Assembly (NCBI RefSeq): GCF_026130545.1
Contig: NZ_JAMOIM010000006.1
Location: 62,001 to 126,000 of the forward strand
Direction of reading: 5' to 3'
Source of the DNA: Lichenifustis flavocetrariae
Lineage (GTDB): Bacteria > Pseudomonadota > Alphaproteobacteria > Rhizobiales > Beijerinckiaceae
DNA length: 64,000 nucleotides
The translations under genes and the position numbers were made by a program. Under the pieces are notes generated by a model. It saw nothing but the letters and a program-made list of their open reading frames with translations. It did not search any database and was not told the origin of the DNA. Shown piece by piece: positions 1-64,000 of this stretch (within the stretch, counting starts at the first letter, position 1; each line of letters begins with the position of its first letter).

Positions 1-129
1 CAGCACCATCTCGACGGGTGGTTCGCGCATGATGGGGCTGTGGCGCGGTGGCTCGACGCCTTCCTGGGCTTTTGGATCACGCGGGGGCGCGAGAGCTCTC
101 GGCCCGGTCACGCTGTCGCGGCCGAGCAT
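1..129 (-). CDS. Possible N-terminal part of an unidentified protein, cut by the window edge
   Basis: A frame opens at an ATG (127-129, minus) and stays open for 43 codons to the window edge. An in-frame TGA lies 17 codons upstream of the ATG, so this is the first plausible start. The peptide begins MLGRDSVTGPRALAPP and is proline- and arginine-rich with no recognisable domain. A weak GAAGG lies just before the ATG. It would be read in the same direction as the EamA transporter. It could equally be a chance open frame, because the visible part is short and GC-rich. Confidence 0.3.
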   Translation of the reverse strand, partial: MLGRDSVTGPRALAPPRDPKAQEGVEPPRHSPIMREPPVEMVL

Positions 130-311
130 GCCTTCGGGGCGAGTGCGCGAGAACCGCTGGAGGTTGGTTGATCAGCGATCGTTCTGGAACTGTATACGCA
201 TGCCTTCGGGAGCGCACATCGCGACGTCATTGGAGCGGTTTGGGAGCCTTCCTGACATCATGAGTCAGGAGGCTTATCCATCGCACGTACCTCTCGGCGC
301 ACGTTGTCCCA

Positions 312-1211
312 TCATGCGATTGGGGCTTCGCAGTGGGGGTCCTGCGGCGCGAGGCGTTCGCGCAGCCACACCAGCGCACCGCTCGCAACGATAAGACCGA
401 TGCCGATGCACATCTCGTGGGTCGGTATATCGCCCCAGATCAGCCAGCCCAGCAAAACGGCCCAGATGATCGACGTATAGTGGAACGGCGCCAGCACCGA
501 GGCCTGGGCAAGGCTCAGCGCCTTGTTGATACTGATGAAACAGATCATCGAAATGAACCCGACGAGCAGCATCAGGCCGCAATCCAAAAGGCTGGGCTGA
601 ACCCAGGCTCCGAGGCTCGTTACGGCTCCAACGACGGCTGCGCCCATGAATTGCCACGCGACGAGACTGAGCCAATGCGTCTGCCGCAATCCGCGGGTGA
701 TGACGATCGCGGTCGCGAACATGAGGGAGCCAGCGAGGGCGATGAACGCGGCCGGAGACAGGGAGGCGCCAGAGGGGTGAAGCGCCACCACGACCCCCGC
801 AAATCCCACAACCACCGCCAGAGCCTTCCAAGGGCCGATCGGCTCCCGCAGCGTCAACATGGCCAGCAGTGTCACCAAGAGGGGAGCCGCGAGATAGAAG
901 GTCATCACGTCGGCGAGGGGAAGGCTGCGAGTTGCGAAATAGAACGCAAAGCTGTCGCCGGCCATGATCAGCACCCGGATCGCGTGGAGACCCAGTTGGT
1001 TCGGTCGTCGCAAACTCGCCGGATCGCGGACCAGCATCGGCACGAGAAACAGACCCGCGCCGCAGGAACGGATGAGCATGATCTCGCCCACCGGATAGCC
1101 GGTCACCAGCCACTTTCCTAAGGCGTCATTGACGGCGAAAAAGAAAACACCGGCCGAGAACAAGGAGATCGCGAGACTGGTCTGTCGGGATGCGGTCGCT
1201 TCAGGTGTCAT
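312..1211 (-). CDS. EamA/DMT-family inner-membrane transporter
   Basis: The 299-residue product has about ten hydrophobic segments arranged as two five-helix EamA repeats, the layout of the drug/metabolite transporter superfamily. Signature stretches include the AVNDALGKWLV region near the N-terminus and the TFYLAAPLLVTLLA segment of the first repeat. The family exports or takes up small metabolites; the substrate cannot be read from the sequence. I chose the ATG starting MTPEATASRQ because upstream in-frame sequence is basic and unlike a membrane-protein N-terminus. The gene stands alone, with a small secreted-protein gene upstream on the same strand. Confidence 0.9.
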   Translation of the reverse strand: MTPEATASRQTSLAISLFSAGVFFFAVNDALGKWLVTGYPVGEIMLIRSCGAGLFLVPMLVRDPASLRRPNQLGLHAIRVLIMAGDSFAFYFATRSLPLADVMTFYLAAPLLVTLLAMLTLREPIGPWKALAVVVGFAGVVVALHPSGASLSPAAFIALAGSLMFATAIVITRGLRQTHWLSLVAWQFMGAAVVGAVTSLGAWVQPSLLDCGLMLLVGFISMICFISINKALSLAQASVLAPFHYTSIIWAVLLGWLIWGDIPTHEMCIGIGLIVASGALVWLRERLAPQDPHCEAPIA

Positions 1212-1266
1212 GCGCCCTCTATAGCGCCTTGCCGTCGCATCCGCGAACCGCAACGGATTCGCAAAA

Positions 1267-1530
1267 CTATTTCGAGAATATTCCGTTTTGATTCCAATTG
1301 CACCGGCGATCCGCGACTTTGTAATAGTCCGGGTCACACGGAGAGGAGTCCGCTTCACACATTTTCACGCAGCTGCCGCCGTGGCTCCAAGGGGTCGGCA
1401 GCGCATCGACAGGCGTGCCTGGAACGGAGAGGCGCGGATCCTGAACCGTATGGCGATATCCCTGTGCCGAAGCCGAGGATGCCGTCACCGACACAACCAT
1501 CATCATGAAGATCGCGCGAACCCGTGTCAC
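1267..1530 (-). CDS. Small secreted four-cysteine protein, function unknown
   Basis: About 87 residues from a GTG start. The N-terminus reads VTRVRAIFMMMVVSVTASSASAQG, a basic end followed by a hydrophobic stretch and an ASA-Q cleavage-like site, so export by Sec is likely. The mature part of about 60 residues carries four cysteines in its C-terminal half (GGSCVKMC, SSPCDPDYY, DRRCNW), enough for two disulfides. I do not recognise the family. An in-frame ATG eight codons downstream (1506) is an alternative start but would remove the basic residues of the signal peptide. Confidence 0.6.
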   Translation of the reverse strand: MTRVRAIFMMMVVSVTASSASAQGYRHTVQDPRLSVPGTPVDALPTPWSHGGSCVKMCEADSSPCDPDYYKVADRRCNWNQNGIFSK

Positions 1531-1635
1531 TGCGTGAGCACTCCACCCCGGATCGGGAGGAGCAGACCCGACATGCATCTGCGCCGCCACTAGATCTTTC
1601 AACCCTTGACCAGGCAGTTCCGTTCCGACGCGGGC

Positions 1636-2175
1636 CTACTTGGGTGCCAGAACCATGACCATCTGCCGGCCTTCCAACGAAGGCTCGGACTCGACCTTGG
1701 CGATCGCCAAGGTTTCGGACTTCACCCGATCGAGCAACCGGAACCCGATGTCCTGATGGGCCATTTCGCGGCCGCGAAACCGCAGCGTGATCTTGACCTT
1801 GTCACCTTCGTCGAAGAAGCGCTGCACGGCCTTCATCTTCACGTCGTAATCATGCTCGTCGATGCCGGGACGAAGCTTGATTTCCTTCACTTCGACGATC
1901 TTCTGCCGCTTCCGTGCCTCGGCCGACTTCTTCTGTTCAAGAAAGCGGAACTTGCCGTAATCCAGAACTTTGCAGACAGGCGGATTTGCGTTGGGCACGA
2001 TCTCGACGAGGTCGAGGCCGGCCTCTTCGGCCACGCGCTGGGCTTCGAGGATGTCGGTGACGCCGCGGTTCTGCCCGTCCGCGTCGATCAGCTGTACTTC
2101 ACGTACACGAATGTCACGGTTGATCCGGGGTCCCTCTTTCTGGGGAGCCGCAGTGGCTTTCATAGGTCGACGAAT
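1636..2175 (-). CDS. infC: Translation initiation factor IF-3, AUU start
   Basis: IF-3 binds the 30S subunit, keeps it apart from 50S and checks start-codon choice. The product matches the family over its whole length: the N-domain ([17 protein letters not shown]), the lysine-rich linker ([27 protein letters not shown]) and the C-domain ([13 protein letters not shown]). The first ATG (2161-2163) lacks a well-placed Shine-Dalgarno, but four codons upstream an in-frame ATT (2173-2175) follows an AGGAGGA with about five bases between. Starting there gives 179 residues beginning [12 protein letters not shown], close to the 180 of E. coli IF-3. An AUU start is the known device by which IF-3 represses its own translation. 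A perfect hairpin lies in the leader. Confidence 0.97.
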
Positions 2176-2180
2176 GGGGT

Positions 2181-2187
2181 CCTCCTG
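2181..2187 (-). promoter_or_regulatory. Strong Shine-Dalgarno paired with the AUU start of infC
   Basis: The minus strand reads AGGAGGA, then ACCCC or a base fewer, then ATT. The spacing is ideal for the ATT and too long for the ATG 12 bases further on. This decides the infC start and implies IF-3 autoregulation through discrimination against AUU. Confidence 0.85.
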
Positions 2188-2217
2188 GCGTGATCGCTAA
2201 CAGCAAACGCGAAACAT

Positions 2218-2238
2218 CCCCGCAGCAGCACTGCGGGG
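2218..2238 (-). promoter_or_regulatory. Perfect 8-bp hairpin in the infC leader
   Basis: CCCCGCAG pairs with CTGCGGGG around a five-base loop, about 45 bases upstream of the infC start. There is no U-run after it on the minus strand, only AUGUUUCG, so it is not a classical terminator. It may be a leader structure or a remnant of a factor-dependent stop; its role is unknown. Confidence 0.5.
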
Positions 2239-2344
2239 CTCAATTGAGTAAGATTGTCTCACCGCCAGCGCAAGTCAATCCCCTCTCGCAAAGAATGCGG
2301 AGGGACCTGCAGAAAATCGGCTGCCGGCCGGACGAATCCGGCGT

Positions 2345-2788
2345 TCACTTCAGATCGTCGGGGACCTTGCCGCCATTGGCGGCGAGCTTCTGCATGACCT
2401 GCTTGTGCAGCCAGATGTTCATGCTGGCCGAATCTTCCATCGAGCCCGAGTAATGGAGTTCCTTCGCAAGTTCCTGACGATTCGAGAGGCTGCTGTCGAG
2501 ATCGAGAAGCTTCATGAGATCGACGATCGAATGTTGCCAGTCGAGCTTCTGCGACGACTTCGACGCGAGATCTGTCAGCACCGCTCCGACATCGACCGGC
2601 GCCTGGGCCGCCGTCCCGCTGGACGCCGGGGGGGTGGCACCGCTTGTCTGCCCCGGTGACGGCGCGGCCGAGCTTGGATTGTTAAACGAGCTGGGGGCTG
2701 GCGCGGCAGGCGAGGAAGGCGCGCTCGGCGCCGGCGCGGCGCTGGCATGGTTGAAGATCTTGTTCATGATCGAGCCGAAAATGCTCAT
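2345..2788 (-). CDS. DUF3597-domain protein
   Basis: The 147-residue product begins MSIFGSIMNKIF, followed by an Ala/Pro/Ser-rich linker (about residues 14-65) and a C-terminal domain with the blocks VDVGAVLTDLA, QKLDWQHSIVDLMKLLDLDSS and SASMNIWLHKQVMQKLAANGG. This arrangement is typical of DUF3597, a family of unknown function with a LysM-neighbour-like fold. No signal peptide or membrane segment is seen. A GAGGAGGA precedes the ATG. Downstream on the minus strand a short hairpin with a TTCG loop (GCCGGA/TCCGGC) lies just after the stop and may help end transcription ahead of infC. Confidence 0.9.
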   Translation of the reverse strand: MSIFGSIMNKIFNHASAAPAPSAPSSPAAPAPSSFNNPSSAAPSPGQTSGATPPASSGTAAQAPVDVGAVLTDLASKSSQKLDWQHSIVDLMKLLDLDSSLSNRQELAKELHYSGSMEDSASMNIWLHKQVMQKLAANGGKVPDDLK

Positions 2789-2940
2789 GGGGTTTGGTCC
2801 TCCTCGTTGCGTTGACCCTTGAACTCCTGAATGCGGCGGTTTGTTACACGCGTGACACCACGCCAGGGTTTGTTGGCATTTGAGCGACGTGAACGATAGA
2901 GTTCGTTATCGACCTCATGGTCGCTAGAGGAAGGAACAGA

Positions 2941-4401
2941 ATGACGAGCCGTGTCATCCCGGTCGAGCCGTTCACGTTGGTCGTATTCGGCGGAACCGGC
3001 GATTTGTCCCGCCGCAAAATCCTGCCGGCGCTGTTCCACCGGGACGCCGCCGGACAACTCCCCGTAGAAGCCCGCATCATCGGCGTCTCCCGGCGCGTCT
3101 TGGACCGGGAAGCCTTCAGGGGCTTCGCCCGGGAGGCCCTGACGGATCACGTGGCCGCCGCGCATCTCGACATGAGCCTGCTTGAGAAATTCCTCGAACG
3201 GATCGACTACATTGCGGCCGACGCGACCGAGGACGAGGGATGGAGCCGGCTCGGCACGCTGCTGGAGCAGCGCGACGACATCAAGGTGTTCTATCTGGCG
3301 ACCACGCCGGAACTCTTCGCGCCGATCTCGAAGCGCCTGGGCTCGCAGGGTCTCGTCGGACGCAACACCCGGATCGTGCTCGAAAAGCCGATCGGTAAGA
3401 ATTTCCAGTCCGCCCTCGCGGTCAATTCCGAAATCGGCAAGGTCTTTCCTGAGGACAGCATCTATCGGATCGATCATTACCTCGGCAAGGAAACCGTCCA
3501 GAACCTGATGGCGTTGCGCTTTGCCAATGCGTTGTTCGAGCCGCTGTGGACAGCCGCGCGCATCGACCACGTCCAAATCTCGGTCGCCGAGGAACTCGGG
3601 GTCGAAGGGCGCGCGGGCTATTACGATACGGCCGGAGCCATGCGCGACATGGTGCAGAACCATATCCTCCAGTTGCTCTGTCTCGTCGCCATGGAGCCGC
3701 CGACCTCCATTGCCGCGGATTCCGTGCGCGACGAGAAGCTCAAGGTCTTGAAGGCCTTGAAGCCGATCAATACGTCGAATGCGTCGGTCCTGACGGTTCG
3801 GGGGCAGTACCGGGCCGGCGCCTCGGCCGGAGGCGCCGTGGCGGGATATCTCGACGAACTCGGCCACCCGAGCACCACCGAGACGTTTGTGGCCATCAAG
3901 GCGGAAATCGGCAATTGGCGCTGGAACGGGGTTCCGTTCTACCTGCGGACCGGCAAGCGGCTGCCGTCGCGCGTCTCCGAGATCATGGTGCAGTTCAGGG
4001 CCGTGCCGCATTCCGTATTCGACAGCCCGCCCGAGCCGAACCGCCTCGTGATCCGGCTGCAGCCCGATGAGGGCGTCAAGCTTTGGCTGATGATCAAGGA
4101 TCCGGGACCGGGCGGCATGCGGCTCCAGCACGTCCCGCTCGACATGAGCTTCGCGCAGGCCTTTAGCGTGCGCAATCCCGACGCCTATGAGCGACTGATC
4201 CTTGACGTGGTCCGAGGCAACCAGACCCTGTTCATGCGGCGCGACGAGGTGGAGGCGGCCTGGACCTGGATCGATCCGATCATCGAGGCATGGCAGTCCT
4301 CGAACGAAGCCCCCAAGCCTTACGTGGCCGGCACCTGGGGCCCGTCGGCGGCTGTCGCCCTCACGGAGCGGGACGGACGCAGCTGGTACGAGGGCGCCTG
4401 A
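2941..4401 (+). CDS. zwf: Glucose-6-phosphate 1-dehydrogenase
   Basis: It oxidises glucose 6-phosphate to 6-phosphogluconolactone with NADP, feeding the pentose-phosphate and Entner-Doudoroff routes in the cytosol. The 486-residue length is normal. The N-terminal nucleotide fold has GGTGDLSRRK at residues 17-26; the active-site block RIDHYLGKE lies at 176-184, with the EKPIGKN substrate-binding segment at 149-155. The ATG at 2941 was chosen because GGAAGGAA sits seven bases upstream; an earlier ATG at 2917 has none. The gene stands alone: the usual companions pgl and edd are not adjacent. Its stop codon abuts the stop of the convergent DUF6165 gene with no spacer. Confidence 0.97.
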   Translation: MTSRVIPVEPFTLVVFGGTGDLSRRKILPALFHRDAAGQLPVEARIIGVSRRVLDREAFRGFAREALTDHVAAAHLDMSLLEKFLERIDYIAADATEDEGWSRLGTLLEQRDDIKVFYLATTPELFAPISKRLGSQGLVGRNTRIVLEKPIGKNFQSALAVNSEIGKVFPEDSIYRIDHYLGKETVQNLMALRFANALFEPLWTAARIDHVQISVAEELGVEGRAGYYDTAGAMRDMVQNHILQLLCLVAMEPPTSIAADSVRDEKLKVLKALKPINTSNASVLTVRGQYRAGASAGGAVAGYLDELGHPSTTETFVAIKAEIGNWRWNGVPFYLRTGKRLPSRVSEIMVQFRAVPHSVFDSPPEPNRLVIRLQPDEGVKLWLMIKDPGPGGMRLQHVPLDMSFAQAFSVRNPDAYERLILDVVRGNQTLFMRRDEVEAAWTWIDPIIEAWQSSNEAPKPYVAGTWGPSAAVALTERDGRSWYEGA

Positions 4402-4869
4402 TCAGGCGCTCGCGGCATAGGACTTCTCTTCGACGATCGAGGCGCCGGTCAAGACATTGATCTCCTTCTTGACGGCGGCGCGGCGGTCATTGGTCTTGTA
4501 GACGGCGCGGGCGAGCGCCACGAAGGCCGGGCCGAAATCCCTTGCCTTCTCGCAAGCCCGGATGTCGTCCTCGATCTCCCAGAGCTGTGTGTTGATGCGC
4601 ATCAGCTCCCCTTCGAGCCGCTGCAATTCGGCATGCTGTGGGAGATGGATCTGGCGGGCGCGGTCGAGGGCGGCGAGTTCATAATGCACGTTGGCGAGGC
4701 GGGCGGGGTCGCCGATCCGCTCCGCCTTGATGCGCAGAATCGTGATCTTGTCGATCAACTCGCCGGCGCCGATCTCGACCATAAGGGAGGCGGCCGGGCA
4801 CGTCTCACGCGACACCGCGATGGGTCCTGCTTCACGCGAGCCGTGATCCTCAGGAGTGTAAGGCATCAT
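4402..4869 (-). CDS. DUF6165 family protein, last gene of the flagellar block
   Basis: About 155 residues, cytosolic by appearance. The conserved block is VEIGAGELIDKITILRIKAERIGDPARLANV followed by a long helical region rich in R/E/Q (about residues 65-115), which fits DUF6165, a family of unknown function. The chosen start is the first of two adjacent ATGs, with GAGGGTAG just upstream inside the end of fliQ. The seven-base gap to fliQ suggests co-transcription with the flagellar genes. In related bacteria flhA usually follows fliQ; here this gene occupies that place. The gene ends exactly against zwf, read from the other strand. Confidence 0.8.
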   Translation of the reverse strand: MMPYTPEDHGSREAGPIAVSRETCPAASLMVEIGAGELIDKITILRIKAERIGDPARLANVHYELAALDRARQIHLPQHAELQRLEGELMRINTQLWEIEDDIRACEKARDFGPAFVALARAVYKTNDRRAAVKKEINVLTGASIVEEKSYAASA

Positions 4870-4876
4870 TCTACCC

Positions 4877-5143
4877 TCATCGTCCCGTCTCGATATGCGC
4901 ATAGACCTCTTCGGTGAAGATGAAGATATGCGACCCGATGAATGTCGCGGTCAGGCTGAGCACGACCAGCACCGCGATGATCTTCGGCACGAAAGTTAGC
5001 GTCATTTCCTGAATCTGCGTCAAGGCTTGGAACAGGGCCACGATCAACCCGACCACCATGGCGGCCAGCACGGCCGGGCCGGCCGCCAGCACGACCGTCC
5101 AGATCGCGCCTTGGATCAGATTGAGCGCGTCCGCCTCGTTCAT
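4877..5143 (-). CDS. fliQ: Flagellar export gate protein FliQ
   Basis: FliQ is a small membrane subunit of the flagellar type III export gate, working with FliP and FliR. The 88-residue product has the expected two transmembrane helices (about residues 14-37 and 52-75) linked by the conserved segment ALTQIQEMTLTFVPKI. Length and pattern match the family throughout. Its ATG overlaps the flgD stop by four bases (ATGA), so it is likely translated by coupling. The other gate genes (fliP, fliR, flhA, flhB) are not in the window. Confidence 0.96.
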   Translation of the reverse strand: MNEADALNLIQGAIWTVVLAAGPAVLAAMVVGLIVALFQALTQIQEMTLTFVPKIIAVLVVLSLTATFIGSHIFIFTEEVYAHIETGR

Positions 5144-5589
5144 GAGCCGGTGCCGGTCGCTGTTCCTGTCGTGGTGCCGCTGACCGTGATCGTGTTGTCG
5201 AGCGTGATCTTCGTGCCGTTGGCCAGCGTCGCCTTGGCGGTGCCATCCGTCGCCAAGGCGACGGATTGAACCACGCCCGAGACACTGCTGTTGGACGAGG
5301 ACGCGATGGTCTTGCCGATCAGGTTCTCGGCCTGAGTGAGCGATGAGGTCGTCAGCAAGGTGCTGAGCTTGCTGTTGGTCTGCACCCCTTGCTCGACATT
5401 CGAGAAGGACGCCAGCTGGCTCATATACTGGGTCGGGTCGGTCGGGCTGGTCGGGTCCTGGTTCTTCATCTCCTGGATGAGGAGCTGCAGAAAGGAATTG
5501 TAGTCGACGGTCGGGCTCGAAGAACTCGTGCTCGACGCGCTTGATCCAGCCGAGGAGGACGAGGTCGGCGAGGTGACGGGGGTAACCAT
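5140..5589 (-). CDS. flgD: Flagellar hook assembly scaffold FlgD
   Basis: FlgD caps the growing hook and is discarded when the hook is complete. The 149-residue product starts with a Ser/Thr-rich tract (residues 1-27), then the conserved N-terminal block VDYNSFLQLLIQEMKNQDPTSPTDPTQYMSQLASFSNVEQ, which is diagnostic. The C-terminal part is short and Thr/Ser/Gly-rich and lacks the full Tudor/FNIII region of enterobacterial FlgD, as is common in rhizobia. It lies between flbT and fliQ and overlaps fliQ by four bases. Confidence 0.95.
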   Translation of the reverse strand: MVTPVTSPTSSSSAGSSASSTSSSSPTVDYNSFLQLLIQEMKNQDPTSPTDPTQYMSQLASFSNVEQGVQTNSKLSTLLTTSSLTQAENLIGKTIASSSNSSVSGVVQSVALATDGTAKATLANGTKITLDNTITVSGTTTGTATGTGS

Positions 5590-5627
5590 GGGTGAACCTC
5601 GTTAATCGCGCGCGACGGCGCTTCCGC

Positions 5628-6035
5628 TTAAGATGCTTGCGCGAGCGCGGGCCGTTGCCCGTCGATCAATTGCTGCTCGTTCGGGAGAAGCGACCGGATC
5701 ACCTTGAGGGCCTCGAAATGGCGCTTCCGGGACACGAGCCCCGAGATGCGGGCCAGACCTTCCAGGATCGTCACATCTCGATAGACACCCGCCATGGCGA
5801 TGCACTGCTGATCGAAGACCGTGTGATTGATGGCGAGATCGGTCGGTTCCATCAGCATCAGCTGGACGATGTAGTAGAGCTGCCGCATGGGTGTGGTCGC
5901 CTCGGCCTCCCCCATGACGTGCGCCTGAAGCAGGAACACGGCATCGTTCAGAAGCTCGATCGAGACCTTGCGGTCCGGCTTCAACACGGCCCCGTTGATG
6001 TAGATCTTTTCGTTGGCTCGAAGCGTAATGTGCAT
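5628..6035 (-). CDS. flbT: Flagellin regulator FlbT
   Basis: FlbT is an alphaproteobacterial post-transcriptional regulator of flagellin synthesis; in Caulobacter it destabilises flagellin mRNA when hook assembly is incomplete. The 135-residue product carries family blocks RANEKIYINGAVLKPDRKV near the N-terminus and RQLYYIVQLMLMEP in the middle, and aligns over the full usual length. It sits next to flaF, its usual partner and antagonist. No flagellin gene lies in the window, so its target is elsewhere. Confidence 0.96.
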   Translation of the reverse strand: MHITLRANEKIYINGAVLKPDRKVSIELLNDAVFLLQAHVMGEAEATTPMRQLYYIVQLMLMEPTDLAINHTVFDQQCIAMAGVYRDVTILEGLARISGLVSRKRHFEALKVIRSLLPNEQQLIDGQRPALAQAS

Positions 6036-6044
6036 CTCTATGCC

Positions 6045-6392
6045 TTATGCCAATCCGTCCCGGATGATGCCGCAGATGTCGGCTAGCGACGTGAAATCAC
6101 GCGACTCGCCCGCGGAGATCCGCGTGACTTCCGCAATGACGCCAAGCCCAACCGAAATGAGGTCGGCGCGTAATTCAGGTGGTAGATCGTTGTCGGGGCT
6201 GCTCAGCGACTTGATGAAGATGGCCCAAAGCTGCGACACGAATTCGAGTGCTTCGTTCTCCTGCTGCGAATGCGGTTCGCCCTTTGCGGCCGCGTGCAGG
6301 AGGTCGACCGCGTGATCGAGCGCGCGCCGCTCGGCGGCACGCGAATCCGTCACACTGTCGGCAAGAATTTCGGAGTAGGAGTATTGATACAT
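6045..6392 (-). CDS. flaF: Flagellin synthesis regulator FlaF
   Basis: FlaF supports flagellin production and secretion in alphaproteobacteria and acts opposite to FlbT. The 115-residue, mostly helical product begins MYQYSYSEILADS and has the family's ERRALDHAVDLL segment and a C-terminal half rich in acidic residues. The start ATG lies 36 bases after the flgL stop, and flbT follows nine bases downstream, so flgL-flaF-flbT are likely one transcript. Confidence 0.95.
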   Translation of the reverse strand: MYQYSYSEILADSVTDSRAAERRALDHAVDLLHAAAKGEPHSQQENEALEFVSQLWAIFIKSLSSPDNDLPPELRADLISVGLGVIAEVTRISAGESRDFTSLADICGIIRDGLA

Positions 6393-6428
6393 TCCGGTCC
6401 CACGGCCTTTGGTGTCGAACTCTGTCGA

Positions 6429-7475
6429 TTAGCTCAAGTAGTTGACGAGGCTTAGCTTCTGTAGCTGTGCCGTGACTGAGTACGACGCGTTGAGTTGGGT
6501 TTGCAGCTGGGAGAGCTTTGTGGCCAGGTCGTTCTGATCGACGCCTGCCATCGAATCGATCTGCGTCGTGATGATGTCGCTTTGCGCCGACATGGCCGTA
6601 TTGGCGCTGGTCACGGCATTTTGCGAAATCCCCACGCCCGCCTCCATACTGGTGAGGCCCGACAAGGCGGAGTTGACGAGGGTCACGGCGCTCGAAAGCG
6701 CGGCCTGGCTCGCTCCCGAGCCGAAATTGGTGCCGCCGAATTCGGTGATCATCGAATAGGCCTGCGCCAATTGGCGGAACGGCGCCGCATTGGCCGAGAC
6801 CGATGTAGCGATCGTCTGGTTCGGGTAGATCTCGTTCGCGAGAGGCGTGTCCGACGCCGAGGACCAGGACGTGCTGTAGCCTGTCGTCGAGAACAAAGAC
6901 GCGAAGCTCCCGTCAAGGAAGCTCTGCATTGCGGTGCTGCTGATGCCATTTGCATTCGCGGACGTCTGCGAGAACCCGAAGGCGCCCGAGAACGCGGTGT
7001 CGATGGCCGCCTTGTTGGCGGAGGCTGGCGATTGCACATAGGTGGTCACGGGCTGGACCGCCGTGTTGATGCCGGCAAAGATATACTCGCCCGACACCGA
7101 TGTATTGAGAGCGCCCGTCAAAGCCGTCAGTGAACTGATGGCGTTTTGCTGCAGCGTCGAGGTGAAGCCGCCATCGCTCGACGCCGTCGTCAGGGCGGCC
7201 AGAAACGAGGATGCGTTCGTACGGATCGAATCGAGCGCCGTCGTCGTCGTGGACAATCGGGTCGCCGCCAGCGTGTTGTTGGTCTGATAGGTGGTCAGAT
7301 TGGCCTGCTGTTGCTGCAGGCTGACCAATTGGCTCGACAGGGATCCGAGCTTCAAACCCACGTCGGCGTGAACGCCGCTCGAGAGCTCGGTCTGAGCATC
7401 CGAGAGCTGATTCTGAATCTGCATGACACCTTGGCGGCTCGCCATGGTGATCGAGCTGGAGGACACATAGACCAT
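6429..7475 (-). CDS. flgL: Flagellar hook-filament junction protein FlgL (HAP3)
   Basis: FlgL joins hook to filament. The 348-residue product has a flagellin-like N-terminal coiled coil (MASRQGVMQIQNQLSDAQTELSSG) and a matching C-terminal helix (DLATKLSQLQTQLNASYSVTAQLQKLSLVNYL) that would pair in the D0/D1 domains; the middle is Ser/Thr/Ala-rich. GGAGG precedes the ATG. It follows flgK by ten bases, the standard order. It is slightly longer than enterobacterial FlgL. Confidence 0.94.
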   Translation of the reverse strand: MVYVSSSSITMASRQGVMQIQNQLSDAQTELSSGVHADVGLKLGSLSSQLVSLQQQQANLTTYQTNNTLAATRLSTTTTALDSIRTNASSFLAALTTASSDGGFTSTLQQNAISSLTALTGALNTSVSGEYIFAGINTAVQPVTTYVQSPASANKAAIDTAFSGAFGFSQTSANANGISSTAMQSFLDGSFASLFSTTGYSTSWSSASDTPLANEIYPNQTIATSVSANAAPFRQLAQAYSMITEFGGTNFGSGASQAALSSAVTLVNSALSGLTSMEAGVGISQNAVTSANTAMSAQSDIITTQIDSMAGVDQNDLATKLSQLQTQLNASYSVTAQLQKLSLVNYLS

Positions 7476-7485
7476 GACGCGCCTC

Positions 7486-8991
7486 CTACTGCATGGCCGT
7501 GATGAGGGTGCTGAACATCGACTTCACGGTCGACATCAGCTCTGCGGAGGCCGAATACGAATGTTCGAGATCGAGCATGAGCGACAATTGATCATCAAGG
7601 TTAACGCCCGTTGAATTCGAGAGGCTCGTGGCCGCCTGCGTCGCGACGGCGGTGGTGCTTGTCGTGGTGGACGTGGCGGTCGATCGAGAGTTTTCGAGCC
7701 AGCTCACGGAGGATCCAGCATAGCCGGCGAGCGTTCCCGATGAGGCGCCCCCCGACGCGGGGTCGAAATTTTGGGCGGTCTGGAGGTTGGTCACCAGGCT
7801 GTTGAGACGGGTGGCATAAGCCGCCGCCCCAGCGGGGTTGCCATTGTAGGCGGTATTGGTGGGATCACCGACGTTGCCGTCCCGCATATTGGTGAGCGCT
7901 CCTCCTTGCGAAGGATCCGCGTTGGCATTGACCTTGATGTTGGCCGCGAGCCCGGTCTGCCCGTTCGTCGGCATCGCGGGCGCACCCGAATAGGTGAACA
8001 GGCCTGGAATGGTGGGAGCGCTGCCGCCGGTCTGGTCGCTGTCCGCAAAGGTCGTGATCAGGCTGCTGGCGATTTGGTTCAGCTGGTTCTGGTATTGCAC
8101 CGTCGTGCTGTCGCGCAGCTGGGCAAAGCCCGCGATGCTGCCGCTCGTCAACGGCATGACCGAGGACGGGCCGGTGATCGGGATCCCGTCCACGATGACG
8201 GCGTTGCCGACCGTGTTGTCCGCGAAGGCGGCCGTCGTCTGGAACGACACCTTGTTGGGGGTCCGGTCGAACAAGGTGACACCGCTGTCGGTGTAGATCG
8301 ACATGCTGCCGTCGATGCCGGTCGTGGTCGTGATGCCCATGTCCGTCGACAGGGATTTCAGGATCGCGTCACGCGTATCGAGAACATCGGTGATGTCGGC
8401 ACCCGTGGCGGTGCCCTTCACGATTTGCGTATTGACGTCGGTGAACCGGCTCAGCAGCGAATTGACGTTGTCGACCGCGTTCGAAATGTTGCTGTCGGCC
8501 TGCCCGCGCACGTTCTGGACCGTCTGAGAGGCTGTGTTCAGATTGGTGGCCAGCGATTGTGCGTCGGACAGGAAGGCCTGCGCGAGCGACGGATTGTCCG
8601 GCGCTCCCGCATAGCTGGTCAGGGCGGTGGTCATCGTCGTCAACAGATCGGCCGGGGAAGTACCGATCCGCGTCGTGCTTTTGTCGCTTTCGCTGGTGGC
8701 CGCGCTCGTGGTCAGGCTGACTGTCTGTTCGAGCTGGTCGAGACCGTCCGAGAGAGCCTGGGCCGCCTGGGAATCCGATGTCGAACTCAACAGCCGGTTG
8801 AACAAGGCCGGGTTGGACGCCCGGGTGACTGTTACGTCCGCGGCGCCGGTCGACGTGGTCGAAAGGCTTGCGATCTTGCGCGAATAATTCGGGTCGTTGA
8901 CGCCCGCGATGTTTCGCGACAAGGCCGTCGTCGAATTCGCGTTGGCCTGGAGGGCCGCTTGCGCGATGCTGAGAGAGGCGGACAAGCCCAT
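7486..8991 (-). CDS. flgK: Flagellar hook-associated protein FlgK (HAP1)
   Basis: FlgK is the first junction protein added to the finished hook. At 501 residues it has the rod/hook-type N-terminus (GLSASLSIAQAALQANANSTTALSRNIAGVND-NYSRK) and a C-terminal helix ending in LSLMLDLEHSYSASAELMSTVKSMFSTLI, both typical of the family. The central part is rich in Thr, Ser and Ala. It sits between flgE and flgL with short gaps, consistent with one transcript. Confidence 0.95.
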   Translation of the reverse strand: MGLSASLSIAQAALQANANSTTALSRNIAGVNDPNYSRKIASLSTTSTGAADVTVTRASNPALFNRLLSSTSDSQAAQALSDGLDQLEQTVSLTTSAATSESDKSTTRIGTSPADLLTTMTTALTSYAGAPDNPSLAQAFLSDAQSLATNLNTASQTVQNVRGQADSNISNAVDNVNSLLSRFTDVNTQIVKGTATGADITDVLDTRDAILKSLSTDMGITTTTGIDGSMSIYTDSGVTLFDRTPNKVSFQTTAAFADNTVGNAVIVDGIPITGPSSVMPLTSGSIAGFAQLRDSTTVQYQNQLNQIASSLITTFADSDQTGGSAPTIPGLFTYSGAPAMPTNGQTGLAANIKVNANADPSQGGALTNMRDGNVGDPTNTAYNGNPAGAAAYATRLNSLVTNLQTAQNFDPASGGASSGTLAGYAGSSVSWLENSRSTATSTTTSTTAVATQAATSLSNSTGVNLDDQLSLMLDLEHSYSASAELMSTVKSMFSTLITAMQ

Positions 8992-9028
8992 GGTTTAACT
9001 CACCTGGCGACCAGCGGACGACCCTGGC

Positions 9029-10264
9029 TTAGGACGTGTGGATGTTGTTCAGCGTGCCGAGGAGATCTGACGCCGTCTGCAGCACCTTGGAATTGGCCTC
9101 GTAGCCGCGCTGCGCCGCGATCATGTCGGTCAGCTCCGTGGCGAGATCGACGGTGGACCCTTCAAGCGAGGACGATTCGATTAGGCCGGTGCCGTTGCTA
9201 CCCGGCGTCGACACGATCATCGATCCTGAGGCCTTGTTGACCGTATAGGCATCGCCCGAGACGGTCGTCAGCAGGTCGGGGCTCGCCACGTTGGCGAGGG
9301 CGACCTGAAAAGCCGACTTGGTGGTGCCGTTGGAGTAGACTTGGTTCACGGTCCCGTCCGGCCCGATCGTGATACTCGACAGCGAGGCGGGGGCCGAGCC
9401 ATCGATGTTCTTTGCGTTGGTGACGAAGGCACTGTCGAGCTGGGTCGATTTGCTCATGTCGATCGAGATCGTGTTCCCATTGGGCACCGAGAGCGAAATG
9501 GGGCTGCCGCTCGAATAAACACCGGTCGCGGGATTGAACGCGAGCGTCTGGGTAGTGAGCGCAGCTGACGAGTATTGGAAGTTGCCGGTGCCCGTCGTGG
9601 CCGCATCAGCATGATTGAAAACGGAGACGCTCCAGTCACCGGTCGTATCCGCTTTGGACATATAGACGTCCAACGTGACCGGGGTTCCGAGATTGTCGTA
9701 GGCGGTGAGTTGGGTCATCGACGTGTAGGTCGACGATGTAGCATTGGCCGACGGGAGATTGGCGGCCGCCACGACGCTGGCTGACGAATTCAAATTGACC
9801 GACAGGGTCGCGGCCGTGGAGGCACTCGCCACCAGCGCCGTGCTGCCTACATTGATGGTTGTTAGCGTTGTACTGCCGGTAGCATACCCCATCAGCGTGT
9901 AGCCTGCGGTGTTCTGCAGCGTACCGTCCGTTTGCTTGGTGAAGGAGCCTGCTCGGGTCAGCACCTGGGCTCCCGAACTGTCCTCGCCGACGAAGAAACC
10001 GTCGCCCTTGATGGCCAGGTCCGTGGCCGATGTCGTCGACGTGATGGTGCCCTGGTCGGAAATACCATAGCGGACATTGGTGATCACGCCGCCCGACGAA
10101 TAGTCGCTCGTGCCGGTGTTCCCCAGCAGAGTCTCGAATTCCGTCGAGGCGCGCTTGTAGCCCGTTGTGCTCGAATTGGCGATGTTGTCGCCGATGGTGC
10201 CGAGCTTGTTGGCTTGTGCCGCCATGCCGGACACTGCAGTATTGAGGGCGCCGAAAAGACCCAT
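9029..10264 (-). CDS. flgE: Flagellar hook protein FlgE
   Basis: FlgE is the structural subunit of the hook. From the ATG giving MGLFGALNTAVSGMAAQANKL the product is 411 residues, which suits the family. The N-terminal D0 motif (ALNTAVSGM, NIANSSTTGYKRA) and the C-terminal LTDMIAAQRGYEANSKVLQTASDLL block are diagnostic; between them lies the FlgE D2 insert. Sequence upstream of this ATG is still open but reads as the opposite-frame shadow of the lytic transglycosylase. In S. meliloti the regulator rem lies nearby; there is no rem here. Confidence 0.95.
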   Translation of the reverse strand: MGLFGALNTAVSGMAAQANKLGTIGDNIANSSTTGYKRASTEFETLLGNTGTSDYSSGGVITNVRYGISDQGTITSTTSATDLAIKGDGFFVGEDSSGAQVLTRAGSFTKQTDGTLQNTAGYTLMGYATGSTTLTTINVGSTALVASASTAATLSVNLNSSASVVAAANLPSANATSSTYTSMTQLTAYDNLGTPVTLDVYMSKADTTGDWSVSVFNHADAATTGTGNFQYSSAALTTQTLAFNPATGVYSSGSPISLSVPNGNTISIDMSKSTQLDSAFVTNAKNIDGSAPASLSSITIGPDGTVNQVYSNGTTKSAFQVALANVASPDLLTTVSGDAYTVNKASGSMIVSTPGSNGTGLIESSSLEGSTVDLATELTDMIAAQRGYEANSKVLQTASDLLGTLNNIHTS

Positions 10265-10310
10265 GATGTGTTTCCCGATGTTTGGCCGAGTGTGAGGGGT
10301 CGAGCTTGCG

Positions 10311-10928
10311 TCAGGCTGGCACGGCCGTTGGCTTGCCCTGCGCGCGGGGCTCGCCGCAAAACGTGCGTGCGTTGTCGGTCCAGGCGCCGAAGCCGCTCTT
10401 GACCATCTTGCCGATGACGCTGCAGACATATTTCTTCTGGGCGGGATTGTTGTTGGGTCCCGCGTTGTAGCGGGCCACCGCCAGCGTCCATGTCCCTTCG
10501 CGCGCGCGCAATTCCTTGAGAAAGCGAGCCGCATAGTCGATGTTGTGCACGGGGTCGAACATCTCGGTGACCGAGCTGAACTTGTCGCCGTGGTATTTGT
10601 AGTTGATCTGCATGCAGCCGACGTCGATCAACTTGGCGCCGTTGCGCCGCGCCGTCTCGAAAGCCGCGAGGCCTTGTTCCAGGCTGCCGTTGATTGAGGA
10701 CCGGCCGTCGATATTCAACGAATAGGGTTGCAAGCCGTTGCGCCCGCCGGTTTCATTGAGGCCGACGGCGTAGAAGACCGCCAGCGGAATGCTGTAGCGC
10801 TGGGCCGCTGCCGCGATCTGGCTTTCGCAGGACGCGCCCGCGAAGGCAGAGCCCGTCGAAAGGCTAGAGATAAAGACTGCCGTCCAAACCACGCGCAGGC
10901 GGGAGAGAAGGCGTGGCGGTTGGGTCAT
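10311..10928 (-). CDS. Secreted lytic transglycosylase (SLT fold) of the flagellar cluster
   Basis: The enzyme cleaves peptidoglycan, most likely to open the wall for the rod, as the homologous gene of rhizobial flagellar clusters does. The 205-residue product has a signal peptide (residues 1-30, ending SAFAG), then an SLT domain: the catalytic glutamate is E59 in LNETGGRNG, followed by the GCMQINYKYHG block and ARYNAGPNN. Its first 65 bases overlap the end of fliK in another reading frame, so the signal peptide and the FliK tail share DNA. No better start exists downstream because the signal peptide would be lost. Confidence 0.9.
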   Translation of the reverse strand: MTQPPRLLSRLRVVWTAVFISSLSTGSAFAGASCESQIAAAAQRYSIPLAVFYAVGLNETGGRNGLQPYSLNIDGRSSINGSLEQGLAAFETARRNGAKLIDVGCMQINYKYHGDKFSSVTEMFDPVHNIDYAARFLKELRAREGTWTLAVARYNAGPNNNPAQKKYVCSVIGKMVKSGFGAWTDNARTFCGEPRAQGKPTAVPA

Positions 10929-12579
10929 CGGCGTCGCTCTGGTTGGTGTCCTGGAGGGTCGACCGGTTTTGACCTTGCGCCTGCCGGCCGTTCGAAGAGG
11001 TGTCGGACGAAGCGGCGTCCTGACGGCCCGGAGTGTTTTGATTTTGCCCGCCGGTCGAGGCGGAGTCGCCGGAACCGGACGTTTGGCCGAGAGTGCCGAT
11101 CTGCAGGTTCTCGTGCGAACCCCCCATGGCTTCCACGGCTGCCGTCAGCAAGTGCTTGTCCTTATCGAGCAGGTGCAGCGTGTCCGGATTGCTGACCGCG
11201 ATGCGGATCTCCATCGTGTCGGCCTGCAGCCGCATCGTGATGGAGACCGGCCCGAGATGGCCCGGATTGAGGTTGATGGTGAGGGTCTTGAGGCTTGACG
11301 TTCCCGCCGACTGCGGTGGGCCCGCATCGGCTGAGGCCGTCGTAGTGCCCGCGGAGTGCCGAGCCGCAGTTTCGGCGACGTCCTTGCCGAGCGATTGCAG
11401 GGCTGTGACCACCTGCTGGGCGGGCGTTGCCACGACCGACGGGTCGTTTGATGCGGCCGCCACGACGGTCGATGCGAGGAGCTTGTCCTTGCCGCGTTTG
11501 CCGGAGGCGCTGTCCGAGGATGCCGGCGACGCCGTGGGGGATGTTTCCGGCGGGGCGGACTTCCCCACCCCCTTCGTGCCGGCCCGCAGGGGTGCGGTCG
11601 GGCTGGGACGCGTGCTGGTCTGAGATGCGGGGCGAACCGCCGAAGCCGCCGGGGCGGGGGCTTCGAGGCTTGTCGCGCTTTGCGGCAGCTGAGGGGTCGC
11701 CGCCACGGCCGCAGCCTGCGCCGCGTCGGAGGGCGGTTGCGACGATTGCGGTGCTCCGCCGTCCTTCGGCTTTGTGTCGGCTTCAGACTGGGACTGTGCC
11801 CCGAGCGCGCCGGTGGCCAGCTCCGAGATCGTAGGCGCCGAGGTATTCGAAGCGGCCCCCGCGCCTGGTGCGGTGCTCGTCCCCGCCATCGGCCCGCTTG
11901 TGCCGGAAGCCGCGATGACCACGGCCGCGCTGGAAGACGCCGCCACGGAGTGTGACGCCGCTTCTTCCGTCTCAGTCCGGACCTTGGAGCCGTCGGACGC
12001 GCCGGTCGTGGAAGCCAGGGTCGTCGCCGCGGTTTGAAGGCTCGTTCGTCCGTCGGTGCCGGTCGGCTGAGCCGGCAGCGATCCCGCAGTTTGATTGATC
12101 GGATTGCCGGAGGAGGCAGCGCGTCCCGGCTGCTGGACGATCGCCTGGAGGGCTGCGGCAACGGTCTCCGAGCCGGCGATCGCCGGGCCAGCCTCGGAGG
12201 CCGCGTTCGGTCCAGCCGCCGGAGTCTTTGCCAATTGGGGCACCGCTGGAGCGGTCGGGGTCAGGGCGGCTTGCGCCAGCGCCGAAATATCGAGCGTGGC
12301 CGTCCCGGCTGAAGTGGCGGTCGACGCGGGCGGGACCTCGTCGAGCGTCTCGGTGTCCGGCTCGTCGGAGCCGGAATCCGCCCGTGCCCGTTTGCCCGAA
12401 AAGGCCTGTCCGACGCTTTCCTGCGAGGATTTCGGATCCGCGACGGTCGGCTGGGTCGCTACGCGGTTGAGCACGCCCGCAAAGGCGGCATTGTCCCCGG
12501 GGTTGCTCTTGGCAGGGTCACCCGTTGAGCCTGACGACAAGCTTGGTGGAAGCGCCGTCGCGACGCGAAGGCCGCTCAT
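10864..12579 (-). CDS. fliK: Flagellar hook-length control protein FliK
   Basis: FliK measures the hook and switches the export apparatus to filament substrates. The 571-residue product is a low-complexity Ala/Ser/Thr/Pro ruler for about 400 residues, followed by the Flg_hook C-terminal domain (LKTLTINLNPGHLGPVSITMRLQ, then HLLTAAVEAMGGSHENLQI) around residues 425-510. The C-terminal tail after the domain is Gln/Asn/Ser-rich. Its ATG overlaps the motC stop by four bases, and its own end overlaps the transglycosylase gene by 65 bases. Confidence 0.92.
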   Translation of the reverse strand: MSGLRVATALPPSLSSGSTGDPAKSNPGDNAAFAGVLNRVATQPTVADPKSSQESVGQAFSGKRARADSGSDEPDTETLDEVPPASTATSAGTATLDISALAQAALTPTAPAVPQLAKTPAAGPNAASEAGPAIAGSETVAAALQAIVQQPGRAASSGNPINQTAGSLPAQPTGTDGRTSLQTAATTLASTTGASDGSKVRTETEEAASHSVAASSSAAVVIAASGTSGPMAGTSTAPGAGAASNTSAPTISELATGALGAQSQSEADTKPKDGGAPQSSQPPSDAAQAAAVAATPQLPQSATSLEAPAPAASAVRPASQTSTRPSPTAPLRAGTKGVGKSAPPETSPTASPASSDSASGKRGKDKLLASTVVAAASNDPSVVATPAQQVVTALQSLGKDVAETAARHSAGTTTASADAGPPQSAGTSSLKTLTINLNPGHLGPVSITMRLQADTMEIRIAVSNPDTLHLLDKDKHLLTAAVEAMGGSHENLQIGTLGQTSGSGDSASTGGQNQNTPGRQDAASSDTSSNGRQAQGQNRSTLQDTNQSDADDPTATPSLPPARGLDGSLYL

Positions 12580-13748
12580 TTGTCGGCTCCCTTCAACACC
12601 TTGTCGCTCGTGTCGAGTGCCGCGCGGGCATGCGCCAGGAGCCGGGCGCTCGGATCGTCGTTGGCGAGATTCGAGTCGCCACCCGTTCCATCGCTGCTGT
12701 TCTTGGCGCTCACGATGGTGCCGACCGCGAGCGCGGCATCACGCAAGCTCGCGTCGTCGGCGCTCAGCTTGGATTTGTCGAGCACCGTCAGGCGCGTCAG
12801 ACCGTCATCCACACGATCGGAGGCTACGAGGACCGCCGCGGAATAGAGGTTGGCGCGTGCCTGATCCGGCGTGCCCTGGGCGGCCAGCGCGTTCGCCTTG
12901 TCGGAGGCGAAGCGGGCCGCGTCCGTCCGGCCATTGACGATCGCTGCCTTGGCCATAGCCAGATAAAAGCGGCGCGCCTCGTCGGGCCGCATCTCGCGCA
13001 CCACGGGATCCATTTTGCTCAGCATCGCCACATCGCCTGCCGTCGCCATTCTCAGCGTCGCGATCGCGAAACGCTCGCGGAAGTTCTCGGCGTAGACGGA
13101 GGATCCGAAGCGGTGGAGGTACTGCCGGGACAGGAGGGTCACCTTGTCGATCTGACCCGTGTCCGCCAGCATGAAGATCTGCCGCCGCAAGGCTGCTTCC
13201 TCGACCAGTGTGCCAGGCATGAGAAGGCGCGCGAGGTCGAGGAGTTTGTCGGCTTTGTCGGGAGCCTTGCCGGCGATGAGACTTGCCTTGACGAGCGCCA
13301 GGTGCCCCCCGAGGGCGTTGGGCAGGCTCTTCGGATCGATCGGGTCTAGCAGCGCCGTCGCGATTTCTTCTTCGCCCTCGCCATACGCCAGGGCGCCCTT
13401 GATCAGACGGTCGGTCGCTGGCGTGAGCTTGGCGCGCTCCAGGACGGTGCGGACCACCTCGGGCTTGCCGCCGCTGAGAATGAACAGCACGGCGGCCCGC
13501 GAATTGCGGGGATCGCTCCAGGCTTCCGCATCCGCCGACAGAAAGACTTCGGCGATATGGGCCATCAGCTTGCCTTGCGCGGCCTGCGCTGCCGTATTGC
13601 CGTGGGCGATCTGATCCTGAAGGCTCTGCAACGTGCGCATCTGGGCATAGGGCGCGTTGATCGATGTCGCATCCTGGTCGGCCCGGGCCGTTGAGAGGGT
13701 GCCGACGAGCGCCATGGCGCCAAGGAGCAAGCGAAGGCGTGTCGTCAC
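12576..13748 (-). CDS. motC: Periplasmic flagellar motor protein MotC
   Basis: MotC is a periplasmic motor protein found in rhizobia that works with MotB to modulate proton-driven rotation. The 390-residue product starts at a GTG (GTGA overlap with the motB stop) and has a signal peptide (RLRLLLGAMALVGTLSTARAD). The rest is almost wholly helical with TPR-like character, and the position between motB and fliK is exactly that of rhizobial motC. Family identity rests on this length, topology and order rather than on a catalytic motif. Confidence 0.88.
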   Translation of the reverse strand: MTTRLRLLLGAMALVGTLSTARADQDATSINAPYAQMRTLQSLQDQIAHGNTAAQAAQGKLMAHIAEVFLSADAEAWSDPRNSRAAVLFILSGGKPEVVRTVLERAKLTPATDRLIKGALAYGEGEEEIATALLDPIDPKSLPNALGGHLALVKASLIAGKAPDKADKLLDLARLLMPGTLVEEAALRRQIFMLADTGQIDKVTLLSRQYLHRFGSSVYAENFRERFAIATLRMATAGDVAMLSKMDPVVREMRPDEARRFYLAMAKAAIVNGRTDAARFASDKANALAAQGTPDQARANLYSAAVLVASDRVDDGLTRLTVLDKSKLSADDASLRDAALAVGTIVSAKNSSDGTGGDSNLANDDPSARLLAHARAALDTSDKVLKGADK

Positions 13749-15010
13749 GGCGTGGTCTCCCGCAGCAGGATCTCGATGCGCCGGTTTTCGGCGCTCCCAG
13801 GATCTTTCGGATTCTTGGGCCGGCGGTCCGCGTAGCCCTCGATCCGTTCGATCCGCGCATCGTCGAGGCCGCCTCGGACCAGCATGTAATGCGCCATGTC
13901 GGCCCGTGCGGTGGAGAGCCGCCAGTTGTCATAAGTGTCCGACTTGAACGGGCGGTTGTCTGTGAAACCCCGGAGCGTGATCGCGCCTTTCTCGGTCTTC
14001 AGCAGGCGGCCGATCTTCGCCATCAGCGCTACGGTCTGTGGCGAGGGCTCGGCCGAGGCGCTGGCAAACATGGCGAAATTGGAGCCGTCCGTGAGGGTGA
14101 TCACGAGCCCTTCGCTCGTATGACGCACCTCCAGCTTCGGCTCGGGAGCCGGTTTCGCGCCAGGGGGAGTGTCCGATTTGGTGGCGGCTGCGATCCTGGC
14201 TTCGAGCGCTGCAACCTGCGCCTTCTCCTGGGGTGTTTCGGCCTGGGTTTTTGCGGTATCCGCCTTCCCGGCAGCGTCAGCCTTCGCGGCAGCATCCAGC
14301 TTCCCGGCAGCCCCGGACTTATCGCCTGCCGGTGACTTTGCGGGTTCTGGCGCTTTTGCGCTTGGCTCAGGCGACGGTGCGATCGCGTCGGCAATCTCTT
14401 TGGCGAGGGCCGCATCCTGTTTTTCGGAAGAGGCGGCGGCCGGCGGGGCAACCGGTTCGAATGGGTCGCGGTAGGCTTCGCCTCCCTTCAGTCCGACCGC
14501 ACCGGCGCCTCCCTTTGCTCCATCCGTACTGGCCTTCTTCGACATTTTCGGCTGCGCATCGTTCTTCGCCGCGATTTCGGCCAGGACCGCGTAAGGATCG
14601 CGAAACATCTCCGCTTCGTGTTTGGCGGTCTTGTCGGGCTCCTTGTTCTTGTTCTCGGCGGATGCGTTCGACTCGACCGGCTTTTCGGATTCCGCAGCTG
14701 TCGATGACTGGGTCGGGCTCTCCTTGGTCTGACCGTTCGCATATTTCATGATGCTCTGCGCGTCGGCCTTGAGGTCCTGCATGCCCTTCGGCTGCGGCGT
14801 CGAGTCGACGAGCTGAACCGGATTGAAGTAATGCGCGATCACGGCCTTGGTCTTGTCGCTGGCCGAGATCAGCCACATGACGAGGAAGAAGGCCATCATG
14901 GCGGTCATGAAGTCCGCGAAGGCGATCTTCCAGGCGCCGCCGTGGTGGCCTTCCTCGTGGTCCCCTCCGCCCCGCTTGATGATGACGACTTCGTGGTGCC
15001 CCTCGCTCAT
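13745..15010 (-). CDS. motB: Flagellar stator protein MotB
   Basis: MotB anchors the stator to peptidoglycan and forms the ion channel with MotA. The 421-residue product has one transmembrane helix near residues 28-50 in which WKIAFADFMTAMMAFFLVMWL carries the essential channel aspartate (FADFMTAMMAFF). A long Lys/Ala/Pro/Glu-rich periplasmic linker follows (about 70-300). The C-terminal OmpA-like peptidoglycan-binding domain has GFTDNRPF, NWRLSTARAD and ENRRIEILL. The long linker is usual for rhizobia. motA is not in the window. Its ATG shares one base with the stop of the preceding gene. Confidence 0.96.
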   Translation of the reverse strand: MSEGHHEVVIIKRGGGDHEEGHHGGAWKIAFADFMTAMMAFFLVMWLISASDKTKAVIAHYFNPVQLVDSTPQPKGMQDLKADAQSIMKYANGQTKESPTQSSTAAESEKPVESNASAENKNKEPDKTAKHEAEMFRDPYAVLAEIAAKNDAQPKMSKKASTDGAKGGAGAVGLKGGEAYRDPFEPVAPPAAASSEKQDAALAKEIADAIAPSPEPSAKAPEPAKSPAGDKSGAAGKLDAAAKADAAGKADTAKTQAETPQEKAQVAALEARIAAATKSDTPPGAKPAPEPKLEVRHTSEGLVITLTDGSNFAMFASASAEPSPQTVALMAKIGRLLKTEKGAITLRGFTDNRPFKSDTYDNWRLSTARADMAHYMLVRGGLDDARIERIEGYADRRPKNPKDPGSAENRRIEILLRETTP

Positions 15011-15681
15011 CAGCGTGCTCCCAAGGCGGTGTCGAGTTTGCGGGCCCAGGACCGCAATTGCGAACGGATGCGCGTGTCGCCCATTGTGATCGTGACGTCA
15101 GGCGCATGAGCCGCCTCGAACGCGAGAGCCGGTTGCCCTGGATAGGCTTGCCGGATCGCCTCGATCAAATCGTCCGGTCCCGACACCATGATGGCGCCCT
15201 GCGGCGGATGGCCGGAGAGAAGCGTGTCCAACGACCCGCGCAGCTGGTCGAGCATCTTGATTTGCGTCGCCTTGCTCAGGAACGGCTCCAACAAAGGCGC
15301 CAGCGCCTCGGCGAGACGGGTCTCGAGTTCGGCGAATTTACTGGCGATCAACGTCGCCAAGGCGACGCCTTCCTGCTCCGCCCAATGCTGCCGTGCCTCT
15401 GCGAGAGCCGCTGCGTGTTCGGCTTGCAGAGCCTCGATGGTCGCCGACATATCGATCGGCGCTACGGTCTCGGGCAGGATGGCCGGGTCGTCCGGTTCGG
15501 GCTCCGGCTCCGATAGATCCGATGGCGCTTCGGTGCCAAATGACAAGCCGTCCTCATCCGCGCCGAACGGCAGGTCGATCGCGAAGGGATCGGGTTCCTC
15601 GGTGTCAGAAACGTCCGACAAGAGAGCTGACGGCATCCCCGGGCGGAATTCCGTCAAGTAAAGGCCGATCGGACGCATCAT
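15010..15681 (-). CDS. FliH-like flagellar export stator protein
   Basis: FliH tethers and regulates the export ATPase FliI. The 223-residue product has an acidic, unstructured N-terminus (about 1-75), a long Ala/Glu/Gln-rich helix (IEALQAEHAAALAEARQHWAEQEGVALATLIASKFAELETRLAEAL, in pieces) and a globular C-terminus ending RIRSQLRSWARKLDTALG. This helix-then-globular layout, the lack of a signal peptide, and the position directly after fliF support a FliH-type protein, but sequence similarity in this family is low. It overlaps fliF by four bases and motB by one. Confidence 0.7.
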   Translation of the reverse strand: MMRPIGLYLTEFRPGMPSALLSDVSDTEEPDPFAIDLPFGADEDGLSFGTEAPSDLSEPEPEPDDPAILPETVAPIDMSATIEALQAEHAAALAEARQHWAEQEGVALATLIASKFAELETRLAEALAPLLEPFLSKATQIKMLDQLRGSLDTLLSGHPPQGAIMVSGPDDLIEAIRQAYPGQPALAFEAAHAPDVTITMGDTRIRSQLRSWARKLDTALGAR

Positions 15682-17417
15682 GCGGCGGCTCGCCTATGGA
15701 TCCATTGCTTCAAGATGGCGGCCGCCTGCCCTTCGTCGAACTCGATCATCTGTTCGAGCCGCTTCTGGGGCGTCCGGCGAGGGCGGCTCGTCAGATCGTC
15801 GATGAGGCTGCCGTCGCTGGTGTCCCAGGATGGCGTCATACCGCCTATGGGAGTCAGGCCGCCCATATCCATGGCCGCGAGAGGATTGTCGGCCGCAAGC
15901 ATGGGGCCCGCGTCGCCAAAGTTCATGCTGCTTGGATCGGGCAGCGCCATGGCGGTCGAGTCCATCCCGAGCATGGGCAGGTCACCGCCCTGCGGCCCCG
16001 TCAGCTCGGCCGCGGAGGGCGCCGCCAGCACACGGGTCAGCGGGCGGACCGCGAACAGCAGGATCAGGAGTGTGACTCCCAGGATCATACCGGCATTGAT
16101 CAGCGTGCCGGATTGGCGCAGCAAGGCGTCCATGAAGCTCGTCGACGGGATGGCTTCCAGATCCTTGCCGGAATCCACGAAGTCGACCGCCATCACCTTG
16201 ATCGTATCGCCTCTGGGCTTCTCGAACCCGGCCGCCGATGAGGCGAGCTGTTCGATTTCGGCCAGCTTTTCGGGCGGAATCTCACCGCCGGCCTTGAGGC
16301 CGAGCGACTGGAGCAGCGCCGTCTTGTTCAGAACCACGGCCACCGACAAGTGCTCGATTGCATAGCCGGCACTGACTGTCGTCACCGTCTTGGACGACAC
16401 CTCGTAATTGGTGAGGTCTTCCTTCTTGGTATTCTCTTCGTTCGATTGCTTGCCATCGGAGCCGGTCGGCTTGGCCTGCGGCACATTCTGGCCCGCCGTC
16501 GTGGGGGTCGCCGACGAGCTGTTCTGCGAGACCTGGGTGTCTTTCACCGAGCGGGTCGACCGTTCGACCCGGCCGTCGGGGTTGTAGGTCGTCTCCGCCA
16601 CCTGCTTGGTGTCGGTGTTGAGCTTGGCCGCGACGCTGATCTGGATATTGCTGACGCCGAGCGAGGGGGTGAGAGTCTTGCGGATGTTGTCCGCAATGTC
16701 GGCGCTGACGGTCTTTTCGAGTTCGAGCATCTTGCCCGGCGCGGCGTTGCCGGTGTCGTCACCCGAGGCCAGCACGGTACCGTCGGTGCTGAGGACCGTC
16801 ACGGCATCGGCTGTCATTCCCGGAACCGCAGCCGCCACGAGGTGGCGGATCGCGCGGGCCGCATGCGCATCGTCGACGGTCGTGGCGCGGATGAGCACGG
16901 AAGCCGTCGCGGGCTGCTTGGTGCGTCGGAACGAACCTTCGTCGGGCAGGACGATATGGACGCGCGCGGCTTTCACGCCGGCCATCGACTGGATGGTGCG
17001 CGCCAGTTCCCCTTCGAGCGCCCGGACCCGTGTGATGTCCTGCATGAAGGAGGTCAGCCCGAGCGACCCCATTTTGTCGTAGAGTTCGTAGCCGGCATTG
17101 CTGGAATGCGGCAGGCCTTTCTCCGCGAGCAACATGCGGGCCTGGGCGGTCTGCCCGTAGCGCACCATGACGCTCGTCCCATCGGCGCTGACGTCGAAGC
17201 CGATATCGGCGTCGCGCAACGCACCGCCGATGCTGCTTACGTCCTGCCGGTCGAGCCCGGCATAGAGCGTCTCCATTGAGGGACGACTGAGATAGTAGCC
17301 GGCCACGCCCGTGAGGGCAAAGACCGCGACCCCGATCGCCGCAAGGGCCCCGAGCTTGCGGGGGCCCAGCTGAAGCAGATTGGCCCAAAGCCGCTGCAAC
17401 TGCTCCATCGCGTTCAC
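15678..17417 (-). CDS. fliF: Flagellar MS-ring protein FliF
   Basis: FliF forms the MS ring in the inner membrane on which the C ring and export gate assemble. The 579-residue product has a first transmembrane helix (about 23-44), ring-building motifs (TLYAGLDRQDVSSIGGALRD, GLTSFMQDITRVRALEGELARTIQSM, ARVHIVLPDEGSF) and a second helix (GTLINAGMILGVTLLILLFAV) before a cytoplasmic tail ending in the FliG-binding region. Either the GTG at 17417 or the ATG at 17408 may be the start; GGAAG lies just ahead. It is the first gene of the flagellar block. Confidence 0.95.
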   Translation of the reverse strand: MNAMEQLQRLWANLLQLGPRKLGALAAIGVAVFALTGVAGYYLSRPSMETLYAGLDRQDVSSIGGALRDADIGFDVSADGTSVMVRYGQTAQARMLLAEKGLPHSSNAGYELYDKMGSLGLTSFMQDITRVRALEGELARTIQSMAGVKAARVHIVLPDEGSFRRTKQPATASVLIRATTVDDAHAARAIRHLVAAAVPGMTADAVTVLSTDGTVLASGDDTGNAAPGKMLELEKTVSADIADNIRKTLTPSLGVSNIQISVAAKLNTDTKQVAETTYNPDGRVERSTRSVKDTQVSQNSSSATPTTAGQNVPQAKPTGSDGKQSNEENTKKEDLTNYEVSSKTVTTVSAGYAIEHLSVAVVLNKTALLQSLGLKAGGEIPPEKLAEIEQLASSAAGFEKPRGDTIKVMAVDFVDSGKDLEAIPSTSFMDALLRQSGTLINAGMILGVTLLILLFAVRPLTRVLAAPSAAELTGPQGGDLPMLGMDSTAMALPDPSSMNFGDAGPMLAADNPLAAMDMGGLTPIGGMTPSWDTSDGSLIDDLTSRPRRTPQKRLEQMIEFDEGQAAAILKQWIHRRAAA

Positions 17418-17518
17418 TGCTTCCGAACCGAAGTAACCATGCGGCTACTTTGGTCAGTCAAGCTTGCGCGGGGGTTTCGCGATCGCACGGGCGCGATCGT
17501 TCGACTCCCGAGAGTGCC

Positions 17519-19108
17519 TCACGCGGCTGCTTGCAGCCGCTGCGACACCGATCCCGCGCCAGGGCTCGCCCGATTGGCCATGAGCACACGCCGCACGAGG
17601 TCACACCATTGGGTGAAATCCTCCTCACCAAGCCAATGAACCGACAGGTGATCGTCGTGCCGCCGCTTCAGAAGGCCGCCCTCCGGCGTCGCTTCATCCG
17701 TGCAACCGTCATCGAGGAGCCACAGCACGCGCCGAAGGCCGACATGACGTGACGAGCCGGCCTGCTCTCGCATCGTGGTTTCCAGAGCCGTGTGACCAAC
17801 GAGGCGCGCGATGAGCATCAACCACGCGATTTCGACAGGATCGAGCATGTTGAGTGCCTCCATCCTGCGCCAGATCACCTGTGCGGCCGTCGGTGCATCT
17901 CCCTGGAGGAGGCAGAGGATCGCCATGAGGAAAAACGGCTCGGCCACGTGCTGAGCCCATTGCGAGGCTTCGCCGAGCGCCGCCTCCGCCTCCTTGAGGC
18001 CGTGGCCCGTCAGAATGGCATTGCGTGTGGCCCGCAGGCGTGCAGCCATATCGCTGTCCGCTTGCGGCATGGCCATCACGGAGCTGCTCGACGGGGTCGG
18101 GGTCATGCCCCGGAACGGTCCATAGCGGCCGATCTGCTGCACCACCTGGCCTGGCTTCAGTTTCAGTCGACATTCGAGCCAATCGAGCATCAACCGCCAG
18201 TTGCGCCGCGTGTAGCGGGTCCGCACGAGCGTCGCGCCCGCGTCGCAGACGCGTCGGTATTCGGCGGGAACGCGCGCCAACAAATCGATCTTGGCGAACA
18301 ATTCGGCCCCGGAGCCGAGCAGGCAGTTCTCCATATCGACGAAGCCGTAGCTCTTCAGCGCGTCGGAATGGGGGGCGAGCAGGACCGCGCCCGAGGCTGG
18401 GATTTCGAGATGCTTGCGGACGCCGTAATCGAGCCGCGTCGTGTCGGCGGCGGAAAAATGGCTCTGGTTGAGTACGCGCGCATAGGCTTCGCCCTCGACC
18501 ACGAACGGCTTGCTCTTGCCCTTCTGATAACCGGGATGCGCATAGATCAGCGTCGGGAAGACGAGCGGGATCTCGGCCAGGAGTTGCGCCCGCCAGGGGT
18601 AGAAACCCGGCAGCAGATGCCCACCGAACACGCTGACCGGGATGGTCTTTTCCAGCCCGTAATCGCGATAGATCGCATCGTCGATGAACAGGGGTACGAG
18701 ATAGCAGGGCCTGTGCCGCAGCTCAGGGAGGTGCTGCCGATAAGCTTCGCTCGACATGAACACGGCATCGATGCCGAGCTCCTCCGCCATGCGCAGCGTC
18801 AGGGGCCGCATCGGATCATGCGGATCCGAGTTGAAGTAGAGGAGGCGCGGGATGTTCGGATAAGCGCGCGGGTTGACGATCTGGACCGGCCAGGGCCGCC
18901 CCCAGTGCAGCGCATCGGCGATGATGAGATCCGGCCGGAACCGCTCGCAGGTCTCCTGTAGATCGAAATCCATGTCGACCGAAAGGATATCGGCGTGCAG
19001 CGCGAGGGTCTCGACCCATTCGTCGACGGCAGAGTTCAGCATCGCCGCGGAATCGGGGTTCAACCGGGGCCGGATGCAAAGAATGCGACGGCGCGCGGTT
19101 CCATTCAT
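17519..19108 (-). CDS. CgeB-like glycosyltransferase (GT-B) with helical C-terminal extension
   Basis: The 529-residue product resembles CgeB/DUF3880-type glycosyltransferases: an N-terminal domain with FRPDLIIADALHWG and LLYFNSDPHDP, and a second domain with LNQSHFSAADTTRLDYGVRKHLEIPASGAVLLA and the following FVDMENC. The last 150 residues are helical and repeat-like, possibly a TPR-type protein-binding extension. The ATG at 19108 overlaps the upstream aminotransferase by four bases; frames further upstream are shadows. It is the last gene of the sugar block and lies about 100 bases ahead of fliF, so a role in glycosylating flagellin or a surface polymer is a reasonable inference. Confidence 0.75.
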   Translation of the reverse strand: MNGTARRRILCIRPRLNPDSAAMLNSAVDEWVETLALHADILSVDMDFDLQETCERFRPDLIIADALHWGRPWPVQIVNPRAYPNIPRLLYFNSDPHDPMRPLTLRMAEELGIDAVFMSSEAYRQHLPELRHRPCYLVPLFIDDAIYRDYGLEKTIPVSVFGGHLLPGFYPWRAQLLAEIPLVFPTLIYAHPGYQKGKSKPFVVEGEAYARVLNQSHFSAADTTRLDYGVRKHLEIPASGAVLLAPHSDALKSYGFVDMENCLLGSGAELFAKIDLLARVPAEYRRVCDAGATLVRTRYTRRNWRLMLDWLECRLKLKPGQVVQQIGRYGPFRGMTPTPSSSSVMAMPQADSDMAARLRATRNAILTGHGLKEAEAALGEASQWAQHVAEPFFLMAILCLLQGDAPTAAQVIWRRMEALNMLDPVEIAWLMLIARLVGHTALETTMREQAGSSRHVGLRRVLWLLDDGCTDEATPEGGLLKRRHDDHLSVHWLGEEDFTQWCDLVRRVLMANRASPGAGSVSQRLQAAA

Positions 19109-20232
19109 CGAAGCGGGTCCTGGGAGCCGAAGAAATGCCGGACGGCGGTGATCACCCGATCCTGTTGCCCGCTGCTCATGCCGGCGAAGATCGGCAGAGA
19201 CAGACCCATGCCGGCGAAATCCTCGGCAACCGGGAAAGCATCCTGGCCGGTGGCCCATTGCTTCAGGCAGGGCTGGCGGTGCAGCGGGACGGGATAGTGC
19301 AGGCCGGTCTGGATGCCGGCGGCATCGAGCGCGGTGCGCAGGGCGTCGCGCCGCTCTGTGCGCACGACATAGAGATGGAACACATGATCGCCGTGCCGGG
19401 CGCGCGGCAGGCGCAGCGGCAGCTCGCGGAAGGCCGAATCGTAGCGGGCCGCGATCGCCCGCCGCTCGTCGGTCCAGCGGGCCAGGTGGTCGAGCTTGTG
19501 GTTGAGAATGAGGCCCTGGATGCCGTCCATCCGGTAGTTGAAGCCGACATGGGCGTGCACATAGCGCTCCGCCTGCCCGTGCTCCCGCAGCATTTTCAGG
19601 CTCGCGGCCGCCCCATCGTCATCCGTGATCACGAGGCCGCCTTCGCCGGCGCCGCCGAGGTTCTTGCCGGGATAGAACGAGAAGCAGCCAAAGGCGCCGT
19701 GGGTGCCGAGCGCCTTGCCTTCGTAGGAGGCGCCGATCGCCTGGGCCACGTCCTCGATGACGATCAAACCCCGGCGCTGGGCGAAGCGGCGCACCGCCGC
19801 CATGTCGGCCGGCTGGCCGTAAAGATGCACGGGGATGATGGCCTTGGCGCCGGCGCCGATTCGGCGTTCGGCATCCGCGATGTCGATCGTTCCGGTGTCG
19901 GGCTCGACATCGCAGAAGACCGGCGTGGCCCCCGCATAGATGACGCCCCAAAGTGTGCCGATGAAGCTGTGGGCGGGCACCAGCACCCGGTCGCCCGGGC
20001 CGATGCCGGCGGCCAACACGGCCAGATGAAGTGCCGCGCTGCCGGAGCTGACCGCCACCGCGTGACGGGCGCCGAGCAGGCTCGCGATCCGGGTCTCGAA
20101 CTCCGTCACCCAGGGCCCGAGACAGAAGGCGCTGGCCTCGAACAGCCGTTCGAGGTCGGGCAGGGCCCGTTCGCGGATCTCCCGCCACTGGATGGAAAGA
20201 TCGGCGAAGGGGACGAAGCTGGTCGCAGTCAT
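19105..20232 (-). CDS. DegT/DnrJ/EryC1 PLP-dependent sugar aminotransferase (WbpE-like)
   Basis: This family transfers an amino group from glutamate to a keto-sugar nucleotide. The 375-residue product has the family landmarks: SSGSAALHLAVLAAGIGPGD, the DVEPDTGTID loop, AKAIIPVHLYGQP, the cofactor aspartate in VIEDVAQAIGASY, and the PLP lysine in FSFYPGKNLGGAGEGG. Beside a Gfo/Idh oxidoreductase and a hexapeptide acetyltransferase it fits the oxidise-aminate-acetylate logic of 3-acetamido sugars (WbpB/E/D). It overlaps its neighbours by four bases at each end. Confidence 0.88.
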   Translation of the reverse strand: MTATSFVPFADLSIQWREIRERALPDLERLFEASAFCLGPWVTEFETRIASLLGARHAVAVSSGSAALHLAVLAAGIGPGDRVLVPAHSFIGTLWGVIYAGATPVFCDVEPDTGTIDIADAERRIGAGAKAIIPVHLYGQPADMAAVRRFAQRRGLIVIEDVAQAIGASYEGKALGTHGAFGCFSFYPGKNLGGAGEGGLVITDDDGAAASLKMLREHGQAERYVHAHVGFNYRMDGIQGLILNHKLDHLARWTDERRAIAARYDSAFRELPLRLPRARHGDHVFHLYVVRTERRDALRTALDAAGIQTGLHYPVPLHRQPCLKQWATGQDAFPVAEDFAGMGLSLPIFAGMSSGQQDRVITAVRHFFGSQDPLR

Positions 20233-20720
20233 GGCGCGGGACCTGAGGAACGAAGCGTTGAACCGATAATGCGGGCCGGAACCCCGGCGACGATCGCGTG
20301 CGGTGGCACGTTTTGGGTCACGACAGCCCCGGCTGCGACAAGGGCGTGATGACCGACCGTAATGTCGGGCAGGATGGTGGCGTGGCTGCCGATCGAGGCG
20401 CCGCGTTCCACCAGGGTGGGAAGGCAGGTCCAGTCGGCAGCCGTTTGCAGTGTGCCGTCGGGATTGGCGGCGGCGGGAAAGCGGTCATTGGTGAACATCA
20501 CCCCATGGCCCACGAAGACCTCGTCGGCGATCGTCACGCCCGAACAGATGAAGCTGTGCGACTGGATCTTGCAGTTGCGGCCGATGACGACATCGCTCTG
20601 GATTTCGACGAACGTGCCGATCCGTGTTCCCGCGCCGATCTGGCAGCCGTAAAGATTGACGAGATCGGGGTGGTAGACGACCGCACCCGCCTCCATGACG
20701 ACGTCGGCCTTGATCGGCAT
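20229..20720 (-). CDS. Left-handed beta-helix N-acetyltransferase (WbpD/FdtC-like)
   Basis: About 163 residues from the ATG at 20720. Hexapeptide repeats (IGAGTRIG, VVIGRNCKIQ, ADEVFVG, ASIGSHATILPDITVGHHALVAAGAVVT) form a left-handed beta-helix acyltransferase. The signature VFVGHGVMFTNDRFP is shared with WbpD, WlbB and FdtC-type enzymes that acetylate 3-amino sugars on UDP or dTDP. It follows the upstream aminotransferase gene by one base (TGACATG) and overlaps the downstream one. It most likely acetylates the amino group made by one of the two neighbouring aminotransferases. Confidence 0.85.
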   Translation of the reverse strand: MPIKADVVMEAGAVVYHPDLVNLYGCQIGAGTRIGTFVEIQSDVVIGRNCKIQSHSFICSGVTIADEVFVGHGVMFTNDRFPAAANPDGTLQTAADWTCLPTLVERGASIGSHATILPDITVGHHALVAAGAVVTQNVPPHAIVAGVPARIIGSTLRSSGPAP

Positions 20721-20721
20721 G

Positions 20722-21888
20722 TCAGGCGCCCATCGCCCGGCTGAAGGGTTGCGCCTCGGAGAGGGCTTCCTCAAAAGCATCGATGACGGTGGTCTGTTCG
20801 GCTTCGGTCATGCCGTTGAACAAGGGCAGCAGCAGGTGGCTGTCGCGCACGGCCTCGGTGCGGGGCAGCGCGTCGCGCCGCGCCTGCGCCCAGGGGGCTT
20901 CCTTGTGGCTCGCCATGACGGCGCGCCGGGTCGCGACGCCACCGTCGAGCATGGCTTGCATGACTGAATCGCGATCGGCATCCGGGGGCAGGCCGATGCA
21001 GTAGCTCTGCCAGTTCGAGCGCGCCCAGGCGGGCTCCTGCGGCGCGATCACGCCTGCCACCTCGGCCAGGCGCTGGGTGTAGCGGGCCGCGATGGCGCGG
21101 CGTTCCGCCACGATCGCGGGCAGGCGTTTCAACTGCTCCCGCCCGACCGCCGCCTGCATGTCGGTCATGCGGTAATTGAAGCCCGGCACGTCGTAGGTTT
21201 CGGTGAGGATGCGGTTCGAGGCATGCCGCAGGAGATCCGACAGGCTCATGCCGTGCTGGCGGAGGAGACGGCAGCGCGCATCGATTGCCGGGTCCCGCGT
21301 GGTCACCATGCCGCCCTCGCCGGTGGTGATCACCTTGCGGGGATGGAACGAGAAGCAGGCCGCATCGGAATGCGGGCTGCCGATCTTGGCCCAGTTGTCA
21401 TCGACCATGACTTCGGCCCCGCTCGCGCAGGCCGCATCCTCGACGAGCTTGAGGCCATGCTTCGCCGCCAGGACGCCGAGCCCCGCGAGGTCGCACGGCA
21501 TGCCGATCTGATGGACGCACAGGATCGCCACCGTGCGCGGGCCGATCAGGCGCTCGACCGAAGCCACGTCGATGTTGAAGCCCTCGGCCTCGATATCGGC
21601 GAAGACCGGCTCGGCTCCGCACATGTGGATCGCATTGGCGGTCGCGATGAAGCTGTGGCTGACCGTGATGACTTCGTGACCCGGCCCGACTCCGACCGCG
21701 AGCAGCGCCAGATGCAGCGCCGTGGTGCAATTCGACACCGCGCAGGCATGCGGCGCGCCCACGAAGGCGGCGAATTCGGTCTCGAAGGCCGCGACCTGGG
21801 GTCCTTGCGTGAGCCAGCCCGACCGGACGACTGCGGCAGCGGCTTCGGCTTCTTCGTTGCCGACGAAGGGTTTTGTGATCGGGATCAT
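20722..21888 (-). CDS. DegT/DnrJ/EryC1 aminotransferase, second of the cluster
   Basis: A 388-residue PLP enzyme of the same superfamily but clearly distinct from its neighbour. Landmarks: [45 protein letters not shown], the cofactor aspartate in [12 protein letters not shown], and the PLP lysine in [16 protein letters not shown]. The last 150 residues carry the [17 protein letters not shown] block. Two non-identical aminotransferases in one cluster suggest either a diamino sugar or two different sugars. Four-base overlap with the epimerase gene upstream. Confidence 0.88.
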
Positions 21889-22907
21889 GCGGCGCTCGCG
21901 ATCGGCATGGCGGTGGCGGTCTCCTCACGCTCGGCCCGCCACCAGCGAACGAGTTCGTGCAATCCTTCGTCGAGCCCGATCGTGGTCTCAAAGCCGAGCA
22001 GCCGCTGGGCCTTCTCGGTGGACGCAAGCCGGCGCTCGACCGGATTGATGGCGCGCGGCGGGTGGTGTTCCACGGTGAGATCCGGCCGCCCCATGGTGCG
22101 CAGCAGCGCCTCGGCGAGGCCCTTCAGCGACACCTCCCGTCCGGCCGCCACATTGAAGGCGGTCGCATCCGAGGCGGGCGCGAGCGCGGCCAGCACATTG
22201 GCGCGGGCGACATCGCGCACTTCCACAAAATCCATCGTCTGCAGACCGTCGCCGAAGATCAGCGGCGGCAGCCCGGCCTCGATGCGTTCCATCCAGCGGA
22301 TCAGGACTTCCGTATACTTGCCGTGGATGTCCATGCGGGTGCCGTAGACGTTGAAATACCGCAGGGCACAGCTATTCAGCCCATACATGTCGTTGAAGGC
22401 GCGCAGCAGGCTTTCGTTCAAGAGCTTGAAGCCGCCATAGAGGGTGCGGTCGGAATAGGGGGCCGCGGCCTCGGTGGTCGGAAATTCCGGTGCGAGGCCG
22501 TAGATCGAAGCCGAGGAGGCCGCGACGACCTTCTTGATGCCGTGCGCCACGCAGGATTGCAGAAGATCGAATGTCGCGCCCGCCATCACGTCGAAGGCGT
22601 GGCGGGGCTCAGCGGCGCAATGGGTAATGCGGAGAGCCGCCTGATGGAAGACGATATCGCTCTCCGCCACAAGCCGATCGAGGAGCGCGTGATCGCGGAT
22701 GTCGCCCTCGATGAGGGTCGCACGGTCCGAACCGAGCGCTTGCGCGAGATTCGCGGGCCGGCCGCGCACCATATTGTCGAGGGCCACGATCCGGCAGTCC
22801 GCCTCCGCCAGCAGGGCATCGATGATGTGGGACCCGACGAAGCCGGCACCGCCGGTGACCAGAATGCGCTGCCCGGCGAGGGCGAAGGGCTGGGATGGTT
22901 CGGACAT
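21885..22907 (-). CDS. NAD-dependent nucleotide-sugar epimerase/dehydratase (extended SDR)
   Basis: About 340 residues from the ATG giving [14 protein letters not shown]. The Rossmann motif [12 protein letters not shown] (residues about 17-28), a catalytic-type SSASIYG segment and a later YGGFKLLNE (YxxxK) place it in the extended SDR family that includes UDP-glucose 4-epimerase and related dehydratases. ALRYFNVYG is the usual substrate-domain block. Exact sugar specificity is not readable. It starts two bases after the Gfo/Idh gene. Confidence 0.88.
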
Positions 22908-22909
22908 GT

Positions 22910-23944
22910 TCACTCCGCCGCAACGGCTCTGAGGGAGGGTTCGGTGCGGCTTCGGACGCGCCGCAGGCTGAGGTCGAGCGCGGCCTGCGCCCATTCGAGG
23001 GTGCGGACGATTCTGAGACCCTGACGCCCGTCCATGCGGGAGCGCGTCCGGCCAAGGATCACCTGCCTAAAATGTTCGACGACATCGACAAGCGGTTCGC
23101 CGGCGGGCAGGCGGGGCGACAGCACGGAGCCGATGCGGTAGCTCGGCAGGATCTGTTCACGCTTGGCCTGCGGCTGCAGGCTGATGCCGGAATCGTAGAT
23201 CTTCAACGGCTCGTCGCGGTTGAGATCGTCCCAGACCACCATCTTGGCGCTGCCCCCGACCGCGATGCGCCGCACCTTGACGGGCGACATCCAGCTCAGG
23301 TTGAGGTGCGCCACCATGGCGTTGGGGTAGTGCAGGGTGAGGTAGCCGATGTCCGGCACCATCGGGTTGACGTGGCAATAGCCGCTCGCCTCGATCTCCA
23401 CGGGTTCGGACCCGAACAGGTGGTCGATGATGGAGAGATCGTGCGGCGCAAGGTCCCACAGCACGTTCACGTCGGGTTGGAACAACCCAAGGTTGATGCG
23501 CTGCGAATCGTAATAGGAGATCTGCCCCAGCGTCCCCGTGCCCATCAATTCGTTGAGCACCCGCACAACGGGGTGAAACAGGAACGTGTGGTCGACCATC
23601 AAGGTCACGCCGGCGGCCTCCGCCTGCTCCACGAGGTCGGCCGCCTGATCGCCGGTGCGGCAGAGCGGCTTCTCCACCAGCACGTGCTTGCCGGCCGCGA
23701 TGGCCTGAGCGGCCAGCGGATAATGCGACGACACCGGCGTCGCGATGACGACCGCGTCGACCTCGGGCAAGGCGGTCGCGAGGTCGCCATAGACCTGCAA
23801 TCCTGGATGGGCGGCCCGAAGCCTGGCCTGGGTATCCGGATTCTGATCGACCACGGCCTTGAGATGCAAGTCCGCGTTATTCGACAGCACTCGGAATAGG
23901 TTCTTCCCCCAATAACCCATTCCGCACAGGGCAACTTGGATCAT
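22910..23944 (-). CDS. Gfo/Idh/MocA family sugar oxidoreductase
   Basis: About 344 residues. N-terminal Rossmann fold with VALCGMGYWGKNLFRVL, the family's EKPLC motif (GKHVLVEKPLCRTG) and, after it, the dimerisation/catalytic domain with DLAPHDLSIIDHLFG, where the histidine-aspartate pair is typical. Such enzymes oxidise a sugar hydroxyl with NAD; in this setting it would make the 3-keto sugar for amination (WbpB/WlbA logic). The ATG at 23944 is preferred; an in-frame TTG lies five codons upstream. First gene of the minus-strand sugar block, divergent from the NeuD-type gene. Confidence 0.88.
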   Translation of the reverse strand: MIQVALCGMGYWGKNLFRVLSNNADLHLKAVVDQNPDTQARLRAAHPGLQVYGDLATALPEVDAVVIATPVSSHYPLAAQAIAAGKHVLVEKPLCRTGDQAADLVEQAEAAGVTLMVDHTFLFHPVVRVLNELMGTGTLGQISYYDSQRINLGLFQPDVNVLWDLAPHDLSIIDHLFGSEPVEIEASGYCHVNPMVPDIGYLTLHYPNAMVAHLNLSWMSPVKVRRIAVGGSAKMVVWDDLNRDEPLKIYDSGISLQPQAKREQILPSYRIGSVLSPRLPAGEPLVDVVEHFRQVILGRTRSRMDGRQGLRIVRTLEWAQAALDLSLRRVRSRTEPSLRAVAAE

Positions 23945-24077
23945 TTTTTTATCCGGCAATTCTTACTGCCTGATATTTAAAGGGCTTGGCTTGTCCGAAG
24001 CTGTCGGGTGACACTCCTGCCTTCAAGACGCGACGGTGGCATCTGATCTGGATGAATGACGGGGAAAGTGCGATCGA

Positions 24078-24728
24078 ATGGGCGATCTCGTGATCATCGG
24101 GGCTGGTGGGAGTTCTCGTGACATCATCGACCTTGTCGGCGACATCAACCGGCACGCTTCCGATGATGGTCAGCGATGGGAGATCCGCGGCCTTCTGGAC
24201 GACGATCAGAGCAAGCTCGGCCAAATCATCTGCGGCGTTCCAGTCATCGGCTCAATCTCCAAAGCTGCAGACGTGCAGGCTCACCTCGTGGTCGGTATTG
24301 CCTCTCATCGCAATCGGCGGGTCAGGAAAGCGGTCGTTGAGCGCTTAGCTCTCGATCCGGCGCGCTATGCGACTTTGGTGCATCCTTCAGCTTCGGTGTC
24401 GAGCTGGGCCAGGATCGGCGCCGGAACTGTCGTGCTGCAAAACGTCGTGATCGGTCCGCAAGTCACGCTCGGCCGCCACGTGCTGATCAGCGCAGGCGTT
24501 ACGATCGGTCATGACACAGCGATTTCAGACTATGTGTCCACGGCGTCTCAGGTTGGCATTGCTGGAGGCGTTGTTATCCGTGAAAGCGTCTACATCGGCA
24601 TTGGCGCCTGTCTTCGCGAAGGCGTTGAGGTCGGTGAGGGATCCCTCATTGGGATGGGCTCCGTTGTGACCCGTAACGTCGAGGCTGGCCGGACGGTCGT
24701 CGGGAATCCGGCGCGGCGCCATTCATAG
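24078..24728 (+). CDS. NeuD/PglD-type sugar O- or N-acetyltransferase
   Basis: The 216-residue product has a small N-terminal Rossmann-like domain (MGDLVIIGAGGSSRDIIDLV) and a C-terminal left-handed beta-helix (VSSWARIGAGTVVLQNVVIGPQVTLGRHVLISAGVTIGHD), ending NPARRHS. This is the NeuD/PglD/PerB layout: acetyl-CoA-dependent acetylation of a nucleotide-linked amino sugar or sialic-acid-like sugar. GGGGAAAG precedes the ATG. It is divergent from the Gfo/Idh gene across a 133-base shared promoter region, so probably co-regulated with the sugar block. Confidence 0.9.
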   Translation: MGDLVIIGAGGSSRDIIDLVGDINRHASDDGQRWEIRGLLDDDQSKLGQIICGVPVIGSISKAADVQAHLVVGIASHRNRRVRKAVVERLALDPARYATLVHPSASVSSWARIGAGTVVLQNVVIGPQVTLGRHVLISAGVTIGHDTAISDYVSTASQVGIAGGVVIRESVYIGIGACLREGVEVGEGSLIGMGSVVTRNVEAGRTVVGNPARRHS

Positions 24729-24755
24729 CTGCCGCTCAAAACGCCACCCGCAAGC

Positions 24756-25730
24756 TCACTCCCACACCGGCGCCGGCGGCAGGAGGCGGGCAACCATCGG
24801 CAGCGACTCTCGCCACAGCAGGCAGTCGCGTTGGCGGTGGAGCAGGGGCTCTGCCAGTTCGCGGATCTGGGCGCGGGAGATGGTGCTCCGCTCACACCGG
24901 AAGGGGCGCAGCGGTACGCGATGGAAATAGTTGAAATAGACGGCGCAGCGGTCGTGTGTCGTCGCCGGCTTGCCGCGGTGGTAATGCGAGGCCGTGTCGG
25001 CGAACACGACCGTGCCGGTTTTGCCCATGCAGGTCGTGACGTCCCGGTCTATCCGGAAATCGGCCAGCCTACGCTCAAGCTCTTCCTGCGTCAGGATCGG
25101 AAACTTTCCCCGGACGGTGCGGTCATGTTGCGGCAGTTTCCGGCGCAGCACCTGCAGCGGGCCGCCGCCCTCGTCCACATCATTGAGATAGACCGCGATC
25201 TTCACCATGTGCCGGTCTTCGACGTCGCGGTGCCAGCGCCTTGCCGCCACCTGCCGTCCGTCGGCCTTCGTGAAGAAGATGTTGATCCCGTCGTAGCCGA
25301 TCGGGACCCCGAGGTAATTTTCGACGATGTCCAACAACCGGTCGTTCAGGCCCCAATAGAAGATCTCGCGGTTCGCCATCACGTCGGCGGCACCAGCCTG
25401 GAACGATCGCGCGCGGGTCGGGTCGCGCGTCCCGTCGCTGACGTAGCGCGCATAGAGCGCACGCCCGCGATCGAGAAGCGCGTCCGAACCGGTGAGCCCG
25501 AGGGTATCGAGCGAGGTGATGTGGACCCCGGTTCGCTTGAGGTCGGCGACGATCGCGGCATCCGCCGGGCTGAGGTCGGGGACCCGCTCCTTGTGGGCTT
25601 CCCGCGCCCGGCCATAGGCGGCACCAGCCCGCGACGCGACAGGGGGCCAAGCGATCAACCGAGATCCGAGATTGGCCGGGACTTCGAGAACTTTGTTGAA
25701 CGCGACCCTCGCCAAATTCGATCCACTCAT
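24756..25730 (-). CDS. PhyH-like 2-oxoglutarate/Fe(II) dioxygenase, substrate unknown
   Basis: The 324-residue product has a phytanoyl-CoA-hydroxylase-like jelly-roll: the iron ligands would be H167 and D169 (RRWHRDVEDRHMVKI) and H249 or H251 (TASHYHRGKP), with R261 as the 2-oxoglutarate arginine (THDRCAVYF). A stretch of about 120 helical residues precedes the fold. The ATG was chosen because upstream sequence is not protein-like. It lies 49 bases after the DUF5666 gene on the same strand. Substrate is not predictable; small-molecule hydroxylation is the family theme. Confidence 0.75.
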   Translation of the reverse strand: MSGSNLARVAFNKVLEVPANLGSRLIAWPPVASRAGAAYGRAREAHKERVPDLSPADAAIVADLKRTGVHITSLDTLGLTGSDALLDRGRALYARYVSDGTRDPTRARSFQAGAADVMANREIFYWGLNDRLLDIVENYLGVPIGYDGINIFFTKADGRQVAARRWHRDVEDRHMVKIAVYLNDVDEGGGPLQVLRRKLPQHDRTVRGKFPILTQEELERRLADFRIDRDVTTCMGKTGTVVFADTASHYHRGKPATTHDRCAVYFNYFHRVPLRPFRCERSTISRAQIRELAEPLLHRQRDCLLWRESLPMVARLLPPAPVWE

Positions 25731-25779
25731 GCGTCCCCCATTCACGCGAACCTGGCCCGCAAGCCATCCGATCCGGCCT

Positions 25780-26982
25780 TCACGGTCGTCTCCCCCCAGG
25801 AGGACCACCTGCCGGCCCGGCGCCAGGCGGCCCTCCCGGGCCGCTTACGCCTGGACCACTCGGACCATTAAATCTCCGACCGGCGGACCCGTTCGGTCCA
25901 GGACCTCCCAATGGTCCAGTCGGACCTTGACCTCTATTGTCGAACGATGGATCGGGACCTAACCCTCCATCTTTTGGCGAACTTGGCCGCATCCCCGGCG
26001 GGTTTCGGCGATGGCCGAATCCTGGCTCTGAGGGCCGGGACAACCCGCCGGTCCTCGCAGGGTCGCTGACAAATTGTAGCGACTCGACATGGATCTGACC
26101 ATCGGGCTCCACCCGTGCCGAGACAAAGGCCCGTGCTTCAACGGCCTCGTTGGTCAAGGAGGCGCCGTCCGCGACGGGCAAACCGGACGCGAGATCGAGG
26201 CTTTGCATGTCGCCGGCCACGTAATCTTCGATCGACAAGCGTGATGGCCGTTGCGCCATGAGGGACAAAAGATCGGCGGCTGCCGTCCCGGCCACAAGCG
26301 TCGTCCCGGACAAGCGGCCGGACACCAGAATCCGACGATCGAGGAGCGCAGGATCAAGACCCGCGATCACCTGAGCCCCGATCCTGATCGTTTCATCCGC
26401 AGCCTTGTACGGGAAGCCCGCAACCCGGACTTGGCCGCGACGTCGGCGCTCGATCAGGCTGGCCACCACCGTCCCATCATGGCGCCGCAGACCACTGACG
26501 GCCACAAAATCCCCCAGCTTCCAGCGCCACCGCGAATGCCTCAGGGTCTCTCCGGGCACGACCGTTTGCCCGAGAATCCGCATCGAGTCCCGCGCCACCG
26601 CCTCGACCGGGCCAACAACCTCGCTCAGAGCCACAACAGACCGCGTGTCGAGATGGTCACCTATATGCCGGGCCAGAACCTGGACGACATGCCCAAGCTT
26701 CAGGTCAGCCATGCGCGCATGCTGGTCATCGATGTGCACGGCCACCGACTTTGGGAAGGTGATCCGCAGGTCGTTGACCACGATGCTGCCGAACCGCCGG
26801 ATGGTGCCGACGACACCCGTGCCACCGATGCCGCGGTCTCCATTCAGGTCATCCTGTGGGATGGCGCCAGTGCCGCCGATGCCTCGGTCATCACCGGCCG
26901 CCGCCGACCCGGCACGGAGCATCGAAGCCCAGCCCAACAGCCGAAGCAGCCGGCGTCTCGACCACGTTCCGCGCTGCCTCAT
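25780..26982 (-). CDS. DUF5666-type exported protein with tandem GIGGTG motifs
   Basis: About 400 residues. The N-terminus WSRRRLLRLLGWASMLRAGSAAAG looks like a twin-arginine (Tat) or Sec signal. Right after it comes DDRGIGGTG and, 15 residues on, a second GDRGIGGTG leading into VVGTIRRFGSIVVNDLRI, the repeat seen in DUF5666 proteins. Several OB-like beta segments follow (VHIDDQHARMADLKLGHVVQV and similar). The last 80 residues are Gly/Pro/Asn-rich. The start overlaps the DUF6502 stop by four bases, so the two are likely coupled. Function unknown. Confidence 0.7.
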   Translation of the reverse strand: MRQRGTWSRRRLLRLLGWASMLRAGSAAAGDDRGIGGTGAIPQDDLNGDRGIGGTGVVGTIRRFGSIVVNDLRITFPKSVAVHIDDQHARMADLKLGHVVQVLARHIGDHLDTRSVVALSEVVGPVEAVARDSMRILGQTVVPGETLRHSRWRWKLGDFVAVSGLRRHDGTVVASLIERRRRGQVRVAGFPYKAADETIRIGAQVIAGLDPALLDRRILVSGRLSGTTLVAGTAAADLLSLMAQRPSRLSIEDYVAGDMQSLDLASGLPVADGASLTNEAVEARAFVSARVEPDGQIHVESLQFVSDPARTGGLSRPSEPGFGHRRNPPGMRPSSPKDGGLGPDPSFDNRGQGPTGPLGGPGPNGSAGRRFNGPSGPGVSGPGGPPGAGPAGGPPGGRRP

Positions 26983-27902
26983 CCCTCCTGGACCTCGGCC
27001 GGATGCGCCGCCGGAGGCTCGATCTGCTGCCCGGTGGGCTCGGCGAAGACGTAGACCCCGAAATTCCAGCGCCAGGAACCGCCGCCATCTGAATCGCAGA
27101 GCGTGTGCGCGGCGCGGTTGGCCGTTTGCAGCGACTCGAGGGCCAGTTGCCGCGACGTGTGTTCGAGCTGACGGGCTGCCGCTTCCGACAGACCATCGTA
27201 ATGCACGGCGCGTTCCAGAAACCGCGGCGACCGGCCTTCGATATTGGCCACAGCAGCCGCAATATGGTCGTGCAGGTTGCGCCCGAAATAATGCATCTGC
27301 TGAGGGTCGCCGCCGCGCGGCACGAAGGCCGTATCGAGCAGCCTGACCCGGTCGCGCTCGTCGATGGCCACAACGCCGCGATCGAGCCAGTCGTCGAGAA
27401 CCGCACGCGGCCGGACGTCTTTGGTCACCATCTCGACCAAGGTGTCGAAGGAGGGCTCGCCGGCCGGGGCCACGCGCGGCAGAGGAAGCGGATGCCCCTG
27501 CTCGTCCGTGAAGCTGGAGGCGGCGAGCCAGCAAGCCAGGATCCGGCTCGTCCGGGAGAGGGTGACGGGCGTGGTGCTGACGGGCGCGCCCGACCCGCGC
27601 AGACGCCGAACCTCCTTGCGGTGGATCCCGGTCAGAAGGCTCACACGACTGTCTGTCTGGCTCTTTCCCGCCAATCCGAAATCATATTCGGCGACATTGA
27701 CATAAAGCTCACGTAGGAGATCGGCGATGGCCGGAAACGTGATGCCCTGGCGAATAAAGAGGCGCACAAGCGGGCGTAGCAGCCGCGCAAGAGCGGGTTG
27801 CAGCTTTGAAACGTCCAAATCTGGAGGTTGGGTTGGGCCAGTCACAATTTCAGAATAGCGCTCGCATGCGGATGAGACAACATTCGTGGGAATTTTCTCC
27901 AC
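26979..27902 (-). CDS. DUF6502 family protein, possible regulator
   Basis: About 307 residues from a GTG; a later GTG (27845) is an alternative start and neither has a clear Shine-Dalgarno. The conserved part begins LQPALARLLRPLVRLFIRQGITFPAIADLLRELYVNVA and continues with SRVSLLTGIHRKEVRRLR, which looks like a helix-turn-helix and suggests DNA binding. The rest is helical with a Trp-rich patch near the end (SWRWNFGVYVF). DUF6502 has no assigned function. It forms a pair with the DUF5666 gene by a four-base overlap. Confidence 0.75.
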   Translation of the reverse strand: MEKIPTNVVSSACERYSEIVTGPTQPPDLDVSKLQPALARLLRPLVRLFIRQGITFPAIADLLRELYVNVAEYDFGLAGKSQTDSRVSLLTGIHRKEVRRLRGSGAPVSTTPVTLSRTSRILACWLAASSFTDEQGHPLPLPRVAPAGEPSFDTLVEMVTKDVRPRAVLDDWLDRGVVAIDERDRVRLLDTAFVPRGGDPQQMHYFGRNLHDHIAAAVANIEGRSPRFLERAVHYDGLSEAAARQLEHTSRQLALESLQTANRAAHTLCDSDGGGSWRWNFGVYVFAEPTGQQIEPPAAHPAEVQEG

Positions 27903-27998
27903 GCGGTTGAGGAAGCTGCGCCTCGTGCCAGCCTTGGATGCTTGGCATCGGCGGGCGCATTCAACGGCCTAATTCGACCACCGGGGGGCTCTGACTTC

Positions 27999-28211
27999 AT
28001 GCTGACGCTCTTCGGCCTGTTTGCGGTTACGGCCATGCTTGTGACCTATGCGTTCGAGGCGCGCGATCCGATCCTGACGCTCGCTTTCGCGATCGCCTGC
28101 GCGCTTGGGTCCCTCTATGGCTTCCTCCAGGGGGCGTGGCCGTTCGGCCTCGTCGAAGCGGTCTGGTCGCTCGTGGCGCTCCGCAAATGGCACGCCCGGT
28201 CAAGGCTCTGA
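27999..28211 (+). CDS. Small two-helix membrane protein
   Basis: A 70-residue product with two hydrophobic segments (LFGLFAVTAMLVTYAF and ILTLAFAIACALGSLYGFL) and a conserved-looking GAWPFGLVEAVWSLVALRKW end. I recognise the pattern as a recurring short alphaproteobacterial membrane protein but cannot name a function. The ATG at 27999 gives the compact form; the in-frame start 19 codons upstream adds a non-hydrophobic leader. The last 12 bases overlap the end of convergent folK. Confidence 0.65.
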   Translation: MLTLFGLFAVTAMLVTYAFEARDPILTLAFAIACALGSLYGFLQGAWPFGLVEAVWSLVALRKWHARSRL

Positions 28212-28727
28212 GGTGTTCGCGCGAGGTCGCGAAACTTTTTCGACGATCTCGACCCCGGCCGTGCCGACGGTCGCCGCGGCTTCTGCAATCGTCCGGCTGC
28301 CGATGCTGTGGCCCGGCCGGATTTCGGCCAGGGGCGTCAACACGAAGGCGCGGTTGAGGATCTCCCGATGCGGCAGGGTAAGGCCGGGAGTCTCCATGGC
28401 GAGATCGCCGTAATAGAGGATATCGATATCGATGACGCGCGGGCCCCAGCGGACCGTGGTGGTCCGTCCAAGCTGGGTCTCGATCGACTTGACGGCGCTC
28501 AGCAGGTCGTGAGGTGCAAGCCGAGTCCTTCCGACCGCGCAGGCGTTCACGAACCAGTCCTGCTCGACCACATGGCCCCAGGGCGCCGTGCGGTAGAGGG
28601 AGGACGGCATCAGATCGAAGACTGTCCCGGTCGACTCCAACAGCGAAAAGGCCTGTTTGATGACGCCGATCTTGTCACCAATGTTGCTGCCGAGACTGAG
28701 CCCGACCTCGGCCGGCGCTCCCGTCAC
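28200..28727 (-). CDS. folK: 2-amino-4-hydroxy-6-hydroxymethyldihydropteridine pyrophosphokinase
   Basis: FolK activates the pterin for folate synthesis using ATP. The 175-residue product has the family core: GLSLGSNIGDK at the N-terminus, SSLYRTAPWG, VRWGPRVIDIDILYYGD (the metal-binding aspartate pair) and TLPHREILNRAFVLTPLAEI. The start is a GTG overlapping the folP stop (GTGA). In most Hyphomicrobiales folB sits between folP and folK; here the two genes overlap directly, so folB must be elsewhere or replaced. Confidence 0.95.
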   Translation of the reverse strand: MTGAPAEVGLSLGSNIGDKIGVIKQAFSLLESTGTVFDLMPSSLYRTAPWGHVVEQDWFVNACAVGRTRLAPHDLLSAVKSIETQLGRTTTVRWGPRVIDIDILYYGDLAMETPGLTLPHREILNRAFVLTPLAEIRPGHSIGSRTIAEAAATVGTAGVEIVEKVSRPRANTSEP

Positions 28728-29566
28728 AAGCGTGCCTCCGCGATGGCGCGGGTGACGCCGAGGGCGGTGACGTGCGCGGCGACATCATGCACCCGCAGGA
28801 TCGCGGCGCCCGCCGTTGTGGCCATGACGTGGGCCGCGAGCGTCCCGATCAGCCGGTTCGCCGGATCGTCGCCCACAAAGGGCCGCAGAAATGATTTGCG
28901 GGACGCTCCGACCAGGATCGGCAAGCCGAACGTATCGGTCAGGATTTCGAGATTGGCGAGCACCTGGATTTGCTGCTTCTGCGTCTTGCCGAAGCCGATT
29001 CCGGGATCGAGGATCAGCCGGTGACGCGGGACACCGGCCTCCGCCGCGATGGCCAGCGAGCGCTCGAAAAACCACCGGATGTCGTCGAGGATGTCGATCG
29101 ACTCATCGGGCATTTGGCGGTTGTGCATCAGGATGGCCTGCGCGCCGGCAGCCGCTACGACTCCAGCCATCGCGCGATCGCCCTGGAAGCCCCAGATGTC
29201 GTTGACGATGGTGGCGCCTTCGGCCAATGCGGCCTGGGCAACCGAGGCTTTCGTGGTGTCGACCGACACCAGAACCGGCACGCGACCTCCGAATGCCTCC
29301 GGCAAGCCTTGCAGAACCGGCATCAGACGGCGCAATTCCGTTTCGGCCGAGATCGGCGTAAAGCCCGGACGGGTCGATTCGGCGCCGATGTCGAGGATGT
29401 CGGCCCCTTCGGCCACCAAAGCCCGGGCCTGATCGATCGCGCGCTCAGGGTTCATGAATCGGCCGCCGTCCGAGAACGAATCCGGCGTGACATTGAGGAT
29501 CGCCATGATCCGCACGGGCGTCCGGCCCGTCCGCAGCTGATCGACCTTCGGAACCTCGTGCAGCAT
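28724..29566 (-). CDS. folP: Dihydropteroate synthase
   Basis: FolP joins 4-aminobenzoate to the pterin pyrophosphate, the sulfonamide target. About 280 residues from the ATG at 29566 (MLHEVPKVDQL). Motifs in order: IMAILNVTPDSFSDGG, the pterin-loop ILDIGAESTRPG, VSVDTTKASVAQAAL, IVNDIWGF, LILDPGIGFGKT and LVGASRKSFL. Upstream in-frame sequence is GC-rich and unlike the family. First of a folP-folK pair. Confidence 0.96.
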   Translation of the reverse strand: MLHEVPKVDQLRTGRTPVRIMAILNVTPDSFSDGGRFMNPERAIDQARALVAEGADILDIGAESTRPGFTPISAETELRRLMPVLQGLPEAFGGRVPVLVSVDTTKASVAQAALAEGATIVNDIWGFQGDRAMAGVVAAAGAQAILMHNRQMPDESIDILDDIRWFFERSLAIAAEAGVPRHRLILDPGIGFGKTQKQQIQVLANLEILTDTFGLPILVGASRKSFLRPFVGDDPANRLIGTLAAHVMATTAGAAILRVHDVAAHVTALGVTRAIAEARL

Positions 29567-30022
29567 AATGGACCCGACCACAAAACGTGCAGGCGCGCCG
29601 CACCCCGGTCGCGTTCCTAGCATATTGCAGACGCGTCGCGATCCCGGCGTTCGAGCAAACCGAATGTCCGACATCGTCGGGTCGGAACATCAAGATCGAG
29701 CCTGCCGAAATGATCGAGCCGCCTATCCATTCGGAGAGTGCGAGAGGGCAGGGGCGCGCACATGATCGTTAAATTGCGGTTTCAAGGTATTTCAAGTCGT
29801 CAAGCCTCGCTATCGACAGGTAGCGAGGCTTTTTCGTGCCTGTCGATGGCGGCCGGGCGACTGGCTCCTGCGGCGAGTCCACCAAGTCTCCATATGGCGC
29901 GACTTCGGGTTGGTGACGACGAATGACGCTCAACCGATTGCACATACGGTGATTTTTGCTCCGCCGGGCAACCATCCCCGGCCTTGCTGCATTGCCAACG
30001 CAGACGCAGGTGGGAGCGCTGG
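29567..30022. other. Intergenic region between folP and the broken transpeptidase
   Basis: A 456-base stretch with no supported gene. It holds the folP promoter region on the minus strand and the orphan terminator at 29802-29835. Open frames here lack family-like sequence. A plus-strand small RNA ending at the terminator is possible. Confidence 0.5.
29802..29835 (+). terminator. Strong intrinsic terminator with no gene in front of it
   Basis: AAGCCTCGCTA (29802-29812) pairs with TAGCGAGGCTT (29821-29831) around an eight-base loop, then TTTTT-type bases follow. The U-run is only on the plus strand. No plus-strand coding sequence ends before it: the nearest upstream gene is folP, read the other way. 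The stretch 29567-29800 has no supported ORF, so the terminator could end a small RNA starting in the folP promoter region. Confidence 0.75.
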
Positions 30023-30474
30023 ATGTCTGTGCATGCGGCCTGTGCCTGGCTCGGGCTCGTCGTCGCCCTGTTGCCGCGCGCGGCCATTGCGGGACACGCC
30101 TCGGCGCCCGCCTTGACCTTCGACAAAGTCAACGCGGCCGCTTTCTCGCCCTTGCCCGATCCGCCCGCCAAAATCCCCAACCCGAGGTCGTTCGGGCCGC
30201 GGTCCTGCTGGATCGGGCGCGATTCTCGCCAGGCGCGATCGATGGCATCGATGGCGACAACTTCCGTAAAGCCGTGGGAGTCTACCAGAAGCAAAAGAGC
30301 CTAGACGGGACTGGGCATCTCGATCAGGCGACCTGGGACAAACTCGTGGCCGACTCTGCTCCCGTACTCGTTCGCCGTAAGGTCACGGCCGCAGAAGCCA
30401 AGGGACCGTTCGTACGGCGGATCTCGGCCAAGATGGAGGCGCAGGCTAAACTCGCGCGGCTGTCCTACACATGA
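30023..30474 (+). pseudogene. Broken L,D-transpeptidase (peptidoglycan-binding half only)
   Basis: The ATG at 30023 opens a signal peptide (MSVHAACAWLGLVVALLPRAAIAG) and runs into APALTFDKVNAAAFSPLPDPPAKIPN. At about 30180-30186 the family-like frame changes by one base and continues as PEVVRAAVLLDRARFSPGAIDGIDGDNFRKAVGVYQKQKSL and on to a peptidoglycan-binding-like domain, then stops at LARLSYT. Rhizobial L,D-transpeptidases have this start, then a YkuD domain of about 150 residues with a catalytic cysteine; none follows here. So there are two lesions: a single-base indel near 30183 and loss of the catalytic half. Confidence 0.75.
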
Positions 30475-30535
30475 GCGTAGCTATATCTCAGATGCCCTTT
30501 CGTGCGGCCCACTCGCTCCGAAGCAGCCTGACGAC

Positions 30536-30739
30536 TTAACGGTTAGGCAATTCTCGAACGATCGCCCGACGCTCGCGCAGCGACAGACTCGACCAATTCG
30601 CGATCTCCTTGGCGGAGCGCCGACACCCGGTGCAAAGCCGGGTGTCCATGTCGAGGGCACAGATCTTCTTGCAGGGATTCAGCTCTTCCTCCTCCCGTCG
30701 ACGAGCAGCCTTGTCGCGAAACAGGAAGCCAAACTTCAT
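30536..30739 (-). CDS. DUF1289 small cysteine-rich protein
   Basis: A 67-residue product ending WSSLSLRERRAIVRELPNR. The cysteine pattern NPCKKICALDMDTRLCTGCRRSAKEIANW is the DUF1289 signature, with four cysteines that probably bind a metal. The N-terminal 20 residues are basic and charged. It follows the 2OG oxygenase gene on the same strand by 12 bases, so they may be co-transcribed. Confidence 0.88.
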   Translation of the reverse strand: MKFGFLFRDKAARRREEEELNPCKKICALDMDTRLCTGCRRSAKEIANWSSLSLRERRAIVRELPNR

Positions 30740-30751
30740 CCCCGGGTCGCT

Positions 30752-31633
30752 CTATTTGCCGTTAAGCCCGGTCTTTCGCGCGATTTTTGCGAGACTGTTG
30801 ATGGCGAAGGTCGGCAGGAAGGTTCGTACGGCCGATTTGACGTAGTGGATCGGCTGTTTCTTGTCGAACTCCGTCACGCCCTTCCAGCGCACGAAATTGC
30901 TGTAGTCGAAGTCTGAGACGCCCTTATCGGTCGTGTAATAGTACAACGCCATGGAATTGCGCCGCATATGGGGAGGGCATACGACAGGATTCGGATGCCC
31001 ATGCCAGCTCTTGCCAGCCGTGTAGAAGATAACCATCCGGTTGAACAAGGGCTTGACAGTTGTGACGCACTCAGTCGCGTCTTCGTTCCAGAGTTCCAGG
31101 CCGCCGCCGTAGGATGGATCCCAGTCAGGCGAGCAGTAGTAGATCATATTGATCAGCTGGTTCATGTCTTTGTTGGGATGCCGCGAGGCATCGATATGCA
31201 GCATCAGGCGGCCGCCATTCCCCGTCGAGTGTAAGCCGCAGCCAAAGTGGTTCGGATCCGGGGCCAAGTGTTTGAATCCCGTCAGACGATCGAGGAAGCT
31301 GCAGAAAATCCCCGACTGCAATTGCATCATCATAAAACGGATGTAGTCGGGAAACTTTTCTTCGTCGCTCGTCGCGACCTTCTCGATATGCTTGTCACCG
31401 GTATGCTTGGTGTCTCCCGGTCCCGCGAGCGTCCAATCGATGTCGTCGATGCCCGGGAAGCTTTTCCCCAAGCGCATCGCGATATCTCTCGGAAAGAAAT
31501 CGTCGATCACGACGTGAGGGAAGGGCGCTGCGGTCTTAAAAGACTCATGCAGCTTGTCCGCCAAGGCATTCATCTTTGCTCGTGAGAAGAAAAACAAATC
31601 CTCCGCAAGAACGTTTTGAGCATGAATGTTCAT
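30752..31633 (-). CDS. Prolyl-4-hydroxylase-like 2OG-Fe(II) oxygenase
   Basis: The 293-residue product belongs to the 2OG-Fe(II) oxygenase superfamily. H146 and D148 in LMLHIDASRHPNKDMN would bind iron with a distal histidine at H211 or H213 (GKSWHGHPNP); R224 or R225 (HMRRNSMALYYY) would hold 2-oxoglutarate. The line GGGLELWNED before the distal histidine is usual for the prolyl hydroxylase branch. Such proteins often modify surface sugars or proteins; the substrate here is unknown. No signal peptide. Confidence 0.8.
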   Translation of the reverse strand: MNIHAQNVLAEDLFFFSRAKMNALADKLHESFKTAAPFPHVVIDDFFPRDIAMRLGKSFPGIDDIDWTLAGPGDTKHTGDKHIEKVATSDEEKFPDYIRFMMMQLQSGIFCSFLDRLTGFKHLAPDPNHFGCGLHSTGNGGRLMLHIDASRHPNKDMNQLINMIYYCSPDWDPSYGGGLELWNEDATECVTTVKPLFNRMVIFYTAGKSWHGHPNPVVCPPHMRRNSMALYYYTTDKGVSDFDYSNFVRWKGVTEFDKKQPIHYVKSAVRTFLPTFAINSLAKIARKTGLNGK

Positions 31634-32062
31634 CTATCGCACCCAAATCGAGAGTTTGGGACATTCATCTCAGGTGACTAACGGTAAGTCAAGACCACGT
31701 AATGCCTGTCAAGCTCAAGGTGTTGGCAAAATTGAAGTTTAGACAATGCGTCTGGGCGGTGGCGAGGGTACCCAAAGATCCTCCATTCTCAATACATGGG
31801 TCGTCAACCCGTCTGGCATCAACGAAAGCCTACCGACCCCCCATCCAATGCGGCGTGGATTGCCTTTGGTGTTATTTGTCCTTTCAGTTGAGCGGGATGC
31901 TGCTTCAGCGCCTCTGCGGGGGTCTCTCCTGGTGTCAATGATATTGGCCAAGCCTACGCTTCTGCAAACAGGGGCACGTGTTCGGGTTCTGCTGTCCGCT
32001 TGACGCGCGACCTGCCACGGGGTCTGTCCCCCGCGTCGATCGATGTCTTTGCGGTGTGATCC
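31634..32062. other. Gene-free region before zapE
   Basis: 429 bases between two divergent genes. Short open frames occur on both strands but none resembles a protein family, and the composition is mixed. It must contain the promoters of both neighbours; I see no clear -10/-35 pair or operator. Confidence 0.5.
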
Positions 32063-33235
32063 TTGAGCCCTTCCGTTGTCGCCAGCTACCGAGCCCGCAC
32101 CGCCAAGCAGAACTGGACCTTCGATCCCGCCCAGGCCGAGGTGGCGGCGCGGCTTGATGAGGTCGCCGCAGCCGTTGCGGCAGCCGCGCCGGCCAATAAG
32201 GCCTCGGCGCTTGGATGGCTGTTCGCCGGACGTAGGGCCGAGGCCCCAAAGGGCCTCTATATTTTCGGCTCCGTCGGGCGCGGCAAGACCATGCTGATGG
32301 ATCTGTTCTTTTCGCTGGTCGCCATTCGCCGCAAGCGCCGAGTGCACTTTCACGCCTTCATGGCGGATGTGCATGCGCGCATCCACCAGTGGCGGCAGGA
32401 AAAGAAGCGGCACGCCGTGAAGGGTGACGACCCGATCGCGCCGGTGGCCGAAGCCCTCGCCCGGGAGGCCTCGCTGCTCTGCTTCGACGAGTTCGCCGTC
32501 ACCGATATCGCCGATGCCATGATCCTCGGACGGCTGTTCAAGGCGTTGTTCGCGCAGGGTGTGACCGTGGTGGCGACGTCCAATGTGGCGCCGCGCGATC
32601 TCTACAAGGATGGGCTCAATAGGGCGCTGTTTCTGCCTTTCATCGACCAGATCGAATCCCGCATGGATGTCGTGCAACTCGATGCCGAGCAGGATTATCG
32701 TCTGACCAAGCTCACGCAGGCCGGCACCTGGTTCATGCCCGACGATGCGGAGGCGGAACAGGCGCTCGACCGGCTGTTTCTCAGTCTCACCGGTGTTCCG
32801 GAGGGCCGGCCTGTTTCTCTGCCGCTTCTCGGCCGGTTCATCCGGGTTCCGTCAGCGGCCGCGGGGGTAGCGCGTTTCGCCTTCGCAGACCTCATCGAGC
32901 AGCCGCTCGGCGCCTCTGATTTTTTGGCAGTCGCGCAGGCCTTTCACACGGTGCTGGTCGACGGCATCCGGGTCATGGCTGCCGGCGAACGCAATGTGGT
33001 CAAGCGCTTCATCACCATGATCGACGCCTTCTATGACGGCGGCATCAAGCTGATCGCCTCGGCGGCCGATGTCCCACAGAACCTCTACCGAGCCGAGACT
33101 GGCCGCGAGGTCTTCGAATTCGACCGGACGGTATCGCGCCTGATCGAGATGCAGTCGCAGAGCTACCTGGCCCAACCACATCGCGGCGCCTCGCCCTTTC
33201 CCTCGGGTGGTACCGGCGGGATCGTCGAGACGTAA
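32063..33235 (+). CDS. zapE: AFG1-like ATPase (cell-division protein ZapE)
   Basis: ZapE/AFG1 proteins are P-loop ATPases linked to FtsZ ring behaviour and membrane-protein quality control. The 390-residue product has Walker A GSVGRGKT (69-76), Walker B LLCFDEF (138-144) and a sensor-type VVATSNVAPRDLY. The start is a TTG at 32063: an in-frame TGA lies two codons upstream, so nothing longer is possible, and the N-terminus SPSVVASYRARTAKQ matches the family. Confidence 0.93.
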   Translation: MSPSVVASYRARTAKQNWTFDPAQAEVAARLDEVAAAVAAAAPANKASALGWLFAGRRAEAPKGLYIFGSVGRGKTMLMDLFFSLVAIRRKRRVHFHAFMADVHARIHQWRQEKKRHAVKGDDPIAPVAEALAREASLLCFDEFAVTDIADAMILGRLFKALFAQGVTVVATSNVAPRDLYKDGLNRALFLPFIDQIESRMDVVQLDAEQDYRLTKLTQAGTWFMPDDAEAEQALDRLFLSLTGVPEGRPVSLPLLGRFIRVPSAAAGVARFAFADLIEQPLGASDFLAVAQAFHTVLVDGIRVMAAGERNVVKRFITMIDAFYDGGIKLIASAADVPQNLYRAETGREVFEFDRTVSRLIEMQSQSYLAQPHRGASPFPSGGTGGIVET

Positions 33236-33238
33236 ACT

Positions 33239-34051
33239 CTACTGGCAAATCTTGGCATTCCCTTTAGCGCCGCGCGGCTGCAGGTCGAAATGCCAGTGCG
33301 TCTCGTGGAAGGAATCGGCGCCGGGGCCGAGCGCTGTGTGGAAGAAGCCGCACCCGCCCGCGCGGGCGGCCCTATCGAAGTCGCGTTCCGTCTCGTCCTT
33401 GGGGTTCCCGATCGCCAGATGACGCCCGTTGGCGAAGGCCAGATCGGCGATATCGACCGCGAGTCCCTGGCCATGCGCGCTGATCTTCGCGCCTGGAATG
33501 TGATCACGGGTCCGGCATTCGAACCCTGGCCCGGTGCCGATCGCCGTGACGGCGGTGCCGAAGACACCACGGGTCAGTGGCACAAGAAGCGTGCGGAGAT
33601 AATCGGTGAAGACGAGCGCCGTTGCGCAGGCAAGCGTCGGCCGATCCGGGAAATCGATCGGCAGGCCGCTTGCCGGATCGAGGCCCGTCAATTTCACCGC
33701 GTCGGCTACGACGCAGAGAGGCTCGGGTTGGGGCCCCACGCCGGTAGGCTCGAAGATCACGCCGGCCGCCTTCAATTGCGCCTGGCAACTCGGCTCGATG
33801 GCCGCCACGGGGGGCGGCGCGACCGCCGGCGTGTTGACGGGGGCCGGCACGACAACGGGCTTCTTCGGCGGCGCCGGGGGCCCCTGTTCCTCTTTCGGTG
33901 GTTCGAAAAAGTGTGGGCGTGGCACCGGCAGCGGTGGATCGGGCCTCGGCACGGTCAGATCGGCGCGAGAGGGCGTCGAGGCTCTCGCCGGTTCATGAAG
34001 GAAGACCGTGCTGGCCAAGGCCGCAGCCCCTGCGGAGAGAGCCGCTCGCAT
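33239..34051 (-). CDS. Exported extensin-like_C domain protein
   Basis: A 270-residue product with a signal peptide (RAALSAGAAALASTVFLHEPARAS), a proline-rich linker (about 30-85) and a C-terminal extensin-like domain: CQAQLKAAGVIFEP, CATALVFTDYLRTLLVPL, ISAHGQGLAVDIADLAF and the final SFHETHWHFDLQ. The histidine/aspartate arrangement is reminiscent of metal-dependent peptidoglycan D,D-peptidases, and a cell-wall role is an inference. It lies five bases after the phosphatase gene on the same strand, so the two are probably one unit. Confidence 0.85.
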   Translation of the reverse strand: MRAALSAGAAALASTVFLHEPARASTPSRADLTVPRPDPPLPVPRPHFFEPPKEEQGPPAPPKKPVVVPAPVNTPAVAPPPVAAIEPSCQAQLKAAGVIFEPTGVGPQPEPLCVVADAVKLTGLDPASGLPIDFPDRPTLACATALVFTDYLRTLLVPLTRGVFGTAVTAIGTGPGFECRTRDHIPGAKISAHGQGLAVDIADLAFANGRHLAIGNPKDETERDFDRAARAGGCGFFHTALGPGADSFHETHWHFDLQPRGAKGNAKICQ

Positions 34052-34056
34052 CCGGC

Positions 34057-34677
34057 TCAGGGCGTCATCAATCCCAGCTCGCGCGCGCCGACCGCCGCCA
34101 TGGCGACCTCGTGAGAGCGGGCGTTGGCGTTCATGAAGGTCGCGATCTCGGGTGACCGCGCGAGTTGTCGGGCATAGAGCCGGCCCACGGCAGCGGTAAG
34201 TCGTCCATCGCGCCCGAGGCGCTCGTCGGCAAAACCGATCATCCGCGAGTTCGGCCAGGCCTTCTCGCGCGTGGCCAGGATGCGGCCTAAAATCGCGTCC
34301 TCATCCTCATGCGGCGCCGCTTGCGCCAGAAGCATCGCCATGGCGGCAGTCGAGCGCGAGATGCCCATATGGCAATGCACCAGCAGATGGAGGTCGTCCC
34401 GCGGCTCGGGCTCATGCAGAGCCTGGCCGAATGCCAGGATCGCGTCGACGTGCTCCGGCGTCGGCAACTCCACCGTGCCGCTGGGCTCGATCGCATCGTG
34501 GAACCGCAAGGTCATCCGATGGTGCGCGTCGTAGGCGTCGAAATCGGCCGGGTCCGGGACCTCGGGATCGAGAATCGACAGCACATGGGTGACCGCGCGC
34601 TGCCCATGGTCGCCAAGTTCGGAGAGGCCGCAGATCGTCAGCAGGGAAATGGGTGGAAGGGGAGCTTCGGTCGGCAT
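34057..34677 (-). CDS. Dual-specificity/tyrosine phosphatase family protein
   Basis: About 206 residues. The catalytic loop LLVHCHMGISRSTAAMAMLL has the CX5R signature with C102 and R108. A preceding SILDPEVPDPADF segment and the aspartate-rich VDAILAFG region suit the dual-specificity phosphatase fold. The ATG at 34677 gives MPTEAPLPPISLLTICGLSEL, the expected N-terminus; upstream open sequence is a shadow. It precedes the extensin-like gene. Confidence 0.85.
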   Translation of the reverse strand: MPTEAPLPPISLLTICGLSELGDHGQRAVTHVLSILDPEVPDPADFDAYDAHHRMTLRFHDAIEPSGTVELPTPEHVDAILAFGQALHEPEPRDDLHLLVHCHMGISRSTAAMAMLLAQAAPHEDEDAILGRILATREKAWPNSRMIGFADERLGRDGRLTAAVGRLYARQLARSPEIATFMNANARSHEVAMAAVGARELGLMTP

Positions 34678-34866
34678 GGAGGCGGGTTCCTGGAGTCGGC
34701 CGCAGACCTCATAACCCAAAACGAACGCCCCGACCAAACGATCACGCCTTCGCCGCGCCATGCCTCGGCCGAATCCATCATGTAAGTCCACGTGGTGGCG
34801 ACGAGTGACCCGTGCGATCGTATCCGAAGGGGTGCCTTTTCGACGCGTCCCTGCCATAACGGAAGC

Positions 34867-35556
34867 ATGATGGCAGTGCTCAAAGCCGCCTATACGGCGC
34901 TCATTCTCTACCTGATGCGAAGGCGGCAATTCGACAACGTCAAGTTGCGAACCTATTTCCGGAAGCATTATGGGATCGACGTCGGCCTGTATTCCTACGG
35001 ATGTTTCGACCGCTGGCGGATGCCAGGTCCGTTGCGGGTCGGGCGCTATTGTTCGATCGCCGGCACGGTACGCTCGACCAACAACAACCACCCGATCACG
35101 GCCCTGACGACCCACCCCGTCCTCTACGAGCGGAAATTCGGCGGCATCGAGGTCGACCACGAATGGCAGGGCCGGCTCACCATCGGCGACGATGTCTGGA
35201 TCGGTCACAACGTCGTCATCCTTCCCGGCTGCCAAAACATCGGACGCGGCGCGATCGTGGGAGCGGGATCAATCGTCACCCGGAACGTCGAGCCTTATAC
35301 GATCGTGGCCGGCAATCCGGCCCGCAAGCTTCGGGACCGGTTCCCTCCGGACCTGATTGCCACGATCGAAGCGAGCCGCTGGTGGGAGCTCGACATCCCG
35401 GCTTTGCGGGCTCTGATTCAACAAGACCGCGCGCTCGTTTATCATCCAACCGCTGAGAGCCTCGCGGCCTGGATGGCAGCGGCGCAAGCCCAAGGCAATG
35501 GGGAACCGACCGCGCCGGGTACGGTGCGCCGGGAGAGCGACCGAAGTTTGCCTTGA
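34867..35556 (+). CDS. Hexapeptide (CatB/Vat-type) acetyltransferase
   Basis: About 229 residues. Left-handed beta-helix with the xenobiotic-acetyltransferase-type insert: GRYCSIAGTVRSTNNNHPITALTTHPVLYE, then TIGDDVWIGHNVVILPGCQNIGRGAIVGAGSIVTRNV and GNPARKLRDRFP. The catalytic histidine is likely in NHPI. In surface-sugar clusters such enzymes acetylate glycans rather than antibiotics. Starts at the first of two ATGs after CGGAAGC. A plus-strand rhamnosyltransferase-like gene follows. Confidence 0.85.
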   Translation: MMAVLKAAYTALILYLMRRRQFDNVKLRTYFRKHYGIDVGLYSYGCFDRWRMPGPLRVGRYCSIAGTVRSTNNNHPITALTTHPVLYERKFGGIEVDHEWQGRLTIGDDVWIGHNVVILPGCQNIGRGAIVGAGSIVTRNVEPYTIVAGNPARKLRDRFPPDLIATIEASRWWELDIPALRALIQQDRALVYHPTAESLAAWMAAAQAQGNGEPTAPGTVRRESDRSLP

Positions 35557-35591
35557 GGGTCCAGATCGGCTACCCCCTTCCGTAAGGTTAC

Positions 35592-35615
35592 AGCCTCGGT
35601 CGACGGACCGAGGCT
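35592..35615 (+). terminator. Perfect 10-bp hairpin between acetyltransferase and glycosyltransferase genes
   Basis: AGCCTCGGTC pairs with GACCGAGGCT around GACG. Downstream bases are GGTCCCATTT, so the U-run is poor. It may be a weak terminator or an mRNA-stabilising hairpin for the gene in front. Confidence 0.5.
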
Positions 35616-35662
35616 GGTCCCATTTCGGTAGGCTCTGGTGTGCGGAAGTCTCGAGAGGTGTG

Positions 35663-36526
35663 ATGCAGCAACGCGCCAGAGTCGTTCACGTCATTCTCAC
35701 GCGCTTCAACTGTCGCTTCGTCGACAAGGATTTTCCGGCTCGCACCCAACCCGGTTGGCTCGAGAGCCGCTTCGAGTTGTTCGAGCGGTACTGCCTGCCG
35801 ACCATGAAGGCGCAGACCGATCAGAATTTCGAGTGGGCAGTCTTCTTTGACGCGCAGACGCCGGACCCCTTCATTCGCCGGGCACGTGAGCTCTTCAAGG
35901 ATCATCCGAATTTCCACATCCGTTTCCTTGAGGTCTATACGGGGCAGCACCTGAAGGACGATCTGAAGCTCCTGCTGGCGGATCGGTGTGACTGGCTCGT
36001 GTCGACGCGACTCGACAATGACGACGGGTTGGGCGCGACCTTTGTCGAACAGGTTCAGCGGCAGGTTGCCGCCGGTCGACGCGAAGCCATCAACTTTGCC
36101 AAAGGTTTGCTTCTCGGCCTGAAGGGGCTCTACGTGAGCCGTCAGGCCAGCAATGCGTTTCTGTCGCTGTCTGAGCCGTTCGATGGATTCGAGACGGTTC
36201 TGTATTGCCCCCACAAGGAAATGAGCCGGTTCGTGCCGATCCGGGATGTCGAGGCGCCGCCGCTCTGGCTGCAGGTGATCCATGGCGGGAACATTTCCAA
36301 CAAGCTGCGAGGGCGGCGGATGCTCCGCGCCAAACTGCCCTCCGGCTTCGAATCGGTACCTGAACTCTCGACGCCGACCGTCAAAGAATCGGCCATGGTT
36401 GTGTATGTTGAGAACATGACCGTCGCCTTGGTGTGGGCCGCCAGGGACTTCGCGGCGCAGGCCTACCGCCGCCTTCGCGCGCTGTTCAGGAGGCAATCGC
36501 CAGATTTGATCAAGCCGGTCCGCTGA
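35663..36526 (+). CDS. Putative rhamnosyltransferase (Rhamno_transf family)
   Basis: The 287-residue product has the family's layout: VVHVILTRFNCRF at the N-terminus, WLESRFELFERYCLPTMKAQTDQNFEWAVFFD, the DxD-like LVSTRLDNDDGLGATFVEQV, and the acidic FDGFETVLYCPHKEMS. Family members are thought to transfer rhamnose to surface polymers, although few have been tested. The ATG at 35663 was chosen because it follows GAGAGGTG; upstream open sequence is unlike the family. No membrane segment. Confidence 0.82.
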   Translation: MQQRARVVHVILTRFNCRFVDKDFPARTQPGWLESRFELFERYCLPTMKAQTDQNFEWAVFFDAQTPDPFIRRARELFKDHPNFHIRFLEVYTGQHLKDDLKLLLADRCDWLVSTRLDNDDGLGATFVEQVQRQVAAGRREAINFAKGLLLGLKGLYVSRQASNAFLSLSEPFDGFETVLYCPHKEMSRFVPIRDVEAPPLWLQVIHGGNISNKLRGRRMLRAKLPSGFESVPELSTPTVKESAMVVYVENMTVALVWAARDFAAQAYRRLRALFRRQSPDLIKPVR

Positions 36527-36754
36527 CGTGGGTCAGATCCGACGCGACTTACTACATGCTCGTGCCCGGGCTTCTTGCACGGGATGCCGGTTGAACGGCC
36601 GGGGAAGCGGTTCCTTATGCTCCATTCGTCGGGCGACCCGGCGGTGAGCATCTGCTCATTCAGCCCGCGCGAGCGCTCACTCCAAGCGTTGGCGGGTACC
36701 TGCCGAAGCCGGTCGACCTCAACTCTCCAGTGCCATTGCCCGACAGCCCGCGTG

Positions 36755-37345
36755 TCAAAACATGCGGCAAGCGTAAAAGCGGACCAGGCTTCTTCGCGAT
36801 CCAAATCCCTGTTGGAGGCTGCCTTCGATGAAGTTATGGCCCCCGGCCTGAGTGATGGTCGGTCCGCCCGTCAAGGTCTGCCAGCCCGCGCCATTGCTGG
36901 GCCTGACAAAGGCAATGTGGCCAGACTGCTTGGGGTTCGGGTTTTTATAGGACGCAACGGTAAGTCGTCCCTCGTCCGCCGACGCTTGTGCCTCGCGTTC
37001 GCCGGCGAGGGCTCTCCAGCCGAAGGCGTGGCCTAAGTCTCGCAGCCAGTCGGCTTGCGCATTGGCGAGAAGCTGCTGGCCATGCTCCGGCGGACGCAGG
37101 ATGTAGACGCCAACCCGCATCGCAAGAGCCGCCACGAAAGCGCTGCAATGGGTATGTGCGTCGGTCCCGCCTGGCTTTGCCTTGTTTGCTCGTCCCGTTT
37201 CCCAGTCGACATTCCACCCCGACAGCCAAAGATGATCGACCCCACTGGAGTCGAACAGGTCCTCAGGACGCCAGTCGCCGCTGCGGGACGGGTGCCGGCC
37301 GCGAGACGACAGACTATGTGCTGCCTCAAGATATGTCGCGATCAC
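36755..37345 (-). CDS. Unknown C/H amidase-like protein (NlpC/CHAP-like pattern)
   Basis: About 196 residues from a GTG preceded by GAGGGGGG; a TTG five codons upstream is the alternative. The pattern HTHCSAFVAALAMRVGVYILRPPEHG puts a nucleophile-like C67 at the start of a helix, and SGHIAFVRPS has H143 on a strand; C, H and the later Q/N (GGPTITQAGGHNF) resemble an NlpC/P60- or CHAP-type papain fold. No signal peptide is evident, which argues against a wall hydrolase. It is isolated between two gene-free gaps. Confidence 0.55.
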   Translation of the reverse strand: MIATYLEAAHSLSSRGRHPSRSGDWRPEDLFDSSGVDHLWLSGWNVDWETGRANKAKPGGTDAHTHCSAFVAALAMRVGVYILRPPEHGQQLLANAQADWLRDLGHAFGWRALAGEREAQASADEGRLTVASYKNPNPKQSGHIAFVRPSNGAGWQTLTGGPTITQAGGHNFIEGSLQQGFGSRRSLVRFYACRMF

Positions 37346-37552
37346 GTCGACCCCCCTCAATCCGGTGGGTCTACAAAATCACAGCGCCAGACCGAAGTCT
37401 GTGCGACGGCTCACGTTGCAGCCTTGACGGCTTGTGCCGTCCTGGCTGCACTCGGGCGCAAGGAACACCTCCATCTTTCAGCAGGCAGGGAGGTGGCACC
37501 AATGGGCATGCTGCGACCGGCGCCCGATTGTTCCTCTCAGCGCAGAAGGGTC

Positions 37553-37969
37553 TTACGCCGTGCTAAAGGTGAAATATTTGTGCCCGGCATAGCTCGTAAC
37601 GATCGGGCTTAGCACGCCGATGATATGGGCTGTCGTCTCCACGTGCCACGTATCGTGAAGGGCGGGGAGCAGCCAATCGGCCAGCACGATGCTGACGATC
37701 CAGACCTGGACGAGAGCCGCGAGGTTGATGAGGCAGAAGCGCAACGTCTCGGCATGCGCGGCCCGTCCCGATGTTTCGAAGACGAGAACCTTCATGGACA
37801 GATAGGCGGTCATCATGCCGACCAGATAGGCCAGCACGATCGACACCTGGTAGCTCAGGACCTGCGAGAACAGGATACGGGCCATGATGTTGCAGGCCGC
37901 CGCGAAGCCGCCGCAGAGGGCGAATCGGAGAAACTGCGAAGGAATGAGGGCAATGGCGCGGTCTCTCAT
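37553..37969 (-). CDS. GtrA-family four-helix membrane protein (possible polyprenyl-P-sugar flippase)
   Basis: A 138-residue product with four transmembrane segments (about 14-33, 40-60, 78-97, 110-132) and the family's FALCGGFAAACNIMARIL and SPIVTSYAGHKYFTF. GtrA proteins help move undecaprenyl-phosphate sugars across the membrane. In mycobacteria the GtrA protein Rv3789 lies directly beside dprE1 and dprE2 and has been proposed to flip decaprenyl-phospho-arabinose; the same genes occur here, so that role is inferred. Last gene of the six-gene operon; four-base overlap upstream. Confidence 0.85.
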   Translation of the reverse strand: MRDRAIALIPSQFLRFALCGGFAAACNIMARILFSQVLSYQVSIVLAYLVGMMTAYLSMKVLVFETSGRAAHAETLRFCLINLAALVQVWIVSIVLADWLLPALHDTWHVETTAHIIGVLSPIVTSYAGHKYFTFSTA

Positions 37970-39249
37970 ACCGGGATCGCCTCAGCCATCATGCGGCCGT
38001 AGCGGATGCTTTCCGACACGCCGCGGTCTTCGGGATAGTAATAGCAGGTGTCGGCGATCTGCAGCCCGGCGATCGGGGTCTGGATCGGCGGGAGCTTGTC
38101 GCGAAAGTTCGGCTCGCACACCGGCTGGGCGTAGCGCAGACGCCCCACGGTCGAGTCGATCAGGTCGTCGGGTTTGATGTCGGGGGCGATCCGCCGGATG
38201 TAGCCGAAGGCCTCCTCGACGAAGCTGGCGTCGTCCCAGCTCCATTTCGGGTTCGTGGTCGGCATGTAATAGGGCACGTAGATCACCGTGTCCTTGACAG
38301 GCCGCAGGTTGGAAAATTCGATCAGGCCCGGGATCTCGATCGTGGGGTCGACGATATTGAGCCAGAAATTCTTGGAGACTGAGCGCTTCAGCTTGAGCAG
38401 CAGGCACACGACGCCGATGTTGCGGATCGCCGCATAGCGGGCTTTCCAATCCTCCGGCATGTCGGGCACGAGCTTGGCGATGAGCGGGGTCGGCACCGTC
38501 GAGATCACCGCATCGGCGGGGTAGGTCTGGCCTCCGGCCTCGACGCCGCTCACGCGGCCGTCGGCAGTCTTGACGAGCGTCGCCGGCGCACCGAGATGCA
38601 GCCGCCCCCCCTTTGCCTCGAAAGCTCGAACCAGCGCGTCCACCAGGGTCTGCGTGCCGCCCTCGATGTAGCCGAGTTCCTCCTGGAAGATCGATTTTCG
38701 CGAATTGCCGATCCGCTTGACCCGGGTTGCGATCCAGGACGCCGAGATGTCGTCGGCCAGCTCATAGAACTTCAAATGGAAGAGACGCTTCCACAGCGTC
38801 TCGTAGACCTCCCGTCCCGATCCGCCTTCGAGCCATTGCCGGGCGGTCAGGTGCTCGATGCCGTCGAAGGTGCGGCGCTTGGTCGTGTAGAACATCTGCA
38901 GACCGGTGCGGATCTTCGCCCAAAGGCTAAGATGCGGGAAGGTGAGCAGCGAGATCGGATCGCCCCACGGCCTGATCTTGCCGCCGATATAATAGCCCAT
39001 CTTGGTCGGGCGCCATTTCATGGCCTCGGCGAGACCGAGTTCCTTCATCAGCGCGAAGGTCGGTGCGTCGGATTTGCAGACGAAATGGTAGAAGCGCTCG
39101 ATCGAAAGCCCGCCGAAGTCGAGGTGGGCCGCCATGCCCCCCGCTACGCTATCGGCTTCGATGAGGTCGACCGAATGGCCGAGGGTCACGGCGCGATGGG
39201 CTGCGGCGAGACCCATGGGGCCTGCACCGATGATCACAAGACGAGCCAT
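37966..39249 (-). CDS. FAD-dependent oxidoreductase (amine oxidase/UGM-like fold)
   Basis: The 427-residue product begins with an FAD-binding Rossmann motif (LVIIGAGPMGLAAAHRA) and continues with the SIERFYHFVCKSDAPTFALMKELGL block and a C-terminal nucleotide-binding line (IADTCYYYPEDRGVSESIRYGRMMAEAI). This fold includes UDP-galactopyranose mutase-like and protoporphyrinogen/amine oxidase-like enzymes; the exact reaction is not clear. Gene order suggests a step on a lipid-linked or nucleotide sugar. It overlaps gtrA by four bases and follows the epimerase by four. Confidence 0.8.
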   Translation of the reverse strand: MARLVIIGAGPMGLAAAHRAVTLGHSVDLIEADSVAGGMAAHLDFGGLSIERFYHFVCKSDAPTFALMKELGLAEAMKWRPTKMGYYIGGKIRPWGDPISLLTFPHLSLWAKIRTGLQMFYTTKRRTFDGIEHLTARQWLEGGSGREVYETLWKRLFHLKFYELADDISASWIATRVKRIGNSRKSIFQEELGYIEGGTQTLVDALVRAFEAKGGRLHLGAPATLVKTADGRVSGVEAGGQTYPADAVISTVPTPLIAKLVPDMPEDWKARYAAIRNIGVVCLLLKLKRSVSKNFWLNIVDPTIEIPGLIEFSNLRPVKDTVIYVPYYMPTTNPKWSWDDASFVEEAFGYIRRIAPDIKPDDLIDSTVGRLRYAQPVCEPNFRDKLPPIQTPIAGLQIADTCYYYPEDRGVSESIRYGRMMAEAIPV

Positions 39250-39253
39250 GGTC

Positions 39254-40186
39254 TCAGAAATCCAAAGTGATGGGGGCGTAGCGCGGATCGAGGTAGGTTT
39301 CCTCCAACGCGGCCTTCAGAGGCGTCGCGGTCACGCCGAAGCGGGCAGGCCAATCGATGACCGGGAAGGTTTCAGGAATGATCAGCGCTTCAAGTTGCTT
39401 GGTCGTGAAGGGAGGATTCTTGTCGACCAGCGCGTAAACCGTGAGCAACAGCCAGAACAGGCGATAGGGAATGTAGACGATCCTGGCCTTGGGTTTCACG
39501 ATGTCGTGGATGAGCTGGATCAGCGCCCCATAGTCGATCTGCTCGCGACCCGAGATATCGAACGTGCCGGTGGGTTTTGATTCCAGGCAGGAGGCGATGA
39601 TGCTGGCGAAATCGCCCACATAGAGCGGCTGCCGGATGAAGCGCCCGTTGCCGGGGATCGGGAAGACCGGTGCCTTCTCCATGAAACGACGGAGCCATCC
39701 CAGATGCTTGCGGTCGAACCATCCAAACATCAAGGTCGGGCGCAACGCCACATGCGGGATTTCCACCGTGTCGATGAAGCGCTCCTGCGCGGTCTTGCTC
39801 TGCGTGTAGAAGTCGTTGGCTTTGGAATTCACGACCGACGACGAGATATGCACGAAATACGGCACATTGTGCTGGCGCATGGCGTCAACGATGCGCTCGG
39901 TCGCCCGTACGTTATTGTCGATGAATTCCTTTTCGACGAGACCGCCGATCTGCGCCTGGTTCAGCACCACGGCATCGGCGCCCGCGAAGGCATCCGCCCA
40001 GTCGCCCGGCTGCGCCAGATCCGCCTGGATGATCTCCAGGTCGGGATGCATGCGCTTGAGCAGCGGCGTGTTGGTCGGATGCTTGTCGATGCCGATCAGG
40101 CGCATGTCGCTGCGAGGCGCGAGGCGCGCGAACAGGTTTTGGCCGACCAGTCCGGCCGCGCCCGTGATGACGATCTTTCGGGTCAT
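39254..40186 (-). CDS. Extended SDR (NAD-dependent epimerase/dehydratase-like)
   Basis: About 310 residues from the ATG at 40186, overlapping the DprE2-like stop. ITGAAGLVGQNLF gives the cofactor site and FVHISSSVVNSKANDFYTQSKTAQERFIDT the SxnYxxxK catalytic set. It could act on a nucleotide sugar or on a lipid-linked keto intermediate in the same pathway. There is no equivalent in the mycobacterial dprE locus, so its role here is open. Confidence 0.8.
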   Translation of the reverse strand: MTRKIVITGAAGLVGQNLFARLAPRSDMRLIGIDKHPTNTPLLKRMHPDLEIIQADLAQPGDWADAFAGADAVVLNQAQIGGLVEKEFIDNNVRATERIVDAMRQHNVPYFVHISSSVVNSKANDFYTQSKTAQERFIDTVEIPHVALRPTLMFGWFDRKHLGWLRRFMEKAPVFPIPGNGRFIRQPLYVGDFASIIASCLESKPTGTFDISGREQIDYGALIQLIHDIVKPKARIVYIPYRLFWLLLTVYALVDKNPPFTTKQLEALIIPETFPVIDWPARFGVTATPLKAALEETYLDPRYAPITLDF

Positions 40187-40920
40187 ATGTTCATACGGTT
40201 GAAGATGAAGGTGGGCAGGTGGCGGATGATCAACATGATGAAGCGCCAGTGCCAGGGAGCGTAGAGCACCGGGCCGCCCCGGTCGGCCGCGCGTCGAACC
40301 ACGGCGGCCACCTGTTCGGGGGTCGCCCACAAAGCTCCCTTGCGGTTGAAACTCTCTGTCATCGGCGTGATCGTCGGACCGGGTTTCACCACGACGACAC
40401 GCGGTCCCTGACCGGCGAAGCGGTGCGCGAGCCCTTCGACAAGCGTGGCGAGGCCGGCCTTGGCGGCGCCATAGATGAAATTCGCGCGCCTGCCGCGATC
40501 GCCGGCGACCGATCCGATCACCACGAGCGAGCCACGGCCGAGCTTCTCGAGCGCGCCCGCCGCGGCCAGGGTCCAGGCGGCGGCCGAGTTGAAGTTGATG
40601 CGCAGGATCTCTTCGGCCTGGGCCGGATCCCGTTCGGCCGGCCCCTGATCGCCCAGGATGCCGTAGGCGAGGATGATGTGATCGACGCCGCCGATCTGCG
40701 CCACGAAACGTGCAAAATCCGCCTCGATGCCATGCGGATCGGCAAGATCGCGAACCGCGACCTCGGCCTTGGCGGCGCCGCGGATCAGAAGATCGTCCCG
40801 GATGGCGAGCAACCGATCCTCCCGCCGCGCCACGAGCAGCAGGTCGGCGCCTTCTTTGGCGTAAAGCCGGGCCGTGGCTTCGGCAATCGCCGAGGTCGCG
40901 CCGAGGATGATAACCCGCAA
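40183..40920 (-). CDS. dprE2: DprE2-like keto-reductase (polyprenyl-P-ribose to arabinose epimerisation)
   Basis: Classical SDR of about 245 residues. The TTG at 40920 is seven bases after AGGAGG and gives MRVIILGATSAIAEATARLY, the normal N-terminus for this family; a GTG at 40926 is too close to the Shine-Dalgarno. The catalytic set is VIGSVAGDRG and FIYGAAKAGLATLVEG. A C-terminal basic-hydrophobic segment (WRFIMLIIRHLPTFIFNR) fits membrane association, as in DprE2. With DprE1 it would convert polyprenyl-phospho-ribose to the arabinose epimer via a 2-keto intermediate. Confidence 0.85.
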   Translation of the reverse strand: MRVIILGATSAIAEATARLYAKEGADLLLVARREDRLLAIRDDLLIRGAAKAEVAVRDLADPHGIEADFARFVAQIGGVDHIILAYGILGDQGPAERDPAQAEEILRINFNSAAAWTLAAAGALEKLGRGSLVVIGSVAGDRGRRANFIYGAAKAGLATLVEGLAHRFAGQGPRVVVVKPGPTITPMTESFNRKGALWATPEQVAAVVRRAADRGGPVLYAPWHWRFIMLIIRHLPTFIFNRMNI

Positions 40921-40931
40921 AACCACTCCTC

Positions 40932-42269
40932 CTATGCGGCAGCCTGCATGCGGCGCCAAAACCGCGACGAGAATTGAGGATCGACGTGGTGCTCAAACGC
41001 ACCGAGAGCCGGATAGCCGGACCGGAACAGATCCGGCGGCAGGCGCCCATCCTTGGCCGGGTAGAGCCTGCCGCCCGCTTCTCGCACGATGGCGTCGAGC
41101 CGATCAAGCAGGGAGAGCGTGTCGGACCCGCGATTGGGAAAATCGAGCGCCAGTGTCGTGCCCTCCCGTGGGAAGGACAAAAGGCCCGGAGAGACGCGAT
41201 CGCCGAAGGTCTTCAACACGGCCAGAAAAGAACCCTGACCGGCCGCCGCGATGGTTTGGAGCATGGCGCGGGTCGCCTCGCGCGCCGCTGACGGCGGCAC
41301 GACCGACTGGTATTGGTACATGCCGCGCCGCCCATAGATGCGGTTCCAGTGCCGCAATGCGTCGAGCGGATAGAAGAACGACAGGGCGGGGACGACCGCC
41401 TTGCCGGCCTTCATGCGCGAGCGCCAGTTGTAGAGCGTGTTGAATGCCCGGACCGAAAGTCCGTTCAGCGCCAGTTCGGGAAATTCGAAGGGCACCGCCG
41501 GCCCGGTCTTGTCGGCGAGCAGGCGCGTGCCGGTCGGTGCATGCCGGCCGCGTGAGAAGATGCCACGGCCGAGGCTCGCGCCAGTGGCCAGGCAATCCAC
41601 CCAGGCCACGGTGTAATCGAAGCCCGCCTCGCTCTCGGCCGCGATGGCGAAGAAGCCATCGAGATCGTCGAACGGGACGGTTTCGGTGTCCATCAAGGCG
41701 CTGCCGGCCGGGATGACCTCAAATTCCACCCAGGTGATGATGCCAGTGAGGCCGAGCCCACCCACCGTGGCGGCGAAAAGACCGGTCGGGTCGTCGGGTG
41801 TCAGTTCCCATTCTACACCGTCCGAGCGCAGCAAGCCGAGCCGGCGCACCCAGCACCCGAAGGTGCCCGCGCCGTGATGGTTCTTTCCGTGGACATCGTT
41901 TGCCACCGCGCCGCCGAGGGTGACGAAGCGGGTTCCCGGTGTCACAGGAAGAAAATGGCCCGACCGCAGCAGGATCGGCAGCAGCGCGTCGAAGGTCATG
42001 CCGGCCTCGGCCCGCATTGTCCGGCGGGCCGGATCGAAGGCGATGCCGCGGTCGAGACCCGTCATGTCGATGACGGTCTGGCCGCCATTGAGGCCACTGT
42101 CGCCGTAGGAGCGCCTGGCCCCGATGGCAAGACAGGAGCGGCCCGCTGCGGTGTCTTCCCGAAGCAAGCCCGGCAGATCCTCGCGCCAAAGGGGACGCGC
42201 CACGTCCTGGGTTTCGCGAATGACGCGACCCCAGGACAGCACGCCCTCGGTCGGAGCGAAGCGGGTCAC
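40932..42269 (-). CDS. dprE1: DprE1-like FAD oxidase (polyprenyl-P-ribose 2'-oxidase)
   Basis: The 445-residue product matches mycobacterial DprE1 in order and motif: ARRSYGDSGLNGGQTVIDMT (51-70), PVTPGTRFVTLGGAVANDVHGKNHH (108-132, FAD-binding), MYQYQSVVP (318-325), and RLYPAKDGR (401-409) with the catalytic-type lysine K406. In M. tuberculosis the benzothiazinone target C387 lies in NICVDFP; here the same place reads TLALDFP, with alanine at about residue 374. Overlaps the UbiA gene by four bases. Confidence 0.92.
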   Translation of the reverse strand: MTRFAPTEGVLSWGRVIRETQDVARPLWREDLPGLLREDTAAGRSCLAIGARRSYGDSGLNGGQTVIDMTGLDRGIAFDPARRTMRAEAGMTFDALLPILLRSGHFLPVTPGTRFVTLGGAVANDVHGKNHHGAGTFGCWVRRLGLLRSDGVEWELTPDDPTGLFAATVGGLGLTGIITWVEFEVIPAGSALMDTETVPFDDLDGFFAIAAESEAGFDYTVAWVDCLATGASLGRGIFSRGRHAPTGTRLLADKTGPAVPFEFPELALNGLSVRAFNTLYNWRSRMKAGKAVVPALSFFYPLDALRHWNRIYGRRGMYQYQSVVPPSAAREATRAMLQTIAAAGQGSFLAVLKTFGDRVSPGLLSFPREGTTLALDFPNRGSDTLSLLDRLDAIVREAGGRLYPAKDGRLPPDLFRSGYPALGAFEHHVDPQFSSRFWRRMQAAA

Positions 42270-43738
42270 AGAGCCAGGAAAAAGAAAACGGCCGTCGCGG
42301 CGCCGATCAGGAGACTGGATTTGTCGCGCAGGGCGAAGCTGACCGGATCATCGTTCATCTGTCCTCTATGGGCCAAGAGCCAGATGCGGCCCACCCAAAT
42401 CGACAGAATAACCGGGATCCCCCACAACATCTTCGGGTGATGATAAACGACCCCGCGCTGGGCTTCCTGGGCGATGAACAGGACCATGATGACAAGGGAG
42501 GCGACCGAGCTCGCGACACCCAAGGCGAGTGTCAGGGGCTCATCCTCGACACGATACCCGCGCCGCTCGAGACTGTGGGACACTTTGGAGCCGGCCCGGA
42601 TGATCTCCGTGTGGCGCTTCGCTATGGCGAGCGACACGAAGAAAAACACCGAAAAGGTCAGCAGCCACTCGGCGAGGGGTTGGCCGAGGAGCGCGATGCC
42701 CATCACGAGCCGAGTGGTGAACAGGATGCCGATCACCAGCGTATCGAGCAGCGGAATGCGTTTGAGGCCGAACGAATAGGCCAGGGTCAGCGCCAGATAC
42801 GAGGCCAGCGCCAGGGCAAAGGCATGCGACAGCAGCAAGGCCCCGATAAAGGCCAGGACGAGCGCACAGCCCGCCATGGTAAACCCGGCTCTGATCGACA
42901 TGAGCCCGCTCGCCAGCGCACGGTGCTTTTTCGACCAGTGCCGCCGATCCGCCTCCAGATCGGCGATATCGTTCATGAGATAGGTGGCGGAGGTCACCAT
43001 CAGGAGACAGCAGAGGCCGAGCAGCACATGCAGGATGGCCGACGGATCGGTCCAGCCATGGCTGAGAATGAGAGGCACGAAGATGAGCGCGTTCTTCGAC
43101 CAGTGATGAACCCGCAAGGCCTTGAGGAGGGGCCGGATGCCGAGGGGCTTCGAGCGGAACTCGGCTTCGATCGGCTTGCCGAGGCGCCGCGCCTCGCTGG
43201 CGACGCCCGGCGCCACACCGGCCAGCACGATGCCGCGCGCCTTGGCCCACACGGCGAGGTCCGCTGCGCTATCGCCCGCGTAGACAAAACCATCCGGGAA
43301 GGTGCGGTCCAGATAGTCCGCCTTGGCGGCTCCCTTCAGGTTGATCACATCAGAGCCAACCGCGGAGTGAAACAGACCGAGCCGCCGCTCGATCGCCTCG
43401 ACGATGGTGCGATTGGCGGCCGAGCAGAGGTGAATCTCACGCCCCTTTGTGGCCTCGTCGCGCAACCATTGCACCAGATCCTCACGTAGCGGAAGGTGTT
43501 CCGCCGAGAAGGCGATGCGGGACGACAGCCCCGCCTTGAACGCCGCGCGTCCCTGCTGCAGCAGGGGAACGGCTCGGGCCAGCCCCGAAGGATTGGTGAA
43601 AAGACCCACGGCGAGATGCTCGTAGAGCGAGTCGGTCAGGATCAATGTGTGATCGAGATCCACGATGAGCGGGTAGATCCGAGAGTCCGGTGACAACACA
43701 GACTGGCTTACCTTTTCGTTGCTCTCAAGTGGCTGCAT
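42266..43738 (-). CDS. HAD phosphatase fused to UbiA prenyltransferase (DPPR synthase-like)
   Basis: The 490-residue product has two parts. Residues about 20-185 are a HAD domain: nucleophile DLDHT (27-31), Lys region and GDSAADLAVW (about 155-164). Residues about 200-490 are a UbiA membrane domain with the prenyl-PP motif NDIADLEAD (256-264) and YSFGLKRIPLLD (321-332). Rv3806c, the mycobacterial 5-phosphoribosyl-1-pyrophosphate:decaprenyl-phosphate transferase, is the same UbiA type and needs a later phosphatase; the HAD half could supply it. The Azorhizobium arabinosylation gene noeC is also of this class. First gene of the operon. Confidence 0.88.
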   Translation of the reverse strand: MQPLESNEKVSQSVLSPDSRIYPLIVDLDHTLILTDSLYEHLAVGLFTNPSGLARAVPLLQQGRAAFKAGLSSRIAFSAEHLPLREDLVQWLRDEATKGREIHLCSAANRTIVEAIERRLGLFHSAVGSDVINLKGAAKADYLDRTFPDGFVYAGDSAADLAVWAKARGIVLAGVAPGVASEARRLGKPIEAEFRSKPLGIRPLLKALRVHHWSKNALIFVPLILSHGWTDPSAILHVLLGLCCLLMVTSATYLMNDIADLEADRRHWSKKHRALASGLMSIRAGFTMAGCALVLAFIGALLLSHAFALALASYLALTLAYSFGLKRIPLLDTLVIGILFTTRLVMGIALLGQPLAEWLLTFSVFFFVSLAIAKRHTEIIRAGSKVSHSLERRGYRVEDEPLTLALGVASSVASLVIMVLFIAQEAQRGVVYHHPKMLWGIPVILSIWVGRIWLLAHRGQMNDDPVSFALRDKSSLLIGAATAVFFFLAL

Positions 43739-44219
43739 ATAAAGCCAGATCCGCCAAGTCTCAAAGCGCAAAAATATCGCACAAATCTGCGCGTGCGCAG
43801 AACAGTGTACTATCGTGTTTTGCCATAAAAATAGGCCCGCTGTCAAAACCTCAACCGACTGACGTGGACACCTTCTTGCGAGACAGATTTCGGAAGCGCA
43901 AACGACAGCTCGGCCGATTGCATTGAACCGCCACGCCGATTTACCTTGCTGGGCTGGTCTGCCCGGCGCGTGTCACTTCCCCGTCACCCTCTGATGTTGT
44001 GCCGATTCGCTGACAGCAGAGTCGGTTGCGTCACCCCGATCGCTGTGGCAAGTCTCGTAACGGAATGAGAGATCGGATGATCCACGTCGAAGACCAAGAA
44101 ATGTCGTGTCTCACCGATCTCTTGAGTCGCCAAGCAGCCATATTGTCTCTGTGCCGCACCAATCTCTGGGATAAACCCCGTACGTGGCCTCACCTTCGGG
44201 TCTCTCGCAGAGAGCAGGC
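43739..44219. other. Divergent promoter region between the UbiA operon and the GT-C gene
   Basis: 481 bases with no supported gene; short open frames on both strands lack family-like sequence. The part next to UbiA is AT-richer than the neighbours and contains the inverted repeat at 43786-43801. It should hold the promoters of both transcription units. Confidence 0.55.
43786..43801. promoter_or_regulatory. Perfect inverted repeat ahead of the arabinose-type operon
   Basis: TCTGCGC-GT-GCGCAGA lies 48-63 bases upstream of the UbiA start, in the divergent gap to the GT-C gene. It is a plausible operator or a chance GC palindrome; nothing else in this gap looks like a site. Confidence 0.4.
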
Positions 44220-45905
44220 ATGACGCCGATACCGTCACGCGTAAGCGGCCGATTGTCTGCGACCCTTACAGAATGGGTTCTTCCCCTCATCGTCTTGGGC
44301 CTCGTGTTCGCGGTCACCGTCGGGATCGTCGGTCCGTTCGGAAATTTCCCGCTGAATGACGACTGGTCGTTTGGCAGCACGACGCAGCGCCTATTCGCGA
44401 CCGGCATCTGGGCTCCGACCAGCTACCCCAGCATGCCTTTGATCACCAACGCGCTTTGGGCGCTGCCGGTGTGCAGTGTCACGGCCTGCAGCTTCGATGA
44501 TCTCCGCATCGCCACGCTTCTGGCGGCCGTGCTGCTGTTCGTCGCAACCTTCGTGCTGATCCGGTCGCGGGGCTCGGTGGCAGTGGCGATCGTCGCAGCC
44601 GCGACGATGATCTTCAATCCTATCGGTTACACACTCTCGTTCACCTTCATGACCGACGTCCTGTTCTGGGCGCTGGTCACCATCAGCGCGATCGTGTTCA
44701 TCGCGTCGCTCGAACGAGACTCGGTCTTGCTGGCCGTCGTGGGCACCCTGGTGTCCATTGCTGCTACCCTATCCCGCCAACTCGCGTTGGCGGTGCCCTT
44801 GGCCTTCGGTCTTGTCTGCCTGTTGCAGGCGGGACCATGGCGGCGCAAGAGCCTCGTCGCGGTCGTCCCGGTCCTCGTTTGCGGCGCCGTGCTGGTGGGC
44901 TTCGATCACTGGCTCGTGGCGACCGGCAAGGTTCCGGCGCAGCTGACGGCTCAGTCCGAAGGTATCCTGCAATCCTTTCGGATGCCGGGCCTGCTGGCGA
45001 AACGTGTCGCCGAGAATATGGCCACGGCCTATCTCTATATGGGACTGTTCAGCCTGCCGGTATTGCTGCTGACGCGCCGTCCCGATTTCGAGCCGCCGAA
45101 CGTCTGGCTCCGCCGCGCGCCGCGTCTCCTCGCCTGCGCGGCCGTCGTCCTGACGGTGGCGATCATGGTGGCAGCGCATCGCATCATGCCCTTCGGCAAG
45201 AACATCCTGGTGCCCGAGGGGGTGGGGCCCCTCACGTTGCGCGACGCCTTCGTGCTCGGCCTGCCGAACGTCCCGCGTCTGCCCGCGGCGTGGTGGATGG
45301 CCGTCACGTTGCTCGGCCTCGTGGGAACCTACGCTCTGGTGGATCGCCTGTCGCTCTTCCTCGTCGCGACCGCCCTCCGCTTCCCGAGGGAGCGCCTGAG
45401 GCCGGACGACGCGAGCCCTCTCTTCGCCGTGCTGGCCGTGCTGGCCTACACGACGCCCCTGCTGGCGCTTTCCGCCTACGACCGCTATTTCGTGGCCTTT
45501 CTGCCCTTGGCGTTCTTCGTTATCGTGGCGACCGCGAGTCCGGCGCCCGTGATGCGCTTCCGTTTTGGTGCCGCCGCCGCGATCCTTCTCGCGCTTACAG
45601 TGTTTTCCGTCCTGGCCCTGCACGATTATTTCGCCTGGAATCGCACCCGTTGGACGGCAATCGCAGACCTGCAGGCCGCCCATGAGGCCTCGCCAGAGAC
45701 GTTGGACGGCGGCATCGAATATAACGGACTCTTCTCCTACGACCCCTCCTACACGCCGACTCCGAACAAGAGTTTTTGGTGGGTAAAGAATGATGACTAC
45801 ATGATCACCTTCGGCCCGGTCGCGGGGATGACGGTGCTGAAGCAATATCCCTATCGGGCCTACCTGCCGCCGTTCGAGCGATCGATTTTTGTCCTTCATC
45901 ATTGA
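44220..45905 (+). CDS. GT-C fold membrane glycosyltransferase
   Basis: The 561-residue product has about ten to twelve transmembrane segments. The first periplasmic loop carries the GT-C acidic motif FPLNDDW (D47, D48), and the C-terminal part after about residue 480 is soluble and periplasmic. GT-C enzymes use polyprenyl-phospho-sugars as donors on the outer face, e.g. ArnT and mycobacterial arabinosyltransferases. Next to a probable polyprenyl-phospho-arabinose operon it is a candidate user of that donor, but sequence alone does not show this. ATG at 44220 preceded by AGAGAGCAGG. Confidence 0.75.
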   Translation: MTPIPSRVSGRLSATLTEWVLPLIVLGLVFAVTVGIVGPFGNFPLNDDWSFGSTTQRLFATGIWAPTSYPSMPLITNALWALPVCSVTACSFDDLRIATLLAAVLLFVATFVLIRSRGSVAVAIVAAATMIFNPIGYTLSFTFMTDVLFWALVTISAIVFIASLERDSVLLAVVGTLVSIAATLSRQLALAVPLAFGLVCLLQAGPWRRKSLVAVVPVLVCGAVLVGFDHWLVATGKVPAQLTAQSEGILQSFRMPGLLAKRVAENMATAYLYMGLFSLPVLLLTRRPDFEPPNVWLRRAPRLLACAAVVLTVAIMVAAHRIMPFGKNILVPEGVGPLTLRDAFVLGLPNVPRLPAAWWMAVTLLGLVGTYALVDRLSLFLVATALRFPRERLRPDDASPLFAVLAVLAYTTPLLALSAYDRYFVAFLPLAFFVIVATASPAPVMRFRFGAAAAILLALTVFSVLALHDYFAWNRTRWTAIADLQAAHEASPETLDGGIEYNGLFSYDPSYTPTPNKSFWWVKNDDYMITFGPVAGMTVLKQYPYRAYLPPFERSIFVLHH

Positions 45906-45956
45906 TGACCGGGATTTTGCCAACGTCGAAGGAGTTCGCCTAGTGGGGCAAGCACG

Positions 45957-47162
45957 ATGACAACCATCCTTCCTATCATCGGCCTCATTCTCATGATGGC
46001 GACAAGCTATGCGCTGGCATGGTGTTTTTCCCGGTCGCAGCCGGTAGCCAATCAGGCTGCAAGAACCGGATGCCTCGATGGATTGCGTGGTTATCTCGCT
46101 CTGAGCGTCGTCGCGCATCACTTTCTGCGTGTGTGGAACGACGCGCGGTCCGGCAGCATGGTCGCGCCGGATGGAAACATCGTGTTTCAGAACCTCGGAC
46201 CGACGGCTGTCATGCTGTTCTTCATGATCACGGCCTTCCTGTTCTACAGCAAGATCGTCGCGGCTCGTGGTACGTTGGACTGGCGCGCTCTTTATACGTC
46301 CCGGTTCTTTCGGCTGATCCCTGCCTATTGGATCGTCCTCGCCGTCATGCTCATCTTGCTGATGGTGTTGCAGGACTGGAAGCTGCAGGTGTCGCCGTCG
46401 CGGTTCTTGTCGGAAGTCGCCCGATGGATGCTGTTCACCTTGCCGGGTGGGCCACCCATCAACGGATACCGGGAGACGGGGAGCCTGCTCGCGGGCGTGA
46501 TCTGGACGCTCAGATACGAGTGGCTGTTCTATCTTCTGCTTCCGGTCCTGGCCCTCGTCGTGTGGCACTTGGGTCGCACGCAAATCCTTCGCCTCGGCAT
46601 GCTCGTCGTGGGCGCCCTGGTGACGGCTTTCGGCCCTGCCATCGTTGTGTTCCATTTCTCGTCGGCCTTCGCGCTTCCCTTTCTTCTGGGTATGATCGCC
46701 GCCGAATTGAACGGAATCCGGAGTCTCAGGAGCTTCGCCCGTGATTGGCGAGGGACGTTGGCGGGACTCGCCTGCCTTGGCCTCCTCCTCACTTGTGCCC
46801 CAGACGAGAGCCTTACGTGGCGCGCCCCCTTCCTGATCGTCTTCTTTCTGACGGTCGTTGCGGGAAATAGCTACTTCGGTCTCCTGGCGCGGCGGCCGAG
46901 CATCCTGCTGGGAGACGCGAGCTACAGTATCTATCTCCTCCACGGGCTAGCCTTGAACGCAATGCCTCTCGTCTTCGGGGCAACGATCTACGCGGACGCA
47001 CAGGGACTGACGGGCTGGCTTCTCCTCCCGCCAATTGCCGCCACGATCGTGGTTCTGGCGATCCTCAACTATCGACTCGTGGAAGCGCCGTTCATCCGAA
47101 TGGGAAGAGACGTTCTGCGAGCCCGGCGGGAAGCGCCCGTTCTGGCGAAGATCGCGCCTTAA
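45957..47162 (+). CDS. Acyltransferase-3 (OafA-like) membrane protein
   Basis: A 401-residue, ten-helix acyltransferase-3 protein. The family RX10H motif lies at about R44 to H55 (LDGLRGYLALSVVAHHF), followed by LGPTAVMLFFMITAFLFY and YRETGSLLAGVIWTLRYEWLFYLLLPVLA. The C-terminal SYSIYLLHGLALN is also typical. Such proteins O-acetylate surface glycans. It starts 51 bases after the GT-C gene, probably on the same transcript, so it may decorate that transferase's product. Confidence 0.9.
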   Translation: MTTILPIIGLILMMATSYALAWCFSRSQPVANQAARTGCLDGLRGYLALSVVAHHFLRVWNDARSGSMVAPDGNIVFQNLGPTAVMLFFMITAFLFYSKIVAARGTLDWRALYTSRFFRLIPAYWIVLAVMLILLMVLQDWKLQVSPSRFLSEVARWMLFTLPGGPPINGYRETGSLLAGVIWTLRYEWLFYLLLPVLALVVWHLGRTQILRLGMLVVGALVTAFGPAIVVFHFSSAFALPFLLGMIAAELNGIRSLRSFARDWRGTLAGLACLGLLLTCAPDESLTWRAPFLIVFFLTVVAGNSYFGLLARRPSILLGDASYSIYLLHGLALNAMPLVFGATIYADAQGLTGWLLLPPIAATIVVLAILNYRLVEAPFIRMGRDVLRARREAPVLAKIAP

Positions 47163-47221
47163 GATCATGCATTTTCGTACTCCCCACCACTCTATGAACC
47201 GTCGAGCGCCTTCTCGTCCTC

Positions 47222-47864
47222 CTCATCTTAGCTCGACTTTGCGCATTTTGCCGGTGTCGCTGGTCCGCCCTGGCGGCCGCCCGCATCCCGTTCCTGATGC
47301 TGGTCGGTTGGTTCGCGGCTTCGGGACCTGTGGTGATCGGCCTTGAAGACACCATTGAGCATTGGGCGTCGATGGGTTGCCAAGATCAAGGCCCGTGGCA
47401 TCTACCGGGACCCCGTAAGGTCGAGCCACGGGCACTTTTTCAAGGCCAGCGGATTGCGCTGGCTGTCGGCCATGCTGCTGGCGCCGGTTTCCTAGACCGG
47501 TCGTATCTGGGCGCTCTCTTTCCTCACCGCGCCGATGGCGTCGGTACGCAGGGTCAGGCATAAGACGCTGGTCGACGGCGCCCGCCAGATCATGCTGCAG
47601 ATCGCCCGCTGGCTTCCGGGCCGCCCCATCGTGATCGTGGCGGACAGCATCTTCTCGGCCATCGATCTGCTGGCCGCTGTGTGGAACCGCGTCAGCGTCG
47701 TCACGCGGCTCAGGTTCGATGCTCGCCTGTTCGCGCCCGCGGAACCGCGCGAGGCCGGCGCGATCAGGCGACCACGGCGCAATGCCGAGCGGCTTCCGAC
47801 ATTGGCCCAGCGCCCCCTCGAGCCGCGGATAACGCTCATCGTCCACGATCCACATTACCGATGA
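47222..47864 (+). mobile_element. Decayed DDE transposase (IS701/IS4-like) remnant
   Basis: Conceptual translation across frames reads LVGWFAASGPVVIGLEDTIEHW, then (frame +1) RRWVAKIKARGIYRDPVRSS-HGHFFKASGLRWLSAMLLAPVS, an in-frame TAG where the family has Trp, then GRIWAL-FLTAPMASVRRVRHKTLVDGARQIMLQIARWLPGRPIVIVADSIFSAIDLLAAV. The GLxDTI and ADSIFS blocks hold DDE-type aspartates. So it has at least one frameshift (near 47368) and one stop (near 47494), and both ends are missing. No inverted repeats or target duplication could be identified. Confidence 0.8.
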
Positions 47865-49170
47865 AAGTATCAGGTAGCGTCAGGGATATTTGCGACGTCC
47901 CATTTCCCGGCGGAAGCCGTATTTCAGAAGGCGGGATAGTGGCCGGCCATATTTCGACCACACAGGCTCGAACACTTGAGCACTGATGTACCTGTTCCGC
48001 CCAGGACGGCCCGGTGAGGAATCGCTGCGGCCAGCTCGACAACAGGCGTTGTCCCACCCCATTTGCTGCAATGATAACAAGCAGCAGCGTGGAGAATGCT
48101 CTGATCGCTACATGATTAGACGTCGAAAGAAGCAAGAGCGAAATGACAAGACAGCTCGCCCCGAAAAAGAAGTATCGACTACCGACTAAAGGCGCTGTTT
48201 CCAATACGGAAGCACCAGGGATTGATCCAACAACGTTCAGCGCGGTCACCAGGACCCACAAGCCAACAACGTAAAATATTTGTGACCTCAACCTTGATTC
48301 GACGTGTTGCCTCCAGGCAAATAAAATCAATGTGCTAAATAAAAGGCAAATCAATATCGAGAAATAATGCATTCCGACCCAAGTAGTTACAAGACTGGTT
48401 GCCTTAACGCCAACTATAGGCTGAAAAATGGTGCCAGCGATGATGGACTGGACGATCGCCAAACTATGCAGGTCATACGACCTGTTGGAAAACTCGGTTG
48501 TTAGGATAGCTAGTAGCTGCACACAAGTCGATAGCGCGAGCAATCCCCCCAAAGAGGCAAAGACAACCGATCGACTCAAAATGCCTTTCGCTATAAATCC
48601 CGGTGCAAGCATACACGACGGGACGCCGGTCAATCCGCACAACAATGTCCATGCACAAGCGATACCGAAACGACGCCTAACTATATCTTCATTGAGAAGA
48701 AGAACCATTAAAACGCTAAGCGAGCATAACCACTGTATATTTGTCGATGTTAGCCAGACTTCGTAACTTTCGGGCAGAAAGAACCAGCCAGCCAAAAAAA
48801 AGAGCGCGAATCCGGGAGCATTAGCTACACCCATCGCCCAGTATGCGAGCTGCATGAACAAAACACCACTGACTATAAACGCCGCGTAAGTGGTCACGTA
48901 TGGCATCAGATCAACATACGACCTGATGGCGAACCAGCATGCTATTGCATTGATAAGTTGTACAGACCCACGATAATTATAGGTGAGCGCCTGAAGGAAG
49001 CTCTTTGAAGCCATGTCAGGCATGAATACGGACCCCTCTTCAGCCCATAACCGCCCATGCAGCATAACTTCAGGCATTTTGGTAAAGGAAAGAATGATGA
49101 AGAGCGCGGTCATCAGCATCCATCGTCTGCTGCTTTGGCTAGTGAATGCCACATAGATGCTGTCGAACAT
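47836..49170 (-). CDS. Multispanning membrane protein, function unknown
   Basis: The 444-residue product has about ten to eleven hydrophobic segments and a short cytoplasmic or periplasmic tail. The first loop contains MLHGRLWAEEGSVFMP, an acidic, Trp-containing loop reminiscent of GT-C-type proteins, though I cannot confirm a family. GGAGACGT precedes the ATG. DNA is clearly AT-richer than around it, suggesting transfer. Its 3' end runs into the transposase remnant, so the last residues may derive from it. Confidence 0.7.
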   Translation of the reverse strand: MFDSIYVAFTSQSSRRWMLMTALFIILSFTKMPEVMLHGRLWAEEGSVFMPDMASKSFLQALTYNYRGSVQLINAIACWFAIRSYVDLMPYVTTYAAFIVSGVLFMQLAYWAMGVANAPGFALFFLAGWFFLPESYEVWLTSTNIQWLCSLSVLMVLLLNEDIVRRRFGIACAWTLLCGLTGVPSCMLAPGFIAKGILSRSVVFASLGGLLALSTCVQLLAILTTEFSNRSYDLHSLAIVQSIIAGTIFQPIVGVKATSLVTTWVGMHYFSILICLLFSTLILFAWRQHVESRLRSQIFYVVGLWVLVTALNVVGSIPGASVLETAPLVGSRYFFFGASCLVISLLLLSTSNHVAIRAFSTLLLVIIAANGVGQRLLSSWPQRFLTGPSWAEQVHQCSSVRACVVEIWPATIPPSEIRLPPGNGTSQISLTLPDTFIGNVDRGR

Positions 49171-49357
49171 ACGTCTCCATTCCAGATTATCGCCTACCCG
49201 TGCACAAAGCCGCGACTAAGCGTCAATACGCGATTTGCTGGCCACTTACAAACTGTTGCGCTCTGGTTCCTGCTCGGCTGCAAAACGTCAAGAGGGTCGT
49301 AGGCATCGTCTCCTTTTTCAGACGCTGCCTACGGCCGACGAATTTCCTAAACTTTTC

Positions 49358-50854
49358 TTAATTCGAGTAGGCTCCGATGTCGACAGGGACTTTCCTTGTT
49401 TTTCCAGTGATATCGGTCGTTGGTGCCTTGGCTGGAGAGCCTGCCCCGATGCCTGCGCTGCCGCCTTTCAGCCTCAGGTCATAAGCGCCATTTGCATTGT
49501 CCAGTTTGACAAAGAGCGATGATGGAGTAGGGACAAGAGTAGTCTGTGTGGATGGTTGGCCGGACTTTACCAGCGCCACGGTTATGCTACCCTCCTTGCC
49601 GATGAGCTTCGATGTGAATATATTGTGGTCATAGCTTACCCCGGGTTCAGCAACGGCCAGCACTGGAGCAATATTATTTCTAACAAGTATATTGGACGGC
49701 AGTGACCCATCTTTTCCATGTGAAATCCACAGCAAGGCCTGCGTTGAGCCGCTTGAAACAACAGTATTATTGATTACCGAGCTGTTTTTTGCACCAAATA
49801 CAGCAATTCCATTATTCGTATCTGTCACAACAACATTATTCTGGACAATGAGGTTATCCCACTTCCCGTCGAAGATCGAGATGCCTTGCAGGTAGCTGTC
49901 TGGGTCATTCAATTTGATGATCTTGTTGTCTTCGATTCGAACGTTCGAGTTCGTTGTATAAGCGCCATTCACAAGGTTCGACCAGCCCTGAATAGCATCA
50001 GCATGATATCCGTTTAGCTTGTTGATATTTCCATTCGTAAATGTATTGCCACGAACCGTTATATTGCTATATGTTATGTCGATACCGTCAGTCTGGAAAT
50101 AATCGACAACGTTGTTGGCGAAAAAATTACTGTCCTTTCCCATCATGGCGCCATTAAATACGTTATAAATCTTGCTGTTGGTCAAGCTAACGCACGAAAC
50201 TCTTGAGGAAAACGTGGTGAAGTAGGGCTTCAATATCCAGTCTGCATCCGACCAGCCTCTAGTATCGTCAGTTGTAGAAAACGTGTCATTGGAAAACACA
50301 ACATTATTCGAAATGCCCGTGTAATCACCGTCTCCAACCGTCACTTGTCCGTCCAAAGGTTTCTTCTTGACGTCGGTATTGGTGCTCGGGCTCCCTCCCT
50401 GGAATTTTATGCCCTGAAAGACAAACTTGGCAGAACTCACGATGTTCATTTGGCGAATGACGGGGGTTTGGCCCGGTCCGGCCATGACCCAAACGAAATC
50501 TGTATTGAAGGAGTTCAGAATCTTGAGTGTGCCGTAGTTTCCACTCATGAGGATGACAACATCACCTGCTTTAATCGGACCTGATGGGTTCACGTCTCCG
50601 TACGATTGGTTCTTATTCGACCACGCTTTTGCCGACAGAAGCTTGTTGCTCATTCCGATGACGGCCGTTAGGTTTTTCCAGGGCTTTGCCGCCGACCCAT
50701 CACCTTGGTCCGAACCTTTTACAGGGTCGACGTAGAAATTGCGGTGACTTGGTTTAATGCTCGGCACTGGGCACCCAGGATAGACTTCAATCGCTTGGGC
50801 AATGGCAGGACAAACCGCCATGAACATACCTGCTGCCAGGACTCTTTTCAACAA
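49358..50854 (-). CDS. Secreted right-handed parallel beta-helix protein
   Basis: A 498-residue exported protein. The start is a TTG (50854 or the adjacent 50851), since CGGAGG lies five to eight bases upstream and the basic N-terminus KRVLAAGMFMAVCPAIAQA is needed for the signal peptide. The mature part has FYVDPVKGSDQGDGSAAKPWKNL at the N-terminus and many N-rich turns (NNVVFSNDTFS, NNVVDYFQTDGIDITYSNITVRGNTF, NNGIAVFGAKNSSVINNTVV), typical of parallel beta-helix repeats as in pectate lyases and polysaccharide epimerases. It ends DIGAYSN. Polysaccharide binding or cleavage is the probable role. In the AT-rich island. Confidence 0.82.
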   Translation of the reverse strand: MLKRVLAAGMFMAVCPAIAQAIEVYPGCPVPSIKPSHRNFYVDPVKGSDQGDGSAAKPWKNLTAVIGMSNKLLSAKAWSNKNQSYGDVNPSGPIKAGDVVILMSGNYGTLKILNSFNTDFVWVMAGPGQTPVIRQMNIVSSAKFVFQGIKFQGGSPSTNTDVKKKPLDGQVTVGDGDYTGISNNVVFSNDTFSTTDDTRGWSDADWILKPYFTTFSSRVSCVSLTNSKIYNVFNGAMMGKDSNFFANNVVDYFQTDGIDITYSNITVRGNTFTNGNINKLNGYHADAIQGWSNLVNGAYTTNSNVRIEDNKIIKLNDPDSYLQGISIFDGKWDNLIVQNNVVVTDTNNGIAVFGAKNSSVINNTVVSSGSTQALLWISHGKDGSLPSNILVRNNIAPVLAVAEPGVSYDHNIFTSKLIGKEGSITVALVKSGQPSTQTTLVPTPSSLFVKLDNANGAYDLRLKGGSAGIGAGSPAKAPTTDITGKTRKVPVDIGAYSN

Positions 50855-51157
50855 CGCAACCTCCGCATGTTAGATGCCGTGTTATAGAACGTAGTTCTGT
50901 CGGCCTCCCTAACGGAATTACGACGTGTTGTAACAATGCTTCAGATATTGAGGCCTTCTGTCCCAGGAACCGCTTTTGAAGCCGGGAGGCACCCCTAGCG
51001 TACCTCGTGCATAGGTTAACGGCATGTGTCCAGTCGAGACGCATTCCTAAGCCAATTGGACCCACGTTCGGAATGGTCAAACCTGACAACACTCCCCTCG
51101 GTAGATATCTTCGCGGTTCAGACGAGGTGCAGTTGCAGGCGAATCCATTAAGTCCAA
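50855..51157. other. Gene-free spacer in the AT-rich island
   Basis: 303 bases between the beta-helix and Wzy-like genes, both read leftward. It contains the beta-helix Shine-Dalgarno and probable promoter; no convincing open frame or terminator. Confidence 0.5.
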
Positions 51158-52714
51158 TCAGGGCGCTCCTGTTCGGTAATTCACTTGCTCTGGTGCAGTG
51201 TTTCCGGACGTTGTAACCCGCTGCAGCGCGAAGACAAGCCCGATTAAGATCAATAGTAGCGTATTGTTTTCGGTTTGAGACGTTGTGGTTCGATCGACCG
51301 CATACGCAATCAACGCACACCCAATGGCTGCGCCGGTTGCAGCAAGCGGTGATTTATTGGTTATATAGATACGGAAGCTGATCCAGACTGCAACGGCGAT
51401 CATGCCGAAGAACAGCCCGAACCCAAGCACCCCGTTGTCTAGAAGGAGATTAATCCGGTAGTCGTCCATTGTTGCTTGGCCGCGGCCACCTGTGACGAAT
51501 TCACCTGCTACGCTCGCTGTACCAAACCCGTGGCCCCACAATGGGCTCTGAAAGATTTTTGGCCATGCAGTCGCCCACTGCTGTACCCTGCCCTGGTCGC
51601 TAAGCTGGGTTGTGCCATTCCCGAAAACCATCACATGAAATTTGTTTACAAATGTGACTGCAGCTGCGACGATGGTTACGGTACCGGAAGTTAGAAATAG
51701 CGCAATGCCACCAGATAGACTTTCCGGATGTAAACGGATCTTTCGGATTGCCCAAATAATCAAGAAAACGCTTAGAGCCACCATCGAACAGACGTAACCT
51801 CCTCGTGATCCTGAGTAGGTCAGCGACAGAAAACCGGCAATAAAGCTGACCAGTCCCAGGAGACGGTGTCGCCCGGAGTCTCCATGAATCAAGAAATAGG
51901 CGGCCACAGGCGCTACCATCGCCACCATCTCAGCCCATGACAGCCCAATGCTATATGCCGCGGTCGCGCGATAGATGCCGTCGCGGAATGAACCCGTTTC
52001 CGCGCCTGCATACATAGGAGTGTTTTCAATTATGTAGGCACGACTGGACGCCGGAAGGAGCTGAAACATAAACGGCTTCTGGACGTGAAATTCGATGCCG
52101 CCGAGCACGAAATCGATGATCATACAAAAAAGCATGACCTTGAGCAGCCCAACGATGTTAGCACCTTTCTCGACGAAAATTATAACGGCGAGGAATGGCA
52201 GATACCAAGTCATTGTATACTGAACGAGAACGTTTATGGTTGAGCTGGGAGCGACAGAAACGGGAAACGTCGCCACGATTAGTGCGTAATAACCTGCAGT
52301 CATATAGAAAAGTAGAGGTGCTGCCTTTAAGCGGTTAATCAACAGCGTTCTATATTTAGATGAACCGCAGATGGTTATGACAAGTGCGCCAACGAAGATG
52401 TAGAGGAAGAAACGCCGAACCGAAATGAAAGGTACACCCGGAATTATGATTGCGAGATAGAATGGAGTACAGACAGTAGCTACGAGGAAAGGGACAAACG
52501 AGCGGCGTGCCAGGCGACTAGGAACAGACCGTAGATCTGGCAGAGTCCAGAGCAGGATGAGGCCTGCCAAACCGACAATCCCAAACGGTACGCCGGCGGG
52601 GAACAGCACGCAACCGACGCCGACCACAAGACCGATGAACGCCAGGCTCCCCGCGATCAACGTCTTGCGGGCGGCCCAGCCCGTTGTTGCGAGAACGGAC
52701 GACAGCATGCTCAT
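51158..52714 (-). CDS. O-antigen polymerase/ligase family protein (Wzy/WaaL-like)
   Basis: A 518-residue product with about twelve transmembrane segments and the Wzy_C-type arrangement: a large periplasmic loop around residues 200-250, then FIAGFLSLTYSGSRGGYVCSM with the arginine found in polymerases and ligases, and a later WGHGFGTA. ATG preceded by GAGAGG. It may join or polymerise repeat units, possibly of the polymer touched by the beta-helix protein. Polymerase versus ligase cannot be told from sequence alone. Confidence 0.82.
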   Translation of the reverse strand: MSMLSSVLATTGWAARKTLIAGSLAFIGLVVGVGCVLFPAGVPFGIVGLAGLILLWTLPDLRSVPSRLARRSFVPFLVATVCTPFYLAIIIPGVPFISVRRFFLYIFVGALVITICGSSKYRTLLINRLKAAPLLFYMTAGYYALIVATFPVSVAPSSTINVLVQYTMTWYLPFLAVIIFVEKGANIVGLLKVMLFCMIIDFVLGGIEFHVQKPFMFQLLPASSRAYIIENTPMYAGAETGSFRDGIYRATAAYSIGLSWAEMVAMVAPVAAYFLIHGDSGRHRLLGLVSFIAGFLSLTYSGSRGGYVCSMVALSVFLIIWAIRKIRLHPESLSGGIALFLTSGTVTIVAAAVTFVNKFHVMVFGNGTTQLSDQGRVQQWATAWPKIFQSPLWGHGFGTASVAGEFVTGGRGQATMDDYRINLLLDNGVLGFGLFFGMIAVAVWISFRIYITNKSPLAATGAAIGCALIAYAVDRTTTSQTENNTLLLILIGLVFALQRVTTSGNTAPEQVNYRTGAP

Positions 52715-53059
52715 TCGTGCCTCTCCGGACGCCTCCTGACGTTGCGTCAGATGGCGCGACCATACATAAACGGCACCTCCCGTCCAGCGCGCATGCGATC
52801 GGCACCAAACGTGGTTATCGGAATCCTGTCTCCACCGGACCTCGGCAAGAGACTATGGGGCTACCGCTGTTCTCCAAGATTGCGGGATTGCACCGGCCTC
52901 TCGATAGGGCATGACGCGGGTTTGGTCGCGCCGAGCGGCTCACAAGCCAATAAATTCACACGTCAGTGCTAGACAACTTAGACTGAGCAATTCAAGCTCG
53001 GCTCTCCGCCGAGTGCCAGGACGAAACGCGCGTGATACATCCGAGACTGCCGGCACGTG
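52715..53059. other. Divergent intergenic region, Wzy-like and PAS-GGDEF genes
   Basis: 345 bases without a supported gene. It has an inverted repeat CTGACG-TTG-CGTCAG (52736-52750), about 22 bases ahead of the Wzy-like start, and a CTCGGC/GCCGAG hairpin (52997-53013) before the GGDEF gene. Both may be chance; no clear promoter boxes are visible. Confidence 0.45.
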
Positions 53060-54064
53060 ATGCAGCCTGACGCCGGATCGATGGGGGATGTCGCGACGCT
53101 TCATCGCGAAAAACGGTTGCACGAGCAGGCTTTTAGGCTCGTCAACATGGGCGCCTGGGAATGCGACCTTGAGACCGAGCAGCTGGCGTGGACCGATGGC
53201 GTCTACCGGCTGTTCGACATCGAGCCCGGCGCGCCGCTGAAGCGATGCCCGATCCTCGAGATGTATTTCGAGGAGTCGCGCCGACAATTGGAGGCGATCC
53301 GGGCAGAGGCCATTCGCCTGGGACGCCCATTCGCGCTCGACGTCCGGGTGCGGACGGCCAAAAATGAGAGCCGTTGGCTGCGGATCACGGCCGATGTCGC
53401 CTTGGAGCGAGGGCGTCCCGTTCGGCTGTTTGGCGCCAAGCAGGACATCACACGCGAACGGGAGGAATGGGAACGCCTGCGCCACATGGCCGAACGTGAT
53501 CCGCTGACGGGACTGGCGAATCGCCGCCTCTTCGACGCGCATTTTCGGGAGATGGTCAGCGACGGGATCAACCATGCCTTCGTGTCGGCGCTGGTCCTGA
53601 TCGATCTCGACCGGTTCAAGCAGGTCAATGACCATCTCGGCCATGCCGCCGGAGACGAGTGCCTGCGTCAGGTGGCGATCCGGCTGCAAAAGGCACTTCC
53701 GGATGCCGCGCTGATCGCCCGCCTGGGCGGGGACGAGTTTGCCGTACTGCTTCGAGCGCCGCTCGATGCGGCCGGGATCGCAAGATTGCTGAAGCGGGCG
53801 TCCCTCGCATTGTGCCGGCCGCTCGCCTGGAACGGCACTCACATGGACTTCGGCGTCTCGATCGGGGCCGCAGTTCTGCGGCAGCCGCCTGGCTTTAAGC
53901 TCTCGAACCTGTTCAACCGCGCGGATGCCGCCCTCTATGCGGCCAAGGCAAAGGGCGGAAACAGCGTCAATATCGATGGGGCCGCCGTGACGGTAAAGCC
54001 CTCCCGCTTCGGCCGCGCCCGGATCGATCCGCCGCCGTTGACCGGCGGGCCAGTCATGCCTTGA
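53060..54064 (+). CDS. PAS-GGDEF diguanylate cyclase
   Basis: A 334-residue cytosolic signal protein. Residues about 20-130 form a PAS/PAC domain (LHEQAFRLVNMGAWECDLETEQLAW, WLRITADVALERGRPVRLFGAKQDITR). The rest is GGDEF: RDPLTGLANRRLFD, the active-site LGGDEFAVL and KGGNSVN. An intact GGDEF signature means it probably makes cyclic di-GMP, perhaps to influence motility or polysaccharide, both encoded in this window. No upstream I-site (RxxD) is obvious at the usual spacing. Start at the ATG; an adjacent GTG also fits. Confidence 0.88.
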   Translation: MQPDAGSMGDVATLHREKRLHEQAFRLVNMGAWECDLETEQLAWTDGVYRLFDIEPGAPLKRCPILEMYFEESRRQLEAIRAEAIRLGRPFALDVRVRTAKNESRWLRITADVALERGRPVRLFGAKQDITREREEWERLRHMAERDPLTGLANRRLFDAHFREMVSDGINHAFVSALVLIDLDRFKQVNDHLGHAAGDECLRQVAIRLQKALPDAALIARLGGDEFAVLLRAPLDAAGIARLLKRASLALCRPLAWNGTHMDFGVSIGAAVLRQPPGFKLSNLFNRADAALYAAKAKGGNSVNIDGAAVTVKPSRFGRARIDPPPLTGGPVMP

Positions 54065-54142
54065 TGTTTTTCGGGCTGCGGGTATCTCGCCCTTGAACAG
54101 AGGACGCGTTTCGCGCCATCTCCAGACTGGAGGAGCCATCCG

Positions 54143-56188
54143 ATGAGCTTTCGGTCGATCTATGCCCACGGCTTCGCACGCGTCGCCGCTTGCACCACCT
54201 CTGTGGACCTCGCGAACCCGGCCGCGAATGCCGCCACCATTCTGAAAACCTTGCAGGCCTGCCATGCGCGGGGGGTCGCGCTCGCACTTTTTCCGGAACT
54301 CGGGGTCTCGGGCTACGCCATCGACGATCTCCTGATGCAGGATACGTTGCTCGCGGCCACAGAAGCCGCACTTGGCACGATCGCGGCGGGTTCGAAGGAT
54401 CTTCTGCCGTTGATCCTGGTCGGCGCGCCCCTGCGGCATGGGTCGCGGCTCTACAATTGTGCCGTCGCGATCCATCGCGGCGCCATCCTGGGCGTCGTGC
54501 CGAAGACGCATCTGCCCAACTACCGGGAGTTCTACGAGCATCGCCACTTCGCCTCCGGCGAAGGCCTGGAAGGCGAAGCGATCGAGATCGGGGGCGCGCT
54601 CGTGCCCTTCGGTCCGGACCTCCTTTTCCAGGCGGCGGACCGGCCCGACTTCACGGTGCATGTCGAGATCTGCGAGGATGTCTGGATTCCGATGCCGCCG
54701 AGCGGCGTCGGGGCCCTTGCGGGCGCCACCGTGCTGGCGAACCTGTCGGCCAGCAACATCACGGTCGGCAAGGCCGACACCCGCAAGCTGCTCAGCCAAT
54801 CGCAATCGGCCCGCTGTCTCGCGGCCTATCTTTACGCCGCCGGCGGCCGCGGCGAGTCGACCACCGACCTCGCGTGGGACGGTCAGACATCGATCTTCGA
54901 GAATGGCGTCACGCTGGCCGAGAGCCCGCGCTTCCCCGAGGGCGATCAGATGACCGTCGCGGATCTCGACCTCGACCTCTTGCGCCAGGAACGCATCCGG
55001 CAGGGAACCTTCGAAGACAACCGGCGCCATTTCGGCATCGGAAGCGGCACGTTTCGAACCGTGACGTTCACGCTCGATCCTCCGCTGACCGATATCGGAT
55101 TCGAGCGGCACATCGAGCGCTTCCCCTTCGTGCCGGCCGATCCCGCGCGGCTGAACCAGGATTGCTATGAGGCCTACAACATCCAGGTCTCGGGACTGCA
55201 GCAGCGGTTGGAGGCAATCAAGACCAACCGCATCGTCATCGGCGTCTCGGGCGGCCTTGACTCGACGCATGCGCTGATCGTCGCCGCCAAGGCCATGGAC
55301 CGGCTGGGCCTGCCGCGTTCCAACATCCTGGGCTTCACCATGCCGGGCTTCGCCACCGGGGAGGAGACCAAGGGCAATGCCTGGGCCCTGATGCGCGCGC
55401 TGGGGATCACGGCGGAGGAACTCGACATCAAGCCGGCCGCCCGGCAGATGCTCGCCGATCTCCGTCATCCCTTCGCGGACGGCAAGCCGGCCTATGACGT
55501 CACGTTCGAGAACGTGCAGGCGGGTCTCCGCACCGACTACCTGTTCCGCCTCGCGAACCACAGGGGGGCCATCGTGCTCGGCACGGGCGACCTCTCCGAG
55601 CTGGCGCTCGGCTGGTGCACCTACGGGGTCGGCGATCAGATGTCGCATTACAACGTCAATTCCGGCGTGCCGAAGACGCTGATCCAACACCTGATTCGCT
55701 GGGTGATCAGCTCGGGCCAGTTCGAGGGCGAGGTCAATGCGACGCTCGACGCGATCCTGTCGACCGAGATCTCGCCCGAACTCGTGCCGGCCGCGGCCGG
55801 CGAAAAGCCGCAGAGCACGGAAGCCAAGGTCGGGCCCTATGCGTTGCAGGACTTCAACCTGTTCTACACGCTGCGCCACGGGTTCAAGCCTTCCAAGATC
55901 GCCTTCCTGGCCCTGATGGCCTGGGAGGACGTCGAGCGCGGGTCATGGCCACCCGGCTTCCCGGCGGACAAGCGCGGGGCCTATGGGTTGCCGGCCATCC
56001 GTCACTGGCTGACCGACTTCCTCAGCCGCTTCTTCGGTTTCAGCCAGTTCAAGCGCTCCGCCATGCCGAACGGCCCCAAGGTCTCGGCCGGCGGTTCCCT
56101 TTCGCCGCGCGGCGACTGGCGCGCCCCGTCGGACGGGAATGCGAAAGCCTGGCTCCAGGAGCTGGAGGCCAACGTTCCGAAGGCGTGA
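54143..56188 (+). CDS. nadE: Glutamine-dependent NAD+ synthetase
   Basis: NadE converts deamido-NAD+ to NAD+ using ATP and ammonia from glutamine. The 681-residue two-domain form has an N-terminal nitrilase-like amidase ([27 protein letters not shown] and the catalytic cysteine in EICEDVW) and a C-terminal PP-loop synthetase with [37 protein letters not shown]. The length is normal for the fused type. GGAGGAG precedes the ATG. The opposite strand is open for nearly its whole length; that is a shadow. Confidence 0.96.
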
Positions 56189-56244
56189 GATCGCCCGGCG
56201 ACGAGGCCAAGCGGTTTGCGAATTCCTCCACGGGCCGACTAGGA

Positions 56245-57132
56245 TCATCCGGTGCTTTGAGGATGAGGCTCCGTGGCCTCGTGCAGCAGCCAATCGAGCA
56301 ACTCATTTTCGGCGCGGCCGAGACTTCGCCCGGCCGCGTAGGTGACGAAATGGCCGGCCTGGTGGGACAATGCGATTGTCGAGAGCGCGATCAGGCTGCC
56401 GTCCGCCAGGGAGGCGCTCGCGAGTGCCTGGGCTCCGAGGAGCACGCCGGATCCATGGCGCGCTGCTTCATAAGCGATGATGAAGCTGTCGCATCGCAGG
56501 ACTGTCTCCCGCGCGGGTGACAGGCGGGCCGCGGCAAACCAGTCCGGCCACATCTCGCGCGCGCCGGTGACCGAAAGCAGCGGCAATGTCGTCCAATCGC
56601 CGCTAGGTCCGATCCTTTCGATGAGGCGCGGCGCGGCCATCGGAAGCAGCCGCTCCATGGTCAACCGATGGCTGCTGCGACCGGGAAACGACCCGGTTCC
56701 GAAGCGCAGATCGAAATCGGTCGCGCTTGCTTCATAGTCGGCCGGAACCGACATGGTCGTCAGCGTCAGGCGGATGCGCGGCAGGGCGGCCTGAAGCCGG
56801 ACCAGCCTGGGCGCGAGCCACAGCGCCATGAAGGAAATCGGGCCACAGAGGGTCAATGTCGCGCGACGGTCCGGTCCGAAGAGGGCTTGCGTGCTGCGGC
56901 CCAACGAGCCGAATGCGGCCTGCACGTGCGGCAGATAGGCGGCGCCATCCAGGGTCAGCTCGACGCCTCGGGGAAGGCGCCGGAACAGCGGCCGGCCCAG
57001 TTCCGCCTCGAGCAGTTTGATATGCTGACTGACGGCCGCCTGGGTCAGGCCGAGCTCATGTCCGGCCGCGGTGAAGTTCAGGGTTCGCGCGGCGCATTCG
57101 AATGAACGGAGCCGGTCGAGGGCAGGAAGCAT
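56245..57132 (-). CDS. LysR-family transcriptional regulator, divergent from the TmpA-like gene
   Basis: A 295-residue GcvA-like regulator: the N-terminal winged helix-turn-helix (MLPALDRLRSFECAARTLNFTAAGHELGLTQAAVSQHIKLLE) and a periplasmic-binding-like effector domain. The ATG at 57132 gives the normal family N-terminus; a TTG three codons upstream is also in frame. Divergence from the phosphonate dioxygenase gene suggests it controls that pair, with its ligand a substrate such as a phosphonate or betaine. This is inference from gene order. Confidence 0.88.
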   Translation of the reverse strand: MLPALDRLRSFECAARTLNFTAAGHELGLTQAAVSQHIKLLEAELGRPLFRRLPRGVELTLDGAAYLPHVQAAFGSLGRSTQALFGPDRRATLTLCGPISFMALWLAPRLVRLQAALPRIRLTLTTMSVPADYEASATDFDLRFGTGSFPGRSSHRLTMERLLPMAAPRLIERIGPSGDWTTLPLLSVTGAREMWPDWFAAARLSPARETVLRCDSFIIAYEAARHGSGVLLGAQALASASLADGSLIALSTIALSHQAGHFVTYAAGRSLGRAENELLDWLLHEATEPHPQSTG

Positions 57133-57161
57133 CTGAGCCAATCATAAGAAAAACATTGTCT

Positions 57162-58977
<1,816 letters not shown>

Positions 58978-59013
58978 AGACACTGCCCGACGCGGACCCG
59001 GCCGGGCGCGCCG

Positions 59014-59280
59014 CTACGGTTTTGCGTGCCGTTTGCATGTCAGGCCCGCAGGCGTACAGGCGATGCCCGGGGTCGAGCACGCGGCATGGCCGTCGCTCGA
59101 CGCGCAAATGACGCAGCCGTTGGTCCACTCCAGGCAGCCCGGATTCTGCCGGCCATATCCTTGAATCGACAGCGGCGACCCTTGTTTCAGGGCCGGCGTC
59201 TTGAAGCTATCGGCGCTGGCCGGCGTGAGGCCCATCGCGAGCATCGGGATGAGAAGCAGACGGCGTGCAAAAAGGATCAT
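59014..59280 (-). CDS. Small secreted six-cysteine protein, function unknown
   Basis: About 88 residues from the ATG at 59280. The signal peptide is MILFARRLLLIPMLAMGLTPASADS. The mature protein has six cysteines in 35 residues (PGCLEWTNGCVICASSDGHAACSTPGIACTPAGLTC), a pattern that would make three disulfides. I do not recognise the family. It is convergent with the tmpB-like gene, 36 bases away, and divergent from dps. Confidence 0.65.
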   Translation of the reverse strand: MILFARRLLLIPMLAMGLTPASADSFKTPALKQGSPLSIQGYGRQNPGCLEWTNGCVICASSDGHAACSTPGIACTPAGLTCKRHAKP

Positions 59281-59455
59281 GGTCCCGGTATAGCCTGAGC
59301 GGTCAGCGTCGGCACGGCCGATGTTTCGTTTTCCGGCGTTCATCCTTGTCCATCGGGGTTGCAGCTGAGGAACCTTCCTGCCCGGCGGCGCGTCTGAGGA
59401 GCGATGCTACGCCTGATGGACGTGGTGTCGTCCGACCAGCAATGAGGGGGCACAT

Positions 59456-59995
59456 ATGGCGACTTCCACCAGCAAGCAGGCGACGGATCAGGATCCGGTC
59501 GCGCTCCGCACGCCGAACGACCTTGGGGACAATGCCACGAGCGCGATCGCGGCCGAGGTGAACAAGCTCGTCGCCGACGCTTTCGCGCTTTACGTGAAAA
59601 CGAAGAATTTTCACTGGCACATGTCCGGGCCGCATTTTCGCGACTATCATCTGATGCTCGACGAGCAGTCGGAGCAGATTTTTGCGACGACCGATCCGTT
59701 GGCCGAACGCGTCCGCAAGCTCGGTCAGAAGACCCTTCGGTCGATCGGCAACATCAACGAGATCACACGCGTCAAGAACAACGATGCCGATTTCGTGTCG
59801 CCGCTCGACATGCTCAAAGAGCTCTGCGCAGACAACAAGGCGATGGCGGCCAACATGCGCAAAGCGCATGAAATCTGCGACGACCACAAGGACGTTGCCA
59901 CTGCGAGCCTGCTCGAAGTCTATATCGACGAGACCGAGCGCCGGACGTGGTTCCTGTTCGAGGCGATCCAGGGCGCCGACCCGACGGGCCACTGA
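59456..59995 (+). CDS. dps: Dps-family ferritin-like DNA-protection protein
   Basis: Dps shells store iron and protect DNA in starvation and oxidative stress. The 179-residue product has the inter-subunit ferroxidase residues in place: H53, H65, D69, D80 and E84 (KNFHWHMSG-HFRDYHLMLDEQSEQIFATTDPLAERVR), each two positions after the E. coli Dps numbers. An N-terminal Asn/Asp-rich tail (about 1-28) may contact DNA. A GAGGGGGC lies ahead of the ATG. Confidence 0.95.
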   Translation: MATSTSKQATDQDPVALRTPNDLGDNATSAIAAEVNKLVADAFALYVKTKNFHWHMSGPHFRDYHLMLDEQSEQIFATTDPLAERVRKLGQKTLRSIGNINEITRVKNNDADFVSPLDMLKELCADNKAMAANMRKAHEICDDHKDVATASLLEVYIDETERRTWFLFEAIQGADPTGH

Positions 59996-60082
59996 CCAAC
60001 GCGTGAGAGGCGTGGCGCTTCCCGCTTGTCCTTTGAACGGCGAGCGTGGAGAAGGGACAGACGATCAATCGGTGACCCTCGC

Positions 60083-60988
60083 GTGCGCCATTCCTATCAT
60101 GTCGTAGATGTCTTCACGGATACGGCGCTGGCCGGTAATCCGCTTGCCGTCGTTCTCGATGCCGGGGATATTCCGAGCGATCGCTGCCAAGCCATCGCCC
60201 GGGAGTTCAACCTCTCCGAGACCGTGTTCGTGGAAGACCCGCGCGACCCGGTCAACACCGCCAGATTGCGCATTTTCACGCCGATGCGTGAACTCCCGTT
60301 TGCCGGGCACCCTACGGTCGGGACTGCAGCACTGCTCGCGCTGCTACGGGCGCCTGAAATCCTTCTCCGGCAAGATCTCTCCGTCGTGTTGGAGGAATCG
60401 ATCGGGCCGATCGAATGCACCGTGCGACGTGTCAGGGGGCAGGTGCGGGCGAGCTTCACGCTGCCGAAACTCCCTGTCCGGAGCAGCGAGGCGCTGACGC
60501 CCGAAGTGCTGGCCCGCGCGCTTGGCCTGCCCTCGGAGGCGATCGGGATGGACGGGCATGCCGTGGGCGTCTTCTCGGCGGGCGTCCCGTTCCATTGCGT
60601 TCCCGTGCGACCAGGTGCGATGGCTCAATGCCGGCCGAACATTGCACTCTGGCCGGACCTGCTCCCTCCAGACGGACCGCAAGCGATTTTCGTCTATTCT
60701 CGGGACATCGAGGCTCCCTCGTCCGCCTACCGGGCCCGTATGTTTTCGCCGGCCTTCGGCATTGGTGAGGACCCGGCGACCGGCTCGGCGGTTGCGGCTT
60801 TCGCGGGCGCCGTGATGGCCTACGAGCGGCCTACCGATGGAGATCATACGCTGGTGATCGAGCAGGGCTACGAGATGGGCCGCCCCAGCCTGATCACGCT
60901 CGGGTTGAATGTCGAGAATGGCGCGCTCGTCTCCGCGTCGATCGGCGGCGGCACCGTGCGGATCGCCGAAGGGACGCTGCACCTGTGA
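60083..60988 (+). CDS. PhzF-family isomerase/epimerase
   Basis: A 301-residue protein from a GTG at 60083; the normal family N-terminus YHVVDVFTDTALAGNPLAVVLDAG supports this start over earlier TTG codons. The catalytic glutamate is E46 (FNLSETVFVED); the second half carries MFSPAFGIGEDPATGSAVAAFAG with its conserved GxDPATGS. PhzF-like proteins isomerise small metabolites; the substrate is unknown. Its stop overlaps the start of the NUDIX gene. Confidence 0.9.
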   Translation: MRHSYHVVDVFTDTALAGNPLAVVLDAGDIPSDRCQAIAREFNLSETVFVEDPRDPVNTARLRIFTPMRELPFAGHPTVGTAALLALLRAPEILLRQDLSVVLEESIGPIECTVRRVRGQVRASFTLPKLPVRSSEALTPEVLARALGLPSEAIGMDGHAVGVFSAGVPFHCVPVRPGAMAQCRPNIALWPDLLPPDGPQAIFVYSRDIEAPSSAYRARMFSPAFGIGEDPATGSAVAAFAGAVMAYERPTDGDHTLVIEQGYEMGRPSLITLGLNVENGALVSASIGGGTVRIAEGTLHL

Positions 60989-61710
60989 GGCCTCACCGGA
61001 TCGTCGAAGCGAGCGGGGTCGAATGCGATCTGATCGACGTCCCGTGGGACTTCGCGCGCGAGCGCGCGGACGACATCGAGCGCAACTGGCGTGCCCGAAC
61101 GGCGGCGACCCCCGACCTCTTCAATGGCCGCGTGCTCTTGCTCCATGACGGCGACCTGCAGCCGGGCGACGATGGCCGGCCGGTGTTTCGCGGCCATTGT
61201 TTCGAGACGGAGTTCAAGCCCTTCCTGGCCTGGCGCGATCTCGGCTTCCCGCCCATCGGCGTGCGCAATTGCTTCGCCATGGCGGCGCTGGAGAGTGCCG
61301 ACGGTGCCTTTATTCTCGGCGAGATGAACACCCATACGGCGCCGGCCGGGCAGATCTACTTCCCCTCCGGCACGCCCGACCATAAGGATCTCGTCGGCCG
61401 AAGGCTCGATCTCGAGGCCAGCGCGCGCCGCGAACTGGAAGAAGAAACCGGCCTCCGCCCGGAGGAGCTCGCGTTCGCCGACGGCTTCACTCTGCTGATC
61501 AGCCCCACCCGGCTCTGCTGCATGAAGCGCATCCTCTCCCCCGAGACCGCCGATGTGCTGGTCGCCCGGATCCATCGCTGGCTCGCGCAGGACCCCAAGC
61601 CGGAACTCGCCCGCATGCATATCGTGCGCGAGGACGCCGACATCACGTCCACCATGCCGGCCTTTATGGTTGCCTATCTCAAGTACCGGTTCGGCACCGA
61701 CGAAGACTGA
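60985..61710 (+). CDS. NUDIX-fold hydrolase
   Basis: The 241-residue product from a GTG overlapping the PhzF stop (GTGA). The NUDIX core is only partly canonical: the second half is REUXEEXGU-like at 149-157 (RELEEETGL), but the expected first E is not at the usual spacing. This form is seen in alphaproteobacterial NUDIX proteins of unknown substrate. Translational coupling with PhzF suggests a shared pathway. Confidence 0.8.
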   Translation: MRPHRIVEASGVECDLIDVPWDFARERADDIERNWRARTAATPDLFNGRVLLLHDGDLQPGDDGRPVFRGHCFETEFKPFLAWRDLGFPPIGVRNCFAMAALESADGAFILGEMNTHTAPAGQIYFPSGTPDHKDLVGRRLDLEASARRELEEETGLRPEELAFADGFTLLISPTRLCCMKRILSPETADVLVARIHRWLAQDPKPELARMHIVREDADITSTMPAFMVAYLKYRFGTDED

Positions 61711-61746
61711 GCTCGCAGCCGATATCGCCAGACAGACGCTTGCAAC

Positions 61747-62094
61747 TCATTGAGGATAGCCGTGCCGGGCTTTCGAGCTGCGCACCAGGGCGGAGGCCTG
61801 GGCATCATGGCCGGCCGCACAGGCCGCGGCCGCCTGGGCGATTTCGCTCTGGATGCGATGATAGACCGGCAGGCCGATATTGCCGCTCCGATAGTCGTTG
61901 TCCTGGATCGCCTGCCAGCGCGCGACCTCGCCCGAACAGCCCTGGCCCTCAGGCAGTTGAAATCCCTGCGGCGTGTAGGGCTGCGTCGCGTAATTCGGGT
62001 TCGGATCAGCCGCCGGCTGACCGGCCGCCCCGTGGACCGCACAGGCCAGGGCGATCAGGCCACTGCAAACGAACACAATGGGACGATACGCCAT
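61747..62094 (-). CDS. Small exported protein, function unknown
   Basis: A 115-residue product with a signal peptide (MAYRPIVFVCSGLIALACAVHGAAGQ) and a Tyr/Pro/Gln-rich mature part; the two cysteines (GQGCSG and AACAAG) could form one disulfide. I do not know the family. Its Shine-Dalgarno (AGGAG) lies within a strong hairpin at 62099-62120. Confidence 0.65.
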   Translation of the reverse strand: MAYRPIVFVCSGLIALACAVHGAAGQPAADPNPNYATQPYTPQGFQLPEGQGCSGEVARWQAIQDNDYRSGNIGLPVYHRIQSEIAQAAAACAAGHDAQASALVRSSKARHGYPQ

Positions 62095-62098
62095 GAGA

Positions 62099-62120
62099 GC
62101 GGCTCCTGATTCGGAGCCGC
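62099..62120 (-). promoter_or_regulatory. Hairpin that may sequester the ribosome-binding site
   Basis: On the minus strand GCGGCTCC pairs with GGAGCCGC (8 bp) around GAATCA, and the second arm includes the AGGAG that serves the ATG at 62094. Translation of the following gene could be blocked until the hairpin opens. No U-run follows, so it is not a standard terminator. Confidence 0.5.
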
Positions 62121-62166
62121 CAAATTAAACGCCCCGACGCGCGACTCCAAACGCGTCGGCCCCGTC

Positions 62167-63267
62167 TCAGAACACTCTGTGGACCCAACCATAGGCATCT
62201 GCCGCCGCACCGCGCTGCAGATCGGTCAGGGACCGCCGCAGGCTCTGGGCCACCGAATCGTTTTCGCGCCCTTGGGCCATGCTGAACGATCCGGCGCCGT
62301 CCTTGACCTCGCCGATCGGGGCGATCACGGCGGCGGTGCCGCACGCGAAGGCCTCGCGCAGCCGGCCGCTCTCGGCGTCGGCACGCCATTGCTCGATGCT
62401 GTAGGGTTCTTCACGCACGTCAAGCCCGCTGGCCCGCGCCAGGGTGATGATGGAATCCCGGGTGATCCCGGGCAGGATCGTGCCGGACAGGGGCGGCGTG
62501 ACGAGCGAGCCATCGTCAAACACGAAGAACACGTTCATGCCGCCGAGTTCCTCGACCCAGCGCCGCTCGATCGCATCGAGGAACACCACCTGATCGCAGC
62601 CCTGCCGCATCGCCTCGGCCTGGGCCGGCAGGCTCGCCGCGTAGTTGCCGCCGCATTTCGCAGCGCCGGTGCCGCCCGGCGCCGCCCGCGTATAGCTGCG
62701 CGAGACCCAGACCGAGATCGGCTTCGGCCCGCTCTTGAAATAGGAACCGACCGGCGACGCGATGACCATGTAGAGGTAGTCGCTGGCGGGCTTGACGCCG
62801 AGGAACGCTTCGCCGGCGATCATGAAGGGGCGCAGATAGAGACTGCCGCCCGGGGTGGTTGGGATCCAAGCCCGGTCGATCGACACGAGCTGGCTCACGG
62901 ATTGGATGAACATGTCTTCGGGCAGCGCCGGCATGGCCAGACGCTCGGCCGAGTTGGCGAAACGCCGCGCATTGGCGTCGGGCCGGAACAGCACGGCGCC
63001 GCCGCCCTCGAGGCTGTAGGCCTTCATGCCCTCGAAGATTTCCTGGGCGTAGTGGAGCACGGCCGCCGCCGGATCCATGGTGATCGGCCGGCGCGCCTCG
63101 ACCGTGGCGTCATGCCAGCCCGCATCGGTGTTGTAACGGATCGTCACCATATGGTCGGTGAACACCCGGCCGAAATCGGGATTGGCCAGAAGAGCGGCGC
63201 GTTCCGCGTCGGCCACGGGCGCATGGTGGGGGATGGTCTTGAAGGCCGGTGCGGACTCACCACTCAT
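62167..63267 (-). CDS. ilvE: Branched-chain amino-acid aminotransferase
   Basis: IlvE makes leucine, isoleucine and valine from their keto acids with PLP. The 366-residue product has the fold-IV features: LHYAQEIFEGMKAY near the N-terminus, SLYLRPFMIAGEAFLGVKPA, the PLP lysine K204 in GTGAAKCGGNYAASL and the EELGGMNVFFVFDDG strand. The 366-residue type II length with these motifs is typical of alphaproteobacteria. The gene stands alone on the minus strand. Confidence 0.95.
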   Translation of the reverse strand: MSGESAPAFKTIPHHAPVADAERAALLANPDFGRVFTDHMVTIRYNTDAGWHDATVEARRPITMDPAAAVLHYAQEIFEGMKAYSLEGGGAVLFRPDANARRFANSAERLAMPALPEDMFIQSVSQLVSIDRAWIPTTPGGSLYLRPFMIAGEAFLGVKPASDYLYMVIASPVGSYFKSGPKPISVWVSRSYTRAAPGGTGAAKCGGNYAASLPAQAEAMRQGCDQVVFLDAIERRWVEELGGMNVFFVFDDGSLVTPPLSGTILPGITRDSIITLARASGLDVREEPYSIEQWRADAESGRLREAFACGTAAVIAPIGEVKDGAGSFSMAQGRENDSVAQSLRRSLTDLQRGAAADAYGWVHRVF

Positions 63268-63397
63268 CGAATTGTCTTTCTCGAATAGGTCAGTGTTGCT
63301 GTCTTATCTACCACGCGTTCAGGCAGTCGCGCTAGGCTGCGACCTTGTCAATCGGAAAAATCTTTGGGTCGACACGGGTTGTCGCGTGGTGCTGTGA

Positions 63398-63862
63398 TCA
63401 AGGGGTCTGAAGACGCGCCCCAGGAAGGCTGGCCGCGGTGTCAGAGCGGCGCTTGCGAAAGGGCCAGTCGATCACCCCGGCACAGAACAGGGCCCACCAC
63501 ACGAACACCGGCTGAAAGGCCAGGCGCGGTCCGTGATACCACCAGCTGTGCGGCAGGCTCGGGATATCGACGTTGCCGAAGGCATGCTTGATGTTGGCCG
63601 GGTAGACGCAGACCGCATAGAGCGCCAGCATGATCCCGGCGAGCCAGCGCGTGCGGGGAACGAATAGACCGAGACCACCGGCGATCTCGCACACCCCGGT
63701 CGCGATGACGGTGGCGCGGGGCGCCGGCACCCAATCCGGCATGATCGGCAAAAACGCTTCGGCCATGAAAACATGAACGAAGCCGAAACCGATGTAGAGA
63801 ACCGCCATCAGGCCGAGAAGGACCCAGCGGGCTCCGGCATGGGGCAGATCGTTCAGGTTCAT
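63398..63862 (-). CDS. DoxX-family membrane protein
   Basis: A 154-residue product with four transmembrane helices (about 12-30, 46-64, 71-91, 106-128), and the blocks FGFVHVFMAEAF and GVCEIAGGLGLFVPRTRWLAGIMLALYAVCVYPANIKHAF seen in DoxX-like proteins. DoxX proteins are membrane partners of oxidoreductases; the partner here is unknown. Start at the ATG 63862; the in-frame upstream part is arginine-rich and unlikely. The ATG is close to an acidic-basic loop typical of small membrane proteins. Confidence 0.82.
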   Translation of the reverse strand: MNLNDLPHAGARWVLLGLMAVLYIGFGFVHVFMAEAFLPIMPDWVPAPRATVIATGVCEIAGGLGLFVPRTRWLAGIMLALYAVCVYPANIKHAFGNVDIPSLPHSWWYHGPRLAFQPVFVWWALFCAGVIDWPFRKRRSDTAASLPGARLQTP

Positions 63863-63974
63863 CGTCGGACCTTTCTGGCTGGCGCGGGTGGGCGGGTCGT
63901 CTCGTCTTCGACCATGCGGCCCTAAGTCCGAGTCGAGGCGGCGTAGCGCCCCTCCGGGATAGATGGAACACAAG

Positions 63975-64000
63975 ATGGCATCGTCGACAGAACCCGTATG
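63975..64000 (+). CDS. Possible start of a plus-strand gene cut by the window edge
   Basis: ATG GCA TCG TCG ACA GAA CCC GTA follows GGAACACAAG and stays open to the end. Only eight codons are visible, so this is a weak hint. Confidence 0.2.

Follow-up and report, generated by a model that had tools for sequence, protein, structure and literature searches.

Introduction

The route that leads from PRPP and polyprenyl phosphate via lipid-linked phosphoribose and ribose to arabinofuranose is known from the mycobacterial decaprenyl-phosphoarabinose pathway, the rhizobial noe operon, and the pentofuranose systems of Citrobacter. The mycobacterial pathway (Rv3806c, DprE1, DprE2, and Rv3789) comprises a UbiA-type DPPRS, DprE1, DprE2, and a small membrane protein as flippase candidate. 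Its phosphatase is a separate, non-HAD protein, called unrelated to the HAD-UbiA phosphatase by Kelly et al. 2024 (PMC11127046). According to the same study, the three-component pentofuranose systems of Citrobacter youngae contain a HAD-UbiA fusion that makes polyprenyl-P-ribofuranose (ORF15, for which both activities were shown biochemically), an SDR that can alter the sugar before export (ORF13, a Ribf-to-Xylf epimerase), a MATE flippase, and a GT-C of family GT136 that adds the sugar outside the cytoplasm; for Gram-negative glycans containing Araf, homologues of DprE1/DprE2 had also been reported there already. In the rhizobial noe operon (noeC-N-H-O-P), the genes for UbiA, GtrA, DprE1-like, and DprE2-like proteins and for a hypothetical protein in the noeP place form one operon, and the acceptor is the Nod factor (PMC5080398 and PMC2443382).

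The locus analysed here resembles all of these in its first enzymes and differs from each. It combines DprE1/DprE2-like proteins with an extended SDR (eSDR) and an FAD oxidoreductase (FADox), whereas the systems in PMC11127046 have one SDR (ORF13) or DprE1/E2, and GtrA is the transporter candidate in place of the MATE flippase. The noe operon, which the initial annotation had named as a relative, proved to be a true one (locus L142), although its genes as listed in PMC5080398 and PMC2443382 include neither eSDR nor FADox.

Results

Organization of the six-gene operon

In the window, the whole 64-kb stretch of DNA that was analysed, an ORF check located six intact ORFs on the minus strand at 37553-43738, which form one tight operon in the order HAD-UbiA, DprE1-like, DprE2-like, eSDR, FADox, and GtrA. 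This order and spacing agreed with the leftward six-gene operon proposed in the initial annotation. HAD-UbiA (42266-43738, minus strand) has 490 aa from an ATG start, with a longer TTG start possible at 43846. It is followed with a 4-base overlap by the DprE1-like FAD oxidase (40932-42269, minus strand; 445 aa, GTG) and, after a 5-base gap, by the DprE2-like SDR (40183-40926, minus strand; 247 aa), for which a GTG was chosen and a longer TTG start is possible at 40959. The eSDR gene (39254-40186, minus strand; 310 aa, ATG) overlaps the preceding gene by 4 bases, FADox (37966-39249, minus strand; 427 aa, ATG; PRK07233 family) follows after a 4-base gap, and a GtrA-family small membrane protein (37553-37969, minus strand; 138 aa, ATG) completes the operon with another 4-base overlap. 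A promoter scan stood at chance level (1 found versus 1.2 expected), and the terminator scan (8 found versus 4.8 expected; sd 2.4) was not used as evidence.

An HMM search assigned the six operon proteins to the Pfam families UbiA plus HAD, FAD_binding_4, adh_short, Epimerase, Amino_oxidase, and GtrA_DPMS_TM, all above cut-off. The NCBIfam cut-offs were passed by HAD-UbiA (PRK08238) and FADox (PRK07233) but not by the DprE1-like and DprE2-like proteins.

Enzymes of the first pathway steps

HAD-UbiA contains the domains PF12710 (HAD) and PF01040 (UbiA), scored 548 bits against PRK08238 (cut-off 351), and had the mycobacterial DPPRS 8j8j as its closest PDB match (6.9e-23). We counted residues among matches of at least 60 bits from loci L019-L111 that had at least 80% query coverage and were free of stops and unknown residues; the tree used matches with at least 75% coverage. 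The DxD of the HAD motif was conserved (D27 in 67/69 and D29 in 69/69 homologues), and N256, D257, D260, and D264 of loop II and R375 and E378 of loop IV were found in 69/69. The residue list for these loops (N, D, D, D and R, E) follows PMC11127046. With the retained loop residues and an N-terminally fused HAD domain carrying the nucleophilic Asp, the protein fits the C. youngae ORF15 type, and it is predicted to be a polyprenyl-phosphate 5-phosphoribosyltransferase with an N-terminal phosphoribose phosphatase (PPPRS-PRP type). The pathway had been described as mycobacterial in style; it is not specifically so, since the role of 5'-phosphatase falls to a HAD domain carried on the UbiA protein itself, the arrangement found in C. 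youngae.

The DprE1-like protein had NCBIfam DprE1 as its top match at 346.3 bits, below the equivalog cut-off of 500. Among solved structures, it matched DprE1 at 1.6e-71, with xylitol oxidase as the next family at 9.8e-8. Its active-site residues H127 and K406, which lie in the aligned segments HGKNHH and AKD and correspond to H132 and K418 of mycobacterial DprE1, were present in 75/75 homologues. In contrast, Ala374 is aligned with the Cys of mycobacterial DprE1, which we take to be position 387. The protein is predicted to be the FAD oxidase for C2 oxidation of polyprenyl-P-ribose. The DprE2-like SDR matched PRK07102 best (248 bits; cut-off 267) and DprE2 second (174.7 bits; cut-off 250), whereas its first PDB match was DprE2 (4e-29; runner-up 2.5e-21). 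The catalytic YxxxK (Y152/K156) was conserved in 74/74 homologues, consistent with a predicted 2-ketoreductase. Because both scores fall under the NCBIfam DprE1/DprE2 equivalog cut-offs, we call these proteins DprE1-like and DprE2-like. Membership in unrelated oxidase or SDR families was ruled out, since DprE1 and DprE2 were by far the nearest among solved structures, and the enzyme families named in the initial annotation were thus correct, with active-site residues retained.

The eSDR and FADox proteins

Structural comparison within Foldseek's top 1000 showed that the eSDR model has a sugar epimerase/dehydratase-type SDR fold. The eSDR profile also matched complex I 39-kDa subunits, which are not sugar enzymes and count against a sugar reading. 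The protein is predicted to be a sugar epimerase/reductase acting on the lipid-linked pentose.

FADox scored 502.9 bits against PRK07233 (cut-off 252), and its AlphaFold model (pLDDT 94.9) belongs to the superfamily of phytoene desaturase, PPO, amine oxidase, and UDP-galactopyranose mutase, again within Foldseek's top 1000. Residues E51, R52, Y54, H55, C58, and Y404-R409 of FADox are invariant. This fold is common to isoprenoid desaturases, so a lipid substrate is possible, which counts against our best explanation. FADox is predicted to be a flavoenzyme acting on the lipid-linked sugar. The family (PRK07233/NF005560) carries the NCBIfam name 'hypothetical protein'; FADox is a member by score, and the tie to lipid-linked sugar systems comes here from gene context. 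The protein fold cannot separate epimerase, mutase, oxidase, and dehydratase, which counts against our best explanation.

Members of PRK07233 above cut-off were also found in Haloferax volcanii and Methanosarcina acetivorans, and FADox was not found in Corynebacterium glutamicum, the sole control genome searched that is related to mycobacteria. The relative at L140 (32%; 511 bits against PRK07233) had none of the other five operon genes beside it. Three distant relatives lacking eSDR adjoined sugar-transfer enzymes: those at L149 and L150 lie next to GT2 glycosyltransferases, L150 also next to an LPG_synthase_TM protein, and that at L151 next to a deacetylase-GT2 fusion; a protein with 7 to 10 hydrophobic segments lay near each. 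A 31% FADox on an Embleya plasmid lies in an unannotated stretch.

Distribution and co-occurrence

Of the 80 named eSDR loci in the genome-neighbourhood survey, 63 contained the complete six-gene set, a recurrence indicating that the neighbourhood is not due to chance. Because eSDR served to select the loci, the survey is biased towards complete clusters. The order and strand of the window recurred in 39/80 named loci (or 40, when L102 is counted without its distant second SDR), and every gap between matches was shorter than 250 bases in 30 of these 40. The halves [UbiA-DprE1-DprE2] and [eSDR-FADox-GtrA] were swapped in 11 named loci.

We searched 249 genomes of the order and found eSDR in 9, DprE1 in 36, and FADox in 13; these searches scored a subset of the first-look candidates (7 to 9 per genome), and absences are therefore not absolute. 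DprE1 was present in 9/9 eSDR genomes, a nesting with a hypergeometric probability of 7e-8 by genome and 2.6e-4 by genus, with the own genome excluded. Nine close FADox copies occurred in the same nine genomes as eSDR. Co-occurrence with DprE1 and the six-gene recurrence thus confirmed that the two enzymes additional to the mycobacterial set are a conserved add-on. The other 4 of the 13 FADox genomes had a distant copy only, without eSDR; the enzyme is not confined to arabinose systems, which counts against our best explanation.

Among 11 genomes without DprE1 at the eSDR locus, DprE1 lay elsewhere in 9 and UbiA elsewhere in 10, with four Acidobacteria in each group; this count covers 11 of 13 loci, L045 and L069 being left out since DprE1 adjoins eSDR there. 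The genome search did not find DprE1 in the eSDR genomes G347 and G353, both of which are metagenome assemblies. In 43 other UbiA-bearing genomes, taken from a phylum sample, DprE1 was found in 33 loci and eSDR in 5, all within the 33. A class-wide search at 1e-40 detected eSDR in 1 of 288 other genomes, indicating that the gene is sparse under even sampling, and 14 pattern matches in viral contigs included no eSDR relative. The pathway being unique to this host was rejected. The host is Lichenibacterium-like, and its copy of the operon probably arrived by horizontal transfer.

GtrA and candidate transferases

The GtrA protein matched PF04138 above cut-off (1.5e-14), has 3 hydrophobic segments, and is a putative flippase of the lipid-linked sugar; no MATE flippase was found among the neighbouring ORFs scanned, which are part of the window's ORFs. 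Two membrane proteins are weak GT-C candidates. The divergent 573-aa protein (44184-45905, plus strand; 12 hydrophobic segments) matched PMT_2 below cut-off (E = 0.003), and a search of 100 other loci gave no homologue. The 444-aa protein (47836-49170, minus strand; 8 hydrophobic segments) had no Pfam match, and its relatives occurred in 3/100 other loci (L048, L075, and L139), in L139 inside the operon between eSDR and FADox. A Pfam scan of 10 proteins, flanking ones or membrane candidates, gave no family above cut-off. A multi-TM protein of at least 380 aa lay inside or within 5 kb of 56/63 six-gene loci, a raw count without a control rate, and within the operon itself in L136, L137, and L139. 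No single GT-C was conserved across loci, which counts against our best explanation.

Discussion

We read the operon as a cassette that makes a polyprenyl-phosphate pentose donor, with modification by FADox and eSDR, flipping by GtrA, and transfer by a GT-C (probability roughly 0.6). HAD-UbiA would join PRPP and polyprenyl phosphate, and its HAD domain would strip the 5'-phosphate to give lipid-linked ribofuranose, after which the DprE1-like and DprE2-like proteins would invert C2 via a 2-keto intermediate to give lipid-linked D-arabinofuranose. Judged from sequence, these two steps likely constitute an arabinofuranose route. FADox and eSDR, as a second flavin/nicotinamide pair, may then carry out an oxidation followed by a stereo- or ring-changing reduction that yields a different pentose, and this predicted step probably acts on the sugar. 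GtrA would flip the donor to the periplasm, where locus-variable GT-C type membrane transferases may add the sugar to a surface glycan. Arabinose or a modified pentose is a predicted constituent of the host.

The end product could instead be plain D-arabinofuranose, with eSDR and FADox acting elsewhere, for example on the carrier isoprenoid or the acceptor glycan. This is rather doubtful given the sugar epimerase/dehydratase fold of eSDR, its restriction to DprE1 genomes in the order sample, and the sugar-transfer enzymes adjoining distant FADox relatives. Another reading is that the DprE1/DprE2-like pair works on a different position, or on a different lipid-linked sugar, and that no arabinose arises. 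This is very improbable: the scores below the curated cut-offs would allow it, but the nearest solved structures and the active sites argue otherwise, as does a 41% match (1e-69) to the DprE1-like protein of the noe operon, which is tied to D-arabinosylation of Nod factors (PMC5080398).

FADox might also resemble UDP-galactopyranose mutase and change the ring size of the polyprenyl-P-sugar, from arabinofuranose to arabinopyranose or, in GT2 contexts, from pyranose to furanose, while eSDR epimerises independently. We consider this quite unlikely, since desaturase and PPO scored above UDP-galactopyranose mutase, no such mutase was among the matches listed (60 of 89 profile matches), and in DprE1 systems FADox strictly accompanies eSDR, which points to a redox step coupling the two. 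Within the preferred cassette reading, a more specific and tentative proposal, which we regard as unlikely, is that FADox and eSDR form a C3-inverting FAD/SDR epimerase pair leading to polyprenyl-P-D-lyxofuranose and that PRK07233 comprises carrier-lipid sugar-remodelling flavoenzymes. Lyxofuranose would require inversion at C2 and C3 and occurs in no solved structure, according to PMC11127046.

What is new is the eSDR plus FADox extension, not DprE1/DprE2 in Gram-negatives. Our literature search, with bioRxiv and supplements outside its scope and hence without implying unpublished status, found no paper on the six-gene form or the extension's product. The lipid-linked D-arabinofuranose route thus has a widespread two-enzyme extension, from Rhizobiales to Acidobacteria. 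The presence of eSDR and FADox with DprE1/DprE2 provides a gene marker for organisms in which to search for an unusual surface-glycan pentose, and the extension offers a defined in vitro test of the role of PRK07233 flavoenzymes.

Gene content and predicted route to arabinofuranose

The initial annotation described a tight leftward six-gene operon, and this description was borne out: all six genes were intact, closely spaced, and located on the minus strand at 37553–43738 of the window (C147:62001–126000; genome, 7.5 Mb). They encode HAD-UbiA (42266–43738), a DprE1-like protein (40932–42269), a DprE2-like protein (40183–40926), the extended SDR eSDR (39254–40186), the FAD oxidoreductase FADox (37966–39249), and GtrA (37553–37969). 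The proposed HMM searches upheld all six family assignments at the Pfam cut-offs, and those of HAD-UbiA and FADox also at the NCBIfam cut-offs (PRK08238 and PRK07233, respectively), but the DprE1-like protein, at 346 bits against a cut-off of 500, and the DprE2-like protein, at 174.7 against 250, scored below theirs.

The UbiA half matched the mycobacterial DPPRS structure 8j8j (6.9e-23), and the UbiA loop residues described as studied in C. youngae ORF15 (PMC11127046) were conserved in 69/69 HAD-UbiA homologues, as was HAD D29; D27 was conserved in 67/69. The DprE1-like protein matched DprE1 structures at 1.6e-71 (next family, 9.8e-8), and its active-site His and Lys were conserved in all 75 homologues. 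The position of the mycobacterial Cys (residue 387) is occupied by Ala in 71 of these 75 homologues, as it is in the window. DprE2 was the top structural match of the DprE2-like protein (4e-29; next, 2.5e-21), and YxxxK was present in 74/74 homologues. Because structural matches and active-site residues were retained in all three proteins, arabinofuranose is well supported as a predicted pathway intermediate.

Co-occurrence of eSDR and FADox with DprE1

A six-row eSDR alignment scanned against 84,980 named genomes gave at least 586 pattern matches and at least 514 relatives at E 1e-3 or better. Among the best 80 of these relatives, which are loci selected via eSDR, the neighborhood survey recovered the complete six-gene set in 63. 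The order and strand of the window were found in 39 loci, or 40 when a distant second SDR in L102 is disregarded, and swapped halves in 11; intervening genes are possible, and every gap was <250 bases in 30 of 40 window-order loci. Of the 17 incomplete loci, L083 alone had eSDR flanked by a complete 10 kb in each direction. For 11 eSDR loci without a visible DprE1, the DprE1 profile matched elsewhere in the assembly in nine genomes and found none in G347 and G353, both metagenome assemblies. HAD-UbiA was recovered in 10 of these 11 genomes, including four Acidobacteria in which both genes lay outside the eSDR loci.

A sample of 249 genomes of the host's order, its own included, is less biased than the eSDR-chosen loci and contained DprE1 in 36 genomes, eSDR in 9, and FADox in 13, with part of the first-look candidates scored. 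DprE1 was present in all nine eSDR genomes, which also held all nine close FADox proteins (≥724 bits); the remaining four were distant (241–343 bits) and occurred in genomes without eSDR. With the host's genome omitted, the chance of all 8 eSDR falling inside the 35 DprE1 genomes was 7e-8, or 2.6e-4 by genus, values that remove relatedness only in part and likewise rest on part of the first-look candidates. In G632, the set was split, with DprE1-DprE2-eSDR some 34 kb from UbiA-GtrA-FADox.

The UbiA-seeded phylum sample (299 genomes) gave matches in 43 other genomes; 33 loci had DprE1, and all five loci with eSDR were among them. In addition, G483 carried eSDR-FADox-GtrA on a separate contig. 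In the FADox-seeded phylum sample (249 genomes), the family occurred in six others: four with the full set, G483 (interrupted by a contig end), and L140, which had a 32% relative alone. Among plasmid records, seven carried eSDR; FADox occurred in all of these and, as a distant member, in one more, and 63 records carried DprE1, those seven among them. This co-occurrence across named loci and the order, phylum, and plasmid samples indicates that eSDR and FADox are a real unit, an optional extension carried by a minority of DprE1 cassettes.

Two loci, L230 (11544–13184) and L231 (9475–10440), contained a more distant SDR (24–25% identity; eSDR profile score, 73 bits) adjoining DprE2-DprE1, with no FADox match within the locus; this SDR is perhaps another sugar-changing add-on. 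FADox family members over cut-off were also found in the control genomes of Haloferax volcanii and Methanosarcina acetivorans.

History of the block

In a DprE1 tree of 101 rows built by a quick method, the window grouped with G054, Phreatobacter, Phyllobacterium, and Rhizobiaceae, apart from its own congeners. This placement indicates that the host probably acquired the block horizontally. Two of the congeners, G002 and G003, had DprE1 rows identical to those of Lichenibacterium minor and L. ramalinae, which makes the host Lichenibacterium-like. The eSDR label required nine changes on the tree (at least six forced), compared with an average of 18.6 in shuffles (0/500 as low); because most rows had been selected via eSDR, the result does no more than suggest its repeated gain or loss. 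A contig labelled Streptomyces sp. AcH 505 (L047) carried a six-gene block whose DprE1 grouped with Rhodopseudomonas, and probably represents contamination of that assembly.

Elsewhere in the window, G+C fell to 0.49–0.50 at 48001–52000, against 0.57–0.67 in the rest. This perhaps recently acquired glycan segment covers a membrane protein, an ORF that matched no Pfam family, and the terminal part of a gene for a Wzy_C O-antigen ligase. At 7486–22994, flagellar genes (FlgE, FlgK, FliF, FliK, and MotB families) precede genes for two aminotransferases of the DegT family and for a sugar epimerase, which may together supply a sugar for flagellin glycans.

Candidate flippase and transferases

GtrA is a candidate flippase. 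In the rhizobial noe operon on the Agrobacterium pusense IRBG74 plasmid (L142), a gene annotated as GtrA-family (4567–4989) lies between UbiA (noeC) and the DprE1-like gene (noeH), and corresponds by order only to noeN. The noeN product is described as a proposed missing phosphatase (PMC5080398); a flippase role would also fit its partial phenotype.

A multi-TM protein of at least 380 aa was encoded inside the block or within 5 kb in 56 of the 63 six-gene loci, a frequency without a control rate. In a search of 94 sequences (93 loci and the window), ORFs carrying a motif of the type DQ[WLFY]...HNEH were detected in 16 loci and not in the window. Membrane proteins lay inside the operon in L136, L137, and L139 (7, 10, and 8 hydrophobic segments, respectively), that of L139 being a relative of the window ORF at 47836–49170. 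On a Burkholderia stagnalis plasmid (L125: 1–14703), a complete six-gene block is preceded on the same strand by genes for isonitrile synthase, a protein with a sugar-nucleotide-binding domain, and a methyltransferase, which hints at a glycosylated natural product. No transferase common to all loci examined was found, and this lack of a conserved transferase fits one donor serving many acceptors.
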